Shown piece by piece: positions 1 to 64,000 of a stretch of DNA of 64,000 nt (the first letter of the stretch is position 1; the number at the start of each line of letters is the position of its first letter). Origin of the DNA: Streptosporangium saharense (GTDB lineage: Bacteria; Actinomycetota; Actinomycetes; Streptosporangiales; Streptosporangiaceae); the NCBI RefSeq assembly GCF_014203715.1, contig NZ_JACHJP010000007.1, positions 310,001-374,000 on the forward strand. The letters run 5' to 3'. The position numbers and the translations under genes were made by a program. The notes under the pieces are model-generated. The model did no database searches. It saw only the letters and a list, made by a program, of their open reading frames with translations, and was not told the origin of the DNA.

Positions 1-43
1 TGTTGCCGGAGTCGAGGAGTGGCTTCGTAGCGTGCTCGCCTGA
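1..43 (+). CDS. 3' end of an unidentified gene
   Basis: An open frame entering from the left edge reads VAGVEEWLRSVLA and stops at TGA 41-43. The amphipathic, Leu/Val/Trp-rich tail looks like a normal protein C-terminus and the next gene starts 79 bases later on the same strand. Only 13 residues are visible, so no function can be given. Confidence 0.35.
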   Translation, partial: VAGVEEWLRSVLA

Positions 44-121
44 GCGGATATCGCATCATAAAAGATCACAAAGCCGTACTCTTGGGGCGGAACAATCCCC
101 CGACGACGAGGATGAACCCCC

Positions 122-1114
122 ATGCAGCCACTCGATGGAGCTGACTTACGGGTGGTGGCCGCCCTTCAGGTGAACGGACGCGCCACCTGGGATCGCATCG
201 GAAGAGTGCTGGACGAGTCGACCCGCAACGTGGCCAGGCGGGCCACCCGGCTGACGGAGGCGGGCGTCCTGTCCGTCGTCGGGGTGGTCGACGACCGCCG
301 GATCGGCTCGGCGATCCTGAGGCTGCGCTGCCGGCCCGGTTCGGTGATCGACGTGGGCACCGCGCTGGCCGAGCTGCCCCAAACGCGGTTCGTCTCGCTG
401 GTCTCCGGCTCCGCGGACTGCACCGCCGAGCTGTGCGTGGCCGACGACGCGCTGGTCGATCTGATCTTCCGGGACATCCCCGCGATCGACGGGGTGGTCG
501 AGAGCACGACCTATCCCGCGCTGCGTTACTTCAAGACTCCCCAGGAGTGGCACGTGGACGTGCTCACCCCGCAGGAGGTCGAGGGACTCCTCGAACAGTG
601 GACGCCGCTGCCCGAGCGTTTCCAGCGCGCCGGTGAGACCCCCTCCGCCGAGGACGAGCGGATCATCGCCGCGGTCGCCGCGGACGGCAGGGCCACCCAC
701 GCCGAGATCGCGGCGGCCACCGGGATCAGCGAGTCGACAGCCCGCCGCAGGCTGGACTCCCTGCTCCGCCGGGGCATCCTGCGCATCCGCGCGGAGATCG
801 AGCCCGCCTACCTGGGGCTGCCGATCGAGGCCGCGCTCTGGCTGCGGGTCGCGGAGCGGGAGGTCGAGGCTGTCGGCCACGCCCTGGCCAGGATGCCGAA
901 GGTGAGATACGTCCTGGCGGTCGCGGGCGACCACCAGCTCGTGGCCCAGGTGGCCGTCCCCGGCCGGTCGGAGCTCTACGAGATTCTCAGGGAGATCGGC
1001 GGGCTGAGCGGCATCAGGGCGATCGAGACGACCATGACGCTTTTGCCGGTGAAACGCGGCTTCATCATCAAGCGGGACGGCCTCGTCGACCGCTGGGCGG
1101 GTCCGATCGGCTGA
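122..1114 (+). CDS. Lrp/AsnC-family regulator with duplicated DNA-binding and ligand domains
   Basis: 330 aa, about twice the usual 150-160 aa Lrp/AsnC length. There are two AsnC-type helix-turn-helix segments (about residues 5-55 and 175-225; the second holds the recognition-helix-like GISESTARRR), each followed by a RAM-like alpha/beta ligand-binding domain. The two halves presumably form an intramolecular version of the normal dimer, a known architecture in actinobacteria. It starts at ATG 122. It lies 176 bases upstream of a co-directional P450 gene that it might regulate (inference from position only). The A/T-rich stretch near 50-80 probably contains its promoter. The ligand is unknown; amino acids are typical for the family. 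Confidence 0.85.
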   Translation: MQPLDGADLRVVAALQVNGRATWDRIGRVLDESTRNVARRATRLTEAGVLSVVGVVDDRRIGSAILRLRCRPGSVIDVGTALAELPQTRFVSLVSGSADCTAELCVADDALVDLIFRDIPAIDGVVESTTYPALRYFKTPQEWHVDVLTPQEVEGLLEQWTPLPERFQRAGETPSAEDERIIAAVAADGRATHAEIAAATGISESTARRRLDSLLRRGILRIRAEIEPAYLGLPIEAALWLRVAEREVEAVGHALARMPKVRYVLAVAGDHQLVAQVAVPGRSELYEILREIGGLSGIRAIETTMTLLPVKRGFIIKRDGLVDRWAGPIG

Positions 1115-1290
1115 GCCGCGGGAACCTCCCAAGAACGGTCGCCCCCGGATCTCGGAGACCCTCCTCTCCCCCGGCGTCGGCTTGACCGGACGGGAACGCT
1201 GTGTCCTCGTTGAGGCAACCGGTCCGCGTTGCCGGGAGGCCGCCGCACCACAGGAGAGATACACGTACGGTTCGCCCTAGGAGGGACTCG

Positions 1291-2496
1291 ATGGACATCA
1301 ATCTTGTGGACAAGGACGTCTACGCGCGTGACGGCGCGCCCCACGACCAGTTCCGCTGGCTGCGGGCCAACGCGCCCGTCTACCTGCACGAGGGCGAGCC
1401 GGACCGGGGCTGGCCGCCGTTCTGGGCGGTGACCAGGCACGCCGACGTGGTGCACGTGTCACGGCGCTCCGACCTGTTCTCGTCGAGCAGGAGGCTCGCG
1501 CTCTTCGACGAGATGCCCGAGGAGCAGCGCGAGCTCCAGCGGCTGATGATGCTCAACCAGGACCCGCCGGAGCACACCCGGCGGCGTTCCCTGGTCAACC
1601 GGGGCTTCACCCCGCGCATGATCGGCGCGCTCGAACAGCACATCCGCGACATCTGCCACCAACTTCTCGACGAGGTCACCGGCCTGCCGACCGTGGACTT
1701 CGTGCGTGACATCGCGGCCCCGCTGCCGCTCTACGTGATCTGCGAGCTGCTCGGCGCCCCCGTCGAGGACCGCGACAAGATCTTCAACTGGTCCAACCAG
1801 ATGATCGGCGCCGACGACCCCGAGTACTCCTCCGGCCCCTCGGCGGGTCAGGCCGCGGCGGCCGAGGTGTACGCCTACGCCAACGCCCTGGCGGCCGAGC
1901 GGCGCGAGCGCCCCCGCGAGGACCTCGCCACCCGGCTGCTCCTGCCGGACGTCACCGGGGAGACTCTCGACGAGAACGAGTTCGACCTCTTCGTGCTGCT
2001 GCTCGTGGTCGCGGGCAACGAGACCACCCGCAACGCGGCCTCGGGCGGGATGCTGGCATTCTTCGAGCACCCCGAGCAGTGGAGGCGGCTGCTGGCCGAC
2101 CGCGCGCTCGCCGCCCCGGCCGCCGACGAGATCGTCCGCTGGGTCTCCCCCGTCAACCTCTTCCGCCGTACGGCGACCGCCGACACGGTGATCGGCGAGC
2201 AGGAGGTCAGGGAGAACGACAAGGTCGTGGTGTTCTACGGCTCCGCCAACCGGGACGAGGACGTGTTCGCCGACCCCGAGGTCTTCGACATCGGCCGCAC
2301 CCCCAACCCGCAGATCGGCTTCGGCGGGGGCGGCGCCCACTTCTGTCTCGGCAACCACCTGGCCAGGATGGAGCTCCGGGTGCTCTTCGAGGTCCTCGCC
2401 GAGCGCCTGCCCCGTCTGGCCCAGGCGGGTCCCGCCCGGCGGCTGCGCTCCAACTTCATCAACGGCATCAAGGAACTGCCGGTCACGCTCACCTGA
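1291..2496 (+). CDS. Cytochrome P450, CYP124/125/142-like
   Basis: 401 aa soluble class I P450 that would need a separate ferredoxin and reductase. Visible landmarks: I-helix oxygen-binding motif AGNETTR from residue 241, K-helix EIVR at 280-283, and haem-binding loop FGGGGAHFCLG with the Cys ligand at residue 352. The GGGGAHFCLG loop and the N-terminal pattern resemble actinobacterial CYP124/125/142 enzymes, which hydroxylate steroid side chains or branched lipids; the actual substrate is unknown. ATG 1291 is chosen because AGGAGGG sits 6-7 bases upstream; an in-frame GTG at 1201 lacks such a site and would add an unstructured extension. The nearest ferredoxin in the window is 17 kb away, so the redox partner is not evident. 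Confidence 0.93.
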   Translation: MDINLVDKDVYARDGAPHDQFRWLRANAPVYLHEGEPDRGWPPFWAVTRHADVVHVSRRSDLFSSSRRLALFDEMPEEQRELQRLMMLNQDPPEHTRRRSLVNRGFTPRMIGALEQHIRDICHQLLDEVTGLPTVDFVRDIAAPLPLYVICELLGAPVEDRDKIFNWSNQMIGADDPEYSSGPSAGQAAAAEVYAYANALAAERRERPREDLATRLLLPDVTGETLDENEFDLFVLLLVVAGNETTRNAASGGMLAFFEHPEQWRRLLADRALAAPAADEIVRWVSPVNLFRRTATADTVIGEQEVRENDKVVVFYGSANRDEDVFADPEVFDIGRTPNPQIGFGGGGAHFCLGNHLARMELRVLFEVLAERLPRLAQAGPARRLRSNFINGIKELPVTLT

Positions 2497-2501
2497 GTCT
2501 T

Positions 2502-2533
2502 CTGAGGGGTACGGCGGTCGCCGTATCCCTCAG
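2502..2533. terminator. Hairpin between convergent P450 and recD2 genes
   Basis: Inverted repeat CTGAGGGGTACGGC / GCCGTATCCCTCAG with a 4-base loop and one G-T pair. It follows the P450 stop and overlaps the recD2 stop, so it could terminate both convergent transcripts. Confidence 0.6.
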
Positions 2534-4704
2534 GAGCGCAGGCTCAGCGCGAGGCGCAGGGCGAGGCCGGTGTTGCGGCGGGGGCCGAGGCGGCGCACGG
2601 CCAGTTCGAGCGCCTCGCGCTGGCCGACCAGGACCACCCACGCCTTCGCCCTGGTGACCAGGGTGTAGAGCAGGCCCCTGCGCAGCATCACTCCCCCGGC
2701 CTCCGCCACGATCGGCGCGACCACGAAGGGATACTCGCTGCCCTGGGAGCGGTGCACACTGATCGCGTAGGAGTGGGTCAGCTCGTCCAGCTCGTCGAAG
2801 GTGTAGCGGACGGCCTCCCCGTCGCCGGTGCGCAGCTCAAGCACCCGGTCCTGCGGGAGCACCGCCGTGACGGTCGCGGTCTCCCCGTTGAACACGCCCT
2901 TGTCGTAGTTGTTGCGGATCGGCATGACCCGGTCGCCGACCCGGAAGACCGACGGCCCCGACCAGTGCTCCGCCGTACCCTCGCGTGCGGGGTTGAGGCG
3001 CTCCTGGAGGCTGCGGCCGAGCTCGGCCGTGCCGGTGGCGCCCTTGCGCATCGGGCACAGCACCTGCACCTTGTCGCCGCCGACGCCCTGTTTGCGGGGG
3101 ATGGCCTCGGTCGCCAGGTGGACGACCCGGTCGGCAACCCGCTCGGGGTCGTCCAGCTCCTCGAACCAGAAGCCGCCCCCGCCGGGCAGGTCGGGCAGCC
3201 GTCCCGACCTGATCCGGTGGGCCGCGCGGACGATGCCGCTGTCCTGGGCCTGCCGGAAGACGTGGGTCAGCCGGACGCGCGGGACCTCCTCGACGTCGAG
3301 CAGGTCGCCGAGCACGTTGCCGGGGCCGATGCTGGGGAGCTGGTCGCCGTCGCCGACCAGCAACAGGTGAGTGCCCGTGGGGATCGCCGCGACCAGGCGG
3401 GTGGCCAGTTGCAGGTCCAGCATCGACGCCTCGTCCACGACGATGAGGTCCGCCTCGGTCGGCAGCCGCTGGAAGAGGGTCCCCTCCTCGGGGTCGGGCC
3501 GCTGGGCGAGCATCCGGTGCACGGTCATCGCGGGCAGGCCGGTCAGCTCGGACAGCCGCTTGGCCGCCTTGCCGGTCGGCGCCGTCAGGGTCACGCTGCC
3601 GCCCATCGCCCGCACGGTCGACGCGACCACCCGGACCGTGTGGCTCTTGCCGCAGCCGGGGCCACCGGTGAGGACCGAGACGGTGCTGGTCAACGCGAGG
3701 TTCACCGCGGCCCGCTGGTCCTCCTGCAGGTCCCCGTCGTCGGGGAAGGGCCGCAGCGGCAGCGTCGACCTGGCCCGCAGCAGCCTGGCCAGGTGCGAGA
3801 CGAACGCGACCTCGCGGCCGTGCTGCTCCTTGGCGTAGGCCACGAGCCCCGGCCCCGCCGGTGACTCCTCGACGACGACCGCGCGCTCGGCGGCCAGCGC
3901 GTCGACGGCCCGCCGTACGGACTCCTCCTCCTGCTCGACCAGGGCGGCGGCGGAGGGCAGCAGGACGGTCAGCGGCAGGTAGCAGTGACCGTCGCGGGCG
4001 GCGGCCGTCTCCAGGCGGTCGAGCACGGCGGCCTGGAGACGGCGCGGGCTGTGCTCGGGCACCCCCGAACGCAGCGCGATGCGGTCGGCGGTGTGGAAGG
4101 CGATGCCCCTGACCTGGCCGATCAGCCGGTACGGATCGGTGGTGAGGACCTCGCGGGCGTCGTTGCCGTACACCTGGTAGATCTTGGACGCGAGCAGCGG
4201 GCTGATCCCGAAGCCCTGCAGGACGACCATCAGCTCGGCGACCGCCTTCTGCTCGGCCCACGCCTGGACGATCTGCGCCTGCCGGGTCACGCCGATGTTG
4301 ACGACCTCGGTGAGGCGTTCCGGCTCGGTGTCGATGACCGTGAGCGTCCGCTCGCCGAAGTGGCTGACGATGGCGTGGGCCAGGCGGGGGCCGATGCCCC
4401 TGACCAGGCCGGAGCCGAGGTAGAGCCTGATGGCGCGCACGGTCGAGGGGACGACCCGCTCGCACCGCGTGACCAGCAGGCGGCTGCCGTGGCGGGGGTG
4501 CTCGTCCCACTCGCCGGTCAGGTTGAGCGTCTCGCCCGGCTGCACCCCGGCCAGGGCCCGCCCCGAGGCGACAAAGCTCGCCGGGCCGTCCCGGGGGTCG
4601 TCCGTGCTCATCCGCGCGACGGTGTACTCGTCGTCGCGGACGTAGACGAGCTGCTCGACGGAGGCTTCCAGCTCCGTCGCACGCGGTGTGGCGAGCACGG
4701 TCAC
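2530..4704 (-). CDS. recD2: RecD2-like SF1B DNA helicase
   Basis: 724 aa, typical of RecD2, the RecBCD-independent 5'-3' helicase involved in DNA repair and replication-fork maintenance. An N-terminal OB-like region and helix-hairpin-helix repeats (about residues 85-200) precede the helicase core. Walker A is TGGPGCGKSHT, Walker B is VVDEASMLD, and the C-terminal UvrD-like motifs include SYAISVHRSQGSEYP and the final TRAKAWVVLVG. No RecB or RecC partner lies nearby, consistent with RecD2 rather than the RecBCD subunit. The start is GTG 4704; another in-frame GTG lies two codons inside, so the exact start is uncertain. It stands alone between convergent and same-strand neighbours. Confidence 0.93.
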   Translation of the reverse strand: MTVLATPRATELEASVEQLVYVRDDEYTVARMSTDDPRDGPASFVASGRALAGVQPGETLNLTGEWDEHPRHGSRLLVTRCERVVPSTVRAIRLYLGSGLVRGIGPRLAHAIVSHFGERTLTVIDTEPERLTEVVNIGVTRQAQIVQAWAEQKAVAELMVVLQGFGISPLLASKIYQVYGNDAREVLTTDPYRLIGQVRGIAFHTADRIALRSGVPEHSPRRLQAAVLDRLETAAARDGHCYLPLTVLLPSAAALVEQEEESVRRAVDALAAERAVVVEESPAGPGLVAYAKEQHGREVAFVSHLARLLRARSTLPLRPFPDDGDLQEDQRAAVNLALTSTVSVLTGGPGCGKSHTVRVVASTVRAMGGSVTLTAPTGKAAKRLSELTGLPAMTVHRMLAQRPDPEEGTLFQRLPTEADLIVVDEASMLDLQLATRLVAAIPTGTHLLLVGDGDQLPSIGPGNVLGDLLDVEEVPRVRLTHVFRQAQDSGIVRAAHRIRSGRLPDLPGGGGFWFEELDDPERVADRVVHLATEAIPRKQGVGGDKVQVLCPMRKGATGTAELGRSLQERLNPAREGTAEHWSGPSVFRVGDRVMPIRNNYDKGVFNGETATVTAVLPQDRVLELRTGDGEAVRYTFDELDELTHSYAISVHRSQGSEYPFVVAPIVAEAGGVMLRRGLLYTLVTRAKAWVVLVGQREALELAVRRLGPRRNTGLALRLALSLRS

Positions 4705-4776
4705 CGTGCGCTCCCCGGAATCGTGTCTCTCACAAGGGCCTTTTCCAGGGACACTAGCGGGCGGCTGTGACAGGTT

Positions 4777-5343
4777 TCAGGTGGCGCGGGCCTCCAGCGC
4801 GTCCAGGATGAGATCCACGGCGGCGTCGAAGGTGGTCTCGGCGTCCCCCGCCGGGTCCAGTTCGGCGAGCAGGCCAACGGCCTCGGCGGTCAGCAGGCCG
4901 GAGACGAAGGTGTAGAGCACCGTGCGGATCCGCAGCAGTTCCGCCGCGGGGACTCCGGCGGCGACCAGGACCCGGTTGAAGACCACCCACATGCCCTCCT
5001 CCTGCTCGACGAGGTCGGGGTGGCTGTTGACGTAGGACCACAGGGCCGGGTGCGAGAGCGCGATGGAGCGGTAGGCGTGGGCCAGCGCGCGTAGCTGCTC
5101 CTGCCAGGGGGTGCCGTCGTCGGGGGGCAGCGCCAGTCCCTGGGCGACGGCCGTACAGGCTCCGCGCAGCAGCGCGTCCTTGCTCTCCACGTGGTGGTAG
5201 AGCGACATCGGGTTGACGTCGAGCTCGGCCGCCAGCTTCCGCATGGACAGGCCCTCGACCCCGCCTTCGCCCACCATCCGCAGAACAGCCGTGTAGATCT
5301 CCTGGATTGTCAGGGGTTGTCCCCTTCGCGCGCTCACTGCCAT
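4777..5343 (-). CDS. TetR-family repressor divergent from the CYP102 gene
   Basis: 188 aa. The N-terminal helix-turn-helix (about residues 12-58) has the TetR pattern GLSMRKLAAELDVNPMSLYHH; the C-terminal half resembles the TetR_C ligand domain. ATG 5343 is chosen because the HTH begins at the usual distance from it. Its start codon lies inside one of two palindromes occupying the intergenic region, so the protein very likely represses itself and the divergent P450 fusion. The arrangement parallels Bm3R1, the TetR repressor of P450-BM3 in Bacillus megaterium; the ligand is therefore plausibly a fatty acid or related lipid, which is inference. Confidence 0.9.
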   Translation of the reverse strand: MAVSARRGQPLTIQEIYTAVLRMVGEGGVEGLSMRKLAAELDVNPMSLYHHVESKDALLRGACTAVAQGLALPPDDGTPWQEQLRALAHAYRSIALSHPALWSYVNSHPDLVEQEEGMWVVFNRVLVAAGVPAAELLRIRTVLYTFVSGLLTAEAVGLLAELDPAGDAETTFDAAVDLILDALEARAT

Positions 5344-5377
5344 ACACCGTATGGTAGCTTGAGACATACGGTGTATG
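5341..5377. promoter_or_regulatory. Double palindromic TetR operator between tetR and CYP102
   Basis: Two 13-base palindromes of form CATACnnnGTATG lie at 5341-5353 (centre ACC) and 5365-5377 (centre GGT), separated by 11 bases. Together they also form one perfect 13-base inverted repeat. Centres are 24 bases apart. The left copy includes the tetR start codon. Confidence 0.85.
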
Positions 5378-5418
5378 GCTGGCGGTTCCGGATGCCGCCT
5401 GGTAAAGGAGGAGTCCGC

Positions 5419-8400
5419 ATGTCGGCGACGCGTTCCATCCCCTCCCCCCAGGGGCTGCCACTGCTCGGCAACACGCTCCAGGTCCCCGCGCACTCGCCCG
5501 ACGCGCACTTCGAGAAGCTCGCCGCCGAGTACCGGGAGGAGGGTCTCTTCCAGCTCGAACTGCTCGGCCGCAAGGTCCTGTTCGTCTACGGCCCCGACCT
5601 GGTCGCCGAGCTGTGCGACGAGACGCGCTTCTACAAGGGCATCGACCCGCCGCTGTCCATCGTCCGCGACTTCGGCGGCGACGGGCTGTTCACCGCCCGC
5701 CACGACGAGCCGGTCTGGGGCCACGCGCACCGCATCCTGATGCCCGCCTTCAGCCAGCGCTCGATGAAGGCCTACTTCCCGCAGATGCTGGAGGTCGCGC
5801 GCAACCTCGTCGACAAGTGGGCGGTCTCCGACGAGGTCAACGTCCCCGACGACATGACCAGGCTCACCCTGGACACGATCTCCCTCACCGGGTTCGACTA
5901 CCGGTTCAACTCCTTCGACTCACCCGAGCTGCATCCCTTCCTGCAGGCGATGGGCCGCACGCTGACCGAGGCGATGCTCCGCAACCGGCAGCTCCCCTTC
6001 GTCACGAAGCTCAAGAAGAAGCAGGAGACGGCCTACCGGTCCGACATCAAGGTCATGCAGGACCTGGTGGACGACGTCATCCGGCGGCGCAGGAGCACGG
6101 GCGGGAGCGGCGCCAAGGACCTGCTCGGCCTGATGCTTGAGGCCGCCGACCCGCGCAGCGGTGAGCGGCTCTCCGACGAGAACATCCGCAACCAGGTCCT
6201 GACCTTCCTGATCGCCGGGCACGAGACCACCAGCGGCCTGCTGTCGTTCGCGCTGTACAACCTGCTGCGCAACCCGCACGTGCTGGCCAGGGCCTACGCC
6301 GAGGTCGACCGGCTGCTGCCCGGAGACACCGTCCCGACCTACGACACGATCATGAAGCTCGACGTCATCCCGCGCATCCTTGAGGAGACGCTGCGGAGCT
6401 GGTCGCCGATCCCGGCGTTCGCCGTCAAGTCCTTCGAGGACACCGAGATCGGCGGCTACCCGGTGCGCAAGGACCAGACGGCCGTCATCCTGCTGGGACC
6501 GCTGCACAAGAACCCCCGGGCGTGGGAGCGGCCGGAGGAGTTCGACATCGACCGCTGGCTCCCGGAGAACAGGACCGGCCACCACCCTGCCGCCTACAAG
6601 CCCTTCGGCAACGGCGAACGGGCCTGCATCGGCCGTCAGTTCGCGCTGACCGAGGCGAAGCTGGCGCTGGCCATGGTGCTCCAGCGGTTCGCGATCTCCG
6701 ACCCGGACGCCTACCGGATGAAGGTCAAGCAGATGCTCACCCTCAAGCCGGAGGACTTCACCCTCAGGGTGCGGGAGCGCAGGGCGCACGAGAGGGGCGT
6801 GGCCGAGACGGCCGAGACCGTCCAGGAACAGCCGGTCGAGGTGGCCGTGACGGGAGTCGGCCTCACGGTGGCGTACGGTTCCAACCTCGGCACCGCCTCC
6901 GACGTCGCCGAACGGCTGGCCGAGGTCGCCGGGCGCTCCGGCTTCGCGACCACGCTGACCACCCTCGACGATCTTGAGCCGCCCTCAGAGGGGCTGCTCG
7001 TGGTGATCACCTCGACCTACAACGGCAAGGCGCCGGACAACGCCCAGCGCTTCGACGCCCTGGAGGCCCTGCCCGCCATGGACGGGGTGCGCTTCGCGCT
7101 GCTCGGCTGCGGCAACACCCAGTGGCCGACCTACCAGGACTTCCCCAGGCGCGTCTTCGACAAGCTCACCGCGGCGGGAGCCGTACCCCTCGTGGAGCGG
7201 GGGGAGGCGGACGCCGACGGTGACTTCGACGGCGACGTCTCGGCGTGGACCGCCGCGCTGTGGGCGGCTCTGGCGGCGGAGTACGGCGCGTCGGCTGCCG
7301 AGGCCGGTCCCCGCTACGAGATGGACGTCCTCACCGAGGCCGACGTGCGTCCCGCTGTCGTCTCCCCGCAGGCGGTCCCGCTGACCGTGGTCTCGACCGA
7401 GGAGCTGACCGGCGACCCGACCGGCCTGTGGGACTTCTCCCGCGAGGCGCCCAGGCCCGGGGTCCGCTCGATCGTGGCCGAACTGCCAGAGGGCACGTCC
7501 TACACGGCCGGTGACCACATCGCGGTCTTCGCCAAGAACGCCCCCGAGCTGGTCGAGTGGGCGCTGCGTCAGCTCCACGTCCCCCGCGACCAGGTCGTAC
7601 GGCTGCGCGCCAGGAGCACGACCCACCTGCCCGTGGACACCCCGGTGACCGCAGGGCTGCTGCTGACCGAGTTCGCCGAGCTCCAGGAGGTCGCGACCCG
7701 CTCCGACCTCGCGACGCTGGCCGAACACACCGGGTGCCCGTGGACCAGGGGGCAGCTCGCCGAGCTTGAGGCCTCCTACGCCGACGAGATCCTCGCCAAG
7801 CGGGTCTCGGTGCTCACGCTGCTTGAGCGGCTCCCGGCGGTCACGCTGCCGCTGCCGGTCTTCCTGGAGATGGCCGGGCCGATCAAGCCGCGTTACTACT
7901 CGGTCTCCTCCTCGCCGCTGGCCGACCCGCGCAGGGTCAGGATCACCGTCGGCCTGGTCGAGGGGCCCTCGTGGTCGGGCGGCGGCGCCTACCGGGGCAT
8001 GTGCTCGGCCTATCTGGCGGGCCTGGAGCCCGGTGACGTCTTCTACGGATACGTACGGGTGCCCAGCCCGCCGTTCCGGCTGCCCGACGACCCGGCGACG
8101 CCGGTGGTCCTCGTGGGCCCCGGCACCGGGTTCGCCCCGCTGCGCGGCTTCCTTGAGGAGCGGGCCCTGGCCGGGGCCTCCGGTCCCGCCGAGGTCTTCT
8201 ACGGCTGCCGCCACCCCGAGCACGACTGGCTGTACCGCGCCGAGCTGCTCGGCTGGCAGGAGGCCGGGATCGCCCGGATGCACACGGCCTTCTCCGCGCT
8301 CGAAGGGCACCCCTTCAAGTATGTCCAGGACGCGGTCACGGCCGAGGCGGACCGGGTGTGGGAGCTGCTCGAACAGGGCGCCCACGTCTACGTCTGCGGG

Positions 8401-8535
8401 GACGGGCTCCACATGGCCCCCGCCGTACGGCGTGCCCTGGCGGCGATCCACCACGGCAGGACCGGGGGCGACGGCGAGGCGTGGCTGCGTGAGCTTGAGG
8501 CCGAGGGCCGCTACCAGCAGGACGTCTTCGCCTGA
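5419..8535 (+). CDS. Self-sufficient CYP102-type P450-reductase fusion
   Basis: 1038 aa, close to P450-BM3 (1048 aa). The N-terminal P450 domain (about 1-455) has the I-helix motif AGHETTSG from residue 266 and haem loop FGNGERACIGRQF with Cys 403. A flavodoxin-like FMN domain follows (about 485-625; AYGSNLGTASD). The C-terminal FAD/NADPH domain has RYYSVSSSP near 823 and the NADPH-binding GPGTGFAPLRGF near 900. One polypeptide thus takes electrons from NADPH through FAD and FMN to haem; family members hydroxylate fatty acids at subterminal positions. ATG 5419 is chosen because AAAGGAGGA precedes it by 6 bases. It is controlled by the divergent TetR through the double operator. Confidence 0.96.
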   Translation: MSATRSIPSPQGLPLLGNTLQVPAHSPDAHFEKLAAEYREEGLFQLELLGRKVLFVYGPDLVAELCDETRFYKGIDPPLSIVRDFGGDGLFTARHDEPVWGHAHRILMPAFSQRSMKAYFPQMLEVARNLVDKWAVSDEVNVPDDMTRLTLDTISLTGFDYRFNSFDSPELHPFLQAMGRTLTEAMLRNRQLPFVTKLKKKQETAYRSDIKVMQDLVDDVIRRRRSTGGSGAKDLLGLMLEAADPRSGERLSDENIRNQVLTFLIAGHETTSGLLSFALYNLLRNPHVLARAYAEVDRLLPGDTVPTYDTIMKLDVIPRILEETLRSWSPIPAFAVKSFEDTEIGGYPVRKDQTAVILLGPLHKNPRAWERPEEFDIDRWLPENRTGHHPAAYKPFGNGERACIGRQFALTEAKLALAMVLQRFAISDPDAYRMKVKQMLTLKPEDFTLRVRERRAHERGVAETAETVQEQPVEVAVTGVGLTVAYGSNLGTASDVAERLAEVAGRSGFATTLTTLDDLEPPSEGLLVVITSTYNGKAPDNAQRFDALEALPAMDGVRFALLGCGNTQWPTYQDFPRRVFDKLTAAGAVPLVERGEADADGDFDGDVSAWTAALWAALAAEYGASAAEAGPRYEMDVLTEADVRPAVVSPQAVPLTVVSTEELTGDPTGLWDFSREAPRPGVRSIVAELPEGTSYTAGDHIAVFAKNAPELVEWALRQLHVPRDQVVRLRARSTTHLPVDTPVTAGLLLTEFAELQEVATRSDLATLAEHTGCPWTRGQLAELEASYADEILAKRVSVLTLLERLPAVTLPLPVFLEMAGPIKPRYYSVSSSPLADPRRVRITVGLVEGPSWSGGGAYRGMCSAYLAGLEPGDVFYGYVRVPSPPFRLPDDPATPVVLVGPGTGFAPLRGFLEERALAGASGPAEVFYGCRHPEHDWLYRAELLGWQEAGIARMHTAFSALEGHPFKYVQDAVTAEADRVWELLEQGAHVYVCGDGLHMAPAVRRALAAIHHGRTGGDGEAWLRELEAEGRYQQDVFA

Positions 8536-8546
8536 CCCTGCTTCCC

Positions 8547-8570
8547 GGGATGGAAAGGGCATTCCATCCC
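8547..8570. terminator. Inverted repeat after the CYP102 gene
   Basis: GGGATGGAA and TTCCATCCC flank a 6-base loop 12 bases after the CYP102 stop. No T-run follows, so it is either a terminator or an operator for the small gene downstream. Confidence 0.45.
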
Positions 8571-8603
8571 ATATGTGAAGTGCTCTTTCGCAGAACGTCG
8601 ACT

Positions 8604-8981
8604 ATGGTCGAGGTGATGAGGGAACCGCGGTGGGGCACACCCAGGCCCACCGCGGCGATGGCGGTGGGTCTCCTCCTCGTCGTCCTGATGGCGGCCGTCT
8701 CCCCCTCCCCGTGGTCCGGTGGTTGGAGACCGACGGACACGGGCACCAGCTTCTGGGTTCCCGGCGCCGACACGGCCACCCGGTCGACCGCCCCGAGACT
8801 GCTCGCCGGTGGGACCGAGCACCTGCCGACGCCGGGACAGCTCCGTTCCTCCCTCGCGGTCGGCGCCGTGGTCACGGCCCCCGGGCCGCTGCCCTCGGCC
8901 TGGCTTCCGACCGGCCCCGCCGCGGCGCCCAGGCACGACGTCCAGCGCGCCGTCACCTCACGCAGCCCGCCGTACGTCTGA
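8604..8981 (+). CDS. Small predicted membrane-anchored protein of unknown function
   Basis: 125 aa from ATG 8604 or 121 aa from ATG 8616; neither has a convincing ribosome site. After a short basic N-terminus there is one hydrophobic segment (AMAVGLLLVVLMAAVS), then a Pro/Thr/Gly-rich tail of about 90 residues with no recognised domain. It could be a signal anchor with an extracytoplasmic tail. The frame has actinobacterial codon use and the opposite-strand frames look like shadows. It is not recognised as a member of any named family. Confidence 0.5.
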   Translation: MVEVMREPRWGTPRPTAAMAVGLLLVVLMAAVSPSPWSGGWRPTDTGTSFWVPGADTATRSTAPRLLAGGTEHLPTPGQLRSSLAVGAVVTAPGPLPSAWLPTGPAAAPRHDVQRAVTSRSPPYV

Positions 8982-9000
8982 CGGTGACCACAGGGGACAC

Positions 9001-9030
9001 GCGGCTTGAGGCCGCCTTTTCCCGTTTTTT
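9001..9030 (+). terminator. Putative rho-independent terminator
   Basis: GCGGC-TTGAG-GCCGC stem-loop followed by CTTTTCCCGTTTTTT, 20 bases after the small membrane-protein gene. The stem is short but the T-tract is unusually long for this GC-rich sequence. Confidence 0.55.
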
Positions 9031-9194
9031 CGTACTTGGACGAGCTTTGCTCTGACGAGTTCTCCCTTACCCCGACGAGTCCGCGTCGAGCGGTGGCCAG
9101 GGCGGGGTTCCACAGCCGTTTCGAGTTCCGGCTTTCCCGGTGGCGGCCATGTCATGGCCATGCCGCCGTGAGTCATCCAAGGAGTCGATGTCCC

Positions 9195-9932
9195 ATGGGC
9201 GACATCAGGTCGACAAGCAGGCTGCTTGAGGACTACCAGCGTCACACGACACATCTGGAGGAGCTGCGCGCCCTCCTGCACGAGCGGCTCGCCGCCGCGC
9301 GGGACGTCATGACCGAGACCGAACCCGAGACCGGGACGGGGGCCGGGGACGAACCGGTCTCCCTGTCCGCCAGGCGGGCCGCCCGCGCGGCGAGGACCGC
9401 CACGGAGATCGAGGCCGCCATCGAACGGCTCGACTTCGGGGTCTACGGCACCTGCGAGCAGTGCGGGGTCTTCATCGCGCTGCGGCGGCTGCGGCAGGAG
9501 CCGCACACCCGGCACTGCGACGACTGCGACACCTCGCGCGTCCTCCCCGCCGGACCGGCCCTGGCGAGCTTCCCGAACCTCAGAAAGGACCAGAACACCA
9601 TGATCTCCGACGTCCACCTCAGCAGTGTCCAGCTCGACTCCATCCGTGAGGAGCTCGAAGGGCAGCTCATGCGGTGGACCAGGCAGCTCTCCGAGCTTGA
9701 GGCCGCGGTCGGCGACGACTCGGTCCAGGTGTCGGAGAAGTCGGGTCTGCTGGCCGACATCGTCTCCGCCGAGCGCAGCGCCTCCGTCCTGCGCACCGCG
9801 CTGAAGGAGATCGCCGAGCTGACCTACGGCCGCTGCGACGGCTGCGGCTCCGGCATCCCGTTCGAGCGGCTCAAGGCCCGCCCGCTGGCGCGCTTCTGCA
9901 TGAACTGCCAGCGCCGCCACGAGAACGGCTGA
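9195..9932 (+). CDS. Double DksA/TraR-type zinc-finger protein
   Basis: 245 aa containing two complete DksA/TraR C4 modules. The first has coiled-coil-like helices and cysteines 87/90 and 108/111 (CEQC, CDDC); the second has cysteines 214/217 and 235/238 (CDGC, CMNC). Such proteins bind the RNA polymerase secondary channel, but usually have one module in 110-150 aa. ATG 9195 follows AAGGAG by 10 bases. Inside the gene, ATG 9600 (residue 136) is preceded by AGAAAGGA at a good distance, so a second, shorter protein (110 aa, second module only) may be made from the same frame. It looks like two tandem genes fused in frame. Confidence 0.85.
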   Translation: MGDIRSTSRLLEDYQRHTTHLEELRALLHERLAAARDVMTETEPETGTGAGDEPVSLSARRAARAARTATEIEAAIERLDFGVYGTCEQCGVFIALRRLRQEPHTRHCDDCDTSRVLPAGPALASFPNLRKDQNTMISDVHLSSVQLDSIREELEGQLMRWTRQLSELEAAVGDDSVQVSEKSGLLADIVSAERSASVLRTALKEIAELTYGRCDGCGSGIPFERLKARPLARFCMNCQRRHENG

Positions 9933-9944
9933 CCAACCACACCC

Positions 9945-9970
9945 GGGACCCGTCTCCACGGACGGGTCCC
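9945..9970. terminator. Bidirectional terminator hairpin
   Basis: Perfect 10-base arms GGGACCCGTC / GACGGGTCCC with a 6-base loop, exactly between the convergent zinc-finger and gmd genes. Confidence 0.7.
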
Positions 9971-9978
9971 CGTCGGAC

Positions 9979-11007
9979 TCAGGGCCAGGAGGAGTCCTGG
10001 TCGGGGTCGCCGCCCTCCGACAGCAGCTTCAGGTCGGACTCGACCATCATCGCGATCAGCTCCTCGAACGAGACCGAGGGCTCCCAGCCGAGCTGCTCGC
10101 GGGCCTTCTTCGGGTCGGCGCACAGAAGATCGACCTCGGCGGGGCGGTGCAGCGAGCGGTCGGTGACCACGTGGCGCTCCCAGTCGAGGCCCACCGCGGC
10201 GAAGGCCGCCTCGACCAGCTCGCGGACCGTGTGCGTACGGCCGGTGCCGATCACGTAGTCCTCCGGCTGACCGGCCTGGAGCATCAGGTGCATCGCCCGC
10301 ACGTAGTCGCCCGCGTACCCCCAGTCCCGGCACGCCTCCAGGTTGCCAAGGCGCAGGTGGTCGGCGAGCCCGAGCTTGATGCGGGCCGCCCCCAGGGAGA
10401 CCTTGCGGGTCACGAACTCCGCTCCCCTGCGCGGGGACTCGTGGTTGAACAGGATCCCGGAGACCGCGAACATCCCGTACGACTCGCGGTAGTTCTGGGT
10501 GAGGAAGTGCCCATAAGCCTTGGCCACGCCGTACGGCGAGCGGGGGTGGAAGGGGGTGATCTCGGTCTGCGGGGTCTCCCTGACCTGGCCGAACATCTCC
10601 GAGGACGACGCCTGGTAGAACCTGATCTGGCCGGACTCCGCGGGCGTCCTCGACGAGGAGACGCCCGAGCAGACCCGGATGGCCTCCAGCATGCGCAGCA
10701 CGCCCATCCCGGTGACCTCGCCGGTCAGCTCCGCCTGCTCCCACGACATCGGCACGAACGAGATGGCGCCCAGGTTGTAGACCTCGTCGGGCTGGACCTT
10801 CTCGACGGCGGAGATCAGCGATCCCTGGTCGAGGAGGTCGCCGCGGACGAGGGCGACGTCCCGCAACAGCCTGCGCACCCGGGAGACGCGGGGGTTGGCC
10901 TGTCCCCTGACGAGCCCCCAGACCTCGTAGCCCCGATCGAGCAGGCACTCGGCCAGATAGGAACCGTCCTGCCCGGTGATACCGGTGATCAGCGCGCGCC
11001 TGGCCAA
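9979..11007 (-). CDS. gmd: GDP-mannose 4,6-dehydratase
   Basis: 342 aa extended short-chain dehydrogenase. The N-terminal Rossmann motif is GITGQDGSYLAE, the catalytic Tyr-Lys pair is in SPYGVAKAYGHF, and the conserved substrate segment FYQASSSEMFGQV is present. The enzyme converts GDP-D-mannose to GDP-4-keto-6-deoxymannose, the precursor of GDP-fucose, GDP-rhamnose or GDP-perosamine. No epimerase/reductase (fcl or rmd) lies in the window, so the end product is not evident. It is divergent from the GT4 glycosyltransferase; a shared sugar-decoration role is inference. The start at 11007 gives a standard N-terminus (MARRALITGITGQ). Confidence 0.93.
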   Translation of the reverse strand: MARRALITGITGQDGSYLAECLLDRGYEVWGLVRGQANPRVSRVRRLLRDVALVRGDLLDQGSLISAVEKVQPDEVYNLGAISFVPMSWEQAELTGEVTGMGVLRMLEAIRVCSGVSSSRTPAESGQIRFYQASSSEMFGQVRETPQTEITPFHPRSPYGVAKAYGHFLTQNYRESYGMFAVSGILFNHESPRRGAEFVTRKVSLGAARIKLGLADHLRLGNLEACRDWGYAGDYVRAMHLMLQAGQPEDYVIGTGRTHTVRELVEAAFAAVGLDWERHVVTDRSLHRPAEVDLLCADPKKAREQLGWEPSVSFEELIAMMVESDLKLLSEGGDPDQDSSWP

Positions 11008-11092
11008 CGCGTCCTCCTCGCTCGTGAAAGCCGTGTGACGGCGAATGTACCGCCACGCCCGTCGCCGGACACGACTCAGGGCCCCAGTACCC

Positions 11093-11106
11093 TAGAACAC
11101 GTTCCA
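11093..11106. promoter_or_regulatory. KstR/TetR-like palindromic motif
   Basis: TAGAACACGTTCCA fits the pattern TnnAACnnGTTnnA known for KstR-type lipid regulators of actinobacteria. It lies in the gmd/glycosyltransferase divergent spacer. Only one copy was seen and neither neighbour is a lipid gene, so this is tentative. Confidence 0.3.
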
Positions 11107-11170
11107 CCGAACGTCGCTCGGTTGGTGTGACGCCGCAGTTGGCGCGCGACAGAAGTGGCTTTAGCACCGT

Positions 11171-11187
11171 TTCCACATTAGGTGGAA
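11171..11187. promoter_or_regulatory. Inverted repeat upstream of the glycosyltransferase
   Basis: TTCCAC-ATTAG-GTGGAA, a 6-base perfect inverted repeat with a 5-base spacer, about 90 bases upstream of the GT4 start. Its A/T-rich context suggests an operator or promoter region. Confidence 0.35.
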
Positions 11188-11274
11188 GAGAGATACCGAA
11201 TGGTAAGATCCGAATACTGAGGTCATCTTTCACGGTACCTGTCCCCTTCCGGACAGGCTGAGGAAGGGGTTGCC

Positions 11275-12519
11275 GTGCCGGATGCGGACTTCCTGCGGGT
11301 CGCGTTGCTGTCCTACCGGAGCAAACCGACCTGCGGCGGACAGGGTGTCTACCTTCGTCATCTGAGCCGCGAACTGGTCGGCCTCGGCCACCACGTCGAG
11401 GTCTTCTCCGGTCAGCCGTACCCCGAGCTGGACGAGGGGGTCGTCCTCAACAAGATCCCCAGCCTGGACCTGTACCGCGACGAGGACCCCTTCCGCACCC
11501 CGAAGCTCGGCGAGTACCGCGACTGGATCGACCTCCTTGAGGTCGGCACCATGTGGACCGCCGGGTTCCCCGAGCCTCTGACCTTCACCCTGCGGGCCCG
11601 CCGTGAGCTGGCCAAACGCGTCGGCGACTTCGACGTGGTGCAGGACAACCAGACGCTCGGGTACGGCCTGCTCGACATCCAGAAGCTGTTCCCGGTGGTC
11701 GGCACCATCCACCACCCGATCAGCGTGGACCGCAGGATCGAGCTGCGTGAGGCACCGCTGCGCAAGCGCCTCACGCTCAGGAGGTGGTACGGCTTCGTCA
11801 GGATGCAGGCCAGGGTCGCCCCCAGGCTGAACCCGATCCTGACCGTCAGCGAGTCCTCGCTGGCCGACATCCACCGCGACTTCAACGTGCCGCAGTCCAA
11901 CATGCGGCTCATTCCGCTCGGCGTCGACACCCGCTACTTCCACCCGCGACCCGAGCTGCCCAAACGGCCCGGCTCGATCGTCGCGGTGGCCAGCGCGGAC
12001 TCCCCGATGAAGGGCGTGGCCACCCTGCTGCGGGCGGTCGCCAAGCTCGCCACCGAGCGCGAGGTGAACCTCACCGTGGTCAGCAAGCCGACCCCGGGCG
12101 GCCCGACAGAGAAGCTCGTCTCCGAACTCTCCCTGCGCGAGCGGGTGACGTTCGTGCACGGCATCTCCGACACCGAGCTGGGCGAGCTGATCGCCACCTC
12201 GGAGGTCTCGGTCGTGCCCTCCCTCTACGAGGGCTTCTCGCTGCCCGCCGTCGAGCACATGGCCTGCGGCACCCCGCTCGTCGCCTCACGGACCGGCGCG
12301 CTTCCCGAGGTCGTCGGCGACGCCGCCGTCCAGGTCGCGCCCGGCGACCCCGAGGAGCTGGCCACCGTACTGCGCCGCCTGCTCGACTCGCCCGAAGAGC
12401 GGGCCGAGGTCGGGCGCAGGGGATACGAACGGGTCATGGAGCGCTACACCTGGCGTGTCGTGGCCCAGCGCACCGTGGACGCCTACCGCGAGGCCATCGC
12501 CGCCCACCGCCCCCGGTGA
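11275..12519 (+). CDS. GT4-family glycosyltransferase
   Basis: 414 aa with the two-Rossmann GT-B layout. The N-terminal half has the acceptor-domain pattern GGQGVYLRHLSRELVGLGH; the C-terminal half has the retaining GT4 E-x7-E motif in SLYEGFSLPAVEHMACGTPL and the following TGALPEVVGDAAV nucleotide-sugar segment. It should transfer a sugar from a nucleotide-sugar donor, plausibly a GDP-sugar given the divergent gmd (inference). The GTG start at 11275 is preceded by AGGAAGGGG. It opens a co-directional run with a methyltransferase and a toroid protein separated by only 31 bases each. Confidence 0.92.
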   Translation: MPDADFLRVALLSYRSKPTCGGQGVYLRHLSRELVGLGHHVEVFSGQPYPELDEGVVLNKIPSLDLYRDEDPFRTPKLGEYRDWIDLLEVGTMWTAGFPEPLTFTLRARRELAKRVGDFDVVQDNQTLGYGLLDIQKLFPVVGTIHHPISVDRRIELREAPLRKRLTLRRWYGFVRMQARVAPRLNPILTVSESSLADIHRDFNVPQSNMRLIPLGVDTRYFHPRPELPKRPGSIVAVASADSPMKGVATLLRAVAKLATEREVNLTVVSKPTPGGPTEKLVSELSLRERVTFVHGISDTELGELIATSEVSVVPSLYEGFSLPAVEHMACGTPLVASRTGALPEVVGDAAVQVAPGDPEELATVLRRLLDSPEERAEVGRRGYERVMERYTWRVVAQRTVDAYREAIAAHRPR

Positions 12520-12550
12520 CCGGCTTCACCTTCTTCACTAGGAGCGGCAA

Positions 12551-13264
12551 GTGCTGACCGTCGACTTCGACCGGCTGCCCGTAGGACCGGGCCTGCGCGT
12601 CCTCGACCTGGGCTGCGGGGCGGGACGGCACGCCTTCGAGGTGCTGCGCAGGGGCGCGGACGTGGTGGCCTTCGACATGGACGCCGAGGAGCTCGAAGGC
12701 GTCGCGGGCATGTTCGCCGCGATGGAGAAGGAGGGCGAGGTGCCCGAGGGCGCCGTCGGCGAGACCGTGACCGGCGACGCGCTGAAGATGCCCTTCGAGG
12801 ACGCCACCTTCGACCGGGTGATCGCCGCCGAGGTGCTCGAACACATCCCCGACGACATGGCCGCGATGCGGGAGATCTTCCGGGTGCTCAAGCCGGGCGG
12901 CCGGGCCGCGATCACGGTGCCTAGCTTCCTGCCGGAGCGCATCTGCTGGGCGCTCGACGAGGCCTACCACACGGCCCCCGGCGGGCACGTGCGCATCTAC
13001 ACCCTGGCCGAGCTGAGCGCGAAGCTGAAGGCCGTCGGCATGGAGATCGGCTCCCACCACCACGCCCACGGGCTGCACGCGCCGTACTGGTGGATCAAGT
13101 GCGCGGTCGGCGTCGGCAACGACGACCACCCGCTGGCCAAGGCCTACCACGAGCTGCTGGTGTGGGACATCATGAAGCGCCCGGCCGTCACCCGGATCGC
13201 CGAGACGCTGCTGAACCCGTTCATCGGCAAGAGCGTGGTGCTCTACGTGCGGAAACCCGCATGA
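12551..13264 (+). CDS. Class I SAM-dependent methyltransferase
   Basis: 237 aa. Motif I is LRVLDLGCGAGRHAFE, followed by an acidic residue at the end of strand 2 (VVAFDMD), and motif III/post-I region RVLKPGGRAAITVP. This is the Methyltransf_11-type Rossmann fold. The substrate is not indicated; the position between a GT4 enzyme and an alpha/alpha-toroid protein suggests modification of a glycosylated metabolite or lipid. GTG 12551 is chosen because AGGAG lies 7 bases upstream and the frame starts close to the conserved core. Confidence 0.9.
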   Translation: MLTVDFDRLPVGPGLRVLDLGCGAGRHAFEVLRRGADVVAFDMDAEELEGVAGMFAAMEKEGEVPEGAVGETVTGDALKMPFEDATFDRVIAAEVLEHIPDDMAAMREIFRVLKPGGRAAITVPSFLPERICWALDEAYHTAPGGHVRIYTLAELSAKLKAVGMEIGSHHHAHGLHAPYWWIKCAVGVGNDDHPLAKAYHELLVWDIMKRPAVTRIAETLLNPFIGKSVVLYVRKPA

Positions 13265-13295
13265 GTCCGTACGGCCCCGCCACCGGGAGCGGCCG

Positions 13296-14336
13296 GTGAG
13301 ATGGGAGCCGGTCGTCGAGACCGCCCTGAGCATCGCCGCCGTACAGGAGGCCGACGGCGGCATCCCGTGGCCCGAGGGGCACGTGGACGCCTGGAACCAC
13401 GTCGAGTGCCTGATGGCCATGGGCGTCGCCGGGCTGACCGGCCCCGTGCGCAGGGGCTACGACTGGCTGGTGCGCACCCAGCGCGTCGACGGCTCGTGGC
13501 CGATGAAGCTGGTCGGCGGCCAGGCCGTGGAGCGCGGCGGGGAGTCCAACCACGCCGCCTACGTCGCGGTCGGCGTCTGGCACGAGCTGCTGGTCACAGG
13601 TGACGTCGGCTTCGCCCGCGAGATGTGGCCTGTCGTCAGGTCCGCGCTGGACTTCGTGGTCGGGCTGCAGACGACCCGGGGCGAGATCGTCTGGGAACGC
13701 GCCGCGGACGGCAGGCCCGCTGCCTACGCCCTGCTGACCGGCTGCGCCTCCATCCACCAGGGACTGCGCTGCGGCGTGCTGCTCGGCGAGCGCCTCGGCG
13801 ACCCGCAGCCCGACTGGGAACTGGCCGCGGACCGGCTCGCCCACGTGCTCACCGCCCACCCCGAGGCGTTCGCCGACAAGAGCCGCTTCTCGATGGACTG
13901 GTACTACCCGGTCCTCGGCGGCGCGGTGCGGGGTCCCGCCGCGCGGGCGCGGCTCGACGCCGAGTGGGCCGTCTTCGTCGTGCCCGGCCTCGGGGTGCGC
14001 TGCGTCTCCGACCAGCCGTGGGTGACCGGCGCCGAGTCGTGCGAGCTGGTGCTCACCCTGGACGCCCTCGGCGACCGGGAGGAGGCGCTGCGGATCTTCA
14101 CCGACATGCAGCGCCTCAGGCACGAGGACGGCTCCTACTGGACCGGCTGGCAGTTCACGAACGAGAAGTGGTTCCCGCACGAGCGCTCCGCCTACACCGC
14201 CGCCGCCGTGGTGCTCGCCGCCGACGCCCTGTACGGCCACACCCCGGCCTCCGGCCTGTTCAGGGACGCGGGAAGCATCCTCGGTGAGCGCCCGGCCCAG
14301 GACTGCGGCTGCAGCCACGCCGGTTCCCCCGCCTGA
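13296..14336 (+). CDS. Prenyltransferase/squalene-cyclase-like alpha/alpha-toroid protein
   Basis: 346 aa. Repeated aromatic/acidic motifs (QEADGGIPWPEG, RVDGSWPMKL, HEDGSYWTGWQF) resemble the repeats of prenyltransferase and squalene-cyclase toroids; homologues are commonly labelled 'prenyltransferase'. The classical DxDD cyclase motif is not obvious, so catalytic activity is unproven and a carbohydrate-processing toroid is an alternative. The C-terminus has a CGC motif (DCGCSHAG). It starts at GTG 13296, 31 bases after the methyltransferase, and is probably co-transcribed with it and the GT4 gene. Confidence 0.75.
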   Translation: MRWEPVVETALSIAAVQEADGGIPWPEGHVDAWNHVECLMAMGVAGLTGPVRRGYDWLVRTQRVDGSWPMKLVGGQAVERGGESNHAAYVAVGVWHELLVTGDVGFAREMWPVVRSALDFVVGLQTTRGEIVWERAADGRPAAYALLTGCASIHQGLRCGVLLGERLGDPQPDWELAADRLAHVLTAHPEAFADKSRFSMDWYYPVLGGAVRGPAARARLDAEWAVFVVPGLGVRCVSDQPWVTGAESCELVLTLDALGDREEALRIFTDMQRLRHEDGSYWTGWQFTNEKWFPHERSAYTAAAVVLAADALYGHTPASGLFRDAGSILGERPAQDCGCSHAGSPA

Positions 14337-14402
14337 CGGTTTCTTCGCCGTAATCCGAGGCGGTGCTTGAAGGCTCGGGGACGGCTCACTACGTTCGGGC
14401 AC

Positions 14403-16007
14403 GTGAGCGACACGGAGGGCAAGGGAGAGGTCACGGGGGGCGACGGAGGCGCGACAACGGTCGTCGCACCCGGCCTTTCCCGTACGGCGGAGGCCGAACC
14501 GGCCCCGGAGCCGAAGACCGAGGTCCGGGACACACCCGAGGAGACACCACCCCCGGAGCAGCCCCCACCCGCCGAGGGACCCTCTTCCGAGGGACCGTCC
14601 TCCGCGAGCCTGTCTTCGGAAGACCCGTCCGTCGAGGGGTCGTCCTCAGCGAGGCCGTTCTCCGAAGGTCCGTCTGTCGAGATGCCATCCTCCGCCAGGC
14701 CGTCCGCCGAGGGACCGTCCTCCGAGAGGCCAGCCGCTGAAGACCCACCCACCGAGAGGCCATCCGCCGAAGGCCCGCCCACCGAGAGGCCGTTCTCCGA
14801 AGGCCAGTCTGTCGAGATGCCATCCTCCGCTAGGCCGTTCTCTGAAGGCCCGCCCTCCGTGAGGCCAGCCGTTGCAGGCCCACCCACCGACAGGCCGTCC
14901 GCGAGGCCAGCCGCAGAAAGCCCGCCCGCCGAGGAGTCGTCCTCGGAAGGTCCGTCCGCCGAGAGGTCTTCTTCCGAGGGGCAGCCTTCCGAGGATGCCA
15001 CCGGCCCCATCCACTCCCCGGCCCTGTTCCCCGCTCTGACGGACACCCTGTCCCCCGCCGAGCTGATGCCGCCAAGGCCACGCGGCCTGCCCTGGCTGCT
15101 CTGGCAGGACCCGGCCAGGATCGGGTTCGGGGTGCGGCGTTTCCGGCTCGGCCCGGCCAGGGAGCACCTGGAGACCGCCGGTCAGGCGTACGTCGCCGGG
15201 CACAACGCGGTGATCGCGGGCGTGCCCGAGCGGATCGACGACCTGCGCGAGGAGCTGCGCGGCTACGCCTACGAGGGGGCGGGCATGGCCTGCGCGACCC
15301 TCGACGTGCTCACCGCGACCGGCGGCAGGCGGCTCAGGAGCCTGCTCAGCGGCCAGGGCGTGCGCTACCCGCACCTGATCCATCTGGGTGCGGGCCGGGG
15401 GTACGCCCGGCTGGGGATGCGCCCGATGTGGGGCATCCGTTCCGTCCATCCGCTGCTGCGCTGGCTGGCCTTCGACGGCTTCGGCTTCCACCAGGGCTTC
15501 CACGCCGCCGACAGGACGGTCGGACGTCAGCGTACGGCGGGCCTGCTCGACCGGACCAGGAGGGCGATCTTCGACCAGGGGGTCGGCCGGATGCTCTGGT
15601 TCCACGAGTGCGCGGGTGTCGAGGACGTCATCCTGCGGGTGGCCGAGTTCCCGCTCGGCCGCCGCGCCGACCTGTGGAGCGGGATCGGGCTGGCCGCCAC
15701 CTACGCGGGTGGCGCGCGGACCGGCGAGCTGGAACGGCTGAGCGCCGCCGCGTCGGAGGACGGCTTCCGCGCCCACCTCGTGCAGGGCGCCGCCTTCGCC
15801 TGCTCGGCCCACCTGATCTCGGGGACCGTGCCCCAGCACACCGCCGACGCCGTACTCGCCCTGTGCGAGGTCGGCGTCGAGGAGGCGAGCAACTGGACCG
15901 ACACCGCGCTCGTCGCCCTCGGCCACAACGCCCACACCGGCGACCACTACCAGGCATGGCGAGCCGGAGTCAGAAAGGCCTGGGCAAGACGCAACCGCGA
16001 CTCATAA
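14403..16007 (+). CDS. DUF1702 (UnbL-type) protein with a long repetitive N-terminal extension
   Basis: 534 aa from GTG 14403 (a TTG at 14367 is an alternative). The C-terminal ~330 residues, from about LSPAELMPPRPRGLPWLL, match the size and style of DUF1702 proteins, which occur as accessory proteins in enediyne cassettes but have no defined activity. The first ~200 residues are a Ser/Pro/Glu-rich degenerate repeat (units like PSSEGP, SARPSAEGP) absent from the normal 320-340 aa family length. Either this is a true disordered extension or translation begins further inside; no strong ribosome site decides. The UnbV-like gene follows after an unusual 328-base spacer. Confidence 0.75.
   Translation: MSDTEGKGEVTGGDGGATTVVAPGLSRTAEAEPAPEPKTEVRDTPEETPPPEQPPPAEGPSSEGPSSASLSSEDPSVEGSSSARPFSEGPSVEMPSSARPSAEGPSSERPAAEDPPTERPSAEGPPTERPFSEGQSVEMPSSARPFSEGPPSVRPAVAGPPTDRPSARPAAESPPAEESSSEGPSAERSSSEGQPSEDATGPIHSPALFPALTDTLSPAELMPPRPRGLPWLLWQDPARIGFGVRRFRLGPAREHLETAGQAYVAGHNAVIAGVPERIDDLREELRGYAYEGAGMACATLDVLTATGGRRLRSLLSGQGVRYPHLIHLGAGRGYARLGMRPMWGIRSVHPLLRWLAFDGFGFHQGFHAADRTVGRQRTAGLLDRTRRAIFDQGVGRMLWFHECAGVEDVILRVAEFPLGRRADLWSGIGLAATYAGGARTGELERLSAAASEDGFRAHLVQGAAFACSAHLISGTVPQHTADAVLALCEVGVEEASNWTDTALVALGHNAHTGDHYQAWRAGVRKAWARRNRDS
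14550..15000 (+). repeat. Degenerate coding repeat in the DUF1702 gene
   Basis: The DNA encoding the Ser/Pro/Glu-rich tract is made of short in-frame units built around GAGGSCRTYC / TCCGAAGG. A nearly identical 53-base block occurs at 14651-14703 and 14786-14838, an offset of 135 bases (45 codons). The tract is intrinsically prone to expansion and contraction by slippage. Confidence 0.7.
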
Positions 16008-16335
16008 CACCACCCGCTCCCCCCAGAGAGCGCACCGAACCCAACGCCGTCCCGGGAAGGCACACGGAAACGACACCCACCCCGAAAACGGGACATACCC
16101 TCCCAGAAGACACGCGGAGCCCCAACAGCCGCCCAGGAAGGACACGGACCGGACCTCCACCCCGGAGACGCGAGGGACACGGCCTCGGGAAGCACGCGAA
16201 ACCACGGTGTCCTCCCCAAAGGCACACAGGAACTCGGCAACCACCCACGAAAGGCGTGGAGACACGACCCCCACCTCGCGGACGCGCCCGGACAGGCGCA
16301 GGGACACGGCGACCGCTGTGCCCTCGACACTCCCG
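16008..16335. other. T-depleted spacer between the UnbL-like and UnbV-like genes
   Basis: About 328 bases with no credible gene. The + strand is strikingly poor in T (one or two per 60 bases over 16021-16200) and rich in A and C, unlike all other spacers here. There are ACAC/CGAGA-type purine/C runs but no clear hairpin. It may be a long untranslated leader or a decayed repeat. Confidence 0.6.
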
Positions 16336-17960
16336 ATGCTCCCGGTGCCGCCCGGCCCCCTGCTCCCCCTCCTAGCCCTGGCCGTCGTCGCCGTCGGATG
16401 GGTGCTGACCGGGACGGCCGAGCCGTCCAGCCCCTCCCCCGCGGCCACCTTCTCCTTCGTCGCCGACCGGCTCGGTCCTCCCGGCCAGGCCGGGGGCTGG
16501 GGTCCCGCCGCAGGGGTCGCGCTCTTCGACCTCGACGGTGAGCTCGTCTCTGACGACGTCTGCCTGACGGATCCGCGTCGCGGCGGGGTGAGCGTGGCGC
16601 CCGTGCCGGGAACGCACGGCGGCTACCGCCCCTTCAGGCTGACCGCCCCCGGGCCGCGCGGGACGCCGACCGGTTGCCTGCCCGCGGACCTCGACGAGGA
16701 CGGCAGGCAGGACCTGGTCGTCTCCTACCGGGGCCGCTCGCCCTCGTTGTTCGTCCGCCTGCCGGGAACCCGCCCCTCCGCCGCCGCCTTCGGCCACCGC
16801 GACCTGGTCGTACGGCCACAGCCGTGGAACACGGCCGCCATGACCGTGGGTGACTTCGACGGCGACGGCCACCTCGACCTGGTCGTCGGCGACCACCTGC
16901 CCCCGGGCGGGGCCGTACGCGACCGGGCACCGGACGCCCACGACGGCGGCGGGGTGCGGCTCTACCTCGGGACCGGGACGGGCGCCTTCACCGAAGCGGA
17001 GGACGCGTTCGGCGAGGCCGGGCGGACGGGCAGGACCCTCGCGCTCGGCGTCCAGGACCTCGACGGCGACGGGCTGCCCGAGCTGTACGTGGCCAACGCC
17101 CTCGGCCCCGACGTGCTGCTGGTCAACGAATCCGCGCCGGGCAGGGCTTCCTTCCGGACGGCGTCGGGCACCCGGGGCCTGACCACGCCGAGGTCGTCCG
17201 TCCTCGGCCGTGACTCCTCGACCGGCACGGGGGTCGCCTTCACCGACCTCGACGCGGACGGCACCCAGGACATCCTCGTCGGACGCGGCCCCGTCTTCGT
17301 CTCCACGGCCCTTCCCGGGTTGCGGGAACGTCTTCACGCGGGCGTGGCGCCGTACGAGGACCGGGCGGGAGAGCTGGGGCTCGGCGGTGTCGGGCCATCG
17401 TGGGACGTCAGGGCCGCCGACCTCGACAACGACGGCCACGACGAGATCATGTACGCGGTCGAGGCGCCGGGGGGCGTCGCCCTGTTCGCCGGGGGCGCGG
17501 GTGTGGCGGGGCCGGTGGCGCCGGGGGGCGACGCGACGGCCCTGGCGGTCGGCGACGTGGACGACGACGGCCGTCTCGACGTCGCGGTCTCCGGCCTCAC
17601 GACCCCGGCCACGCTGTACCGCAACCACGGCGTCACCGCCCCCTTCGTCGGCCTGCGCCCCCGCCTGCCCGCCGGTCCCTGCGGCACGGTTACCGGCGGC
17701 ATGACCCGTCCGGCGATCGGGGCGCAGGCCAGGCTCAGGCTGCCGGGCGGAGGCACGCTCGCCCGGCAGCTCTACCCCGCCTCCTCGGCGCCCGAGCTGC
17801 TCCTCGGTCTCGGCGAGGCCGACACGGGCGAGGCCGCCCTGCCCGTCAGCCTGTCCTGGCGTGACGAGTGCGGTATCCCGCGCACCGCCGCCGTCTCCCT
17901 CGACCCCGGCTGGCACGACCTCCTGCTGACCTCGCGGGGCGTGTCGGAGGTGAGGCGCCG

Positions 17961-17964
<4 letters not shown>
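16336..17964 (+). CDS. UnbV-like FG-GAP/ASPIC repeat protein (enediyne-cassette homologue)
   Basis: 542 aa. An N-terminal hydrophobic segment (LLPLLALAVVAVGWVL) acts as signal or anchor, placing the rest outside the membrane. The body consists of FG-GAP/VCBS-type calcium-binding repeats with DxDxDG loops (DLDEDGRQDL, DFDGDGHLDL, DLDGDGLPEL, DLDADGTQDI, DVDDDGRLDV), a beta-propeller, and a C-terminal ASPIC/UnbV-like segment with RPAIGAQARLRLPGG. UnbV homologues are conserved beside enediyne PKS genes; their biochemical role is undefined. ATG 16336 is chosen because it starts directly before the signal segment. The stop overlaps the next start (GTGA), indicating translational coupling to the UnbU-like gene. 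Confidence 0.85.
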
Positions 17965-19378
<1,414 letters not shown>

Positions 19379-19424
19379 CTACCGGGGACCGAACAACATT
19401 CCGAACGACCCTTGCCGGTCGGTA

Positions 19425-19445
19425 TGCAACATGTTCTACTTTGCA
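19425..19445. promoter_or_regulatory. Palindromic element upstream of the ferredoxin gene
   Basis: TGCAA-N11-TTGCA with the 8-base palindrome AACATGTT inside it, in the divergent spacer between the methyltransferase and ferredoxin genes. This is a plausible operator for a dimeric regulator; none is encoded next to it. Confidence 0.35.
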
Positions 19446-19550
19446 CCGTGAACCAGCGCCCCCTCGGGGTGAGGCGGGCCACGCAGGGCTTACGGTCTGA
19501 TCCAGGGGCGGGTTCCCTCTCTGACCTGTCCCGCGCGTAGGAGGTTCACG

Positions 19551-19745
19551 ATGAAGGTCACGGTCGACTCCATGGTGTGCGAGGCCAACGCCGTCTGCAC
19601 CGGCCTCGCCCCCGAGGTCTTCGAGCTCGACGATGACGATCACCTTCACGTGCTGCTGCCGGAACCGCCACCGGAGGCGTGGGACCGCGTCCGGCACGCC
19701 GTACGGTCGTGCCCGAAGGCCGCGCTGTCCATCGAGGGCAGCTAG
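19551..19745 (+). CDS. Small [3Fe-4S] ferredoxin of the P450-partner type
   Basis: 64 aa. The cysteine pattern is Cys10 and Cys16 (VCEANAVCTG), then Cys54 (RSCPKAAL): three ligands, with Ala replacing the second Cys of a 4Fe-4S site, as in actinobacterial [3Fe-4S] ferredoxins that donate electrons to P450s. The rest is acidic (ELDDDDHLHV), as usual. GTAGGAGGTTCACG gives a strong ribosome site before ATG 19551. The alcohol dehydrogenase starts 3 bases after its stop, so the two are co-translated. No P450 is adjacent. Confidence 0.93.
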   Translation: MKVTVDSMVCEANAVCTGLAPEVFELDDDDHLHVLLPEPPPEAWDRVRHAVRSCPKAALSIEGS

Positions 19746-19747
19746 TC

Positions 19748-20833
19748 GTGCGCGGCGCGCTGCTGCACGCCGTCGGCGACGACCGCCTCGACATCCGCGA
19801 CGACCTCACCCTCGCCCCCGTCGGCCCCGGCGAGGTCCGCGTCAGGATCAGGGCGACCGGTGTCTGCCACTCCGACCTCTCGGTGATGAACGGCGTGCTG
19901 CCCATGCCGCTGCCGATCGTCCTCGGCCACGAGGGCGCGGGCGTGGTCGTCGAGACCGGCGAGCGGGTGACTTCGCTCTCCCCCGGCGACCACGTGGTCG
20001 TCAACTGGACCCCGGCCTGCGACGACTGCCCGAACTGCCGGGCGAACCAGCCGTTCCTGTGCATGACGTACATGAAGGACGGTTTCGTCAACGCCCGCTT
20101 CCGCTACGACGGCGGGACCCCGGCCTACGGCATGGCCGGGTGCGGCACCTGGGCTGAGGAGATCGTCGTCCCCTGGCAGGGCGCGGTCAGGATCGACCCC
20201 GAGCTGCCCTTCGAGATCGCGGCGCTGATCGGCTGCGGCGTCACGACCGGCGTCGGGGCCGCGATCAACACCGCCCGTGTCAGACCGGGCTCGACCGTGG
20301 CCGTGGTCGGCTGCGGCGGCGTCGGCCTGTCCGTGGTGCAGGGCGCCCGCGTCTGCGGGGCGAGGACGATCCTGGCGATCGACCCGCTGGAGTCCAAGCA
20401 CGAACTGGCCCGCGAGCTCGGCGCCACCCACACCGTCACCCCCGACCAACTCCCCGACGCCATCCGCACGCTCACCGGAGGCCGGGGGTTCGACCACGGC
20501 TTCGAGGCGGTCGGCGGATCCGCGACCATCATGACCGCCTGGAAGGCGACCCGGCGCGGCGGCGACGTCATCGTGGTCGGCGCGGGCGCGGCCGACGACC
20601 TCGTCCCGCTGAGCGCCTTCAACCTGCTCTTCGAGGGCAAGAACATCCTCAGCTCCCTGTACGGCGGAGCCGACGTCCGCAGGGACTTCCCTTTCCTCGC
20701 GGAGCTCTACAAAGCAGGCAAACTTGACCTGGAAAGCATGATTACCACTCGCCTTCCACTCTCAAACCTTAATGGAGCCATAAATGCACTGAAAACCGGC
20801 GAACCCCTCCGCCAAATCATCCTCATGGACTAG
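19748..20833 (+). CDS. Zinc-dependent alcohol dehydrogenase (class III-like MDR family)
   Basis: 361 aa. Catalytic zinc ligands lie in ATGVCHSDL and LGHEGAGVV; the structural-zinc lobe is CDDCPNCRANQPFLC; the NAD-binding Rossmann motif is VVGCGGVGLSVVQGA. It resembles mycobacterial AdhD/NDMA-type alcohol dehydrogenases that work with ferredoxin/P450 pairs to oxidise hydroxylated products. GTG 19748 directly follows the ferredoxin stop. From about base 20705 the codon use changes sharply (AAA, GCA, CTT, ATT, ACT, CCA, AAT, ATA appear together), although the protein still aligns to the family end (LRQIILMD). That suggests the last ~43 codons have a different origin. Confidence 0.9.
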   Translation: MRGALLHAVGDDRLDIRDDLTLAPVGPGEVRVRIRATGVCHSDLSVMNGVLPMPLPIVLGHEGAGVVVETGERVTSLSPGDHVVVNWTPACDDCPNCRANQPFLCMTYMKDGFVNARFRYDGGTPAYGMAGCGTWAEEIVVPWQGAVRIDPELPFEIAALIGCGVTTGVGAAINTARVRPGSTVAVVGCGGVGLSVVQGARVCGARTILAIDPLESKHELARELGATHTVTPDQLPDAIRTLTGGRGFDHGFEAVGGSATIMTAWKATRRGGDVIVVGAGAADDLVPLSAFNLLFEGKNILSSLYGGADVRRDFPFLAELYKAGKLDLESMITTRLPLSNLNGAINALKTGEPLRQIILMD

Positions 20834-20874
20834 CCCGAAAAACCCTCATCTTTACGGCCCCACCGATCTCCAGC

Positions 20875-21054
20875 GCAAAGAGTTTCGGCTTTGGGACACA
20901 GATACGGGACACGAAGAGTTTCGGCCCGGGGCTACCGGCGCCGCGCCTGAAGGTTCTGGCTTGGGGTGCCAGCCGCCAGCCGTGAAGGGTTGGCTTTGGG
21001 GTTACCGGTGCTGTGCGTGAGGAGTGTCCGGCTTGGGCGCGTCGGTGAGCTGGA
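20875..21054. repeat. Imperfect tandem repeat, about five 35-base units
   Basis: Units begin at about 20877, 20913, 20949, 20984 and 21019, 35-36 bases apart. Each opens with a GAAGRGTT(TC)GGCTTTGGG-like core; units two and four also share an ACCGG-GC-GYGC tail. There are no constant/variable halves as in CRISPR. The array starts 44 bases after the alcohol dehydrogenase stop. Confidence 0.75.
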
Positions 21055-21193
21055 CTGAGGAGCGACGGAGCGCAGCGGAGGAGCGACGAGGGAAGTCACC
21101 GACCTCAGGCGCCCAAGCCCGCGCCGCCGCCAGGCGGCGCAAAAACAGCAGGACACGGCCTGCGTCCATCCATTCGATTGAACGCAGGCCGTG
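21031..21193. repeat. Two nested or adjacent inverted repeats in the ADH-araC spacer
   Basis: Arms GCTTGGGCGC (21031-21040) and GCGCCCAAGC (21109-21118) are perfect complements, reinforced by TCGGTGA (21042-21048) and TCACCGA (21096-21102). A second perfect pair, CACGGCCTGCGT (21154-21165) and ACGCAGGCCGTG (21182-21193), flanks a 16-base loop. They could terminate the convergent ADH and araC transcripts or mark a mobile-element remnant. No gene is seen in 20834-21293. Confidence 0.6.
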
Positions 21194-21293
21194 CCCACGC
21201 ATCCGCCCCCCACCGGGTGGATGCGGGTTCTCGGGGTACCGCTCTCTCGCCTTGTGGGCGTCAGGGCACTGTCCCCGAGTGGTCGTCCGCCGG

Positions 21294-22286
21294 TCAGGCG
21301 GGCTGGCGCTGGGCCGTACCGCCGTCCTCGACGTCCTCGTCGGCGAGGGCGGCTCGGTAGTCGCTGGGCGCGCAGCCGTAGATCCGCCGGAAGGCCCGGC
21401 TGAAGGAGGCCGCGTCGGAGAATCCCCAGCGTGCCGCGATGGAGCTGACCCGGTCGGCCCGCAGGTGGGCCGTGGACAGTTCCCTGCGACAGCGGTCCAT
21501 CCTGCGGGTTCGCACGTGGGCGGCGACGGTCATGCCGGCCGCGTGGAAGATCCGGTGAAGCTGGCGCACCGAGACGTGGTGGGCGTGCGCGATGACCGCG
21601 GGCGACAGGTCCGGGCGGTGCAGGTTGCGCTCTATCCAGTCGGTGATGCACTGCAGCAGCTCGGCACCCGCGCCGGGCACCGGCGACTCACCGCTGAGCC
21701 GCTCGCTCAGAGCCGAGGTCACCATGTTGACGATGGCCTCCCCAAGGTACTGGCCGTGTGGCCCGTCTACGGCGTCTCCCTCGGCTGCGAGGGAGGTCAG
21801 GAAGGAGACGGTCAGTCTCCCCGGTCCCTGCCTGCTGGCCAGCAGGGTGCCCGCCAGGTCGGCCACGTGGGCCGCAGGTAACGGGATGGCAGAGCGCGGC
21901 ACCGTGAGGGCGAGCAGGTGGTGCGCGTCGAGGACGAGTTCCATCGGACGGCTGAGGTCATAGAAGACCAGGTCTCCGGCGCTCGCGACGACGCGGCGTC
22001 CCGCCTGTTCGATGACTCCGGAGCCCCGCAGCAGCAGGCAGAACTTGTAGTTCTCCCTGCCTCCCCTTGTGGTGATGTGCCGTGCGGCACGACTGACCAC
22101 GTGTGCGGGGGCGCGTACGTCGCTGACCTGGACGGGGCCGAGGGTACGGCTCGCGATGCGGCCGGCGAATCCCCCGGTGTCCCCGGCCCGCAGCTGTAGC
22201 GGGCCGAAGGCGTCCGACACGACATTACGCCAGAACTCGACCTGCTCCCTCGGGGGCAGGCCGGCCGTACTGACGAGTGTGGGCAT
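21294..22286 (-). CDS. AraC-family regulator with AraC_binding_2-type sensor domain
   Basis: 330 aa. The N-terminal ~200 residues look like the cupin-type AraC_binding_2 sensor; the C-terminal ~100 residues carry the double helix-turn-helix with RVSSIAARWGFSDAASFSRA and the final FRRIYGCAPSDYR signature. Members of this subgroup (NphR/AlkS-like) activate catabolic operons for aromatic or nitrile compounds. It is divergent from the Tat-exported intradiol dioxygenase gene 219 bases away, which is its most likely target (inference). The ATG at 22286 is preceded by a GAGGAGAG-type ribosome site on the minus strand. Confidence 0.92.
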   Translation of the reverse strand: MPTLVSTAGLPPREQVEFWRNVVSDAFGPLQLRAGDTGGFAGRIASRTLGPVQVSDVRAPAHVVSRAARHITTRGGRENYKFCLLLRGSGVIEQAGRRVVASAGDLVFYDLSRPMELVLDAHHLLALTVPRSAIPLPAAHVADLAGTLLASRQGPGRLTVSFLTSLAAEGDAVDGPHGQYLGEAIVNMVTSALSERLSGESPVPGAGAELLQCITDWIERNLHRPDLSPAVIAHAHHVSVRQLHRIFHAAGMTVAAHVRTRRMDRCRRELSTAHLRADRVSSIAARWGFSDAASFSRAFRRIYGCAPSDYRAALADEDVEDGGTAQRQPA

Positions 22287-22505
22287 GACGCTCTCCTCGG
22301 CGTTAATGAGGCGATGACCCTAGCTTCACCCCTGGTTTCTACTCGGCGGCAATCCCATTCAGATCCAACATGGCGTTATGCCCGGCACGCCCTGACAAAA
22401 GACTGGCACTTAGAGTCAACCTCGCCAGTCAGGCGAATGGATATACACATCTGGAGCCGTGCGCACCCCCCAAGCACGGTCACACCTCGCCGAAGGAGAA
22501 CCTCG

Positions 22506-23147
22506 ATGTCCGAGATTCCTCTCACCCCAGAAGAGGAAATGGAGTCCGGCCTGAGCCGCAAGCAGTTCGTCGCGGCGGTCGGCCTGGGCGCGATCGCCGC
22601 CCCGGTGGTCGCGGGCGCCATGGCGGGTCCCGCCTCCGCGCTGCAGGGGCAGGCCCTGCCCCTGGCCTGCACTCCCGGCGGCTCGACCACCATCGCGCAG
22701 ACGGAGGGGCCGTACTTCAAGCCCAACTCTCCGTTGACCAGCAACATCGTCCCCGCGGGCGCGAGCGGCACCAAGCTGACGGTGACCGGCCGTGTCTACA
22801 GCCGTTCGTGCAAGCCGCTGGTGAAGGTGCTGCTGGACTTCTGGCAGGCCGACAACGCCGGTAACTACGACAACTACGGCTTCAAGTTCCGTGGCCACCA
22901 GTTCACCGACGCCAACGGCGCCTTCTCGCTGACCACGATCGTCCCGGGCCTCTACCCGGGCCGGACCCGGCACATCCACGTGAAGCTGCAGGCGCCCAAC
23001 AGGCCCATCCTGACCACGCAGCTCTACTTCCCGGGTGAGCCGCGCAACCAGACCGACACGATCTACGACCCGCGTCTCCTCATGAACGTGCAGACCGTGC
23101 CGGGTGGGCGTACGGCCTCCTACGAGTTCGTGCTCAACGTCCCCTGA
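22506..23147 (+). CDS. Exported intradiol ring-cleavage dioxygenase-like protein
   Basis: 213 aa with a twin-arginine-like signal (LSRKQFVAAVGLGAIAAPVV; only one Arg plus Lys is present, so the Tat motif is imperfect) and an AxA site near residue 48. The catalytic region fits the intradiol family: Tyr in GPYFKP, Tyr in the LYPGRTR segment, and the iron ligands His-x-His in RHIHVKL. Such enzymes cleave catechol or hydroxyquinol rings with Fe(III). Small exported actinobacterial versions exist with unclear physiological substrates. ATG 22506 follows AAGGAG. The divergent AraC regulator probably controls it. Confidence 0.87.
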   Translation: MSEIPLTPEEEMESGLSRKQFVAAVGLGAIAAPVVAGAMAGPASALQGQALPLACTPGGSTTIAQTEGPYFKPNSPLTSNIVPAGASGTKLTVTGRVYSRSCKPLVKVLLDFWQADNAGNYDNYGFKFRGHQFTDANGAFSLTTIVPGLYPGRTRHIHVKLQAPNRPILTTQLYFPGEPRNQTDTIYDPRLLMNVQTVPGGRTASYEFVLNVP

Positions 23148-23182
23148 CGGTCCGTCTGATCTCCTGACGGCCTCCTTGGACC

Positions 23183-23235
23183 GGCCGGGTCGTCGTTCCG
23201 CCTATCCCGTAGCCAGGCGGAGCGGCGACCCGGCC
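23183..23235 (+). terminator. Long hairpin after the dioxygenase gene
   Basis: Arms of 21 bases (23183-23203 and 23215-23235, GGCCGGGTCG... / ...CGACCCGGCC) with two G-T-type mismatches and an 11-base loop, 36 bases after the dioxygenase stop. No T-run follows. Confidence 0.6.
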
Positions 23236-23614
23236 CCGTCCATAACTTCGGCGTCTGGAGGACATAACTCAGGACCGTTCCAGAAGGGCCGTGACACATC
23301 GTCTGTCAAGGCGCTTGTCAAGCAAGATGCCTGCCGGAAATGTCGCATCAGAGATGTTTGGTGGGATATCGCCCACGCCTCACCAGAACATGCTTCCAGA
23401 CCCCGAACGGTGCCTTCTTCGCACGTCATGGGCCATGATGGTCGCATCCGTGCCCTTCTAAGCATGGAGGAAAACGACAGGATGTCAGACCGTCGCGGAT
23501 AGTGATCGAGCGTATGAATTTCTGCTAAAGTTTCTGCTCCTACCGGGCGAGGGTAAAAACGATGCAACTCCTCCGAGTACGGCCCTGCCCAAAGACCCCG
23601 GGCTGGAGGCCCCC
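23236..23614. other. Gene-free spacer upstream of the DapB-like gene
   Basis: About 380 bases of relatively A/T-rich sequence. I see only short open frames without ribosome sites. It presumably holds the promoter of the DapB-like gene; no clear operator was found. Confidence 0.5.
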
Positions 23615-24673
23615 ATGCCCCCATCGCCGCCCCTCCGCGTGGTCCAGTGGGCCACGGGCGCCGTTGGTAGATACTCCCTGCGCACCCTGATCCGTCGCCC
23701 CGAGTTCGAGCTCGCCGGGGTGCTCGTCTACGACCCCGACAAGGTCGGTCTCGACGCCGGTCCGCTCGTCGGACTGCCCGAGACCGGCGTCCTGTGCACC
23801 GACGACGTCGAGCGGATCCTCGCTCTCGACGCCGACTGCGTGCTGCACATGCCGTTGCCCGCCTCCTCCTTCGGAGGTGATCCGTCCCTGGACGTGGAGA
23901 CGTTCTGCGCCCTGCTCTCCTCGGGCAAGAACGTCGTGACCACGACCGGGTTCGTCTACCCGTGGTGTTACGGCCCCGCGGTGGTCGGGCGCATCGAGGC
24001 CGCCTGCGCCGCGGGCAACTCCTCCCTGCACGGCACCGGCATCAACCCCGGCTTCGTGAGCGACATGCTCCCGCTCGCGCTGAGCGGCCTGTCCACCAGG
24101 ATCGACCACGTCTACGTCCGCGAGTCCTCCGACTTCAGGGGGCACCCGTCCCGTCAGCTCGTGGTCGACCTGTTCGGCTTCACCCGCTCGGCCAAGGACT
24201 ACGCGGCCGCGGTGCGCCCCTTCCGGGCCTACCAGCGCGGGCTGTTCGCCGAGAGCGTCCAGCTCGTGGCGAGCACCCTCGGCGTGGCCCTCGACGAGGT
24301 CGAGGAGAGCGACGAGTTCGACCTCGCCTCAGAGGAGTTCGAGATCGCCGCGGGCGTGGTCAGGAAGGGCACGGTCTGCGCCTCCCGCTGGACGTTCAGC
24401 GGGCTGGTCAGGGGCCGTCCCTTCATGACCGTCGAGTGCGTCTACAAGGCGGACGCCACCAAGGTCGACCGCTGGTCGGCACCGGGCTTCACCGTCCACA
24501 TCGAGGGCGTGCCGCAGATGACGGTCACCGTGGACGAGATCTCCCACGGCCTGGCCGGGGCCGCGGCGCACGCGGTCAACTCGGTGGCCGCCCTGTGCGC
24601 GGCGCCGCCGGGCATCCGCACCATCCTCGACCTCCCCCTGCCCACCGGGCGGGGCACCGTACGGCTGGCGTGA
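23615..24673 (+). CDS. DapB-like NAD(P)H-dependent dehydrogenase
   Basis: 352 aa. The N-terminal Rossmann motif VVQWATGAVGRYSLRTLI and the long C-terminal domain match the family of dihydrodipicolinate-reductase-like proteins that includes 2,4-diaminopentanoate dehydrogenase. It is not true DapB: it is about 100 residues longer and lacks the lysine-pathway context. Homologues are abundant in actinobacteria near steroid/aromatic catabolism genes, mostly without known substrates. It starts at ATG 23615 with GGAGG 5 bases upstream. It is convergent with the sulfur operon. Confidence 0.82.
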   Translation: MPPSPPLRVVQWATGAVGRYSLRTLIRRPEFELAGVLVYDPDKVGLDAGPLVGLPETGVLCTDDVERILALDADCVLHMPLPASSFGGDPSLDVETFCALLSSGKNVVTTTGFVYPWCYGPAVVGRIEAACAAGNSSLHGTGINPGFVSDMLPLALSGLSTRIDHVYVRESSDFRGHPSRQLVVDLFGFTRSAKDYAAAVRPFRAYQRGLFAESVQLVASTLGVALDEVEESDEFDLASEEFEIAAGVVRKGTVCASRWTFSGLVRGRPFMTVECVYKADATKVDRWSAPGFTVHIEGVPQMTVTVDEISHGLAGAAAHAVNSVAALCAAPPGIRTILDLPLPTGRGTVRLA

Positions 24674-24692
24674 GAAGACGGTTGACCTGACA

Positions 24693-24722
24693 GGCGGGGG
24701 CGCCCGGTGGGGCGTCCCCGCC
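24693..24722. terminator. Bidirectional terminator hairpin
   Basis: GGCGGGGGCGCCC and GGGCGTCCCCGCC (one mismatch) form a 13-base stem between the convergent DapB-like and flavin reductase genes. Confidence 0.7.
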
Positions 24723-24728
24723 CGACGG

Positions 24729-25235
24729 TCAGGTGTGCGGCGTGAAGCGGCCGAACCTGCCCCGGTGATAGAGCAGGGGACGGTCGTCGGAGACGAGGTT
24801 GGTCTCGGTGACCAGGCCGACGACGAGGACGTGGTCACCGATGTCCACGGTCGAGTGGGGAACGCAGACGAGCTGGGCCGAGACTCCCCCGAGGACCGGG
24901 ACCCCCTGGGGGCCGTTCCACCACTCGGTGGGGGCGGCGAAGCGGTCGACGCCCTTGCGGGCGAACCTGGAGGCCAGCTCCGCCTGGTCGCTGGCCAGCA
25001 CGTTCACCGCGAAGTGCTCGGCGAGCCTGAGCGAGGGCCAGGTGGTCGAGGCCTGGTCGACGTAGAAGGAGACCAGCGGGGGCGCGAGGCTGACCGAGGA
25101 GAACGACGTGGCCGTCAGGCCGACGGGAACCCCCTCCGTCTGCGCGGTGATCACCACGACACCGGCCGCGTGTACGGCCAGCGCCTGGCGGAAACGGTCG
25201 GCGTCCACGGCCCGTCCCGGCAGGGTCTCGGTCAT
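24729..25235 (-). CDS. Flavin reductase (HpaC/DszD-like) of a two-component monooxygenase
   Basis: 168 aa, the usual size of the Flavin_Reduct family. The core GLTATSFSSVSLAPPLVSFYV is the flavin-binding segment, followed by HFAVNVLASDQ and GDHVLVVGLV. It reduces FMN/FAD with NAD(P)H and supplies it to a monooxygenase, here most plausibly the LLM-class enzyme at 25946-27283. The ATG at 25235 overlaps the stop of a possible 27-codon frame upstream (ATGA) and has its own GGGGGAGGA. It is the last gene of the minus-strand sulfur operon. Confidence 0.88.
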   Translation of the reverse strand: MTETLPGRAVDADRFRQALAVHAAGVVVITAQTEGVPVGLTATSFSSVSLAPPLVSFYVDQASTTWPSLRLAEHFAVNVLASDQAELASRFARKGVDRFAAPTEWWNGPQGVPVLGGVSAQLVCVPHSTVDIGDHVLVVGLVTETNLVSDDRPLLYHRGRFGRFTPHT

Positions 25236-25315
25236 GAGTCCTCCCCCGGGCGCCGTTCCTCCTCGGGAACGCCGGAGAGGACCCCGGAACCGGTTGCGAC
25301 GTTCCGCTCGGTCAC
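25232..25315 (-). CDS. Possible 27-codon frame coupled to the flavin reductase
   Basis: GTG 25315 is preceded by GGAGGAGGAGAA, one of the best ribosome sites in the operon, and the frame runs 27 codons (MTERNVATGSGV...) to a TGA that overlaps the flavin reductase ATG. Just before it, a 17-codon frame (25365-25312, MNRLRIISVVYALEEEK) ends overlapping this GTG. Neither resembles a known protein. They may be translation-coupling frames or remnants of a truncated gene. Confidence 0.3.
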   Translation of the reverse strand: MTERNVATGSGVLSGVPEEERRPGEDS

Positions 25316-25412
25316 TTCTCCTCCTCCAGGGCGTAAACCACGCTTATGATTCGCAACCTATTCATAACGCCTTCTCTTCCCGAGCTCATCGGGGACTCCC
25401 CCCGTTCCGCGC

Positions 25413-25949
25413 TCACGCCGAGGCCGCCGAGATCGCCGTAAGCGCCGCCCGCACCTGTGGGGCGACCCTGTCGGCCCAGGGGTCGAGCACCTCGTCCAGG
25501 GCGGGGATCTGCGACTCGATCACCGCGAGGCCGGGGGTGGGCACGGTCGCGCCGAGCTCGACCAGGAGCGGGCGCAGGTGCACCTCGACGGCCAGGCTGT
25601 GCTTGGCGTCGCCCAGGACCAGCAGCGGGAGCGCCACGACCGAGGTGAGCGCACCGCCGGGAAGGCGGTCGAGGAAGACCTTGAGCAGGCCGGTGTAGGT
25701 GCCCTTGTAGGTCGGGCTCGCTACCACCAGCACGCTCGCCCGCCGTACAAGATCGAGGGCCGCCTCCACCTCGGGCGAGGCCTGTGGGGCGAGCAGCGTG
25801 GGGGCCAGGAGCGACAGGTCGACGACCTCGCCCGCCTCCCCCTCGGTCCCCTCGCCGATCCGACCGGCCACGGCCCGCGCCGCCTGGACGGCCACTGTGT
25901 ATGTGCGCGACCCGGTCCGCGGGTTGCCCACCACTGTCACGATGCTCAT
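25413..25949 (-). CDS. NADPH-dependent FMN reductase (SsuE-like)
   Basis: 178 aa flavodoxin-fold reductase. The N-terminal phosphate loop VGNPRTGSRTY and the motif SPTYKGTYTGLLKVFLD are diagnostic of the NADPH-dependent FMN reductase family that includes SsuE and MsuE. It provides reduced FMN to sulfonate or sulfone monooxygenases. Its start (25949) overlaps the stop of the LLM monooxygenase by 4 bases, so the two are translationally coupled. With the flavin reductase further downstream, the operon encodes two unrelated flavin-reducing enzymes. Confidence 0.9.
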   Translation of the reverse strand: MSIVTVVGNPRTGSRTYTVAVQAARAVAGRIGEGTEGEAGEVVDLSLLAPTLLAPQASPEVEAALDLVRRASVLVVASPTYKGTYTGLLKVFLDRLPGGALTSVVALPLLVLGDAKHSLAVEVHLRPLLVELGATVPTPGLAVIESQIPALDEVLDPWADRVAPQVRAALTAISAASA

Positions 25950-27283
25950 GAGGCCACCGATACCTTCTGCTTGAACTGCTCAAAACGGGACACCGGTCGC
26001 GCCAGTCCGTAGTTCTGGCGCAGGGTGCGGCCTTCGTACTCGGTTCTGAACAGGCCACGGGCCTGCAACTCGGGCACGACGTGGTCGACGAAGTCCGCCA
26101 GGCCGCTCGGCAGGACGGGCGGCATGATGTTGAAGCCGTCCGCCGCGCCGCTGGTGAACCATTCCTGGATCTGGTCGGCGATCAGTTCCGGGGTACCGGC
26201 GACCACCCGGTGCCCCCTGCCTCCCGCCAGACGGCCGATCAGCTGACGCAGGGTCAGCCGCTCCCGCCTGGCGAGGTCGGTGACGAGTTTGAACCTGCTC
26301 TGCTGGCCGTCCCTGGGCTCGGGCAGCTCCGGCAGGGGCGCGTCCAGCGGGTGGCCGGACAGGTCGGCGCCGAGCATGGTGGAAAGCTGCTGCACGCCGT
26401 ACTCGGGGATGATCAGATCCTGGAGCTCCCCCTCCAGCCTGAGAGCCTCCTCCTGGGTCGAGCCGATGATCGGCGAGATGCCGGGCAGGACCAGCACCTC
26501 GTCGGGGCTCCTGCCGTACCGGGCGAGACGGGACTTGAGGTCGGTGTAGAACTCCTGCCCCTCGGCCAGGGTCTGCTGGGCGGTGAACACGGCCTCGGCG
26601 AAGCGGGCGGCGAACTCCTTGCCGTCCTCCGACGATCCGGCCTGCACCAGCAGCGGGTGGCCCTGCGGGGAGCGGGAGGTGTTCAGCGGTCCCCTGACCC
26701 TGAAGTGGGTCCCGACGTGGTCGAGGGCGTGGATCCTGCCGGTGTCGGCGTAGCGGCCCGTGGCCCGGTCGTTGAGGATCGCCCCGTCCTCCCAGCTGTC
26801 CCACAGCTTGGTGACGACCTCAAGGAACTCCGTGGCGCGGGCGTAGCGGTCGCCGTGCGAGGGGCGCTCGACGCCGAAGTTGTGCGCCTCCGCCTCGGTC
26901 GCCGAGGTGACGATGTTCCAGCCCGCCCTGCCGCCGCTGATGTGGTCGAGCGAGGCGAACTTGCGCGCCACGTGGAACGGCTCGTTGTAGGTGGTCGAGA
27001 CGGTCGCGATCAGGCCGACGTGCTCGGTGACCGCGGCCAGCGCGGCCAGCAGCGTGAGCGGTTCTAGACCGCCGAGGGCGTTGTGCCGGACGTTGCCCCA
27101 CAGGGCCAGCCCGTCGGCCAGGAAGACCGAGTCCAGCCTGCCCCGCTCGGCGATCCTGGCCAGCTCCTGGTAGTGCCGTACGTCGGCGATCAGCCCGGGG
27201 TCGGCGCTCGGGTGCCGCCAGGCGGCCTCGTGGTGGCCGACGCCCATCAGGAACGCGTTGAGATGGAGCCTGCGCTCGGTCAT
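25946..27283 (-). CDS. LLM-class flavin-dependent monooxygenase (NtaA/SnaA/DszA family)
   Basis: 445 aa, the standard length for the nitrilotriacetate/dibenzothiophene-sulfone monooxygenase family. Landmarks: an N-terminal AAWRHPSAD segment, FLADGLALWG, GRAGWNIVTSATEAEAHNFG, and the C-terminal GLARPVSRFEQFKQ. These enzymes use FMNH2 from a partner reductase to attack organosulfur or chelator substrates. The ATG at 27283 overlaps the permease stop by 4 bases. The linked SsuABC-like importer, SsuE-like reductase and Cys attenuator point to sulfur scavenging from an organosulfur compound; the substrate is unknown. Confidence 0.92.
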   Translation of the reverse strand: MTERRLHLNAFLMGVGHHEAAWRHPSADPGLIADVRHYQELARIAERGRLDSVFLADGLALWGNVRHNALGGLEPLTLLAALAAVTEHVGLIATVSTTYNEPFHVARKFASLDHISGGRAGWNIVTSATEAEAHNFGVERPSHGDRYARATEFLEVVTKLWDSWEDGAILNDRATGRYADTGRIHALDHVGTHFRVRGPLNTSRSPQGHPLLVQAGSSEDGKEFAARFAEAVFTAQQTLAEGQEFYTDLKSRLARYGRSPDEVLVLPGISPIIGSTQEEALRLEGELQDLIIPEYGVQQLSTMLGADLSGHPLDAPLPELPEPRDGQQSRFKLVTDLARRERLTLRQLIGRLAGGRGHRVVAGTPELIADQIQEWFTSGAADGFNIMPPVLPSGLADFVDHVVPELQARGLFRTEYEGRTLRQNYGLARPVSRFEQFKQKVSVAS

Positions 27284-28152
27284 CGGGAGACCCTCCACGT
27301 CGAGAAACGGCGCTCCAGACGGACGAGGAGCAGGTTGAGGAGCAGGCCGAGCACCGAGATCGTGAGGATCCCGGCATACATCTCGGGCACCCGGAAGTTG
27401 AACTGGGCGTAGTTGATCAGGTAGCCGAGACCGGCCTTCGCGCCGACCATCTCCGCGGCGACGAGCACGAGGATCGAGTAGGCCCCCGCCAGCCTGATGC
27501 CGGTGAAGATGGTCGGCACCGCCGCCGGGAGGATCACCTTCTGGAACAGCCTGAACGGCCGCAGCCCCATCGACCTGGCCGACTTGACCAGCAGCGGATC
27601 GACCCCGCGCACCGCGGCGATCGTGTTGAGCAGGATCGGCCAGGCGCAGGCGTACAGGATGATCGAGACCTTGGACGTCTCGCCGAGCCCCAGGATCAGC
27701 ACGAACACCGGGAGGATGGCCAGCGCGGCGGTGTTGCGGAACAGTTCGAGCAGCGGGTTGAGGAAGTCGGCTACCGGCCGGTACCACCCGATGAGCAGGC
27801 CGAGCGGGATGGCGGCGACGATGGCCAGGGCGCATCCCGCGAGGGACCTGACCAGGCTGGCCTGGGTGTGGTCGAGCAGCTCGCCCGAGAGCAGCAGGTC
27901 CCACCAGGCCACCAGGACCTGCGAGAGCGGCGGCAGGAAGGTGGGATCGACCACGTCGAGACGCGGCAGAACCTCCCAGATCGCGGCCAGCGCGACGATC
28001 GCGGCCGTGCGCCTGCCCACCGCGACGGCGGCGCGCGCCGTACCACGCAGCAGGCGGGTGAGGAGGCCGGGGGCGGTGCCCGCCGTACGGGACGCCTCCT
28101 GGAGCGCCTCGCGCGCGAGCACCTGGGACGTCGTGACCGAGACGCTAGCCAA
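27280..28152 (-). CDS. ABC transporter permease (SsuC/TauC type)
   Basis: 290 aa with about six membrane segments and the BPD_transp_1 coupling motif LPAAVPTIFTGIRLAGAYS. It forms the membrane channel of a sulfonate/nitrate/taurine-class importer with the adjacent ATPase and lipoprotein. Its start region overlaps the end of the ATPase gene by 8 bases and its stop overlaps the monooxygenase start, typical of a tightly coupled operon. Confidence 0.92.
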   Translation of the reverse strand: MASVSVTTSQVLAREALQEASRTAGTAPGLLTRLLRGTARAAVAVGRRTAAIVALAAIWEVLPRLDVVDPTFLPPLSQVLVAWWDLLLSGELLDHTQASLVRSLAGCALAIVAAIPLGLLIGWYRPVADFLNPLLELFRNTAALAILPVFVLILGLGETSKVSIILYACAWPILLNTIAAVRGVDPLLVKSARSMGLRPFRLFQKVILPAAVPTIFTGIRLAGAYSILVLVAAEMVGAKAGLGYLINYAQFNFRVPEMYAGILTISVLGLLLNLLLVRLERRFSTWRVSR

Positions 28153-28933
28153 CGGGGACCACCTCGCTCGCCGCGGCGACCTCGTCGCGCAGCAGGGTCC
28201 ACACCTCGTGGCGGTACTCGCCGAAGCGGGCGTCGGCCCGCAGGTCGCCCTCGCGGCTGTCGAAGTCGATGTCGAGGACCCGCTTGATCCGGCCGGGCCT
28301 TGAGGTCATGACCGCGACCCGCTGGCCGAGGTAGACGGCCTCGTCGATGCCGTGGGTGATGAACACCACCGTCTTGCCGGTCCGCTGCCAGATCCGCAGC
28401 AGCTCCTCCTGGAGCGACTCGCGGGTCTGGGCGTCGAGCGCGGCGAACGGCTCGTCCATCAGCAGCACGTCGGGGTCGAAGGCCAGGCTCCTGGCGATGG
28501 CCACCCGCTGGCGCATGCCCCCGGACAGCTCGTGCGGGTAGCGCTCCTCGAACCCGCTCAGCCCGACCAGCTCCAGATAGGTCCTGGCCCGCTCGGCGCG
28601 CTCCCGTTTCGGTACGGCCTTCGCCTCAAGGCCGAACTCGACGTTCGACAGCGCCGTGCGCCAGGGAAAGAGCGCGTACTGCTGGAACACGACTCCCCTG
28701 TCGAGTCCCGGCCCCTCGACCAGGGTCCCGTCGAGAAGGATGCTGCCCCTGCTCGGTACGGCGAGCCCGGCGAGCAGGTCAAGGAGGGTTGACTTGCCGC
28801 AGCCGCTCGGCCCGACCAGGGTGAGGAACTCCCCGGCCCGTACGTCGAGGTTGACGTCGTCGAGGGCGGTGAAGGGCCGGTCGGCGCCGCGGACGGCGAA
28901 CTCCTTGCCGACACCCTGGATCTGGAGCTTCAT
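28145..28933 (-). CDS. ABC transporter ATPase (SsuB/TauB type)
   Basis: 262 aa. Walker A GPSGCGKST, signature LSGGMRQRVAIARSL, Walker B LLMDEPFAALD and the switch His in VVFITHGIDEA are all intact. The protein energises uptake by the adjacent permease and lipoprotein. The ATG at 28933 overlaps the lipoprotein-gene stop (ATGA). The family assignment to the sulfonate/taurine/nitrate class follows from sequence style and gene context. Confidence 0.94.
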   Translation of the reverse strand: MKLQIQGVGKEFAVRGADRPFTALDDVNLDVRAGEFLTLVGPSGCGKSTLLDLLAGLAVPSRGSILLDGTLVEGPGLDRGVVFQQYALFPWRTALSNVEFGLEAKAVPKRERAERARTYLELVGLSGFEERYPHELSGGMRQRVAIARSLAFDPDVLLMDEPFAALDAQTRESLQEELLRIWQRTGKTVVFITHGIDEAVYLGQRVAVMTSRPGRIKRVLDIDFDSREGDLRADARFGEYRHEVWTLLRDEVAAASEVVPVG

Positions 28934-29940
28934 CCCCTGCCTCCGAACGGGTTGTAGGCGTTGGTGAAGAGGTCCTCGGTCTTGACCTGACCCGGCTTGA
29001 TCTCACCGGCGCGCTGCAGCCAGTCGATCCAGATCTGGAACTCCCTGGGGTCGATCACGCCGCCCTTGCCCGCGACCCCGCTGCTCTTCCAGAGCTTGAT
29101 TGCGGCGGTGTCCTCGTTGCGGTTCCGCCTGGCGATGATCGCCTCCGCCCTGGCGACGTACTCCTCCCTTGAGTGGGTCTGGGTCCACTCGACGGCCTTG
29201 GCGACCGCCTCGACGAACTTCTTCGTGGTGTTGGGGTTGCGCGCGACGAACCTGTCGGTGAGCACGTAGCTGCCCGCGGTGAAGGGGCCGAACAGGTCGA
29301 TGTCCTTGAAGAGGGCGTGGATGCCGCCGCGCTGCAGGGCCGTGTCACGCAGGACGCCGTTCAGCGCGGCCACGTCGATCTGGCCCTGGCGCAGCGCCTG
29401 TTCGGTGCTGATCGGGGGCACGACGACCAGCTCGACCTGCTTGATCTCCTCGGGGGTCAGGCCACCGCGCTTGAGGTACTCCTTGAGCACGGCCTCCAGG
29501 TGCGCCCCGAGGGTGTTGACGCCGATCTTCTTGCCGATCAGGTCTCGGGGACCCTTGATCGGCGAGCCGTCGGGCACGAAGTAGCCGACGTAGCTGTCGG
29601 CGTCGCTGCCGTAGTAGCCGACGACCGCCTTGATGGGCGCCTTGGCGGCGGCCAGCTTGATGATGGCGCCGTTGAACGCGCCGCCGAAGTCGGTCTGCCC
29701 GGTCGCGGCGGCCTGGATGTCCTGCGGTCCTGAGATCGTGTTACCGATCCATTTGAGCTTCAGAGGGGCGAGGTAGCCGAGGTCCTCGGCCAGCTCGGGG
29801 AAGGTCACGGCGCCGACGCTGCCCTGGTAGCGCAGCTCCAGGGTCTCCGGCGCACCGGGTTTGGCCGCGGCCTCGGCGCCGCAACCGGCGAGACCGAGCG
29901 CGAGCAGCACAAGAAATGGGACGTTTCTGAACTTGATCAC
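28930..29940 (-). CDS. Substrate-binding lipoprotein of a sulfonate-type ABC importer
   Basis: 336 aa. A lipobox (LALGLAGC, Cys about residue 20) marks membrane anchoring outside the cell. The mature part is the SsuA/TauA/NrtA-type two-lobed binding protein, with ELRYQGSVGAVTFPELAEDLG at the start and GKKIGVNTLGAHLEAVLKEY in the second lobe. GTG 29940 is preceded by CAGGAAAC. A 22-residue leader peptide gene lies 49 bases upstream, and this is the first structural gene of the operon. The ligand is presumably an organosulfur compound (inference). Confidence 0.93.
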   Translation of the reverse strand: MIKFRNVPFLVLLALGLAGCGAEAAAKPGAPETLELRYQGSVGAVTFPELAEDLGYLAPLKLKWIGNTISGPQDIQAAATGQTDFGGAFNGAIIKLAAAKAPIKAVVGYYGSDADSYVGYFVPDGSPIKGPRDLIGKKIGVNTLGAHLEAVLKEYLKRGGLTPEEIKQVELVVVPPISTEQALRQGQIDVAALNGVLRDTALQRGGIHALFKDIDLFGPFTAGSYVLTDRFVARNPNTTKKFVEAVAKAVEWTQTHSREEYVARAEAIIARRNRNEDTAAIKLWKSSGVAGKGGVIDPREFQIWIDWLQRAGEIKPGQVKTEDLFTNAYNPFGGRG

Positions 29941-29988
29941 GAACGTTTCCTGAGAGATGAAGGAGGGGGGACGAGGGTCGGTTCGTGA

Positions 29989-30057
29989 TCACGGACACTG
30001 AGCACTGAACACGCGACAGAAGTCGACATGTGCACACCGGGTCAGATAGAGGCCCAT
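29989..30057 (-). CDS. Cysteine-attenuator leader peptide (HVDF/SAxC type)
   Basis: A 22-codon frame from ATG 30057 reads MGLYLTRCAHVDFCRVFSAQ then Cys-Pro and TGA. The core LTR-x-x-HVDF-x-RV-x-SA-x-C matches the 'putative leader peptide' family found upstream of actinobacterial sulfur-assimilation and sulfonate-transport genes, where Cys codons near the end sense Cys-tRNA supply. Three Cys codons are present. An in-frame GTG at 30075 is an alternative start; no strong ribosome site separates them. Its location just before the lipoprotein gene strongly supports sulfur control of the whole operon. Confidence 0.82.
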   Translation of the reverse strand: MGLYLTRCAHVDFCRVFSAQCP

Positions 30058-30187
30058 ACCGGAGAAGCTACGCACCACTCCACGCCTAGTCAATATTTCC
30101 TACTTGTTTTGCATGGAATCGTACGTGAGAAGTATGTGACAGTCATGCCCGGCGGGCGCACGGAGGCGACAACCTAGACTGAGACCC

Positions 30188-30853
30188 GTGATTGAGGACA
30201 TCCAGGTCGACCCCGCCGTCAGCGCGCTGCGGCCGGACTTCGCCGTCCTGGCCATGACGGTGTACGGCCTGCGCAACGGCCCGACCGACGACAGGTCGAG
30301 GGCCTGGCTGGCGACGGCGGCCAAGGAGGCCGTGTCCGCCGAGGACCCGAGGATCAAGTCCTGGCGCGAGGCCTACCGTGCGTTCGGCGCCAAACCCCAG
30401 CGGACGAGGCCGTCCGTCGACGCGCTGGTCAGGCGCATGCCGCTGCCGGAGATCAACCTCGTGGTCGACGCCTACAACACGGTGAGCGTCAGGCACGGGC
30501 TCCCCATCGGAGGAGAGGACCTCGGCCGCTACGCCGGGGCCGCCAGGCTGGTCAGGGCCGTGGGCGACGAGCCGTTCGAGGTCGTCGAGAAGGGCGAGAC
30601 CGTGATCGACACCCCCGAGATCGGCGAGGTCGTCTGGCGCGACGACCTGGGCGTCACCTGCAGGCGGTGGAACTGGCGGCAGTGCGTACGGACCCGGATC
30701 ACCGAGGAGACGACCGACGCGCTGTTCCTGCTGGAACGCCTGGCCCCGATGTCCCTCGACGAACTGCGCGCGGCGGGCGAGGAACTGACCGCCCTGCTTG
30801 AGACGGTGACGCCGGGCGTCACGGTCGAGTCCAGGCTCGTCGAGCATGAGTGA
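30188..30853 (+). CDS. B3/B4-domain protein (PheT editing-domain relative)
   Basis: 221 aa. The central and C-terminal parts (PLPEINLVVDAYNTVSVRHG, then VVWRDDLGVTCRRWNWRQC) are characteristic of the B3/B4 fold, the tRNA-editing domain of phenylalanyl-tRNA synthetase beta, here as a stand-alone protein. Free-standing B3/B4 proteins are widespread and may hydrolyse mischarged tRNA or bind amino acids; this is family knowledge, not proven here. It starts at GTG 30188. It lies 170 bases upstream of kgd on the same strand but appears functionally separate. Confidence 0.85.
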   Translation: MIEDIQVDPAVSALRPDFAVLAMTVYGLRNGPTDDRSRAWLATAAKEAVSAEDPRIKSWREAYRAFGAKPQRTRPSVDALVRRMPLPEINLVVDAYNTVSVRHGLPIGGEDLGRYAGAARLVRAVGDEPFEVVEKGETVIDTPEIGEVVWRDDLGVTCRRWNWRQCVRTRITEETTDALFLLERLAPMSLDELRAAGEELTALLETVTPGVTVESRLVEHE

Positions 30854-31023
30854 CCAGACCCGTACCACCCAGATGGACCCCCCGGGGGTGACCGTTTTGA
30901 GCTGTCCTGAGAGGATCAGCCGGGGAGCTGCGGTCAGACTGGCGCAGGTCCGGGTCCGGGCGAGTAGCCTTGGACAGGTTCTCTATCATCAACGCCGATC
31001 TGCGGAAGAGGGCGATTTCCGCC

Positions 31024-34000
31024 GTGTCGTCTGAGTCGTCGCGGACAAACCCGCTGGCAGCCTTTGGTCAAAACGAATGGCTGGTCGACGAGCTGTATCA
31101 GAAGTACCTCCAGGATCCCGAGTCCGTGGACCGTGCCTGGTGGAACTTCTTCGCTGATTACAGCCCTGACTCCGGGGCCGGCAGAGCCGTGCCCTCCGGG
31201 GCGGCTCCCGCCGCTCCCGCTCCCCCGACCTCCGCTGCGGCCCCGGTGACTCCCGCGGCCACTCCGGCAACCCCCACGCCGAAGCCCACCTCAGCACCGG
31301 CAGACCGACCCAAGCAGGAGACCCCGTTGCCCGCCGGTACCGAGGAAGTCAGACTCCGTGGCGCGGCCGCCCGTACGGCCGCCAACATGGAGGCAAGCCT
31401 CGTGGTGCCGACGGCGACCAGCGTGCGCGCCGTACCGGCGAAGCTGCTGATCGACAACCGCATCGTGATCAACAACCACCTGTCGCGGGGCCGTGGCGGC
31501 AAGGTGTCGTTCACGCACCTCATCGGGTACGCGGTCATCAAGGCCCTCAAGGTCCTGCCGGAGATGAACCACTCCTACACGGAGGTGGACGGCAAGCCAG
31601 TGCTCGTCAAGCCCGAGCACGTCAACCTGGGCCTGGCCATCGACGTCGCCAAGAGCGACGGCACCCGCCAGCTCCTGGTGCCCTCCATCAAGGCCTCAGA
31701 GGGCATGGACTTCCGCCAGTTCTGGGTCGCCTACGAGGACATCGTGCGCAAGGCGCGGTCCGGCAAGCTGGGCGTCGAGGACTTCGCGGGCACCACGATC
31801 TCGCTGACCAACCCGGGCACCATCGGCACGGTCCACTCGGTGCCGCGCCTGATGCCCGGCCAGGGCACGATCATCGGTGTCGGCGCGATGGAGTACCCCG
31901 CCGAGTACCAGGGCGCCTCTCCCGAGACGCTCTCCCGCCTCGCGGTGAGCAAGGTCATGACGCTCACCAGCACCTACGACCACCGGATCATCCAGGGCGC
32001 CCAGTCGGGCGACTTCCTGCGCCAGATCCACCGGTTGCTCCTGGGCGAGGACGGCTTCTACGACGAGATCTTCGAGGCTCTGCGGATTCCGTACGAGCCG
32101 ATCCGCTGGGTCCAGGACATCTCGGCCACCCACGACGACGACGTGGCCAAGTCGGCCCGGGTCATCGAGCTGATCCACGCCTTCCGGGTCCGCGGTCACC
32201 TGATGGCCGACACCGACCCGCTTGAGTACAAGCAGCGTAAGCACCCCGACCTCGACATCAAGTCGCACGGGCTGACCCTGTGGGACCTGGAGCGCGAGTT
32301 CGCCACCGGTGGCTTCGGCGGCCGTCCCCTGATGAAGCTGCGCGAGATCCTCGGCGTGCTGCGTGACTCCTACTGCCGCACCATCGGCGTGGAGTACATG
32401 CACATGCAGAACCCCGAGGAGCGCGCCTGGATCCAGGCGCGGGTCGAGCGGCCGCACGCCAAGCTCGACCGCACCGAGCAGCTGCGCATCCTGGAGCGGC
32501 TCAACACCGCCGAGGCGTTCGAGACGTTCCTGCAGACGAAGTTCGTCGGCCAGAAGCGCTTCTCCCTCGAAGGTGGCGAGTCCCTGATCCCGCTGCTCGA
32601 CTCGGTGCTTTCGGCCGCGGCCGAGGAGGACCTCGACGAGGCCGTCATCGGCATGGCCCACCGCGGTCGGCTGAACGTGCTGGCCAACATCGTCGGCAAG
32701 TCCTACGGCCAGATCTTCGGCGAGTTCGAGGGCAACATCGACCCGCGCAGCGCCCACGGCTCCGGCGACGTGAAGTACCACCTGGGCGCCAGCGGCGACT
32801 TCGTCTCGCCCGACGGCTCCAAGCTCAAGGCCTCCGTCGTGGCCAACCCCTCCCACCTGGAGACGGTCGACCCGGTCCTTGAGGGTGTGGTCCGCGCCAA
32901 GCAGGACCTGCTCGAACGCGGCGAGGAGGGCTTCAGCGTCCTGCCCGTGCTCGTCCACGGCGACGCGGCCTTCGCGGGCCAGGGCGTCGTCGCGGAGACG
33001 CTGAACCTGTCGCAGCTACGCGGCTACCGCACCGGCGGCACCGTGCACATCGTGGTCAACAACCAGGTCGGCTTCACCACGAGCCCGGCCAGCTCGCGTT
33101 CCAGCGTGTACGCGACCGACGTGGCCCGGATGATCCAGGCGCCGATCTTCCACGTCAACGGTGACGACCCCGAGGCCGTGGTCCGGGTCGGCAACCTGGC
33201 CTTCGAGTACCGCAAGGCGTTCCGCAAGGACGTCGTGATCGACCTGATCTGCTACCGCCGTCGCGGCCACAACGAGACCGACAACCCGGGCTTCACCCAG
33301 CCGCTGATGTACGACCTGATCGACGCCAAGCGCTCGACCCGCAAGCTCTACACCGAGGCGCTGATCGGCCGGGGCGACATCACGGTCGAGGAGGCCGAGA
33401 GCGCGCTGCGCGACTACCAGGCCAAGCTGGAGAACGCCTTCGCCGAGACCCGCGAGGCGGTCAAGCAGCCGACCGGTGAGTTCGCCCGTCCCGACACCAT
33501 GGAGACCATCCCGTGGTCCCACGAGGACACCCCGACGGGCATCTCCGAGGAGACGGTCAAGCGGATCATCGACACGCAGCTCAACCTGCCGGAGGGCTTC
33601 ACCGTCCACCCGCGGCTGCTGCCGGTGCTCCAGCGCCGTGGCCAGATGGTCGCCGAGGACCGCGTCGACTGGAGCACGGGTGAGACCCTGGCCTTCGGTT
33701 CGCTGCTGATCGACGGCCACCCGGTCCGGCTCGTCGGCCAGGACTCCCGGCGCGGCACCTTCACCCAGCGCCACGCCGTGCTGGTCGACCGCATCACCGG
33801 TGCCGAGCACACCCCGCTCAAGACGTTCAACGAGGGCACCACGAAGTTCTACGTCTACGACTCGCTGCTCAGCGAGTACGCCGCGCTCGGCTTCGAGTAC
33901 GGCTACAGCGTGGAGCGCCCCGAGGCCCTGGTGACCTGGGAGGCCCAGTTCGGTGACTTCGTCAACGGCGCCCAGTCCGTCATCGACGAGTACATCACCG

Positions 34001-34692
34001 CGGGCGAGCAGAAGTGGGGCCAGCGTTCCAGCGTCACCCTGCTGCTGCCGCACGGCTACGAGGGTCAGGGTCCCGACCACTCCTCGGCCCGCATCGAGCG
34101 CTTCCTGCTGATGTGCGCCCAGGACAACATGACCGTGGCCCAGCCGACGCTGCCGGCCAACTACTTCCACCTGCTGCGCTGGCAGACGATGTCGAACCGG
34201 CGCCGTCCGCTGGTGGTGTTCACGCCCAAGTCGCTGCTGCGGCACAAGGCCGCGGTCTCGGCGGTCAGCGAGTTCACCTCGGGGTCGTTCAGGCCCGTGC
34301 TCGGCGACACCACGGTCAACCCGGCGCAGGTCCGCAAGGTCGTCCTGTGCTCCGGCAAGATCTACTACGACCTGGCCGCGGCCAGGGAGAAGCAGGGCAG
34401 GTACGACGTGGCGATCGTCCGTCTGGAGCGGCTCTACCCGTTCCCGGCGAACCCGCTCCAGGCCGAGCTGGCCCGCTACGGCGACAACGTCGAGGTGGCC
34501 TGGGCGCAGGACGAGCCCGCCAACATGGGCCCGTGGCCGTTCCTGACCATGAAGATGGTCGAGCACCCCGACGCGTTCGGCGGTCGCAGGCTCAGGCGGA
34601 TCTCCCGCAAGGCGAACTCCTCCCCGGCGACCGGCTCGCACTCCACGCACGAGACGGAGCTGCAGCAGATCCTGAACGAGGTCTTCGACTAG
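31024..34692 (+). CDS. kgd: Multifunctional 2-oxoglutarate dehydrogenase E1 / succinyltransferase (Kgd)
   Basis: 1222 aa, the actinobacterial fused form. The N-terminus [20 protein letters not shown] is the conserved E1o anchor, followed by a Pro/Ala-rich linker (about 55-105) and an E2-type succinyltransferase core with [12 protein letters not shown]. The ThDP-dependent E1 follows, with [29 protein letters not shown] and the C-terminal transketolase-like half. The enzyme oxidatively decarboxylates 2-oxoglutarate to succinyl-CoA together with E2p and Lpd, and can also act as a decarboxylase; GarA-type FHA control is known in relatives. GTG 31024 gives the family-typical MSSES start; TTG 30970 is an alternative. 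Confidence 0.95.
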
Positions 34693-34708
34693 GGCCGAAG
34701 CACATGGA

Positions 34709-34745
34709 GGAAGTCCCCCGCAGGAGAATCCTGTGGGGGACTTCC
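34709..34745 (+). terminator. Terminator of kgd
   Basis: 17-base stem (GGAAGTCCCCCGCAGGA / TCCTGTGGGGGACTTCC, one G-T pair) with a 3-base loop followed by CCTTT, 16 bases after the kgd stop. Confidence 0.8.
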
Positions 34746-34781
34746 CCTTTGGGTCCCGTTGTGAGCTGAGAGAGGACGACG

Positions 34782-34961
34782 ATGTACTTCACCGATCGGG
34801 GCATCGAGGAGCTCGTCACGCGCCGTGGCGAGGAGGAGGTCAGTCTGACCTGGCTCGCCGAGCGGCTGCGCGAGTTCGTCGACCTGAACCCCGAGTTCGA
34901 GATCCCGGTGGAACGGCTGGCGACCTGGCTGGCCCGCCTGGACGACGACGAAGACGAGTAG
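34782..34961 (+). CDS. Small conserved DUF6104-type protein downstream of kgd
   Basis: 59 aa, acidic and helical: MYFTDRGIEELVTRRGEEEV near the start and a run of acidic residues at the end. Proteins of this kind (DUF6104-like) are found next to kgd in many actinobacteria, but no function is known. It is preceded by GAGAGGACGACG and separated from kgd by a terminator, so it probably has its own promoter or relies on read-through. The family name is from memory and is less certain than the existence of the gene. Confidence 0.75.
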   Translation: MYFTDRGIEELVTRRGEEEVSLTWLAERLREFVDLNPEFEIPVERLATWLARLDDDEDE

Positions 34962-34964
34962 ACA

Positions 34965-35007
34965 AACGCGATATATCTTGACCACTGCCTACAACGCGAC
35001 ATATCGT
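34965..35007 (+). promoter_or_regulatory. Promoter with two PadR-type operator repeats
   Basis: Direct repeats AACGCGATATATC (34965-34977) and AACGCGACATATC (34993-35005) are 28 bases apart. A promoter TTGACC-N18-TATCGT (34978-34983, 35002-35007) sits so that the first repeat abuts the -35 and the second covers the -10. This would allow PadR, encoded second in the operon, to repress it. Confidence 0.6.
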
Positions 35008-35031
35008 GTCTCCATAAGGAGGTCACGAATC

Positions 35032-35829
35032 ATGCGGCAGTGGACGATCGAAAAACCCGAGCAGCTCACCTTCGAGACCGTGCGCAAGCTCAACGTGCGG
35101 ATTGTGGCGGGCAGGCTGGCGGTGCTGGCCAGCGAGGGACCACCCACCCTTGAGGTCACCGACATCGGCACCCCGCCGTTGATCGTCACGCACGACGACG
35201 ACGGCACGCTCAGCGTCGCCTACAAGGACCTGACCTGGGAGGGTCTGCTCGGCTGGCTGCAACCCGGGCGCAGGGAGACCACGCTGACGCTGACCGTGCC
35301 GAAGGACTGCCCGGTCAGCGCGGGAGTGGTCTCCGCCTCAGCGGTCGTCGCCGGTTTCGAGAACCGCACCTCGGTCAAGAGCGTCAACGGCGAGATCGTG
35401 CTCGACGGGGTCAGCGGCGAGATCATCGCCGACACCGTCTCCGGGACCGTGGAGAGCCGCGGCCTGGTCGGCGACCTTTCCTTCAAGAGCGTCTCCGGTG
35501 AGCTGACCGTGGCCCAGGGCACGCCCCGCCGCCTGACCGCGACCACCGTCTCCGGCCGGATCACCGCGGACCTGGACCTTCCGCCGACCGGTCACGTGAC
35601 GCTGAACAGCGTCTCCGGCGAGATCGTGCTCAGGCTTCCGCCCACGGTCGAGACCGACGTCACCATCCGTTCGACCTCGGGCAGGATCGACACCGCCTTC
35701 TCCGAGCTGCGCCACGGCAGCCAGCCGGGAGCGAAGTCGTTGCGTGGCCGGATCGGCGGGGGCATGGCCTCGCTGACGGCGACGACCCTCTCCGCGGACG
35801 TCACCCTGCTGAAGGGAGCACTGGCATGA
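35032..35829 (+). CDS. DUF4097-type beta-helix repeat protein
   Basis: 265 aa. After an N-terminal strand region, repeated short beta motifs occur (SVNGEIVLDGVSGEI, TVSGTVESRG, SVSGELTVAQ, TVSGRITADL, SVSGEIVLRL, STSGRIDTAF), the signature of DUF4097/adhesin-like right-handed beta-helix proteins. No signal peptide or membrane segment is visible, so it is probably cytoplasmic. DUF4097-PadR pairs are common in actinobacteria but the role of the beta-helix protein is unknown. AAGGAGG precedes ATG 35032 by 9 bases; an upstream in-frame TTG lies in the promoter and is rejected. Its stop overlaps the padR start. Confidence 0.9.
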   Translation: MRQWTIEKPEQLTFETVRKLNVRIVAGRLAVLASEGPPTLEVTDIGTPPLIVTHDDDGTLSVAYKDLTWEGLLGWLQPGRRETTLTLTVPKDCPVSAGVVSASAVVAGFENRTSVKSVNGEIVLDGVSGEIIADTVSGTVESRGLVGDLSFKSVSGELTVAQGTPRRLTATTVSGRITADLDLPPTGHVTLNSVSGEIVLRLPPTVETDVTIRSTSGRIDTAFSELRHGSQPGAKSLRGRIGGGMASLTATTLSADVTLLKGALA

Positions 35830-36536
35830 GCCCGGTCTTCGGCCACGGGCGGCTGCGTCTCTACCTCCTCAAACTGCTCCAGGAGAGCCCGCGCCACGGT
35901 TACGAGGTGATCCGGCTGCTCCAGGACCGTTTCCTCGGCGTCTACTCGCCCTCGCCCGGCACGATCTACCCGCGTCTGGCCCGCCTGGAGGAGGAGGGCC
36001 TGGTCACCCACGAGGTGGTGAACGGCAAGAAGGTCTTCACCCTCACCGAGCAGGGTGAGCAGGAGCTGAACGCCAGGGGTGACGAACTCGCCGACCTCGA
36101 ACAGGAGATCTCCGAGTCGGTCCGCGACATCGCCCGCGAGGTCAAGGAGGACGTGCGCGACACCGTCAGGTCACTGCGTGACGAGCTGACCCAGATGGCC
36201 CGCGAGGTGCGTCAGGGCGTCAAACAGGACGAGCAGCGGATCAAGCAGGAGCAGCGGGAGACCTGGCGGGAGCACAAGGCCGAGTGGCAGCGGCAGAAAC
36301 ACGAGTGGAAGCGCCAGGCCCACGAGTGGCGACGCGAGTGGAAGCAGCACTGGGCGGAGAGCTTCACCGGTCACGGCCCCTCGGACGCCGACGACCAGCT
36401 CGGGCAGATGCTGGCCGAGTTCGTCCAGGAGGTCCGTCAGGACACGGCGGCGGGGAGGGTGACCGAGGAGACACTGGCCACCGCGCAGGACGCGCTCTAC
36501 GACGCCGCCCGCCGCATCCGCGAAGCCCTGCGCTGA
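35826..36536 (+). CDS. PadR-family regulator with long coiled-coil tail
   Basis: 236 aa. The N-terminal winged helix (SPRHGYEVIRLLQDRFLGVY, then PSPGTIYPRLARLEEEGLV) is the PadR signature. Residues about 80-190 are a very highly charged helix rich in Glu, Gln, Arg, Lys and Trp (WREHKAEWQRQKHEWKRQ), a probable coiled coil much longer than the usual PadR dimerisation helix. The ATG overlaps the DUF4097 stop (ATGA), so the two are translationally coupled and probably autoregulated through the repeats upstream. The inducing signal is unknown. Confidence 0.92.
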   Translation: MSPVFGHGRLRLYLLKLLQESPRHGYEVIRLLQDRFLGVYSPSPGTIYPRLARLEEEGLVTHEVVNGKKVFTLTEQGEQELNARGDELADLEQEISESVRDIAREVKEDVRDTVRSLRDELTQMAREVRQGVKQDEQRIKQEQRETWREHKAEWQRQKHEWKRQAHEWRREWKQHWAESFTGHGPSDADDQLGQMLAEFVQEVRQDTAAGRVTEETLATAQDALYDAARRIREALR

Positions 36537-36542
36537 CCCTTC

Positions 36543-37499
36543 TTACGGCGTGAAGACGATCTTTCCGAAGACGTCGCCGTCCCGCATGGCCGCGAACCCC
36601 GAGCGGGCCTCGGCCAGCGGGAGCACCCGGTCGATCACCGGGCGGGCACCGGTCTGCTCAAGGAAGCGGGCCAGCCTGCCCAACTGCTCGCGGGTGCCCA
36701 TGGTGGAACCGACGACCGAAAGCTGCAGGAAGAAGACCCTGTTGAGGTCGGCGGGGGGTACGGCTCCGCTGGTGGCACCCGAGACGACGATCCGGCCACC
36801 CGGGCGCAGCGCCTTGAGCGAGTGCGCCCAGGTGGCCTGGCCGACGGTCTCCATCACCGCGTCCACCCGCTCCGGCAGCCGGGCGCCGCTGTCGAAGACC
36901 TGGTCGGCGCCCAGTTCCAGGGCGCGGCGCCGCTTGTCCTCCGAGCGGCTGGTGACCCAGACCCGGTAGCCGCCCGCCCTGCCCAGGACGACCAGCGCGG
37001 TCGCGACGCCACCGCCCGCCCCCTGGACGAGCACCGTCGAGCCGGGTTCCAGACCCGCCTTCTCGAACAGCATCCGGTAGGCGGTCAGCCACGCGGTCGG
37101 CAAGCAGGCGGCCTCCTCGAAGCTGAGCGCGGCGGGCTTGGGCACCAGGTTGCGCCGGGGCACGGCCACCCGCTCGGCGAAGGTGCCGTCGTGGACCTCG
37201 GAGAGCAGCGACCTGCGGGGGTCGAGCGTCTCGTCGGGTCCCTCACCGACCACCGCGTGCACGATGACCTCGTTGCCGTCCTCGTCGACACCCGCGGCGT
37301 CGCAGCCGAGGACGATCGGCAGCCTCTCCTGGCGGATCCCCACACCTCTGAGGGTCCACAGGTCGTGGTGGTTGAGCGTGGCGGCCCGCACCGTGACGAC
37401 GGTCCAGCCGTCCTGGGCCTCGGGGTCGGGGCGCTGCCCGAGCGCGAGGCCGGCGAGCGGGTCATCCGGGTCGGTCCGGGTGGCGGTTACGGCGAACAT
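36543..37499 (-). CDS. Zinc-free quinone oxidoreductase-like MDR protein
   Basis: 318 aa medium-chain dehydrogenase/reductase. The NADPH-binding motif is VLVQGAGGGVATALVVLGRAGG, near the centre. The Cys cluster of zinc alcohol dehydrogenases is absent, placing it with the quinone oxidoreductase (QOR-type) branch, which reduces quinones or enones with NADPH. It is convergent with padR, with only 6 bases between stops. ATG 37499. Substrate unknown. Confidence 0.88.
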   Translation of the reverse strand: MFAVTATRTDPDDPLAGLALGQRPDPEAQDGWTVVTVRAATLNHHDLWTLRGVGIRQERLPIVLGCDAAGVDEDGNEVIVHAVVGEGPDETLDPRRSLLSEVHDGTFAERVAVPRRNLVPKPAALSFEEAACLPTAWLTAYRMLFEKAGLEPGSTVLVQGAGGGVATALVVLGRAGGYRVWVTSRSEDKRRRALELGADQVFDSGARLPERVDAVMETVGQATWAHSLKALRPGGRIVVSGATSGAVPPADLNRVFFLQLSVVGSTMGTREQLGRLARFLEQTGARPVIDRVLPLAEARSGFAAMRDGDVFGKIVFTP

Positions 37500-37508
37500 G
37501 GCCGCACC

Positions 37509-38402
37509 CTACCGAACCAGTTTGCCCCTGACCTCGGCGATCACCCGCTCCACGACTCCCCGCTCACCAGAGGCGGCGACGTAGACCCCGTTCCTGCAGA
37601 CGCTCTTCGAGACGCCCTGACCTGCCTCAATCGGGCCGATCGAGGCGGTGTCACAGTGCGGCATGGGCGCGACCACGACCAGCGGCCCGCCGAATCCGCC
37701 GAACCACAGCCGCGGCCCGGCGATCCCGCCCCTGAAGATCTGGCCCGGCTCGGCGAGCCGTACGGGAGAGGAGCCCTCCAGCACGAGGTAGCCGTCCTTC
37801 GTCACTTCGCCGTGCAGGTTCTTCGCCCACAACTGCCGCTGTTCGAAGGTCATCCCGTTCTTCTGGTCGCGCAGCGTGACGTACCAGGGGGTGAAGTCGA
37901 ACAGCATGACCTGCCCCTCCGTGGGGCTCGCCGCCTGCCAGAGGGTGCTGTTGCCGGCCAGCTCGCGGATCATGGGACCGCCCTGGGAGACCTCCTCGTG
38001 CCCTCCCGGGGGAACGGTCAGCTCCCGGTACAGGCTGAAGTAGCCGTCGAGCCAGCCGCCGCGTGCGGGCCGTACGCCCAGTTCGGCCAGGCGCAGGTCG
38101 GCGGGATAGGTGATCTCCGCCTTGGTGCCGTCGGGGAAGACGACGTCCAGGATCTTCCTGTCGCCCTTGGAGCGTGGCTTGGGATAGAGCACGTTGGTCG
38201 GGGTCGCCGCAGCGACCGGTGTGGAGACCGTGCCCGAAACGGTGGCTCGTGGATCGGGGACGGGTGGAAGCCCGGGATCCCTGCTGACCAGCAGACTGAC
38301 GACCGGGACGACCACGAGCGCGGCCAGCACCGCGATCCCGATCCAGCGTCGGGAACCCGCTGGTCCCCCGGCCTCGATGACGTCGTTCGGATCCCCGACC
38401 AC
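37509..38402 (-). CDS. Membrane-anchored extracytoplasmic protein of unknown function
   Basis: 297 aa with one N-terminal membrane segment (IGIAVLAALVVVPVVSLLV, about residues 21-39), a Pro/Thr/Val-rich linker, and a ~230 residue globular domain (for example DGYFSLYRELTVPPGG, FRGGIAGPRLWFGGFGG, CDTASIGPIEAG) with two cysteines that may pair. I do not recognise the family. It begins at GTG 38402 and stops 9 bases from the quinone oxidoreductase start on the same strand, so these two may be co-transcribed. The 355-base spacer upstream holds the SSI-gene terminator and otherwise nothing identified. Confidence 0.7.
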   Translation of the reverse strand: MVGDPNDVIEAGGPAGSRRWIGIAVLAALVVVPVVSLLVSRDPGLPPVPDPRATVSGTVSTPVAAATPTNVLYPKPRSKGDRKILDVVFPDGTKAEITYPADLRLAELGVRPARGGWLDGYFSLYRELTVPPGGHEEVSQGGPMIRELAGNSTLWQAASPTEGQVMLFDFTPWYVTLRDQKNGMTFEQRQLWAKNLHGEVTKDGYLVLEGSSPVRLAEPGQIFRGGIAGPRLWFGGFGGPLVVVAPMPHCDTASIGPIEAGQGVSKSVCRNGVYVAASGERGVVERVIAEVRGKLVR

Positions 38403-38720
38403 GTTCGTACTGCCTTCACGAAATTACGACTTTCGCCCATCTTCGGGGCGTTTGACGCTCGCGCCTAGATCATCCCGATCACAAATCGGAACCGATGTGT
38501 CACCGTCTCGCGACACTCATGGGCGGGAGAATCGGGACCGCGGTTTCCACGGATACCGCAGAAGCGGGTGGTGCCGAAGTTTCCCGTGGTACGGCCGGCA
38601 GCCCTGGGACGTGCTCCCACCTGCTGATCCACCCGCTCGCGACCATAAAGTGGGCTTTTCTCCGTCAACCACTTGGTAAGGTCGCGCTTTTTCTTTCTCC
38701 GGTGGAGGGAATGGTTTTTT

Positions 38721-38749
38721 CCCCGGTGCGGGCCGGTCCCGCACCGGGG
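38721..38749 (-). terminator. Hairpin after the SSI-like inhibitor gene
   Basis: CCCCGGTGCGGG / CCCGCACCGGGG, 12-base perfect arms and a 5-base loop, 9 bases after the inhibitor stop. On the minus strand it is followed by an A-run, so termination is not of the classical T-run kind. Confidence 0.5.
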
Positions 38750-38757
38750 TCAACGCT

Positions 38758-39324
38758 TCAGCGCGGTGAGCGCTCTCCGAAGGAGAAGACCGCGCCGGTC
38801 GCGGCGTACAGCGAGCAGCCGCTGCCGTAGGTCTTCACGAAACGGACGAACCTCCCGTCCCAGGTTCCGGTGGCGGTCACCGTGACCGGGTCGTACCGCA
38901 TCGTGCAGACCACGCCGGACAGGGGTGCGAGCGACCCCGGATCCCCCTTGGCGGAGACCAGCGCGCCGCACGCCCCGACCGGGTCGAGATGCGTGCCCTT
39001 CGGCGGATCGCACGTGAGCAGGACGTGCCGGGTGACCGGCGTCGGACTCTCGCCACGGGCGAAGGTGAGGACGAACGCCCTCGCCCTGCTCGGTGGCCTG
39101 ACCCCGATCGGCCTGACCGGCCCGGGAACGATCGGCACGACCTCCCCCGGGTACGGCGGGGCCGGTCGGAACGGTCCTCCCGTGGGCGGTTCCGGCCGTG
39201 AGGGGCCGCCCGTCGTGCGGTCGGGCTCGCGAGGTGGTGGCGAGGCGGCAGCCGTACCGGACAGGGGGCCTGTCAGGGACAGGGCCAGGAGCCCGGCGGC
39301 TGCCAGGCGGGTGAGACGTCGCAA
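38758..39324 (-). CDS. Subtilisin-inhibitor-like (SSI family) secreted protease inhibitor
   Basis: 188 aa with a signal peptide (LAAAGLLALSLTGPLSGTAAA) and an SSI domain in the last ~110 residues: LLTCDPPKGTHLDPVGACGAL, then VVCTMRYDPVTVTATGTWDG and GSGCSLYAATGAVFSF. The two SSI disulfides are present. By alignment with SSI (C-P-M-V-Y), the reactive-site pair is Met-Arg in CTMRY, predicting inhibition of subtilisin/chymotrypsin-like proteases. A ~55 residue Pro/Gly/Arg-rich segment separates signal and domain and is unusual for the family. The TTG start at 39324 follows GGGGGAA. It is divergent from the first protease paralogue, suggesting that it restrains proteolysis by its neighbours. Confidence 0.88.
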   Translation of the reverse strand: MRRLTRLAAAGLLALSLTGPLSGTAAASPPPREPDRTTGGPSRPEPPTGGPFRPAPPYPGEVVPIVPGPVRPIGVRPPSRARAFVLTFARGESPTPVTRHVLLTCDPPKGTHLDPVGACGALVSAKGDPGSLAPLSGVVCTMRYDPVTVTATGTWDGRFVRFVKTYGSGCSLYAATGAVFSFGERSPR

Positions 39325-39642
39325 GGATTCCCCCGAATGTCGTGTGACGCCGAGTGCGGCTCAGCCTCCCGCACCCATCCCGCTCCGGCAACGACCGACT
39401 CTCGCGTTTTCGCAGCTCATGGCCTCGCACGCCCGTCCGCGCCCGTCTCCGTCAAAGAAGGACAGATCGGACGTGGATCTTGCGAATTCGGTTCCACCCG
39501 TTTGGTAACGAAATCATATCGGTCCCATGTGATGTCCGCTTTGTAGTCCTTTAACCGTTCTTTGCCTAGTACGGTCAGCACTTGTCTCTTTACGCATGCG
39601 TGGGTTGCGTCCCGAGCGACTCATGACAAAGAAGGAGCTAGA
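39325..39642. promoter_or_regulatory. Divergent promoter region between the SSI gene and protease array
   Basis: 318 bases without a gene. The A/T-richer 39500-39600 part (CTTTAACCG ... TAGTAC) is a likely promoter for the array. No palindrome as clear as the CRP sites further on was found. An SD AAGGAG at 39632-39637 serves the TTG start. Confidence 0.4.
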
Positions 39643-41223
39643 TTGAACTTCCGAGCAAAGCACCTGATCCTCCCCCTCGGCGGTGCCGTCGCGGCAACCT
39701 CCCTGGTCAGTGCGACCCTCGCGACCTCGGCGCAGGCCGCCCCCGACCGCAAGACGATCACTCTTGCCGCGTCCGGCAACGCGAAGGCCATCGCGGGCTA
39801 CTGGACCCCCTCCAAGCTGAAGTCGGCGAAGACCTACGTCTCCGAGGGCACCGTCTCCGCCAAGCTCAGGACCGGCGCCTCGCGGGCCTCCGCCGACGGC
39901 AAGTCCGGAACCATCGCCCCCACCGGGGAGAGCGGCAAGAGCGCGGGCAGGTCCAAGAACCTGAACCTCCCCATCACCGTCGGCAAGGTCTTCTTCCTCG
40001 ACGACAAGGGCCAGGAGCGTTGGTGCTCCGGCACCTCGGTGCAGTCGAAGTACCGCAACCTGGTCGCCACGGCCGGGCACTGCGTCTACGACACCGACAC
40101 GAACAAGCCCTACAGCAACTTCGTGTTCATCCCGGGCTACTACCAGGGCAAGGCTCCCTGGGGCATCTACGTCGGCGCGAAGGTCAACGTCCACTACGAC
40201 TTCGACGTCTACGAGGACTACGACTACGACTACGCGTTCGTCAACGTCTACAACGGCATCAAGCAGACGGGCGTCAAGGAAGTCACGATCTCGGAGTACG
40301 AGGCCGCCAAGGGCTTCAAGTACACCGAGGACAAGGCGATCACCAAGGACGAGTACGAGGCCGGCTACTCCAAGTACGGCGAGAAGGGCCCGTTCTGGAA
40401 GAAGACCGCCGACCCCGAGGTCGAGACGGTCGGCAAGCCCGCCGACGCCTCGAAGTACCTTGAGGACTACATCAAGGACGGCCGCAACGGTGTGAAGCTC
40501 ACCGCGGTCGAGGTTGACTCCTACACCTACAGCAAGGCCCCGACCGGCCTGAACAACGGCGCCAAGTTCGAGCGCCTCAGTGACGAAAAGGGCAAGGTCG
40601 GCATCAGCCAGGAGCAGTACAACAAGCTGCTCAAGGAGAAGGCCGACGGCAAGTTCCTCGGCAAGCTGGAGGCGACCAAGGACGTCAACGGCACCGAGAT
40701 CGCCTGGTACAAGACCCAGTACTTCGTGAAGACCTGGGTGAAGACCACGGTCAAGGAGCTCTACTTCCACACGAAGTTCTACGTGGTGCTCCTGGCGGAC
40801 GCGGGTCGTCTCGGCGACAACGTCGGCGGTCAGGGCTTCAGCTGGAACCAGAAGACCGGCAAGAAGGTCTTCACGTTCGGCTACCCCGCCTCGGCCCACC
40901 TCGACGGCGACAAGCCCTACAGCGGTCACACCATGAAGTGGTGCTACGGCACGACCGGCGCGGCCCCGGTCGTCGCGCAGTTCAAGGCCGAGGAGCAGCA
41001 GGCCATCAAGTGCGCCTTCACCCCCGGCGCCAGCGGCGGCCCGTTCCTGCTGCAGTACAAGAGCAGCAAGCGGACCGGCTACCTCAACGGCGTCGTGAGC
41101 CTGACGCTCGACAGTGACAAGAACGGCCGTTACGACCGGGTCACCACGCCGTACTTCAACGGTGAGACCTACGGCATCTACAAGTACGCGGCCAACCTCT
41201 GGACCGGGAAGTTCCCGACCTGA
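39643..41223 (+). CDS. Secreted trypsin/V8-fold serine protease with large interdomain insertion (paralogue 1)
   Basis: 526 aa. The signal peptide ends in SAQAAP (about residue 32), followed by a pro-region. The catalytic triad is visible: His146 in ATAGHCVYD, Asp196 in YDYDYAFV, Ser464 in PGASGGPF. Four cysteines (RWCSG, AGHC, KWCYG, IKCAF) could form the two family disulfides. A ~175 residue Lys/Tyr/Glu-rich insertion lies between the Asp and Ser halves. TTG 39643 is used because AAGGAG is 5 bases upstream and the signal peptide starts there. It is the first of five tandem paralogues and is divergent from an SSI inhibitor gene. Confidence 0.85.
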   Translation: MNFRAKHLILPLGGAVAATSLVSATLATSAQAAPDRKTITLAASGNAKAIAGYWTPSKLKSAKTYVSEGTVSAKLRTGASRASADGKSGTIAPTGESGKSAGRSKNLNLPITVGKVFFLDDKGQERWCSGTSVQSKYRNLVATAGHCVYDTDTNKPYSNFVFIPGYYQGKAPWGIYVGAKVNVHYDFDVYEDYDYDYAFVNVYNGIKQTGVKEVTISEYEAAKGFKYTEDKAITKDEYEAGYSKYGEKGPFWKKTADPEVETVGKPADASKYLEDYIKDGRNGVKLTAVEVDSYTYSKAPTGLNNGAKFERLSDEKGKVGISQEQYNKLLKEKADGKFLGKLEATKDVNGTEIAWYKTQYFVKTWVKTTVKELYFHTKFYVVLLADAGRLGDNVGGQGFSWNQKTGKKVFTFGYPASAHLDGDKPYSGHTMKWCYGTTGAAPVVAQFKAEEQQAIKCAFTPGASGGPFLLQYKSSKRTGYLNGVVSLTLDSDKNGRYDRVTTPYFNGETYGIYKYAANLWTGKFPT

Positions 41224-41240
41224 GGGCGAACCTCGTGAAC

Positions 41241-41270
41241 GGGAAGACCCGCCCTCGGGCGGGTCTTCCC
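41241..41270 (+). terminator. Terminator after protease paralogue 1
   Basis: Perfect 14-base arms GGGAAGACCCGCCC / GGGCGGGTCTTCCC, 17 bases after the stop. Confidence 0.75.
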
Positions 41271-41451
41271 CCACTTGACGGGAGGTTTATGTCCGGAGAT
41301 GCATACTCTCTTCAGTAGCAGTGCAAAACTTTCCGCCAGCGGTGTCAAAGCAGATCACCCCACCAAGCTGCCCAAAACCAAATTGATCTGGAAAAATCAC
41401 CCCTTACGACCCGCTTTCGGCCCTTGATCCCCAGAAGGGAATACGCCCGCC

Positions 41452-42618
41452 ATGTCCCCCCGTGCGAGGCGGCTGACGACCACCCTGAGTGCCCTCGTGG
41501 CCTCCGGTGCGCTCGTCGTGTCCGCGTTCGCCGGGAGCGCCGACGCCGCGGGCGCCCGGGCTGAGAAGGCCGTGGCCAGCAGCATCACCTCCGTCACGCT
41601 GACCAGGACCGGCGCGGACGTGAAGCGGATCGCCGAGTACTGGAGCCCCGCCAAGCTCAAGCAGGCACAGAACAACAACCCCGCGACCCCCGAGGTCAAG
41701 CCCAGCGACGGCAGCAAGGCCTCATCCGCCCCGGTCTCCCCGACCCCGTCCGGTACGGCCAGCGGCGGCACGGCGGTCAAGGCCGTCACCTACAGCACCT
41801 CCAAGTCTTCCAAGGCGGGTTCCCCGGTCGTCAGCCCCGTCCTGCCGACGAAGAAGCAGCCCTCGGACAGCAACCTCCCCCGCACGGTCGGCAAGGTCTT
41901 CTTCAAGATCGGCAACAAGGAGTACTGGTGCTCCGCCTCGGCCGTCGCCTCGAAGAACCACCACCTGGTCGCCACGGCCGGGCACTGCGCCTACGACCCC
42001 AAGCAGGGCAAGGCCGCCGACTACTGGATCTTCATCCCGGGCTACAACCAGGGCAAGACGCCCTACGGCATCTACGTCGGCCACTCGCTCAACCTGCACG
42101 AGAACTTCACCGCCCAGGGCGACTACGACTACGACTACGCCTTCGTGACGGTGCACGACGGGTTCGTCTGGAAGCCCGGCAAGACGGCGAACACCTACCA
42201 GATGGAGCCGGTCGGCAGTCTTGAGGACAACGTCGGCGGCCAGGGCCTGATGGTCAACCGCGGCGTCGGCCTGTCCGTCTTCGCCTTCGGCTATCCGGCC
42301 GCGCCCAACATCGACGGCAGCAGGCCGTACGACGGGCAGCGGATGCTGTGGTGTGACGGGCGCACCTACCAGACCAAGGCGCCGACCCGGCTGGTCGAGG
42401 TGGGCATCTCGCTGGGCTGCACGTTCACCGGTGGAGCGAGCGGTGGACCCTGGTTGATCTACTACGATCCCAAGCAGGGCGTCGGCTATCTGAACGGCGT
42501 CAACAGCTTCGCGTGGGACACCGACACCGACAAGAAGTACGACCGCATCTCCTCGCCGTACTTCATCCAGTCGACCTACGTGGTCTACGAGTACGCCGAC
42601 CGACAGCGTGCCTTCTGA
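41452..42618 (+). CDS. Secreted trypsin/V8-fold serine protease, short form (paralogue 2)
   Basis: 388 aa. Signal peptide with cleavage near SADAAG, then a Thr/Ser/Pro-rich pro-region. The triad is complete: His178 (ATAGHCAYD), Asp228 (YDYDYAFV), Ser330 (GGASGGPW). Four cysteines occupy the same places as in paralogue 1 (YWCSA, AGHC, LWCDG, LGCTF). The ~175 residue insertion is absent, the Asp-Ser linker being short. It is the only array member with an ATG start. It has its own 228-base upstream spacer and is followed directly by an 11-base-period repeat. Confidence 0.87.
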   Translation: MSPRARRLTTTLSALVASGALVVSAFAGSADAAGARAEKAVASSITSVTLTRTGADVKRIAEYWSPAKLKQAQNNNPATPEVKPSDGSKASSAPVSPTPSGTASGGTAVKAVTYSTSKSSKAGSPVVSPVLPTKKQPSDSNLPRTVGKVFFKIGNKEYWCSASAVASKNHHLVATAGHCAYDPKQGKAADYWIFIPGYNQGKTPYGIYVGHSLNLHENFTAQGDYDYDYAFVTVHDGFVWKPGKTANTYQMEPVGSLEDNVGGQGLMVNRGVGLSVFAFGYPAAPNIDGSRPYDGQRMLWCDGRTYQTKAPTRLVEVGISLGCTFTGGASGGPWLIYYDPKQGVGYLNGVNSFAWDTDTDKKYDRISSPYFIQSTYVVYEYADRQRAF

Positions 42619-42685
42619 CCTTATCTGAGCCTTATGGCTACCTTAAGAGAACCTTAAGGCGGCCTTATATCAACTTTTGTCCTTA
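42619..42685 (+). promoter_or_regulatory. CCTTA direct repeats with 11-base period
   Basis: CCTTA begins at 42619, 42630, 42641, 42652 and 42663, exactly one helical turn apart, with another at 42681. The 5-fold phased array resembles binding sites of SARP or OmpR-type response regulators. It lies 69-135 bases upstream of paralogue 3. Confidence 0.7.
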
Positions 42686-42753
42686 CCTGTCTGCATAGGT
42701 TTTTGTCGTCCCATGATTCCGATGCCTGCACTCAAGCAGCGCAAGGAGCAGTC

Positions 42754-43923
42754 TTGAAGCGCATCCTCCTTCCCGTCGCCGGTACCGCCGTCTCCGCAGG
42801 TCTGCTGGCCGCCGGTCTGGCCGGTACCGCCCAGGCCGCCCCGGACTGGGCGACCGACCCGCTGGCCGCCAACAACGCCGCGGCGGTCTCCGTCGTCGAC
42901 TTCTGGACCGCGTCGAACAACGCCGCCCTCAGAAGCGCCACGGCCTACTACCACGACAGCACCCCGCCCTCCTGGAAGTCCGGTGGCGGCTACTCCCCCG
43001 ACGGCAAGCCCGGCTCCGTGCTTCCCATCGGCGAGGAGAAGGCCGCCCCGGCCGTCGTCAAGAACATCAACCTGCCCAGGACCGTCGGCAAGGTCTTCTG
43101 GGTCGACGCCGGCGGGCGTGCGAAGTGGGCCTCGGGCACCTCGGTCCAGTCGAAGTACCGCAACCTGGTCGTCACCGCCGCCCACAACGTCTACGACACC
43201 GCGGGCGTGGGTGACCCCAAGGTCCTCGACAGGTGGGTCTTCGTCCCCGGCTACTACCAGGGCAAGGCGCCCTACGGCATCTACGTCGGTAAGACGGCCT
43301 GGACGCACTACGACTTCGACGTCTACGAGGACTACGACCGCGACTACGCGTTCGTCACCGTCTACAACGGTGTCCTCGCCAACGGCGAGAAGAAGGTCAC
43401 CAAGGGTGAGTACGACAGGTTCACCGGGCCCAAGTGGACCAGGGGTGGCAGCTACTTCATCGGCCTGTCCAGGGACGCCGGTCGCCTCGGTGACAACGTC
43501 GGCGGTCAGGGCTTCACCTGGAACCAGCGGACCGGCCAGGGCGTGTACGTCTTCGGCTACCCCGCGGCCCCGCACCCCGACGGCGACAAGCCCTACACCG
43601 GCGTCACCCCCAAGTGGGTGTACGGCAAGACCACCGGCAAGGTCTACGTCTCGCCCGCCGAGAAGGTCGAGGAGCACGTGGGCCTCAAGGCCGCCCTCAC
43701 CCCCGGCGCCGACGGTGGCCCCTGGCTCGTCAGGTACAGCAACGCCAAGCGCCTGGGCTACGTCAACGGCGTCACCAGCCTCTTCGGCGACCAGGACAAG
43801 AACGGCCGCTACGACCTGATCACCTCGCCGTACTTCGACGGTGAGACCGCCGACATCTACCGCAAGGCCTCCAACGTCTGGTCCGGCAAGATCGTCGGCC
43901 CCAACGGGGAGCTCTACCGGTAG
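42754..43923 (+). CDS. Secreted pseudoprotease, deletion form (paralogue 3)
   Basis: 389 aa. Signal peptide KRILLPVAGTAVSAGLLAAG...AQAAP. His144 (TAAHNVYD) and Asp197 (YDRDYAFV) remain, but the Ser position is Asp320 (PGADGGPW) and all four cysteines are replaced (KWASG, AHN, KWVYG, LKAAL). No Cys is present in the protein. The interdomain insertion is reduced to ~30 residues whose two ends match the ends of the full insertion in paralogues 4-5, so an internal deletion is likely. TTG 42754 follows CAAGGAG. The frame is intact and the codons are highly biased, so this is a selected protein, not a decayed gene. A non-proteolytic role is inferred. Confidence 0.85.
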   Translation: MKRILLPVAGTAVSAGLLAAGLAGTAQAAPDWATDPLAANNAAAVSVVDFWTASNNAALRSATAYYHDSTPPSWKSGGGYSPDGKPGSVLPIGEEKAAPAVVKNINLPRTVGKVFWVDAGGRAKWASGTSVQSKYRNLVVTAAHNVYDTAGVGDPKVLDRWVFVPGYYQGKAPYGIYVGKTAWTHYDFDVYEDYDRDYAFVTVYNGVLANGEKKVTKGEYDRFTGPKWTRGGSYFIGLSRDAGRLGDNVGGQGFTWNQRTGQGVYVFGYPAAPHPDGDKPYTGVTPKWVYGKTTGKVYVSPAEKVEEHVGLKAALTPGADGGPWLVRYSNAKRLGYVNGVTSLFGDQDKNGRYDLITSPYFDGETADIYRKASNVWSGKIVGPNGELYR

Positions 43924-43952
43924 AACCTGAGGCTTTTTCTCTCCTCACACAG

Positions 43953-43990
43953 CGCGAGGCTCGGCATCCGCCGGGCCTCGCGTCCTTTTT
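43953..43990 (+). terminator. Terminator after paralogue 3
   Basis: CGCGAGGC / GCCTCGCG stem with a 14-base loop followed by TCCTTTTT: a classical rho-independent layout. Confidence 0.8.
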
Positions 43991-44040
43991 GTCCGACTTC
44001 CCAGTGAGTGACGATTCCACGACAGGTTGACTACGGGCGC

Positions 44041-44095
44041 GTTAGACGTAGTTCGAGCCGTTTTGGTGCCATCGAAAACTGTGATCTGCGTCACA
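44041..44095 (+). promoter_or_regulatory. Conserved upstream box and CRP site of paralogue 4
   Basis: GTTAGACGT (44041-44049), GGTGCCATC (44065-44073) and the near-perfect CRP site TGTGATCTGCGTCACA (44080-44095). The same three elements at the same 24-base offset precede paralogue 5. cAMP-CRP control is strongly suggested. The start codon is about 276 bases away, so the transcript has a long leader or the site is distal. Confidence 0.75.
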
Positions 44096-44326
44096 CAACA
44101 TCCGGGACTGGAACCGGAGGGCCCTCCGGAAAACGATCTTGATCTTCAATATCAACATTTCGCTGATCTGCCGAAATAGGCACTATGCCTCACTTGAGCC
44201 ACATGAGCCACACCTTCACCGCGCCTCCTTGGACCGGTCCCGGAGGGGTTGACCGGCGACTTTACTGAACGGAGAGACTTCCGCTTACGAAGATCGCCCC
44301 TGTATGTTTCAGTCATCCCTTTACTG

Positions 44327-44347
44327 ACGCTTGGGACGCAAGAGCGT
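44327..44347 (+). promoter_or_regulatory. 5' UTR stem-loop of paralogue 4
   Basis: ACGCT-tgggacgcaag-AGCGT lies 24 bases before the TTG start, just ahead of CAAGGAG. Paralogue 5 has the same loop with a differently composed but still paired stem. Confidence 0.6.
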
Positions 44348-44371
44348 TCCACATCAGACCAAGGAGTTCCC

Positions 44372-45991
44372 TTGAAGCGCATCCTCCTCCCTGCCGGTGG
44401 CGCCGTTCTCGCCACTGGTCTGCTGGCCGCTGGCCTGGCCGGCACCGCCCAGGCCGCCCCGGACTGGGCGACCGACCCGCTGGCGAACAACAACGCCGCT
44501 GCGACCTCTGTCGCTCAGTACTGGAGCGCGTCCAACAACGCCGCCCTGAAGAGCGCCACGGCTTACTACCACGACGCCGCTCCGACCTCCTGGAAGTCCG
44601 GCGGCGGTTACTCGCCCGACGGCAAGCCCGGCGCTGTCCTCCCCACGGGCGAGGAGAAGGTCGTCGCGACCAAGGTCAAGAACATCAACCTGCCGAAGAA
44701 CATCGGCAAGGTGTTCTGGACCGACAAGCAGGGCAAGAACCGCTGGGCCTCCGGCGCTTCGATCCAGTCGAAGTACCGCAACCTGGTCGTCACCGCCGCC
44801 CACAACGTCTACGACACCGCCGGTGTCGGCGACGCCGAGGTGCTGAAGAACTGGGTGTTCGTCCCGGGTTACTACCAGGGCAAGACCCCCTACGGCATCT
44901 ACGTCGGTAAGACGGCCTGGACGCACTACGACTTCGACGTCTACGAGGACTACGACCGCGACTACGCGTTCGTCACCGTCTACAACGGTGTCTTCTACGG
45001 CGGCGACAAGGTCGTCACTCCCGCTGAGTACGACAAGTTCGTCGGCTCGAAGTACGTGGACATCAAGGAAGTCTCCGCTGACGAGGGCGCTGCCGGCCTC
45101 GCCAAGTACGGCCCCGAGGGCCCGTACTACAAGGAGGACACGGTCGCGACCAACGTCGAGACCGTCAACCCCCCGCAGAAGTACTTCACGTGGCAGTCGG
45201 TCAAGCCGTACCTGACCAAGGACGGCAAGGACGGCGTCAAGCTGCTGACCGTCGAGGTCACCTCGTACGACTACCAGAAGGCCCCGAACCACACGCCGAA
45301 GTTCGACAACGGCGAGAAGGCCTACTCGGACAAGGACTCCATCAGCCAGGAGACCTACAAGCAGCTCCTCGCGGAGAAGGCCGCCGGCAAGTTCCTGGGC
45401 GAGCTGACCGCCAAGAAGGACAAGAACGGCACCGAGATCGAGTGGTACAAGACCCAGTACTTCATCGTGAAGTGGGTCAAGTCCACCACCGCCACCACCA
45501 CCAAGTGGTTCCTGAAGACCCACCACATCGAGATCTCCAAGGACGCCGGTCGCCTCGGTGACAACGTCGGTGGTCAGGGCTTCGCGTGGAACCAGAAGAC
45601 CGGCCAGGCCGTCTTCGTCTTCGGCTACCCGGAGGGCCCGCACCCCGACGGTGACAAGCCCTACACCGGCATCACCCCCAAGTGGGTCTACGGCAAGACC
45701 TCCGGCAAGGTGTACGTCTCCGCCGCGCAGAAGATCGAGGAGCACATCGGCGTCAAGGGTGCTCTCACCCCCGGCGCCGACGGTGGCCCCTGGGTCCTCA
45801 AGTACAACAACAACAAGCGTCTCGGCTACGTCAACGGTGTCACCAGCCAGTTCGGTGACCAGGACGGCAACGGCCGCTACGACCTGATCACCTCGGCCTA
45901 CTTCGACGGCGAGACCGCCGACATCTACAAGAAGGCCGCGAACGTCTGGTCCGGCAGGATCGTTGGCCCGAACGGCGAGCTCTACAAGTAA
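44372..45991 (+). CDS. Secreted pseudoprotease with interdomain insertion (paralogue 4)
   Basis: 539 aa. The signal peptide MKRILLPAGGAVLATGLL ends at AQAAP. His144 (TAAHNVYD) and Asp197 (YDRDYAFV) are kept; the Ser position is Asp470 (PGADGGPW). The cysteines of paralogues 1-2 are replaced and I see no Cys in the protein. The ~180 residue Lys/Tyr/Glu/Thr-rich insertion is present (AEEKAAGKFLGELTAKK-like helical tract). It is very similar to paralogue 5. The TTG start follows ACCAAGGAGTTCCC. It has its own CRP-type upstream region and ends with a strong terminator. No protease activity is expected; secretion and heavy expression are predicted from codon bias. Confidence 0.86.
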   Translation: MKRILLPAGGAVLATGLLAAGLAGTAQAAPDWATDPLANNNAAATSVAQYWSASNNAALKSATAYYHDAAPTSWKSGGGYSPDGKPGAVLPTGEEKVVATKVKNINLPKNIGKVFWTDKQGKNRWASGASIQSKYRNLVVTAAHNVYDTAGVGDAEVLKNWVFVPGYYQGKTPYGIYVGKTAWTHYDFDVYEDYDRDYAFVTVYNGVFYGGDKVVTPAEYDKFVGSKYVDIKEVSADEGAAGLAKYGPEGPYYKEDTVATNVETVNPPQKYFTWQSVKPYLTKDGKDGVKLLTVEVTSYDYQKAPNHTPKFDNGEKAYSDKDSISQETYKQLLAEKAAGKFLGELTAKKDKNGTEIEWYKTQYFIVKWVKSTTATTTKWFLKTHHIEISKDAGRLGDNVGGQGFAWNQKTGQAVFVFGYPEGPHPDGDKPYTGITPKWVYGKTSGKVYVSAAQKIEEHIGVKGALTPGADGGPWVLKYNNNKRLGYVNGVTSQFGDQDGNGRYDLITSAYFDGETADIYKKAANVWSGRIVGPNGELYK

Positions 45992-46014
45992 GCCCTAGGG
46001 ACCTGACGGTCTCC

Positions 46015-46090
46015 GAGTCAGGGGGTCCAAACCCCTGACTCACCCAGCTCCACAACGAAGGGGCCCGGTGTGCGCACACCGGGCCCCTTT
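46015..46090 (+). terminator. Double terminator after paralogue 4
   Basis: Two consecutive hairpins: GAGTCAGGGG / CCCCTGACTC (46015-46041) and GGGGCCCGGTGTG / CACACCGGGCCCC (46060-46087) followed by TTT. Confidence 0.85.
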
Positions 46091-46167
46091 GTCATGCCCA
46101 AAAACTCGTGCCGGAGGAGCCCTTCGCGACCGAGGTTCAGTGGCTCACGACCCTCCGAGCGAGGCTC

Positions 46168-46223
46168 GTTAGACGTGAATCGCCCGGATTCGGTGCCATC
46201 AGATTGATGTGATCTGCATCACA
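46168..46223 (+). promoter_or_regulatory. Conserved upstream box and CRP site of paralogue 5
   Basis: GTTAGACGT (46168-46176), GGTGCCATC (46192-46200) and TGTGATCTGCATCACA (46208-46223), a perfect palindrome of the CRP arms TGTGA/TCACA. The arrangement duplicates that of paralogue 4, while intervening bases differ, indicating selection on the sites. The rest of 45992-46500 holds no gene. Confidence 0.8.
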
Positions 46224-46454
46224 TCAAGCAATGTAACCCAAAGTATTGGGACGAATACGCCACTTCAGACACACCAACAACATAGTCAAGTTGATCTGCA
46301 AAAACACTGTAGATCGCCAGCAACCACCAGGGAGACGACACGACTCCATAAAGGTAACAGAATGATATCGGGAGGTTTGGGCGCTTCGCGGCTTCGCCAA
46401 CCGGCTTCCGCTCTTCAAGATCGACACTGTATGTTCCTGGCTATCCCTTTACTG

Positions 46455-46476
46455 ACGCATGGGACGCAAGATGCGT
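46455..46476 (+). promoter_or_regulatory. 5' UTR stem-loop of paralogue 5
   Basis: ACGCAT-gggacgcaag-ATGCGT, a 6-base perfect stem with a 10-base loop, 24 bases before the TTG start. The loop is identical to that of paralogue 4. Confidence 0.6.
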
Positions 46477-46500
46477 TCCACATCAGACCAAGGAGTTCCC

Positions 46501-48120
46501 TTGAAGCGCATCCTCCTCCCTGCCGGTGGCGCCGTTCTCGCCACTGGTCTGCTGGCCGCTGGCCTGGCCGGCACCGCCCAGGCCGCCCCGGACCTGGCGA
46601 CCGACCCGCTGGCGAACAACAACGCTGACGCGGTTTCGGTCGTGAACTACTGGACCGAGTCCAACAATGCCGCTCTGAAGAGCGCCACGGCTTACTACCA
46701 CGACGCCGCTCCGACCTCCTGGAAGTCCGGCGGCGGTTACTCCCCCGATGGCAAGCCCGGCTCCGTGCTGCCGACGGGCGAGGAGAAGGTCGTCGCGTCC
46801 AAGGTCAAGAACATCAACCTGCCGAAGAACATCGGCAAGGTGTTCTGGACCGACAAGCAGGGCAAGAACCGCTGGGCCTCCGGCGCTTCGATCCAGTCGA
46901 AGTACCGCAACCTGGTCGTCACCGCCGCCCACAACGTCTACGACACCGCCGGTGTCGGCGACGCCGAGGTGCTGAAGAACTGGGTGTTCGTCCCGGGTTA
47001 CTACCAGGGCAAGACCCCCTACGGCATCTACGTCGGTAAGACCGCCTGGACGCACTACGACTTCGACGTCTACGAGGACTACGACCGCGACTACGCGTTC
47101 GTCACCGTCTACAACGGTGTCTTCTACGGCGGCGACAAGGTCGTCACCCAGGACGAGTACAAGAAGTTCGTCGGCTCGAAGTACGTCGACGTCAAGGAAG
47201 TCTCCGCCGAGGAAGGCGCCGCCGGCCTCGCCAAGTACGGCCCCGAGGGCCCGTACTCCAAGGAGGACACGGTCGCGACCACGGTCGAGACCGTCAACCC
47301 CCCGCAGAAGCACTTCACGTGGGAGTCGGTCAAGCCCTACCTGACCGAAAAGGGCAAGGACGGCGTCAAGCTGCTGACCGTCGAGGTCAGCTCCTACGAT
47401 TACCAGAAGGCCCCGAACCTCACCTCGAAGTTCGACAACGGCGAGAAGGCCTACGCGGACAAGGACTCCATCAGCCAGGAGACCTACAAGAAGCTCCTCG
47501 CGGAGAAGGCCGCCGGTAAGTTCCTGGGCGAGCTGACCGCCAAGAAGGACAAGAACGGCACCGAGATCGAGTGGTACCAGACCCAGTACTTCATCCTGAA
47601 GTGGGTCAACTCCACCACGGTGACCACCACCAAGTGGTACCTGAAGACCTACCACATCGAGATCTCCAAGGACGCCGGTCGCCTCGGTGACAACGTCGGT
47701 GGCCAGGGCTTCGCGTGGAACCAGAAGACCGGCCAGGCCGTGTACATCTTCGGTTACCCGGAGGGCCCGCACCCCGACGGTGACAAGCCCTACACCGGCA
47801 TCACCCCCAAGTGGGTGTACGGCAAGACCTCCGGCAAGGTGTACGTCTCCGCCGCGCAGAAGATCGAGGAGCACATCGGCGTCAAGGGTGCCCTCACCCC
47901 CGGCGCCGACGGTGGCCCCTGGGTCCTGAAGTACAACAACGCCAAGCGTCTCGGCTTCGTCAACGGTGTCACCAGCCAGTTCGGTGACCAGGACAAGAAC
48001 GGCCGCTACGACCTGGTCACCTCGGCCTACTTCGACGGCGAGACCGCCGACATCTACAAGAAGGCCGCCGCGACCTGGTCCGGCAAGATCGTTGGCCCGA
48101 ACGGCGAGCTCTACAAGTAA
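46501..48120 (+). CDS. Secreted pseudoprotease with interdomain insertion (paralogue 5)
   Basis: 539 aa, the closest relative of paralogue 4 and the same length. Signal peptide ends at AQAAP; His144 (TAAHNVYD), Asp197 (YDRDYAFV), Asp470 in place of Ser (PGADGGPW), no cysteine seen. Differences from paralogue 4 are concentrated at the mature N-terminus (SVVNYWTESNN versus SVAQYWSASNN) and in the insertion. The TTG start with ACCAAGGAGTTCCC is identical to paralogue 4. Duplication is recent, and the intact frame plus retained regulatory elements argue that both copies are used. Function unknown. Confidence 0.86.
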   Translation: MKRILLPAGGAVLATGLLAAGLAGTAQAAPDLATDPLANNNADAVSVVNYWTESNNAALKSATAYYHDAAPTSWKSGGGYSPDGKPGSVLPTGEEKVVASKVKNINLPKNIGKVFWTDKQGKNRWASGASIQSKYRNLVVTAAHNVYDTAGVGDAEVLKNWVFVPGYYQGKTPYGIYVGKTAWTHYDFDVYEDYDRDYAFVTVYNGVFYGGDKVVTQDEYKKFVGSKYVDVKEVSAEEGAAGLAKYGPEGPYSKEDTVATTVETVNPPQKHFTWESVKPYLTEKGKDGVKLLTVEVSSYDYQKAPNLTSKFDNGEKAYADKDSISQETYKKLLAEKAAGKFLGELTAKKDKNGTEIEWYQTQYFILKWVNSTTVTTTKWYLKTYHIEISKDAGRLGDNVGGQGFAWNQKTGQAVYIFGYPEGPHPDGDKPYTGITPKWVYGKTSGKVYVSAAQKIEEHIGVKGALTPGADGGPWVLKYNNAKRLGFVNGVTSQFGDQDKNGRYDLVTSAYFDGETADIYKKAAATWSGKIVGPNGELYK

Positions 48121-48144
48121 GCCGTAAGGATCCGATGATCCACT

Positions 48145-48223
48145 GAGCCGGAGGGTCCAGGCCCTCCGGCTCACCCTGTTCCACACAGAAGAGACCCGGC
48201 GATGCGCACGCCGGGTCTCTTCT
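48145..48223. terminator. Double terminator after paralogue 5
   Basis: Two hairpins: GAGCCGGAGGG / GCCCTCCGGCTC (48145-48172) and a long one with core GAGACCCGGCG (48191-48201) / CGCCGGGTCTC (48209-48219), extended by AGAA/TTCT. It also serves the convergent regulator gene. The two-hairpin layout repeats that of paralogue 4 with unrelated stem sequences. Confidence 0.8.
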
Positions 48224-48282
48224 GTCATGTCCGCTGTAAAGTCCGTGCGCCCCTGCCCGCCGTACGACGTCAGGAATGCCTG

Positions 48283-49644
48283 TCAGGGAGCGGAGACGAG
48301 TTCTCCTGCACGAACGTCCAGCTCAGCGACCGTTCTGTTCCCGGCGAAGGGGGCCAGCCTGCGGCGCAGGTCCGCCACGTAGGACCGGGTCCTCGCCGAC
48401 TGCAGCCCCACGGCCAGGTCGAGCGCCTCGGTCGCCGCGACGCAGGCGTGCTCCAGATCCCCGCTCTGCAACAGCCCCGCTGACAGCAATGCCAGGTTGA
48501 ACATCCGACCTCTGACGTAGCGGCCGTCCATGTCCAACGACCGCTGCGCATGCCGTACGGCTGCCGCCCCGTCGCCTAGGTCGCGGAAGCAGTGGGCGAA
48601 CTTGGCCGACAGATAGGCCTCGTCGAAGTAGGCGATCCAGTCGGGCCGCTCCCCCGTCTCACGCCTGTCGAAGGCCGTCTCCGCCTCGTGCAGGGCGGCT
48701 CCACAGGCCACACGGTCCTCAAGCAGGGCGTGGGCGTGGGCCTCGACGACGTGGGCCTCTGCCAGCAGGGCGTAGATCCCGGCGCGGCGGGCCGAGAGCT
48801 GGGCGGCCCTGGCCAGGTCGAGGGCGTGGGCGGGCTGTCCGATGTACAGGGCCTGGTGGCTCATCCCCGCGAGGATCTCTCCCCCGAGGCCGTGGTCGCC
48901 TGCTTCCCTGGCCAGCCGCAGCGCCTGTATCAGGTAACGCTGGGCCAGACCGTGCTGCTCCAGGTCGTAGGCCATCCATCCGGCCAGCCTGGTCAGCTCG
49001 GCCGCGGCCGAGGCCAGCGCCCTGCCTGTCGTCTCGGCGTAGGAGCCCTCGCCGAGCAGCGGGGCGACTGCGGTGTCGAGGTACTTCACGACCGCCGACC
49101 TGACCCTGCCGCCGCCGAACCTGTTGTCGAGTTCGCCGAAGGACCGGGTGACCTCCTTGATCGCGGCGATGTCGGCCATCCCGACCCGCCGGGGGCCGTT
49201 GGCCGTGGGGTGTCCCTCGACGGGCAGGGTCAGCCAGCGCAGGGCACCGGTCGAGCCCGCGCCGATCGCGAAGGTGGAGTCGAGCAGGAACCTGCGTCGT
49301 TCGACGTCCCCGCGCCACAGTGCTGTCACGGTCGCGATCCCTTCCTGCCACGTGTGGGTGAACTCCTGCCCCAGGTCGGTGGGGGTGGAGACGGCGGGCA
49401 GGCCGAGGTCTTCGACGCCGACCGCCCTGCCGAGCCGGAGGGAGAAGATCTCCGCGAGCAGCACGGGGACCGGGCCTCTCGGTCGTTGGCCGCCGATCCA
49501 GCGCAGCACGGAACTGTGGTCGTACTTCAGGCCGGACAGGCCACGGGTCACCCCGAGGTCGTTGAGCCTGCGGGCAAGCCCCTTGTGGGTGAAACCCGAC
49601 TCGGCGATAAGCCGCTGAAGTGCGCGGTTCGGCTCGCGTTCCAT
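48283..49644 (-). CDS. XRE-type regulator with TPR-like C-terminal domain
   Basis: 453 aa. The N-terminal ~70 residues hold a helix-turn-helix typical of Streptomyces-type XRE regulators (LIAESGFTHKGLARRLNDLG, then YDHSSVLRWIGGQRPRG). The remainder is helical, with TPR-like repeats (LAQRYLIQALRLAREAGDHG, AHALDLARAAQLSARRAG). Such proteins are linked to development or antibiotic control, but this one's targets are unknown. ATG 49644 follows GAGGAGAG. It is convergent with the pseudoprotease array; whether it controls the array is open. Confidence 0.85.
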   Translation of the reverse strand: MEREPNRALQRLIAESGFTHKGLARRLNDLGVTRGLSGLKYDHSSVLRWIGGQRPRGPVPVLLAEIFSLRLGRAVGVEDLGLPAVSTPTDLGQEFTHTWQEGIATVTALWRGDVERRRFLLDSTFAIGAGSTGALRWLTLPVEGHPTANGPRRVGMADIAAIKEVTRSFGELDNRFGGGRVRSAVVKYLDTAVAPLLGEGSYAETTGRALASAAAELTRLAGWMAYDLEQHGLAQRYLIQALRLAREAGDHGLGGEILAGMSHQALYIGQPAHALDLARAAQLSARRAGIYALLAEAHVVEAHAHALLEDRVACGAALHEAETAFDRRETGERPDWIAYFDEAYLSAKFAHCFRDLGDGAAAVRHAQRSLDMDGRYVRGRMFNLALLSAGLLQSGDLEHACVAATEALDLAVGLQSARTRSYVADLRRRLAPFAGNRTVAELDVRAGELVSAP

Positions 49645-49794
49645 CGCTCTCCTCACCGTGAGAACTGTCTGAGCACTGGGGACACGGCCGTCTGTGACGG
49701 CCACCGGCAACCCGCCCCGCATGCCTCTCACGCGAGTAGGTAACGGAACGCCATTTTTATAGCACATTCCGTGAACATTCCTCATGGATTCGCA

Positions 49795-49833
49795 AAGCAA
49801 AAGACGCCCCTCGCCGATCGGGCGAGGGGCGTC
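49795..49833 (-). terminator. Terminator of the malic enzyme gene
   Basis: Perfect 13-base arms GACGCCCCTCGCC / GGCGAGGGGCGTC with a 5-base loop; on the minus strand it is followed by TTTTGCTT. It lies 110 bases beyond the malic enzyme stop. The rest of the 298-base spacer carries the promoter of the XRE gene. Confidence 0.85.
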
Positions 49834-49942
49834 CCCACGAGGGTGGTCCGCCGGTGGAGCTGGAAGGGGGTGACCTGTGCAGGTCCCGGCCGGCGGACGG
49901 GAAGGACTGACCCGGACAGAACGGGTCTGAGACTGGGGGTCG

Positions 49943-51133
49943 CTACCTGCGGGCGACTCCGTCGAGACGGGCCTGCTCGGCGACGGCGGCGATGACCGCG
50001 GGGGCCACCCGCTCGTCGAACGGGCTCGGGACCACGTAGTCGGCGGACAGGTCGTCACCGACGACGGAGGCCAGCGCCTCCGCGGCGGCCACCTTCATGT
50101 TCTCGGTGATGGCCGTGGCGCGGACGTCGAACGCCCCGCGGAAGACGCCGGGGAAGGCCAGCACGTTGTTGATCTGGTTGGGGAAGTCGGAGCGGCCGGT
50201 CGCCACCACGTGGGCGTGCTTCCTGGCGACCTCCGGGTGGACCTCCGGGGTCGGGTTGGACAGCGCGAAGACGATGGAGTTCTTCGCCATCGAGGCGACG
50301 GCCTCCTCGGAGACTGTCGAACCGGACAGGCCGACGAACACGTCCGCCCCGGCCAGCGCCGACTCGGTCGAGCCGCGCAGGCCCGCCCTGTTGGTGTCGC
50401 GCGCCAGGGCCTCCTTGACCGGGTTGAGCCCCTCGCGGCCCTCGTGGATGAGGCCCTTGGAGTCGGCGACCGCGATGTCCCCGATGCCGGCGTTGAGGAG
50501 GATGCGGCTCACGGCGACGCCGGAGGCGCCCGCGCCCGCGACCACGGCCCGCAGGTCGCCCAGCGAGCGCCCGGTCAGCCGGGCGGCGTTCTTCAGCGCC
50601 GCGAGCACGACGATCGCGGTGCCGTGCTGGTCGTCGTGGAAGACGGGGATGTCCAGCAGCTCGCGCAGCCGGTCCTCGATCTCGAAGCACCTGGGGGCGC
50701 TGATGTCCTCCAGGTTGACGCCTCCGAAGGAGGGGGCAAGGCGCACGACGGTCTCGACGATCTCGTCGACACCGGTGCAGCTGATGCAGATCGGCACCGC
50801 GTCGACCCCGGCGAACTGCTTGAACAGCAGGGCCTTGCCCTCCATGACCGGCATGGCGGCGGCGGGGCCGATGTCCCCGAGGCCGAGCACGGCGGTGCCG
50901 TCGGAGACGACGGCGACCACGTTGGAGACCCAGGTGTAGTCGTTGACGAGGTCGGGTTCGTCGGCGATCGCGCTGCAGACCTTCGCGACACCGGGCGTGT
51001 AGGCCAGAGCCAGGTCGTCGGCGTCGCGGACGGGAACGGTCGAGCGGACCTCCAGCTTGCCCCCGCGGTGCAGGGCGAAGGCCGGATCGAGATCGAGGGA
51101 TTCAAGAGAGATGGAAGATGGCGTGACAGCCAC
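49943..51133 (-). CDS. NAD(P)-dependent malic enzyme
   Basis: 396 aa, the short bacterial form without the C-terminal phosphotransacetylase domain. The malic N-domain contains YTPGVAKVCSAIADEP and the metal-site segment FHDDQHGTAIVVLAAL; the NAD-binding motif is VVAGAGASGVAVSRIL. It oxidatively decarboxylates malate to pyruvate, supplying NAD(P)H and linking the TCA cycle to glycolysis. The ATG at 51133 gives the usual N-terminus. It is monocistronic with its own terminator. Confidence 0.94.
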   Translation of the reverse strand: MAVTPSSISLESLDLDPAFALHRGGKLEVRSTVPVRDADDLALAYTPGVAKVCSAIADEPDLVNDYTWVSNVVAVVSDGTAVLGLGDIGPAAAMPVMEGKALLFKQFAGVDAVPICISCTGVDEIVETVVRLAPSFGGVNLEDISAPRCFEIEDRLRELLDIPVFHDDQHGTAIVVLAALKNAARLTGRSLGDLRAVVAGAGASGVAVSRILLNAGIGDIAVADSKGLIHEGREGLNPVKEALARDTNRAGLRGSTESALAGADVFVGLSGSTVSEEAVASMAKNSIVFALSNPTPEVHPEVARKHAHVVATGRSDFPNQINNVLAFPGVFRGAFDVRATAITENMKVAAAEALASVVGDDLSADYVVPSPFDERVAPAVIAAVAEQARLDGVARR

Positions 51134-51320
51134 AGCGACCCCTGTAGTTCAGTCAGACTCAGACGGATTGGTCCTTCTTAGACGCGCCACCGCGGGCCTG
51201 GCCCGGGCTTCGGTAGTCGCTCGGGGCCTGCTCGTGGGGCCGTCTGGAGGGGTACGGGGGTCACCCGTTGCTCGATTCTGCCACAGCGCGCCCTCCCACC
51301 AGGGGACAGGGGCCACTTAC

Positions 51321-51357
51321 TTTCGTTACATGGCGGAGGGCCTCTTTCGTTACATGG
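51321..51357 (+). promoter_or_regulatory. 13-base direct repeat upstream of the CGNR gene
   Basis: TTTCGTTACATGG occurs identically at 51321-51333 and 51345-51357, 24 bases apart, followed by a possible -10 TAGGAT near 51378. It is a candidate operator in the malic enzyme/CGNR divergent spacer. Confidence 0.5.
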
Positions 51358-51423
51358 TGACGGGCGGGCCGCGCCTGTAGGATGCGGCCCCGTCGCCAAC
51401 GCTTACTACGACGGAACCGTCCG

Positions 51424-51957
51424 ATGGATCTGACCTCCTACGCCGAGCTGGCCGTACTGCTGATCAACAATCCGGACCGGCTGGCCGGTCTGGAGGGCCT
51501 GCGCGCGCTGCTGGAGGAGGGCGGTCGTCACCGGCCGGGTCTGCGCCTCACCCGCGGTGACCTCGACGCGCTGCGGGACCTGCGCGCGGAGCTGGTCGCC
51601 GTCTTCGAGGCCGCGCAGGCCGGTGACGAGGCCGAGGTGGTCGAGCGGCTCAACTCCCTGCTGATCCGGCATCCGGTGCAGCCGCAGATCTCCGGCCACG
51701 ACGGCCAGCGCTGGCACATGCACCTCACCGAAGGCGGCCGTACGGCGGAGCAGTACGCCGTGGGGGCCGTGATGGGCCTGGCCACCCTGGTGACCGACCT
51801 GGGGGTGAGCAGGCTTGGCCTGTGCCAGGCGGCCCCCTGCAGGAGGGCCTTCCTGGACACCTCGTCGAACCGGTCGAGGCGTTACTGCTCGGAGCGCTGC
51901 GCCAGCAGGGCGAACGTGGCCGCCTACCGGGCCCGCAGGAAGGGCGGCGGCCAGTAA
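51424..51957 (+). CDS. CGNR zinc-finger, ABATE-type protein
   Basis: 177 aa. An N-terminal ABATE-like helical domain (about 1-125, beginning YAELAVLLINNPDRL) is followed by a CGNR-type zinc finger: LCQAAPCRRAFLDTSSNRSR then YCSERCASRANVAAYR. The zinc ligands are four Cys. Proteins of this family are putative stress-related transcription regulators of unknown target. ATG 51424 is used. Its 3' end overlaps the convergent sodX gene by 34 bases. Confidence 0.88.
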   Translation: MDLTSYAELAVLLINNPDRLAGLEGLRALLEEGGRHRPGLRLTRGDLDALRDLRAELVAVFEAAQAGDEAEVVERLNSLLIRHPVQPQISGHDGQRWHMHLTEGGRTAEQYAVGAVMGLATLVTDLGVSRLGLCQAAPCRRAFLDTSSNRSRRYCSERCASRANVAAYRARRKGGGQ

Positions 51958-52256
51958 CGCAGCACCACCCGGCCGACCAGTGCCGAGGGGGGCACGGCGC
52001 CGAAGTCCCAGCTGTCCCTGCGGCCGGGGGCGCGCTGGTTGTCGCTCTCCAGCCACCACCCCTCCCCCTCGCGCCAGGCGGCCCGCTTGACGATGAGCAG
52101 CGCCGGGTCGGAGGGGAGCCTCGCGACCACCAGATCCCCAGCCCTGACGGGGGCGCCGCGCCGTACCCAGAGCCAGTCGCCGGGGCGCAGCACGGGCAGC
52201 ATCGAGTCTCCCTCGACACGCACTCTCACGGAGCTCAACCCCATCCCATACGGCAT
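51924..52256 (-). CDS. sodX: Nickel-superoxide-dismutase maturation peptidase (S26-like)
   Basis: 110 aa. The S24/S26-type motif VEGDSMLPVLRPGDWLWVRR contains the catalytic Ser, and LIVKRAAWREGEG contains the Lys-type general base. It is divergent from sodN, the classical arrangement in which SodX removes the SodN leader so that His1 becomes the free N-terminus. The start may be ATG 52256 (used) or ATG 52244; no strong ribosome site separates them. It has no membrane segment. The gene overlaps the CGNR gene by 34 bases. Confidence 0.88.
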   Translation of the reverse strand: MPYGMGLSSVRVRVEGDSMLPVLRPGDWLWVRRGAPVRAGDLVVARLPSDPALLIVKRAAWREGEGWWLESDNQRAPGRRDSWDFGAVPPSALVGRVVLRYWPPPFLRAR

Positions 52257-52285
52257 TTGAAGGCGAGTAAGGTCGGTAACGGACC

Positions 52286-52301
52286 ATGCTGATCTCAGCA
52301 T
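52286..52301. promoter_or_regulatory. Palindrome in the sodN leader region
   Basis: ATGCTGA-TC-TCAGCAT, perfect 7-base arms, 18 bases before the sodN start and just upstream of its AAGGAAGG site. It could be an operator or leader hairpin; a nickel-responsive regulator is one possibility. Confidence 0.45.
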
Positions 52302-52318
52302 CAAGGAAGGATTTTCCG

Positions 52319-52720
52319 ATGCTTGCACGACTTCTGCGACCCCGGCATGTCGCGTCCGCGCACTGCGATCTGCCGTGCGGCGTGTACGACCCGGCCCAGG
52401 CCCGCATCGAGGCCGAGTCCGTCAAGGCCATCATCGAGAAGTACAACGCGAACGAGGACCCGGTCTTCCGCACCCGCGCGCTGATCATCAAGGAGCAGCG
52501 GGCCGAGCTGGTCAAGCACCACCTGTGGGTGCTGTGGACCGACTACTTCAAGCCGCCGCACCTGGAGGCCTACCCCCAGCTTCACCAGCTTTTCTGGGAG
52601 GCCACCAAGCTCGCGGGCGCCGCGGGCGGCAAGGGCACCGTCGACGTGGCCCAGGCGGACGAGCTCCTGGCCAAGATCGACGAGATCTCGAAGATCTTCT
52701 GGGCGACCAAGGCCGCCTGA
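52319..52720 (+). CDS. sodN: Nickel superoxide dismutase precursor
   Basis: 133 aa. A 14-residue leader (MLARLLRPRHVASA) precedes the nickel hook HCDLPCGVY, giving mature ligands His1, Cys2 and Cys6. The rest is a four-helix bundle of normal length (119 aa mature). The enzyme disproportionates superoxide in the cytoplasm as a homohexamer. The ATG at 52319 is chosen because AAGGAAGG lies 8 bases upstream and the leader then has the family length. The divergent sodX encodes the processing peptidase. Confidence 0.96.
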   Translation: MLARLLRPRHVASAHCDLPCGVYDPAQARIEAESVKAIIEKYNANEDPVFRTRALIIKEQRAELVKHHLWVLWTDYFKPPHLEAYPQLHQLFWEATKLAGAAGGKGTVDVAQADELLAKIDEISKIFWATKAA

Positions 52721-52746
52721 GCCAGGAGCCCGATGATCGGCACGTC

Positions 52747-52781
52747 CAGGCCTCGTGTGGGGTGCGACCACACGGGGCCTG
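52747..52781 (+). terminator. Terminator of sodN
   Basis: CAGGCCTCGTGTGG / CCACACGGGGCCTG, 14-base arms with one mismatch and a 7-base loop, 26 bases after the stop. Confidence 0.75.
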
Positions 52782-52913
52782 ACCTGTTCTTGGAGCCCGT
52801 TCTGGTGTCTTAAAGTGTTCTTGAGGTGCCAAATCACCCGGATCGCGAGTCCAAGCGGGCCAACCACCGTCGTGGGGCTGTAGGTTGCAGTCAGCGACTC
52901 TGCGAGGAGGAAC

Positions 52914-53339
52914 GTGACCGAACACACCGAGACACCCGCGGTCGACATGGGCGCGATCCGTGACGTGGTCAGCGTCCGGCTGCCGGCCGCGAGTGCCTAT
53001 CTGTCCGTGCTGCGTACGGCGACCGCCGGGTTGGCCGCGCGACTGGACTTCACGCTCGACGAGATCGAGGATCTCCGGATAGCGGTCGACGAGGCGTGCG
53101 CGATGCTGCTGACGCAGGCCGTCCCCGGCACCGACCTGACGGCCGAGTTCGAGCTGACCGGGCAGCTGATGCAGGTCAGTGTCGAGGTCAGCACGGTCGG
53201 CAGTGCGGCGCCGAAGCGCGACGACTTCGCCTGGATGGTGCTCACCGCGCTCGCCGACGACGTGGACGCCGTAACCGACTCCCCCGACCGCATGGCGATC
53301 GTGCTACGCAAGCGCCGAGGCGCGGCGAGGCCGGCGTGA
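52914..53339 (+). CDS. RsbW-type anti-sigma factor
   Basis: 141 aa with a HATPase_c_2 (GHKL) fold: LRIAVDEACAMLLTQA carries the N-box-like Asp/Glu and the C-terminal part continues the fold. RsbW-type kinases bind and inhibit their sigma partner and phosphorylate an anti-anti-sigma factor. GTG 52914 is preceded by GAGGAGG. The sigma factor gene follows 17 bases after the stop, suggesting that they form a switch pair; no anti-anti-sigma gene is seen. Confidence 0.9.
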   Translation: MTEHTETPAVDMGAIRDVVSVRLPAASAYLSVLRTATAGLAARLDFTLDEIEDLRIAVDEACAMLLTQAVPGTDLTAEFELTGQLMQVSVEVSTVGSAAPKRDDFAWMVLTALADDVDAVTDSPDRMAIVLRKRRGAARPA

Positions 53340-53356
53340 CGGAAAGGACTCGTGCC

Positions 53357-54136
53357 ATGGCCGCCAGCGACCACGCGGTGCCCGACCGGGTGCGCGCGCG
53401 CCTGCTTTTCGCGGAACTGGCGGAGTTGACCCCCGACGACTCACGGCGCCAGCGCATCCGTGACGAGCTCGTCGAGCTCCACCTTCCTCTCGTGGAGTAC
53501 CTCGCCCGCCGGTTCCGCAACCGGGGCGAGTGGCTCGACGACCTCACCCAGGTCGCGACCATCGGTCTGATCAAGTCGATCGACCGCTTCGACCTCGCCC
53601 GTGGGGTGGAGTTCTCCACCTACGCCACTCCGACGATCGTGGGCGAGATCAAACGTCACTTCCGTGACAAGGGCTGGGCGGTCCGTGTGCCGCGCCGCCT
53701 GCAGGAGCTGAAGCTCTCGCTCACCAAGGCGATCAGTGAGCTGTCCCAGCGCGAGGGGCGTGCCCCGACCGTCGGGGAGCTCGCCACGTTCCTGAAGATG
53801 ACCGAGGAGGAGGTGCTTGAGGGGCTTGAGTCGGCCAACGCCTACTCCACGGTCTCTCTCGACGCGCCCGACTCCGGTGACGACGACGCGCCCGCGGTCG
53901 CCGACTCCCTCGGCATCGTGGACGACTCCCTTGAGGGTGTCGAGTACCGCGAGTCGCTCAAGCCTCTTCTCGAACGGCTGCCGCCTCGCGAGAAGCGCAT
54001 CCTGTTGCTGCGGTTCTTCGGCAACATGACCCAGTCGCAGATCGCCACCGAGCTGGGCATCTCGCAGATGCACGTGTCCCGCCTGTTGGCCAGGACTCTG
54101 GCCCAGCTCCGTGAGGGGCTGACGGCGGAGGACTAG
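53357..54136 (+). CDS. SigF/SigB-type RNA polymerase sigma factor
   Basis: 259 aa. Region 2 includes LAEYLARRF-like VEYLARRFRNRGEW and DLTQVATIGLIKSIDRFD, region 3 VRVPRRLQELKLSLTKAIS, and region 4 with MTQSQIATELGISQMHVSRL. This is the Sigma-B/F/G group of stress or development sigma factors, inhibited by the RsbW-type protein just upstream. ATG 53357 with AAAGGA is chosen; a GTG at 53336 overlapping the previous stop would add 7 residues. Its 3' end overlaps the next gene on the other strand by 4 bases. Confidence 0.93.
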   Translation: MAASDHAVPDRVRARLLFAELAELTPDDSRRQRIRDELVELHLPLVEYLARRFRNRGEWLDDLTQVATIGLIKSIDRFDLARGVEFSTYATPTIVGEIKRHFRDKGWAVRVPRRLQELKLSLTKAISELSQREGRAPTVGELATFLKMTEEEVLEGLESANAYSTVSLDAPDSGDDDAPAVADSLGIVDDSLEGVEYRESLKPLLERLPPREKRILLLRFFGNMTQSQIATELGISQMHVSRLLARTLAQLREGLTAED

Positions 54137-54558
54137 ACGCCGTCCCGGTGCTCCCCGTAGAGCGCCTGGGTCGTCGGGGGTGACAGCAGCGCGACCAGTC
54201 CGATCAACGCCACGGCGACCAGCGGGATGCCGATCGTCCGCTGGTCGGACTGGATCAGCGTGACGCCGACGACGACGGCGAAGATCTGGGCGAGCACCCC
54301 GGGGCTTCTGGACCACCGCTCGGTCCGCAGCATGCCCAGGCCGACCCAGAGCAGCGCGGCGCCGAGCAGGATCCCGAAGCCCGCGACGAAGGCCGAGCTC
54401 ACCGCGTCGGAGGGCTGCCCGACGACCGTCTCGACGCCGACGTAGCCACCGAGCAGCAGGGTGACGACACCTTCGAGCGCCATGACGACGGCGGCGACGG
54501 TGAGGGTGAGCGGACGGTGCTCCGGTACGGGGTCCGGCACTGGATTCGGCACGGCCAA
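54133..54558 (-). CDS. Small integral membrane protein
   Basis: 141 aa with four hydrophobic segments (VAAVVMALEGVVTLLLGGYV, AFVAGFGILLGAALLWVGLG, AQIFAVVVGVTLI, IPLVAVALIGLVALL) and a Pro-rich N-terminus. Family not recognised. It converges with the sigma gene, overlapping it by 4 bases. ATG 54558. Confidence 0.78.
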   Translation of the reverse strand: MAVPNPVPDPVPEHRPLTLTVAAVVMALEGVVTLLLGGYVGVETVVGQPSDAVSSAFVAGFGILLGAALLWVGLGMLRTERWSRSPGVLAQIFAVVVGVTLIQSDQRTIGIPLVAVALIGLVALLSPPTTQALYGEHRDGV

Positions 54559-54629
54559 AGCCTATCGCCGGGATATCTCGCTTCCTTCTTGGCCGCCGTG
54601 GGCGTGGTCCCGGCGGATACGCTGGCGTT

Positions 54630-55649
54630 ATGCGCGCGATGCTCCTGGTGAACCCCAAGGCCACCACGACCAACCAGCGGACTCGGGACGTGCTGATCAG
54701 AGCACTGGGCGCGACGATGGACCTGACGGTCGAGGAGACCGAGTACCGCGGGCACGCGGCCCATCTGTCCCGCAAGGCCCATGGCTCCGGCTTCAACGTG
54801 GTCGCCGTGCTGGGCGGTGACGGCACGGTCAACGAGGCCGTGAACGGTCTGCTCGGCACGGGGGACGTCACCGAGGAGATCGACGACGAGACTCCCCCAC
54901 GGGAAGATTCGTCCGATGACGGCTCCGATGACGGCGACGCGAGCGGTGGGGCCGCGGGCCGTCCGGCGCTGCTGACGATCCCCGGTGGCAGCGCCAACGT
55001 CTTCGCGCGGGCGCTCGGGCTGCCCAACGATCCGGTCGAGGCGGTCGGCGCGATCCTGGAGGCCCTGCGTGACGACAGGCGCAGGACCGTCGGGCTCGGC
55101 CAGGCGACCTGGAACGGCAGGCGCAGATACTTCACCTTCTGCAGCGGGCTCGGATATGACGCCGAGGTGATCAGGGCGGTCGAGGGGCTGCGTGGCGCCG
55201 GGCGCAAGGCCACACCCACCCGCTACGTGAACACGGCGCTGCACCACTATCTGTCGACGGACAGGCGGCACGCCCCCATGAGGGTCGAGGGGCCCGAGGT
55301 TCCGCCCGCTGACGGCCTCTTCATGGCGATCGTCTCCAACACCTCGCCCTGGACCTACGTGGGGTCCACGCCGGTCTGCCCGACGCCGTGGGCGAGTTTC
55401 GAAACGGGCCTGGACCTGCTGGGGTTGCAGCATCTCGGTCCCGCGGCGATGTGCCATCTGATGCCGCAGATCATCGGCGTGCGCGAGACCCTGCCCACCG
55501 GCCGTCACCTGGTGCAACTCCACGACGAGCGGGAGTTCACGCTGAGCGCGCAGCGGCCCGTGGCCTTCCAGCTCGACGGCGACTACCTCGGAGAGGTCGA
55601 ACGGGTGACCTTCCGGTCCATCCCGAAGGCATTACAAGTGGTGGTCTGA
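54630..55649 (+). CDS. Diacylglycerol/lipid kinase-family protein
   Basis: 339 aa. The DAGK catalytic motif is VLGGDGTVNEAVNGLLG and the second conserved block IPGGSANVFARALGLPNDP. These kinases phosphorylate diacylglycerol, sphingosine or related lipids with ATP. A Glu/Asp/Ser-rich insert (EEIDDETPPREDSSDDGSDD) lies between the two blocks and is unusual in length. It starts at ATG 54630. The same gene order with whiB1 nearby is common in actinobacteria. Confidence 0.9.
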   Translation: MRAMLLVNPKATTTNQRTRDVLIRALGATMDLTVEETEYRGHAAHLSRKAHGSGFNVVAVLGGDGTVNEAVNGLLGTGDVTEEIDDETPPREDSSDDGSDDGDASGGAAGRPALLTIPGGSANVFARALGLPNDPVEAVGAILEALRDDRRRTVGLGQATWNGRRRYFTFCSGLGYDAEVIRAVEGLRGAGRKATPTRYVNTALHHYLSTDRRHAPMRVEGPEVPPADGLFMAIVSNTSPWTYVGSTPVCPTPWASFETGLDLLGLQHLGPAAMCHLMPQIIGVRETLPTGRHLVQLHDEREFTLSAQRPVAFQLDGDYLGEVERVTFRSIPKALQVVV

Positions 55650-55862
55650 CCCGTTACATCCGGTCATCGTGTGACGCATCCGACATGCATATCAGGCAAA
55701 ACCTTCTCCCAAACCTCTTGCATGTACTGAGCGTGGCTGACAATCTCAACATTGACGTCGGAACGTAGGACCTTTGAGCGGAGACATCGCTCCTGGGCCA
55801 CCGGCGATCAAGTGAATGGGACCCCGAACCGAACCAGGCTCGGGTGATCATTCGCGCTGATT

Positions 55863-55878
55863 AGTGAAAGTCTTCACA
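55863..55878 (+). promoter_or_regulatory. CRP site upstream of whiB1
   Basis: AGTGAAAGTCTTCACA matches the CRP arms (N)GTGA-N6-TCACA. The whiB1 promoter of Mycobacterium tuberculosis is a known CRP target, so the site is likely functional here. It is 54 bases before the start codon. Confidence 0.75.
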
Positions 55879-55931
55879 AAGTACACCGCCGGAGCCGAAG
55901 CCAAGGGCTCCTCTTCCGAAGGAGTGGACGC

Positions 55932-56186
55932 ATGGACTGGCGCCACCGAGCCGCCTGCCGTGACGTGGACCCCGAGCTTTTCTTCCCGATCGGCAACACC
56001 GGCCCCGCCCTGATGCAGATCGAAGAGGCCAAGCAGGTCTGCCGTACCTGTAGCGTCAGCGAAGCCTGCCTGAAGTGGGCACTGGAGTCCGGTCAGGACG
56101 CCGGTGTCTGGGGCGGCCTGAGCGAGGACGAACGCCGCGCCCTCAAGCGTCGCACGGCACGCGTCCGTGCCCGTATCAGCGCTTGA
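55932..56186 (+). CDS. whiB1: WhiB1/WblE-type iron-sulfur regulator
   Basis: 84 aa. Four cluster cysteines (Cys9, Cys37, Cys40, Cys46) and the GVWGG turn (58-62) are in WhiB positions, with a basic C-terminal tail (RRALKRRTARVRARIS) for DNA binding. The size and sequence match WhiB1/WblE, a [4Fe-4S] nitric-oxide-sensitive regulator that binds the principal sigma factor. ATG 55932 follows AAGGAG. It converges with pdtaS, as in Mycobacterium. Confidence 0.94.
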   Translation: MDWRHRAACRDVDPELFFPIGNTGPALMQIEEAKQVCRTCSVSEACLKWALESGQDAGVWGGLSEDERRALKRRTARVRARISA

Positions 56187-56264
56187 CTTCAGCGATCCGA
56201 CAGAACCATAGCAAACCGAACGACGGCTCCCGCGCCCCCCTCCCCATGACCAGGCCCTGAGGTC

Positions 56265-57728
56265 TCAGGTCACGGGGAGAGGGATGCTGAGCGTCACCTC
56301 GGTGCCTCCGCCCTGGCGGGGTTCGATCGCCAGCCTGCCCGACAGCTCGCCGACCACGAGCGTCCGCACGATCTGCAGGCCGAGGCTGGTCGACGACTCC
56401 AGGTCGAAGTTCTCCGGCAGGCCGTTGCCGTCGTCGGAGACGATCACGTCGAGCCGGTCCGCACCCCGGTCGACGATCACCTGGAGCTTCCCCGGACGCT
56501 GGGCCAGCCCGTGCTGGACCGCGTTCTGCAGCAGCTCGGTGAGGACCATCGCCAGCGGCGTCGCGATCTCCGAGCGCAGCACCCCGAACGTCCCGATGCG
56601 ACGCGGCACCACCTGCGCCTCCGGGGCGGCGACCTCCCCCGTCATCGCGATCACCCGGTCGGCGATGTCGTCGAAGTCGACCTGCTCCTCCGGCGTGTGG
56701 GACAGCGTCTCGTGCACGATCGCGATCGAGCCGACCCTGCGCACCGCCTCCTCCAGCGCCTCGCGACCCTCGGGCACCTGCAGCCGCCTGGCCTGCAGCC
56801 GCAGCAGCGCGGCCACCGTCTGCAGGTTGTTCTTGACCCGGTGGTGGATCTCCCTGATGGTCGCGTCCTTGGTCATCAGCTCCCGCTCGCGGCGGCGCAG
56901 CTCCGTCACGTCGCGGATGAGCACCAGCGCGCCGATGCGCCCGCCCCCGACGACCAGCGGGATCGCCCGAAGCTGCACGACCGTTCCGCCCGACTCGACC
57001 TCGGTCTCCCTCGGCTCCCGGCCGCTGGCCACGATCATCAGGTTCTCGTTGATGGGCTCGTCGGAGTAGCACAGGTTCGCCGTCGTACGGCCGAGCTCGG
57101 CCCCGACCAGGTCCGCGTTGAGCCCCAGCCTGCGGTAGGCGGACAGGGCGTTGGGCGAGGCGTAGGTGACCCGCCCCGCGCGGTCGAGCCTGAGCAGCCC
57201 GTCGCCGACGCGCGGGGAGCGGACCAGGATCGGCTCGGCGCCGGAGAAGGGGAAGCGTCCCTCGGCCACCATCTGGGCCAGGTCGGAGGCGCTCTGCAGA
57301 TAGGTCAGTTCGAGCCGTGACGGGGTGCGTGCCGAGGAGAGGTTCGTGGAGCGCTGGATCACGCCGATGAAGTGGTCGGCGCGCCGTACGGGAATGGTCT
57401 CCTCGCGCACGGGCACGCCGCTCGACCAGTCGGGGTCGCCCTCGCGGCAGATGCGCCTCTCGTTCCAGGCGGTGTCGATGAGCGCCCGCTCCCCCTTGGC
57501 CGCGGTCATCCCCACGATGTCGTCGTGGTAGACGGTGGGGCCCGTGGTCGGCCGCATCTGGGCGACCGCGATCCAGCCGGTGCCCTCCCGGAGCGGGATC
57601 CACAGGATGAGGTCGGCGAACGACAGGTCGGCGAGGAGCTGCCAGTCGGAGACCAGCGAGTGCATCCACTCGAGGTCCGCGTCGTCGAGCGCGGTGTGAC
57701 GAACCGCCAGGTCGCTTAGAGTCGGCAC
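56265..57728 (-). CDS. pdtaS: PdtaS-type sensor histidine kinase
   Basis: 487 aa soluble kinase. An N-terminal GAF-like domain (about 1-150) is followed by a PAS domain (about 180-280), then the HisKA_2 phospho-acceptor box IREIHHRVKNNLQTVAALL and an HWE/HATPase domain with LTELLQNAVQHG, VSDDGNGLPENF and TSLGLQIVRTL. PdtaS with the antiterminator PdtaR responds to copper/nitric oxide in mycobacteria; no PdtaR gene lies in this window. GTG 57728 is used. The whiB1-pdtaS convergence is conserved with Mycobacterium. Confidence 0.93.
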   Translation of the reverse strand: MPTLSDLAVRHTALDDADLEWMHSLVSDWQLLADLSFADLILWIPLREGTGWIAVAQMRPTTGPTVYHDDIVGMTAAKGERALIDTAWNERRICREGDPDWSSGVPVREETIPVRRADHFIGVIQRSTNLSSARTPSRLELTYLQSASDLAQMVAEGRFPFSGAEPILVRSPRVGDGLLRLDRAGRVTYASPNALSAYRRLGLNADLVGAELGRTTANLCYSDEPINENLMIVASGREPRETEVESGGTVVQLRAIPLVVGGGRIGALVLIRDVTELRRRERELMTKDATIREIHHRVKNNLQTVAALLRLQARRLQVPEGREALEEAVRRVGSIAIVHETLSHTPEEQVDFDDIADRVIAMTGEVAAPEAQVVPRRIGTFGVLRSEIATPLAMVLTELLQNAVQHGLAQRPGKLQVIVDRGADRLDVIVSDDGNGLPENFDLESSTSLGLQIVRTLVVGELSGRLAIEPRQGGGTEVTLSIPLPVT

Positions 57729-57795
57729 TCGTGCATCATGCGTGGTTTGAGGGGCCCAACGCGAATCGGGCACACCACATTGGGAAAATGCCCCT

Positions 57796-58953
57796 ATGAC
57801 ACATGGGCCCGATCCGCTGGCGCGCTTCCGCGCCGCCGCGGTGGCGCGGGAGGCGGCGGGGCTCAGGCGGGTCCTTCGTCCCCGGGCCTGCGACGACAGC
57901 CTGCTCGATCTGGCCTCCAACGACTATCTCGGGCTCTCCGGAGACCGGCGGCTGGCCGAGGCGGCGTCCGCGGCGGCCTTCGAGTGGGGAACGGGCTCGA
58001 CCGGCTCCCGGCTGGTGACCGGTTCGACCGCGCTGCACGCCCGCCTTGAGGAGCGTCTGGCCGCCTTCACGGACGCGCGGGGCGCCCTGGTGTTCTCCTC
58101 CGGCTACCTGGCCAACCTGGCGGCCGTCACGGCGCTCGGCCGGGACGCCCTGGTGGTCTCCGACGCGGGCAACCACGCCTCGATCGTGGACGCCTGCCGC
58201 CTGTCGCGCTCACCCGTGACGGTCACCCCGCACCGGGACGTGACGGCCGTCGAGAAGGCGCTCGCCGACCGGGAGACCGAGCACGCGATCGTGGTCACCG
58301 ACGCCCTCTTCTCCGTCGACGGCGACCTGGCCCCGCTGGCCGATCTGCACGCGGCAGCCGTACGGCAGGGCGCGCTGCTGGTCGTGGACGAGGCGCACTC
58401 CCTGGGGGTCCTCGGGACCGGGGGGCGGGGGGCGGTGCACGCCGCGGGCCTGGCCGGGGAGCCGACCGTTGTGAGAACGGTCACACTCTCCAAATCCCTC
58501 GGATCCCAGGGTGGGGCCGTCCTCGGCGCCCCCGAGGTCATCGAAACCCTGATAAACACGGGCCGTTCCTTCATCTTCGACACCGCGCTCGCTCCGGGGA
58601 GCGTGGCTGCGGCACTCGCCGCGGTGGATATCCTTCACAATCAGCCCGAACTGCCCGGATACGTGCTCACCAGAGCGAAGGAGCTGGCCGCCCTGGCCCG
58701 CGACCTCGGTCTGGAGACCAACGATCCGGCGGGTGCGGTCGTCCCGATCGTGCTCGGCCAACCCGAGACGGCGCTTCGGGCCGCCGTCATCTGTGCGGAA
58801 CACGGGGTGCGCGTCGGATGCTTCCGTCCGCCCTCGGTACCGGTCGGCCGCTCTTGCCTGCGGTTGACCGCGCGGGCCAATCTGAGTTCCGACGATCTAG
58901 CGGTGATCAGGGGTGCGCTCACCGCCGTGGCCGAGATGAAGGTGACCATGTGA
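57796..58953 (+). CDS. bioF: 8-amino-7-oxononanoate synthase
   Basis: 385 aa PLP-dependent alpha-oxoamine synthase. The PLP lysine is in TVTLSKSLGSQGGAVLG; DEAHSLGVLGTGGRG and the Gly-rich GTGSTGSRLVTGST segment are also in place. It condenses pimeloyl-ACP/CoA with L-alanine in biotin synthesis. It begins the cluster bioF-dasR-bioD-bioB on the + strand; bioA is not in the window. ATG 57796. Confidence 0.93.
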   Translation: MTHGPDPLARFRAAAVAREAAGLRRVLRPRACDDSLLDLASNDYLGLSGDRRLAEAASAAAFEWGTGSTGSRLVTGSTALHARLEERLAAFTDARGALVFSSGYLANLAAVTALGRDALVVSDAGNHASIVDACRLSRSPVTVTPHRDVTAVEKALADRETEHAIVVTDALFSVDGDLAPLADLHAAAVRQGALLVVDEAHSLGVLGTGGRGAVHAAGLAGEPTVVRTVTLSKSLGSQGGAVLGAPEVIETLINTGRSFIFDTALAPGSVAAALAAVDILHNQPELPGYVLTRAKELAALARDLGLETNDPAGAVVPIVLGQPETALRAAVICAEHGVRVGCFRPPSVPVGRSCLRLTARANLSSDDLAVIRGALTAVAEMKVTM

Positions 58954-59026
58954 GTGAGCGAAACGAGCGGGCCCGCGGGTGGGACACGGGTCCCGCCGGC
59001 CTCGAACCTCCGGACGAGGTGCGAGC

Positions 59027-59746
59027 GTGACGGAAGATTCCCCCAGAATCCCGAAATATTACGACGTCAAGCGCAGCCTGCTGGCGCTCACCAAGAGCCT
59101 GGCCGCGGGCAGTGCCCTTCCCCCCGAGCGGACGCTCGCGGTGCGGTTCGAGACGTCGCGCACGACCGTGCGCCAGGCCCTGTCCGAACTCGTGGTCGAG
59201 GGACGGCTGGTGCGCATCCAGGGCAAGGGGACGTTCGTCGCCCATCCCAAGGTCGCCCAGGTGCTGCAGCTCACCTCCTACACCGGTGACCTCAGGACCG
59301 TCGGCCTGGAACCCGACACCAAGATCCTCGACATCAGCTACATCACCGCGGACGAACCGCTGGCCCGACGCCTGGCGATCAACCCCGGTGGCCGGGTGCT
59401 GCGGATCCACCGGCTCCGCCTGGCCAACGGCGAGCCGATGTCGATCGACACCACCCACCTGTCCGCCCGGCGCTTCCCCCGGCTCAGGCGTGAGCTGGAA
59501 GTGCACTCCTCGCTGTACGAGACGCTGCACAACGCCTACAACGTACGGCTCACGGACGCCGAGGAGATCATCGAGACCGTGCTGGCCACGCCGTACGACG
59601 CGCAGGTGTTGAGTGTGGACGTGGGCCTGCCGATGCTGCTGCTCACCCGGCACGCCTTCGACGCCGACGGCAACCCGGTCGAGTGGGCCCAGTCCCTCTA
59701 CCGGGGAGACCGCTACAAGTTCGTCACCCGCCTGCGCCGTCCCTGA
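59027..59746 (+). CDS. dasR: DasR-type GntR regulator
   Basis: 239 aa. The winged helix ([37 protein letters not shown]) and UTRA domain ([52 protein letters not shown] at the end) match Streptomyces DasR closely by eye. DasR represses N-acetylglucosamine uptake and metabolism and affects development; its ligand is glucosamine-6-phosphate. Here the gene sits between bioF and bioD, which is not a typical location. GTG 59027 is used. No DasR-binding palindrome was found in the window. Confidence 0.87.
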
Positions 59747-59765
59747 CGTCCGTAAGGTGTGGGGG

Positions 59766-60482
59766 ATGAGCATCCTCGTGGTCACCGGGACCGACACGGG
59801 AGTGGGCAAAACGGTCGTCACCGCCGCGGTCGCCGCCCTCGCCAGGGAGCGGGGTTCCTCGGTCGCGGTGGTGAAACCGGCGCAGACCGGGGTCGGCGCG
59901 CTCGATCCCGGCGACCTAGACGACGTCATCCGGCTGACCGGGGTGACGACCACCTTCGAGCTGGCCAGGTTCCCCGACCCGCTGGCCCCCGCCGCGGCGG
60001 CCAGGGTCGCGGGCCTGCCCCCGGTCTCCCTCGACCAGGCCGCCGTCCGCGTCGCGGAGCTGGCCGCCTCCCACCGCCTGGTGCTCGTCGAGGGCGCGGG
60101 CGGGCTCCTGGTCCGCTTCGACGAGGAGGGGGCGACCCTGGCCGACCTCGCCAGGGCGCTGTCCGCGCCGGTGCTGCTGGTGACCCGGGCGTCCCTGGGC
60201 ACGCTCAACCACACCGCGCTGACGCTTGAGGCGATGGCGGGACGCGGCCTCGACCTCGCGGGCGTGGTCATCGGCTCCTGGCCCGCCGAACCCGGTCTTG
60301 CCGAACGGTGCAACGTCGCCGACCTGGAGATGCTGGCCGCCAGGCCGCTCGCGGGCGCGCTGCCCGAGGGCTCCGGTTCCCTCGACCGCGAGGCCTTTTC
60401 CCGTACGGCTCACGCCGGTTTGGCCCCCGTGTTGGGGGGCGGCTTCGACTCCTCAGCCTTCAGATCCACATTTAGGCTCTAG
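59766..60482 (+). CDS. bioD: Dethiobiotin synthetase
   Basis: 238 aa P-loop ATPase. The Walker A motif is [16 protein letters not shown], the conserved KPAQTG segment follows, and [16 protein letters not shown] carries the conserved catalytic region. It inserts CO2 into 7,8-diaminononanoate to make dethiobiotin. It starts at ATG 59766, 19 bases after dasR, and is followed by bioB. Confidence 0.93.
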
Positions 60483-60513
60483 CCGTAGACGACGGCCTTC
60501 AGAGTGGAGCAGC

Positions 60514-61509
60514 ATGAGCGACATACTCGACATCGCCCGCGTCCAGGTGCTTGAGGAAGGCAGAGGGCTCGACGCCGGACAGGCTCTGCGATGCCTGGAG
60601 CTGCCCGAGGAGCGTGTTCCCGACCTCCTGGCGCTCGCGCACGAGGTGCGTATGAAGTGGTGCGGCCCCGAGGTCGAGGTCGAGGGCATCATCTCCCTCA
60701 AGACGGGCGGCTGCCCCGAGGACTGTCACTTCTGCTCCCAGTCGGGGCAGTTCAGCTCGCCGGTCCGCGCGGCGTGGCTGGACATCCCCTCCCTGGTCCA
60801 GGCGGCAAAGGAGACCGCGGCGACGGGGGCCACCGAGTTCTGCATCGTGGCCGCGGTGCGCGGCCCCGACCGGCGGCTGATGGACCAGGTCCGCCAGGGC
60901 GTCGAGGCGATCAGACAGGCCGTGGACATCAACGTCGCCTGCTCCCTCGGCATGCTCACCCAGGAGCAGGTGGACGAGCTGGCCGGGATGGGCGTGCACC
61001 GCTACAACCACAACCTGGAGACCGCGAGGTCGCACTTCGACAAGGTCGTCACCACCCACAGTTGGCAGGAGCGCTGGGACACCTGCCTGATGGTCCGCGA
61101 GGCCGGGATGGAGCTGTGCTGCGGCGGCATCGTCGGTATGGGCGAGACGCTCGAACAGCGGGCCGAGTTCGCCGGGCAGCTCGGTGAGCTGCAGCCGGAC
61201 GAGGTCCCGCTGAACTTCCTCAACCCCCGTCCCGGCACTCCCTTCGAGTCGTTCCCGCTGCTGACGGGCACCGAGGCGCTCAGGACGATCGCGACCTTCA
61301 GGCTGGCGCTGCCGCGCACGATCCTGCGCTACGCGGGCGGCAGGGAGCTGACCCTGGGCGACCTGGGCACCCGCGACGGCATGCTCGGCGGCATCAACGC
61401 GATCATCGTCGGCAACTACCTCACCACGCTGGGCCGTACCCCCGAGGCGGACCTCGGTCTGCTGACCGACCTGCGGATGCCGATCAAGGCGCTCTCCGAG
61501 ACCCTGTGA
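60514..61509 (+). CDS. bioB: Biotin synthase
   Basis: 331 aa radical-SAM enzyme. The cluster motif is [12 protein letters not shown] (CxxxCxxC), with further conserved segments [11 protein letters not shown] and [11 protein letters not shown]. It inserts sulfur into dethiobiotin using a second iron-sulfur cluster. It is the last gene of the biotin cluster; ATG 60514 follows GTGGAGC. A long hairpin ends the transcript. Confidence 0.95.
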
Positions 61510-61514
61510 GCCCG

Positions 61515-61557
61515 GGGGGAACCCGCTCCCGGCATCTCGCGGGGAGCGGATTCCCCC
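61515..61557 (+). terminator. Terminator of the biotin cluster
   Basis: GGGGGAACCCGCTCCC (61515-61530) and GGGGAGCGGATTCCCCC (61541-61557) form a long, slightly imperfect hairpin 5 bases after bioB. Confidence 0.75.
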
Positions 61558-61650
61558 ATGTGACAGGTGGTCAGCGCGTTATTCGGGGGGAATCTGGGCA
61601 GGGATTCCAATCACTGTCCGGCTAAGTGACTGACTGGTAGGTTGCGCGAT

Positions 61651-63303
61651 ATGGAGTCTCCAAAGCACGCGGGCGACATCGCGGTCGCCGTCTCCAAGGC
61701 CTACGGGATCGAGACCATGTTCACCCTGTCGGGCGGGCACGTCTTCCCGTTGTACGACGGAGCGGTCCACGAGGGCGTGCCGATCCTCGACGTACGGCAC
61801 GAGCAGAGCGCGGTCTTCGCGGCCGAGGCGACCGCCAGGCTGACCCGCAGACCGGGCCTGGCCGTGCTCACCGCGGGTCCCGGCGTCACCAACGGCGTCA
61901 GCGGCGTGGCGACCGCGCACGCCAACGGCTCCCCCGTCGTGATCATGGGGGGCAGGGCGCCGAGGTCGCGCTGGGGCTCGGGCGCGCTGCAGGAGATGGA
62001 CCACCCGCCGCTGCTCGCGCCGATCACCAAGCTGGCCTTCACCGGCTCGGGACCCGACTCCGTCGGCGAGGACGTGGAGATGGCCTTCAGGACCGCCCTC
62101 GCCCCGCACCGGGGGCCGGTCTTCCTCGACTTCCACATGGACGACCTGTTCGCCCCCGCTCCCCCGCCTGACCACGCGACCGAGACCCTGACCCCCTCGC
62201 CACTCGAACCCGACCCCGACGCGCTCGCCGGCATCGCCACCCTGCTCGCCCAGGCGGAGCGCCCGGTGCTGGTGCTCGGCTCCGACGTGTGGATGGACCG
62301 GGCGGAGGAGGTCGCCAGAGGATTCGCCGAGGAGTTCCGCCTGCCGGTCATCCCCAACGGGCAGGGCCGCGGCATCCTGCCCGCGGGCCACGAACTCCTG
62401 GTCACCCGGGCCCGCAGCCTGGCCTTCTCCCAGGCCGACCTGGTGATCGTCGCGGGCGCCCCGCTGGACTTCCGCCTCGCCTACGGCTGGTTCGGCGGCA
62501 AGAATGGCACCCCGCTCGCCAGGGTCGTGCACCTGACCGACGCGCCGTCGCAGCTCGGCACCCACATGCAGCCCTCCGGCACCGCCGCGGGTGACCTGTC
62601 GCTGGTCTTCTGGGGTCTCGGTACGGCCTGCGGCGAGGCGGGCGTCTCCCCCAAGGCGTACGCGCCGTGGCTGTCGAGGCTGAAGGAGGCCGCGGACGCG
62701 GCGGTCGCCGGGGACGCCGAGCTGCTGGCCTCCGACGCCGACCCCATCCACCCGATGCGGATCTACGGCGAGCTGAACAGGATCCTCGCCGACGACGCCG
62801 TGGTGATCGGCGACGGCGGCGACTTCGTCTCCTACGCGGGCAAGTACGTCGAGCCGAGGCAGCCGGGCAACTGGCTCGACCCCGGCCCCTACGGCTGTCT
62901 GGGCACCGGCCTCGGCTACTCCATCGCCGCCCGCCTGGCCAGGCCCTCCTCCCAGGTGGCGTTGCTGCTCGGCGACGGCGCGGCCGGGTTCTCGCTCATG
63001 GACGTGGACACGCTCGTACGGCACCGCCTGCCCGTGGTGATGATCTGCGGCAACAACGGCATCTGGGGTCTGGAGAAGCACCCCATGCGGATGCTGTACG
63101 GCTACGACGTGGCCGCCGAGTTGCAGCCGCAGTGCCGTTACGACCAGGTGGTGACGGCGCTCGGCGGGGGCGGTGAGCTGGTCACCGACCCTGCGGAGAT
63201 CGGTCCCGCGCTGCGCAGGGCCTTCGACTCCGGCGTGCCGTACATGGTGAACATCGCGACCGACCCGGAGATCGCCTACCCCCGTAACACGACCGGCGTC
63301 TGA
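61651..63303 (+). CDS. ThDP-dependent enzyme, acetolactate-synthase-like
   Basis: 550 aa with the three-domain layout of the acetohydroxyacid synthase/oxalyl-CoA decarboxylase family. The conserved activating Glu lies in DVRHEQSAVFAAEATARL, the ThDP-diphosphate motif is LLGDGAAGFS with the metal-site CGNNGIWG. It is catabolic/unspecific: no ilvN-type small subunit is nearby, so it is unlikely to be the anabolic branched-chain enzyme. Substrate unknown; benzaldehyde-lyase-, oxalyl-CoA- or acetolactate-type reactions are possible. ATG 61651 has only a weak ribosome site. Confidence 0.85.
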   Translation: MESPKHAGDIAVAVSKAYGIETMFTLSGGHVFPLYDGAVHEGVPILDVRHEQSAVFAAEATARLTRRPGLAVLTAGPGVTNGVSGVATAHANGSPVVIMGGRAPRSRWGSGALQEMDHPPLLAPITKLAFTGSGPDSVGEDVEMAFRTALAPHRGPVFLDFHMDDLFAPAPPPDHATETLTPSPLEPDPDALAGIATLLAQAERPVLVLGSDVWMDRAEEVARGFAEEFRLPVIPNGQGRGILPAGHELLVTRARSLAFSQADLVIVAGAPLDFRLAYGWFGGKNGTPLARVVHLTDAPSQLGTHMQPSGTAAGDLSLVFWGLGTACGEAGVSPKAYAPWLSRLKEAADAAVAGDAELLASDADPIHPMRIYGELNRILADDAVVIGDGGDFVSYAGKYVEPRQPGNWLDPGPYGCLGTGLGYSIAARLARPSSQVALLLGDGAAGFSLMDVDTLVRHRLPVVMICGNNGIWGLEKHPMRMLYGYDVAAELQPQCRYDQVVTALGGGGELVTDPAEIGPALRRAFDSGVPYMVNIATDPEIAYPRNTTGV

Positions 63304-63330
63304 GACGGCCCCGAGAGCGTCGGGGCCGTC
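63304..63330. terminator. Bidirectional terminator hairpin
   Basis: Perfect 11-base arms GACGGCCCCGA / TCGGGGCCGTC with a 5-base loop between the convergent ThDP-enzyme and PASTA-protein genes. Confidence 0.8.
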
Positions 63331-63333
63331 AGG

Positions 63334-63999
63334 TCACGACGCCGTGGGGGTCGCGGTCGGGCTCGGCGGGCAGGTGTCGTTGACCAGCGTGATGTCCACC
63401 GGCCGCTTCACGTCCCACATGGTCCCCGCGCCCGGCCGCTGCTCGACCACCTTCATGCACTGGTTGATGTCGACGTCGGGGCCGATGCTGGAGGCCGCCT
63501 TGAACCCGGCCTTCTTGAGCACCTCCTTGGCCGCGTCCTGGCTGAGGCCCATCACGCTCGGCACCTTCTTCTTCACCACCGGCGTCGCGGTCGCGCTCGG
63601 CGAGTGGGTGGGGGACGAGGTGGGCTTCGGCCCGTCGGTCGGTTTGGTCGTCGGTTTCTCCGTCGGCGTCTTCTCCGGCTCGGCGGAGTCGGTCTCCGTC
63701 GGAGTGGGGGTCGGGGTCGGAGTGGGCTTCGGCTCGTCGTCCTGGGTCGGTGTCGCCGTCCGCGGGGTGGTCGTGTGCCTGGGTGGCTTCGTCGCAGGCT
63801 TCGTGGCGGTGACGGTTGGGACCGTCATGCCCAGGTTCTCCTTGGTCGGAGTGGTCTCCCCCGCGGCCATCGCGTTGATCGCGACCCCGACGAGCCCCGC
63901 GCACGCCACCCCCGCGAGGGCGAGCACCGCGACCATTCCCCCCCTGCGCCGCGGCTTGTGTAAGGCCCGGCGGCCACGCCCGGTGGCGGCGACCTCGGT
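63334..63999 (-). CDS. C-terminal part of a membrane protein with a PASTA domain
   Basis: The frame enters from the right edge and is open back to 63999 (about 221 residues visible). In order: a basic cytoplasmic segment (RRALHKPRRRGG), one membrane segment (MVAVLALAGVACAGLVGVAI), a Thr/Pro/Lys/Glu-rich linker of ~100 residues, and a PASTA domain (VPSVMGLSQDAAKEVLKKAG, VEQRPGAGTMW). This is the tail expected of a PASTA-containing Ser/Thr kinase or of an anchored PASTA protein; the kinase domain, if any, is outside the window. Confidence 0.8.
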   Translation of the reverse strand, partial: TEVAATGRGRRALHKPRRRGGMVAVLALAGVACAGLVGVAINAMAAGETTPTKENLGMTVPTVTATKPATKPPRHTTTPRTATPTQDDEPKPTPTPTPTPTETDSAEPEKTPTEKPTTKPTDGPKPTSSPTHSPSATATPVVKKKVPSVMGLSQDAAKEVLKKAGFKAASSIGPDVDINQCMKVVEQRPGAGTMWDVKRPVDITLVNDTCPPSPTATPTAS

Positions 64000-64000
64000 G

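Follow-up and report, generated by a model that had tools for sequence, protein, structure and literature searches.

The locus described here, found in a 64,000-nucleotide stretch of the Streptosporangium saharense genome (the window), encodes an inhibitor of the subtilisin-inhibitor-like (SSI) family and, divergent from it, five tandem secreted trypsin-fold paralogues (P1–P5), three of which carry an aspartate in place of the catalytic serine. The reading that we favor, tentatively and with somewhat less than even confidence, is that of a conserved secreted-protease locus of the Streptosporangiaceae with two differently controlled units, in which P3–P5 may act as protease-shaped binding proteins. 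Unit 1 would consist of the SSI-type inhibitor together with one or two active proteases of the Anisep type (P1 and P2). Unit 2 would be the tandem set P3–P5, the nucleophile of which would have been replaced by Asp a single time, in the clade's ancestor, with the copies retained since as binding proteins in which His57, Asp102, and Ser214 are preserved. Having presumably lost proteolysis, these proteins would hold a peptide or protein partner that occupies the cleft and remains uncut, with Asp195 probably forming an ion pair with His57; their expression would occur apart from that of unit 1, for example in cAMP/CRP-linked development or starvation.

Gene Content and Active-Site Residues

The arrangement reported in the first-pass annotation, a minus-strand inhibitor gene (38758..39324) divergent from five plus-strand paralogues, was confirmed by the open reading frames (ORFs), the match to PF00720, and the alignment. 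Probable TTG starts following an AAGGAG-type site were assigned at 39643, 42754, 44372, and 46501, and an ATG start at 41452. P1 (39643..41223) and P2 (41452..42618) have the complete triad that had been claimed for two of the copies, with codons for His at 40078 and 41983, Asp at 40228 and 42133, and Ser (AGC in both) at 41032 and 42439, respectively. P3 (42754..43923), P4 (44372..45991), and P5 (46501..48120), all on the plus strand, had been described as catalytically altered but intact; this holds, with the correction that the alteration is one and the same in all three, a GAC (Asp) codon at the serine position (43711, 45779, and 47908), with His and Asp kept throughout. All five paralogues can be aligned to each other, and the N-terminal region is common to active and altered copies. 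The four Cys of P1 and P2 are absent from P3–P5, and a long insert is found in P1 (181 aa, 40258–40800), P4 (185 aa, 44990–45544), and P5 (185 aa, 47119–47673), but not in P2 or P3. A terminator-like hairpin of 14 pairs followed by a T-rich tail (43952..43983, plus strand), a consensus match from a pattern scan, lies 3' of P3.

The double beta-barrel trypsin fold is present. Among solved structures, the secreted trypsin-fold proteases Anisep (3wy8) and AL20 (3cp7) come closest, with V8-type enzymes ranking behind these; Glu-specific V8 was accordingly rejected as the best label. Pfam trypsin models match P1 and P2 weakly and P3–P5 below the cut-off. P1 and P2 have the His-Asp-Ser triad of the Anisep/AL20-type proteases; P3–P5 lack the Ser, and judged by their sequences they are relatives of these enzymes that we do not class as proteases. 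The 181–185 aa inserts of P1, P4, and P5 are additional to Anisep and AL20. None of the three gave a Pfam match above the cut-off, and that of P5 had no match among PDB sequences; the whole-model fold comparison is dominated by the protease domain and so does not mark the fold of the insert as new.

Recurrence of the Locus and Its Flanks

The search of related species for the locus and its gene order, which the first-pass annotation had proposed, showed that the array recurs between the same flanking genes, indicating that the arrangement is more than chance. The left flank (36543..38402, minus strand) comprises a quinone-oxidoreductase-like gene (36543–37499) and a hypothetical gene (37509–38402), the right flank (48283..51133, minus strand) a regulator-like gene (ORF 48283–50058) and a malic-enzyme-like gene (49943–51133); the names are our own reading of the sequences, and a Pfam search of the regulator-like gene (48283–49854) gave only matches below the cut-off. 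Relatives of both flanks adjoin the array in many of the named loci, and at least one flank gene lies beside it in 69 of the best 80 of 239 loci. These loci were taken from a single scan with P3 as the query, and the sample therefore favors P3-like loci.

At least one Ser-active and at least one altered copy occur together in 66 of the same 80 loci (best 80 of 239). Together with the N-terminal region, the insert (P1, P4, and P5), and the single locus that active and altered copies share, this would fit altered copies that serve as helpers or scaffolds, binding active paralogues or zymogens and controlling their folding, activation, or stability. However, in the Nonomuraea loci examined the long active P1 is absent although as many as three long altered copies are present, so these do not need P1 as a partner, and we consider a helper role possible but not likely.

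Linkage of the Inhibitor to the Array

The inhibitor is a clear member of the SSI family (PF00720, 80.5 bits against a curated cut-off of 23.9), with phmmer matches to 6i0i (E 1.2e-16) and to SSI itself (2sic, E 9.8e-15). The loop aligned with the reactive-site region reads C-T-M-R-Y-D-P, and we take its reactive-site P1 residue to be Met, the position being assigned by analogy with SSI; Met is also the reactive-site P1 residue of the Streptomyces subtilisin inhibitor, and is found in 30 of the 43 linked SSIs (39 distinct domains, as some genomes were met twice). Of the 54 loci with the left flank included, 30 have a linked SSI gene, always on the strand opposite the array, and within the SSI family the linked inhibitors form a lineage of their own, from which 19 of the 21 unlinked ones are separate. 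In a separate set, an SSI lies within 15 kb of the array in 36 of 61 array genomes among the matches listed, and some genomes scored as having none nearby may hold a linked SSI beyond these matches. As a rule, array genomes have an SSI gene at some other place: each of the 25 without a nearby SSI among the matches listed has at least one SSI match.

The recurrent linkage and the shared flanks rule out random placement of inhibitor and array, the outcome that had been named as leaving their functional link unsupported; the altered copies themselves are nevertheless only loosely tied to the inhibitor. The 24 left-flank loci without an SSI (an absence rechecked down to ORFs of 30 aa, with three positive controls) all carry Asp-clade genes, four of them in 17 loci, so a linked inhibitor is not a prerequisite for the altered copies. 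Conversely, eight left-flank loci with an SSI have no Asp-clade gene, and six of these have Leu-type genes instead. The suggestion that pseudoproteases are decoys is therefore unsupported as a general role towards the linked SSI, although they could be decoys for an SSI from another part of the genome, given the matches in all 25 genomes without a nearby one listed. An inhibitor sponge, in which altered copies hold an SSI in the cleft and so free the active proteases, would be consistent with the single linked lineage, the retained cleft residues, and the availability of unlinked SSIs as targets; set against the 24 and the eight loci above, we think it unlikely.

Two Ancient Losses of the Serine

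In a tree of 388 genes, for which the outgroup was four proteins all with Ser, the Ser-to-Asp change has one origin for 182 genes (support 0.94), plus one singleton, and an independent Ser-to-Leu change marks 63 genes. Residue 195 of the Asp clade is Asp in 171, Asn in seven, and another residue in four of the 182 members; His57 is kept in 179 and Asp102 in all 182. The Leu clade, in contrast, erodes both His and Asp, which are kept together in only 20 of 63 genes. The site rates agree with this difference: in the Asp clade (110 of 182 genes) Ser214 is the slowest site, with Asp102 at the 7th and His57 at the 17th percentile, whereas in the Leu clade the three residues lie at the 57th–72nd percentile, so they are not required by the fold. 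Asp195 itself is at the 39th percentile, a constraint far below that on Ser195 in P2, which means that not all members require the Asp. Of the chosen proteins, A2 used 45 of 53 and A3 47 of 51.

This middling rate also bears on whether the Ser-to-Asp proteins might be enzymes of other chemistry, with Asp195 as nucleophile alongside His57 and Asp102, or with a metal site formed by His57 and Asp195. Asp nucleophiles replacing Ser occur in the alpha/beta-hydrolase fold, and the short forms have the His-Asp-Asp combination almost without exception (His57 68/69, Asp102 69/69, Asp195 68/69). Yet Asp195 is replaced in 11 of the 182 Asp-clade genes, nine of which keep the His, and we know of no trypsin-fold enzyme with such Asp chemistry; this explanation seems to us quite unlikely.

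Comparison with S. carneum gave NG86 dN/dS values of 0.29 (P1), 0.33 (P2), and 0.41 (P3), and close pairs range from 0.29 to 0.43. Within-group medians are higher (0.51–0.85, the top being the long Asp genes), NG86 being unreliable at this G+C. These medians, the copy number that varies between loci, the further residues lost by some members, and the fragments present in some loci (L044, L047, and L083) are what neutral or decaying tandem duplicates without a special role would leave. Against such decay stand the full length of 388 of 407 matched ORFs (named set plus window), the one ancient origin, the close-pair dN/dS, the retained His, Asp, and Ser214, and the conservation of the leaders and upstream sites described below, and we regard it as highly improbable. 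Recent local pseudogenes as a general explanation were likewise rejected by the dN/dS and the single old origin. The altered copies thus appear to be kept by selection; with the Ser lost in two ancient ways, this suggests proteins that are protease-shaped but have a job other than ordinary cutting.

Upstream Sites and a Structured Leader

The exact sequence TGTGAN6TCACA occurs three times in the window against 0.04 expected, including TGTGATCTGCGTCACA (44080..44095, plus strand) upstream of P4 and TGTGATCTGCATCACA (46208..46223, plus strand) upstream of P5; TGTGATCTGCRTCACA has only two occurrences in the genome, upstream of these two genes. The actinobacterial Crp/GlxR motif is given as GTG(N)6GNCAC or GTG(N)8CAC (PMC10033298); none was found when the motif was looked for in PMC7074812. 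The P4 site fits both forms and the P5 site the second only. A gene for a CRP-type regulator is present in the genome.

With start sites taken from a single alignment column, a single mononucleotide shuffle for each gene, and at most one mismatch allowed within 400 nt upstream, a CRP-like site precedes 182 of 243 altered copies (81 of 113 long Asp-clade, 44 of 69 short Asp-clade, and 57 of 61 Leu-clade genes) versus 0 of 110 genes of the P1 (0/13) and P2 (0/97) types, a difference between active and altered copies that speaks against the helper role. P3 of this window is without such a site. The site was rejected as a mark of inactivity alone: among the 32 genes of other types 15 have one, and 14 of these 15 have Ser (14 of 28 Ser-bearing copies outside P1 and P2). 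In long-form genes the distance from the site to the start codon downstream of it is about 290 nt, longer than in classical CRP activation.

A structured 5' leader (a hairpin and the ribosome site) precedes P4 (44318..44377, plus strand) and P5 (46446..46506, plus strand), matching our covariance model R1 at 70.8 and 77.1 bits, with both leaders in the training set of the model. They are the only two hits of R1 genome-wide; a diverged, weak match before P3 (42681..42759, plus strand; 16.8 bits, E 0.017 in 125 kb) is not among them. R1 also finds two N. gerenzanensis leaders outside the training set (81.5 and 76.5 bits). Covariation amounts to 12 double-change cells versus 2.3 in shuffles (0/500), in an alignment (A5) of 44 of 48 leaders that leans towards structure, since all 48 were chosen for containing CCCTTT and four ill-fitting ones were dropped (L062:6472, L042:16037, L100:1047, and L084:3803); RNAalifold on its own selected six inner pairs only. 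CCCTTT occurs in the distinct leaders of 69 of 90 long-Asp, 47 of 52 Leu, and 23 of 30 other genes, compared with 4 of 66 short-Asp, 1 of 91 P2, and 0 of 9 P1 genes. An Rfam search of positions 36000–50000 gave two matches, both below gathering. The CRP-like sites and the leader had been overlooked in the first-pass annotation.

As most genes of the unit 2 type have a CRP-like site and many a hairpin leader, they are probably made under conditions other than those of unit 1, and CRP may be the regulator. It is quite unlikely, in our judgment, that the Asp clade forms a new functional class of the trypsin fold, with a working His57-Asp102-Asp195 site, tandem expansion, and CRP-type control, beside its own protease–inhibitor pair.

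Comparison with Known Systems

In line with the first-pass annotation, no described system of this makeup was found in the open-access literature among the matches listed. The Csp proteins of Clostridioides difficile and the SMIPP-S of the scabies mite are close in kind. The Csp set includes the protease CspB and the pseudoproteases CspA and CspC, which are altered at two triad residues, and the dead paralogues are functional, CspA being reported to control the incorporation or stability of CspC, a precedent for the helper role (PMC6636752). A bacterial set of active and functional dead paralogues is thus the likeness, but the Csp proteins have the subtilisin fold and act in spore germination, whereas this array has the trypsin fold. 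To our knowledge, the Csp system has no SSI. The SMIPP-S are a family of inactivated serine-protease paralogues that work as binding proteins, the binding taking place elsewhere than at the residual active site (PMC4031079). They differ as animal proteins acting on host complement, whereas in this array it is the former active-site residues that have been conserved.

Six protease genes make up the spl operon of Staphylococcus aureus (PMC7926377, PMC8765433). It resembles our locus as a tandem array of secreted trypsin-fold paralogues, and Spl structures are among the fold matches. As far as is known, Spl copies have an intact triad throughout, and they are described as proteases, whereas three of the five copies here are without Ser; we know of no altered majority or linked SSI-type inhibitor in spl.

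Significance

The family supplies many natural candidates for bacterial pseudoproteases, carried in rows of genes by this soil actinomycete and related bacteria. Many of its members lost the nucleophile by two independent ancient routes, to Asp with the remaining active site preserved and to Leu with erosion, with active sisters and an inhibitor alongside. This contrast makes the purpose of a retained dead protease directly testable with soluble secreted proteins, and the CRP-like sites and structured leader offer a handle on when the altered copies are used.

Gene Content of the Array

The SSI-family (Streptomyces subtilisin inhibitor, PF00720) gene on the minus strand (38758-39324) is divergent from five tandem secreted trypsin-fold paralogues, P1 to P5, on the plus strand, and the ORFs read from the window place the whole set at 38758-48120, as the first-pass annotation had it. 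The SSI domain scored far beyond the Pfam cut-off in a search of the window. Alignment and codon positions give His-Asp-Ser for P1 and P2 and His-Asp-Asp for P3, P4, and P5, which upholds the description of two full triads and three altered copies. An insert of 181-185 residues, placed after the Asp102 strand, is common to P1, P4, and P5 (long forms), and four cysteines of P1 and P2 are absent from P3-P5 in the alignment. The window copies at 42754-48120 have none of these conserved cysteines, versus 162 of 200 Asp-bearing rows that keep them in the first alignment, which includes some genomes twice. P1, P3, P4, and P5 probably start at TTG codons with a strong ribosome site.

Arrays of secreted proteases are already known from spl, which shares this feature with the window locus; functional bacterial pseudoproteases (Csp, PMC6636752) have also been described, as have serine-protease paralogues that form inactivated families (SMIPP-S, PMC4031079). 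The combination with a conserved Ser-to-Asp clade was not found among the matches listed in the open-access literature, in line with the earlier remark that no described system is known to have this makeup.

Distribution and Ancestry

Relatives of P3 at E 1e-10 occur in 96 of 200 genomes of the GTDB family, with up to 17 matches per genome; 14 of the 96 have merely one or two matches with a best E above 1e-20. A single scan of named genomes with P3 as query (best 80 of 239 kept) gave 79 loci, in Streptosporangium, Planomonospora, Planobispora, Nonomuraea, Herbidospora, Microbispora, Microtetraspora, and others, and the family profile matched 488 ORFs in 111 loci and the window. In one family genome (G097, contig 5, 59993-79112), many relatives of the long form make up another array, distinct from the first.

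The tree was calculated from 388 full-length genes of the window and named loci, with outgroups added for parsimony. Ser-to-Asp requires one change for a clade of 182 genes (support 0.94), with a second event in a singleton (L093), and Ser-to-Leu one change for a clade of 63 genes (support 0.905). Parsimony counts 17 changes at the nucleophile position, the other single ones including three Asp-to-Asn and one Asp-to-Ser, the latter in Planobispora rosea (L038:11561-13318), where an Asp-clade member has Ser (GSSGG).

Residue Retention and Selection

Residue 195 of the Asp clade is Asp in 171/182 genes, Asn in seven, and another residue in four, and His57 and Asp102 are retained in 179 and 182, respectively. 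The short, P3-type Asp genes are near-invariant (Asp195 and His57 each 68/69, Asp102 69/69); two of the three Asp-clade genes lacking His57 are also altered at residue 195 (L059:13569 and L075:15681). The Leu clade retains both His57 and Asp102 in merely 20/63 genes, and Ser214 is replaced by Ile in 59. By site rate, Ser214, Asp102, and His57 of the Asp clade (computed on 110 of the 182 genes) rank at the 0th, 7th, and 17th percentiles; their Leu-clade counterparts rank at the 57th, 72nd, and 72nd. Judged from these sequences, the Asp-clade genes are not simply dead, the site rates agreeing with the residue counts. A new chemistry at Asp195 would be a further explanation, but within the Asp clade residue 195 ranks only at the 39th percentile, whereas Ser195 of P2 lies at the bottom, and we consider a catalytic Asp195 improbable. 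In two Microtetraspora loci (L097 and L108, past position 11500), residue 57 switches between Ser and His from one tandem Ser-to-Leu copy to the next.

In comparison with S. carneum, NG86 dN/dS comes to 0.29 for P1, 0.33 for P2, and 0.41 for P3; between P4 and P5 it is 0.43. Within-group medians are 0.51-0.85, and weight is put on the close pairs alone because the G+C content compresses synonymous distances.

Locus Order and the Linked Inhibitor

The usual order is a short active gene, SSI (reverse), long active P1, short active P2, a short Asp gene, and one to three long Asp genes; P1 is absent from the Nonomuraea loci examined, and Leu-type genes are present in Microtetraspora, Microbispora, and Herbidospora loci. 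The recurrent left flank consists of a quinone-oxidoreductase-like and a hypothetical gene, the right flank of a regulator-like and a malic-enzyme-like gene, and at least one queried flank gene is present in 69 of 80 loci (79 named and the window).

The functional tie between inhibitor and paralogues proposed by the first-pass annotation is borne out only in part. Among the 54 of 80 loci that include the left flank, Asp- or Leu-clade genes occur in 52 and SSI in 30, but the 24 loci without SSI all keep Asp-clade genes; no SSI was found in these 24 among ORFs down to 30 aa, with three positive controls at E 1.9e-30 or better. Conversely, Asp-clade genes are missing from eight SSI-bearing left-flank loci, and six of these carry Leu-clade genes. 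Both observations weaken the proposal that the pseudoproteases are decoys, altered copies binding SSI like a sponge and so sparing the active proteases. A match to SSI is nevertheless present somewhere in all 25 array genomes without a nearby copy among the matches listed; we regard the decoy role as quite unlikely.

The linked SSIs (43 rows, 39 distinct) all fall in one tree group; one unlinked SSI (L002) lies inside it at a weakly supported place, another (L134) beside it, and the remaining 19 form a group of their own. SSI is widespread, with a match in 173/200 genomes, and an array gene lies within ~1.5 kb of 10 of the 30 SSI loci at the top of the score list.

Upstream Sites and a Structured Leader

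Three exact copies of the CRP-like site TGTGAN6TCACA occur in the window (0.04 expected), two of them upstream of P4 and P5, and the form TGTGATCTGCRTCACA is found only there in the whole genome. The third, TGTGAGAACGGTCACA (58470-58485), lies outside the array. Of the motifs given in PMC10033298, GTG(N)8CAC (GlxR) is matched by both the P4 and the P5 site, and GTG(N)6GNCAC (Streptomyces Crp) by the P4 site; the genome encodes a Crp-type regulator.

We scanned the 400 nt ahead of each gene and tolerated no more than one mismatch, the starts being set by one alignment column. Sites precede 81/113 long Asp genes (median -290), 44/69 short Asp genes (median -208), and 57/61 Leu genes (median -283); none was found before P1-type (0/13) or P2-type (0/97) genes, and after shuffling of the upstream sequences no group had more than one. 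Since 14 of the 15 carriers among 32 other genes have Ser, the site is a mark not of inactivity per se but of the distal portion of the array, together with its relatives. Another motif, ATCTGGAAAAAT, is conserved within 110 nt upstream of 56 of 97 P2 genes of the named loci, the window copy lying in the P1-P2 gap (41224-41451).

A conserved leader, a hairpin with a ribosome site, directly precedes the start codon. In 44 leaders (41 distinct) chosen by the conserved string CCCTTT, with the structure drawn by hand, 94.8% of cells pair and 12 cells are changed on both sides (2.3 in shuffles), with covariation scored at 0.156 versus 0.115 (0/500 shuffles); RNAalifold unaided recovered six inner pairs. 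In the whole genome, the covariance model has no matches at E up to 1 besides the leaders of P4 and P5. A search of the window adds a weak match to the P3 leader, and Nonomuraea gerenzanensis yields two strong leaders from outside the training set. Just past P5 (48148-48220), a match to the Rfam family FsrA falls short of the gathering threshold (33.9 bits versus 80) and is probably a hairpin or terminator.

Proposed Roles

The altered copies might act as helpers of their active paralogues, which we think unlikely. Our preferred, tentative reading is of two separately controlled units: SSI, P1, and P2 may constitute an inhibitor-protease set, and P3-P5 may be binding proteins that do not cut but have kept the cleft, and that would be produced under conditions other than those of the first unit.
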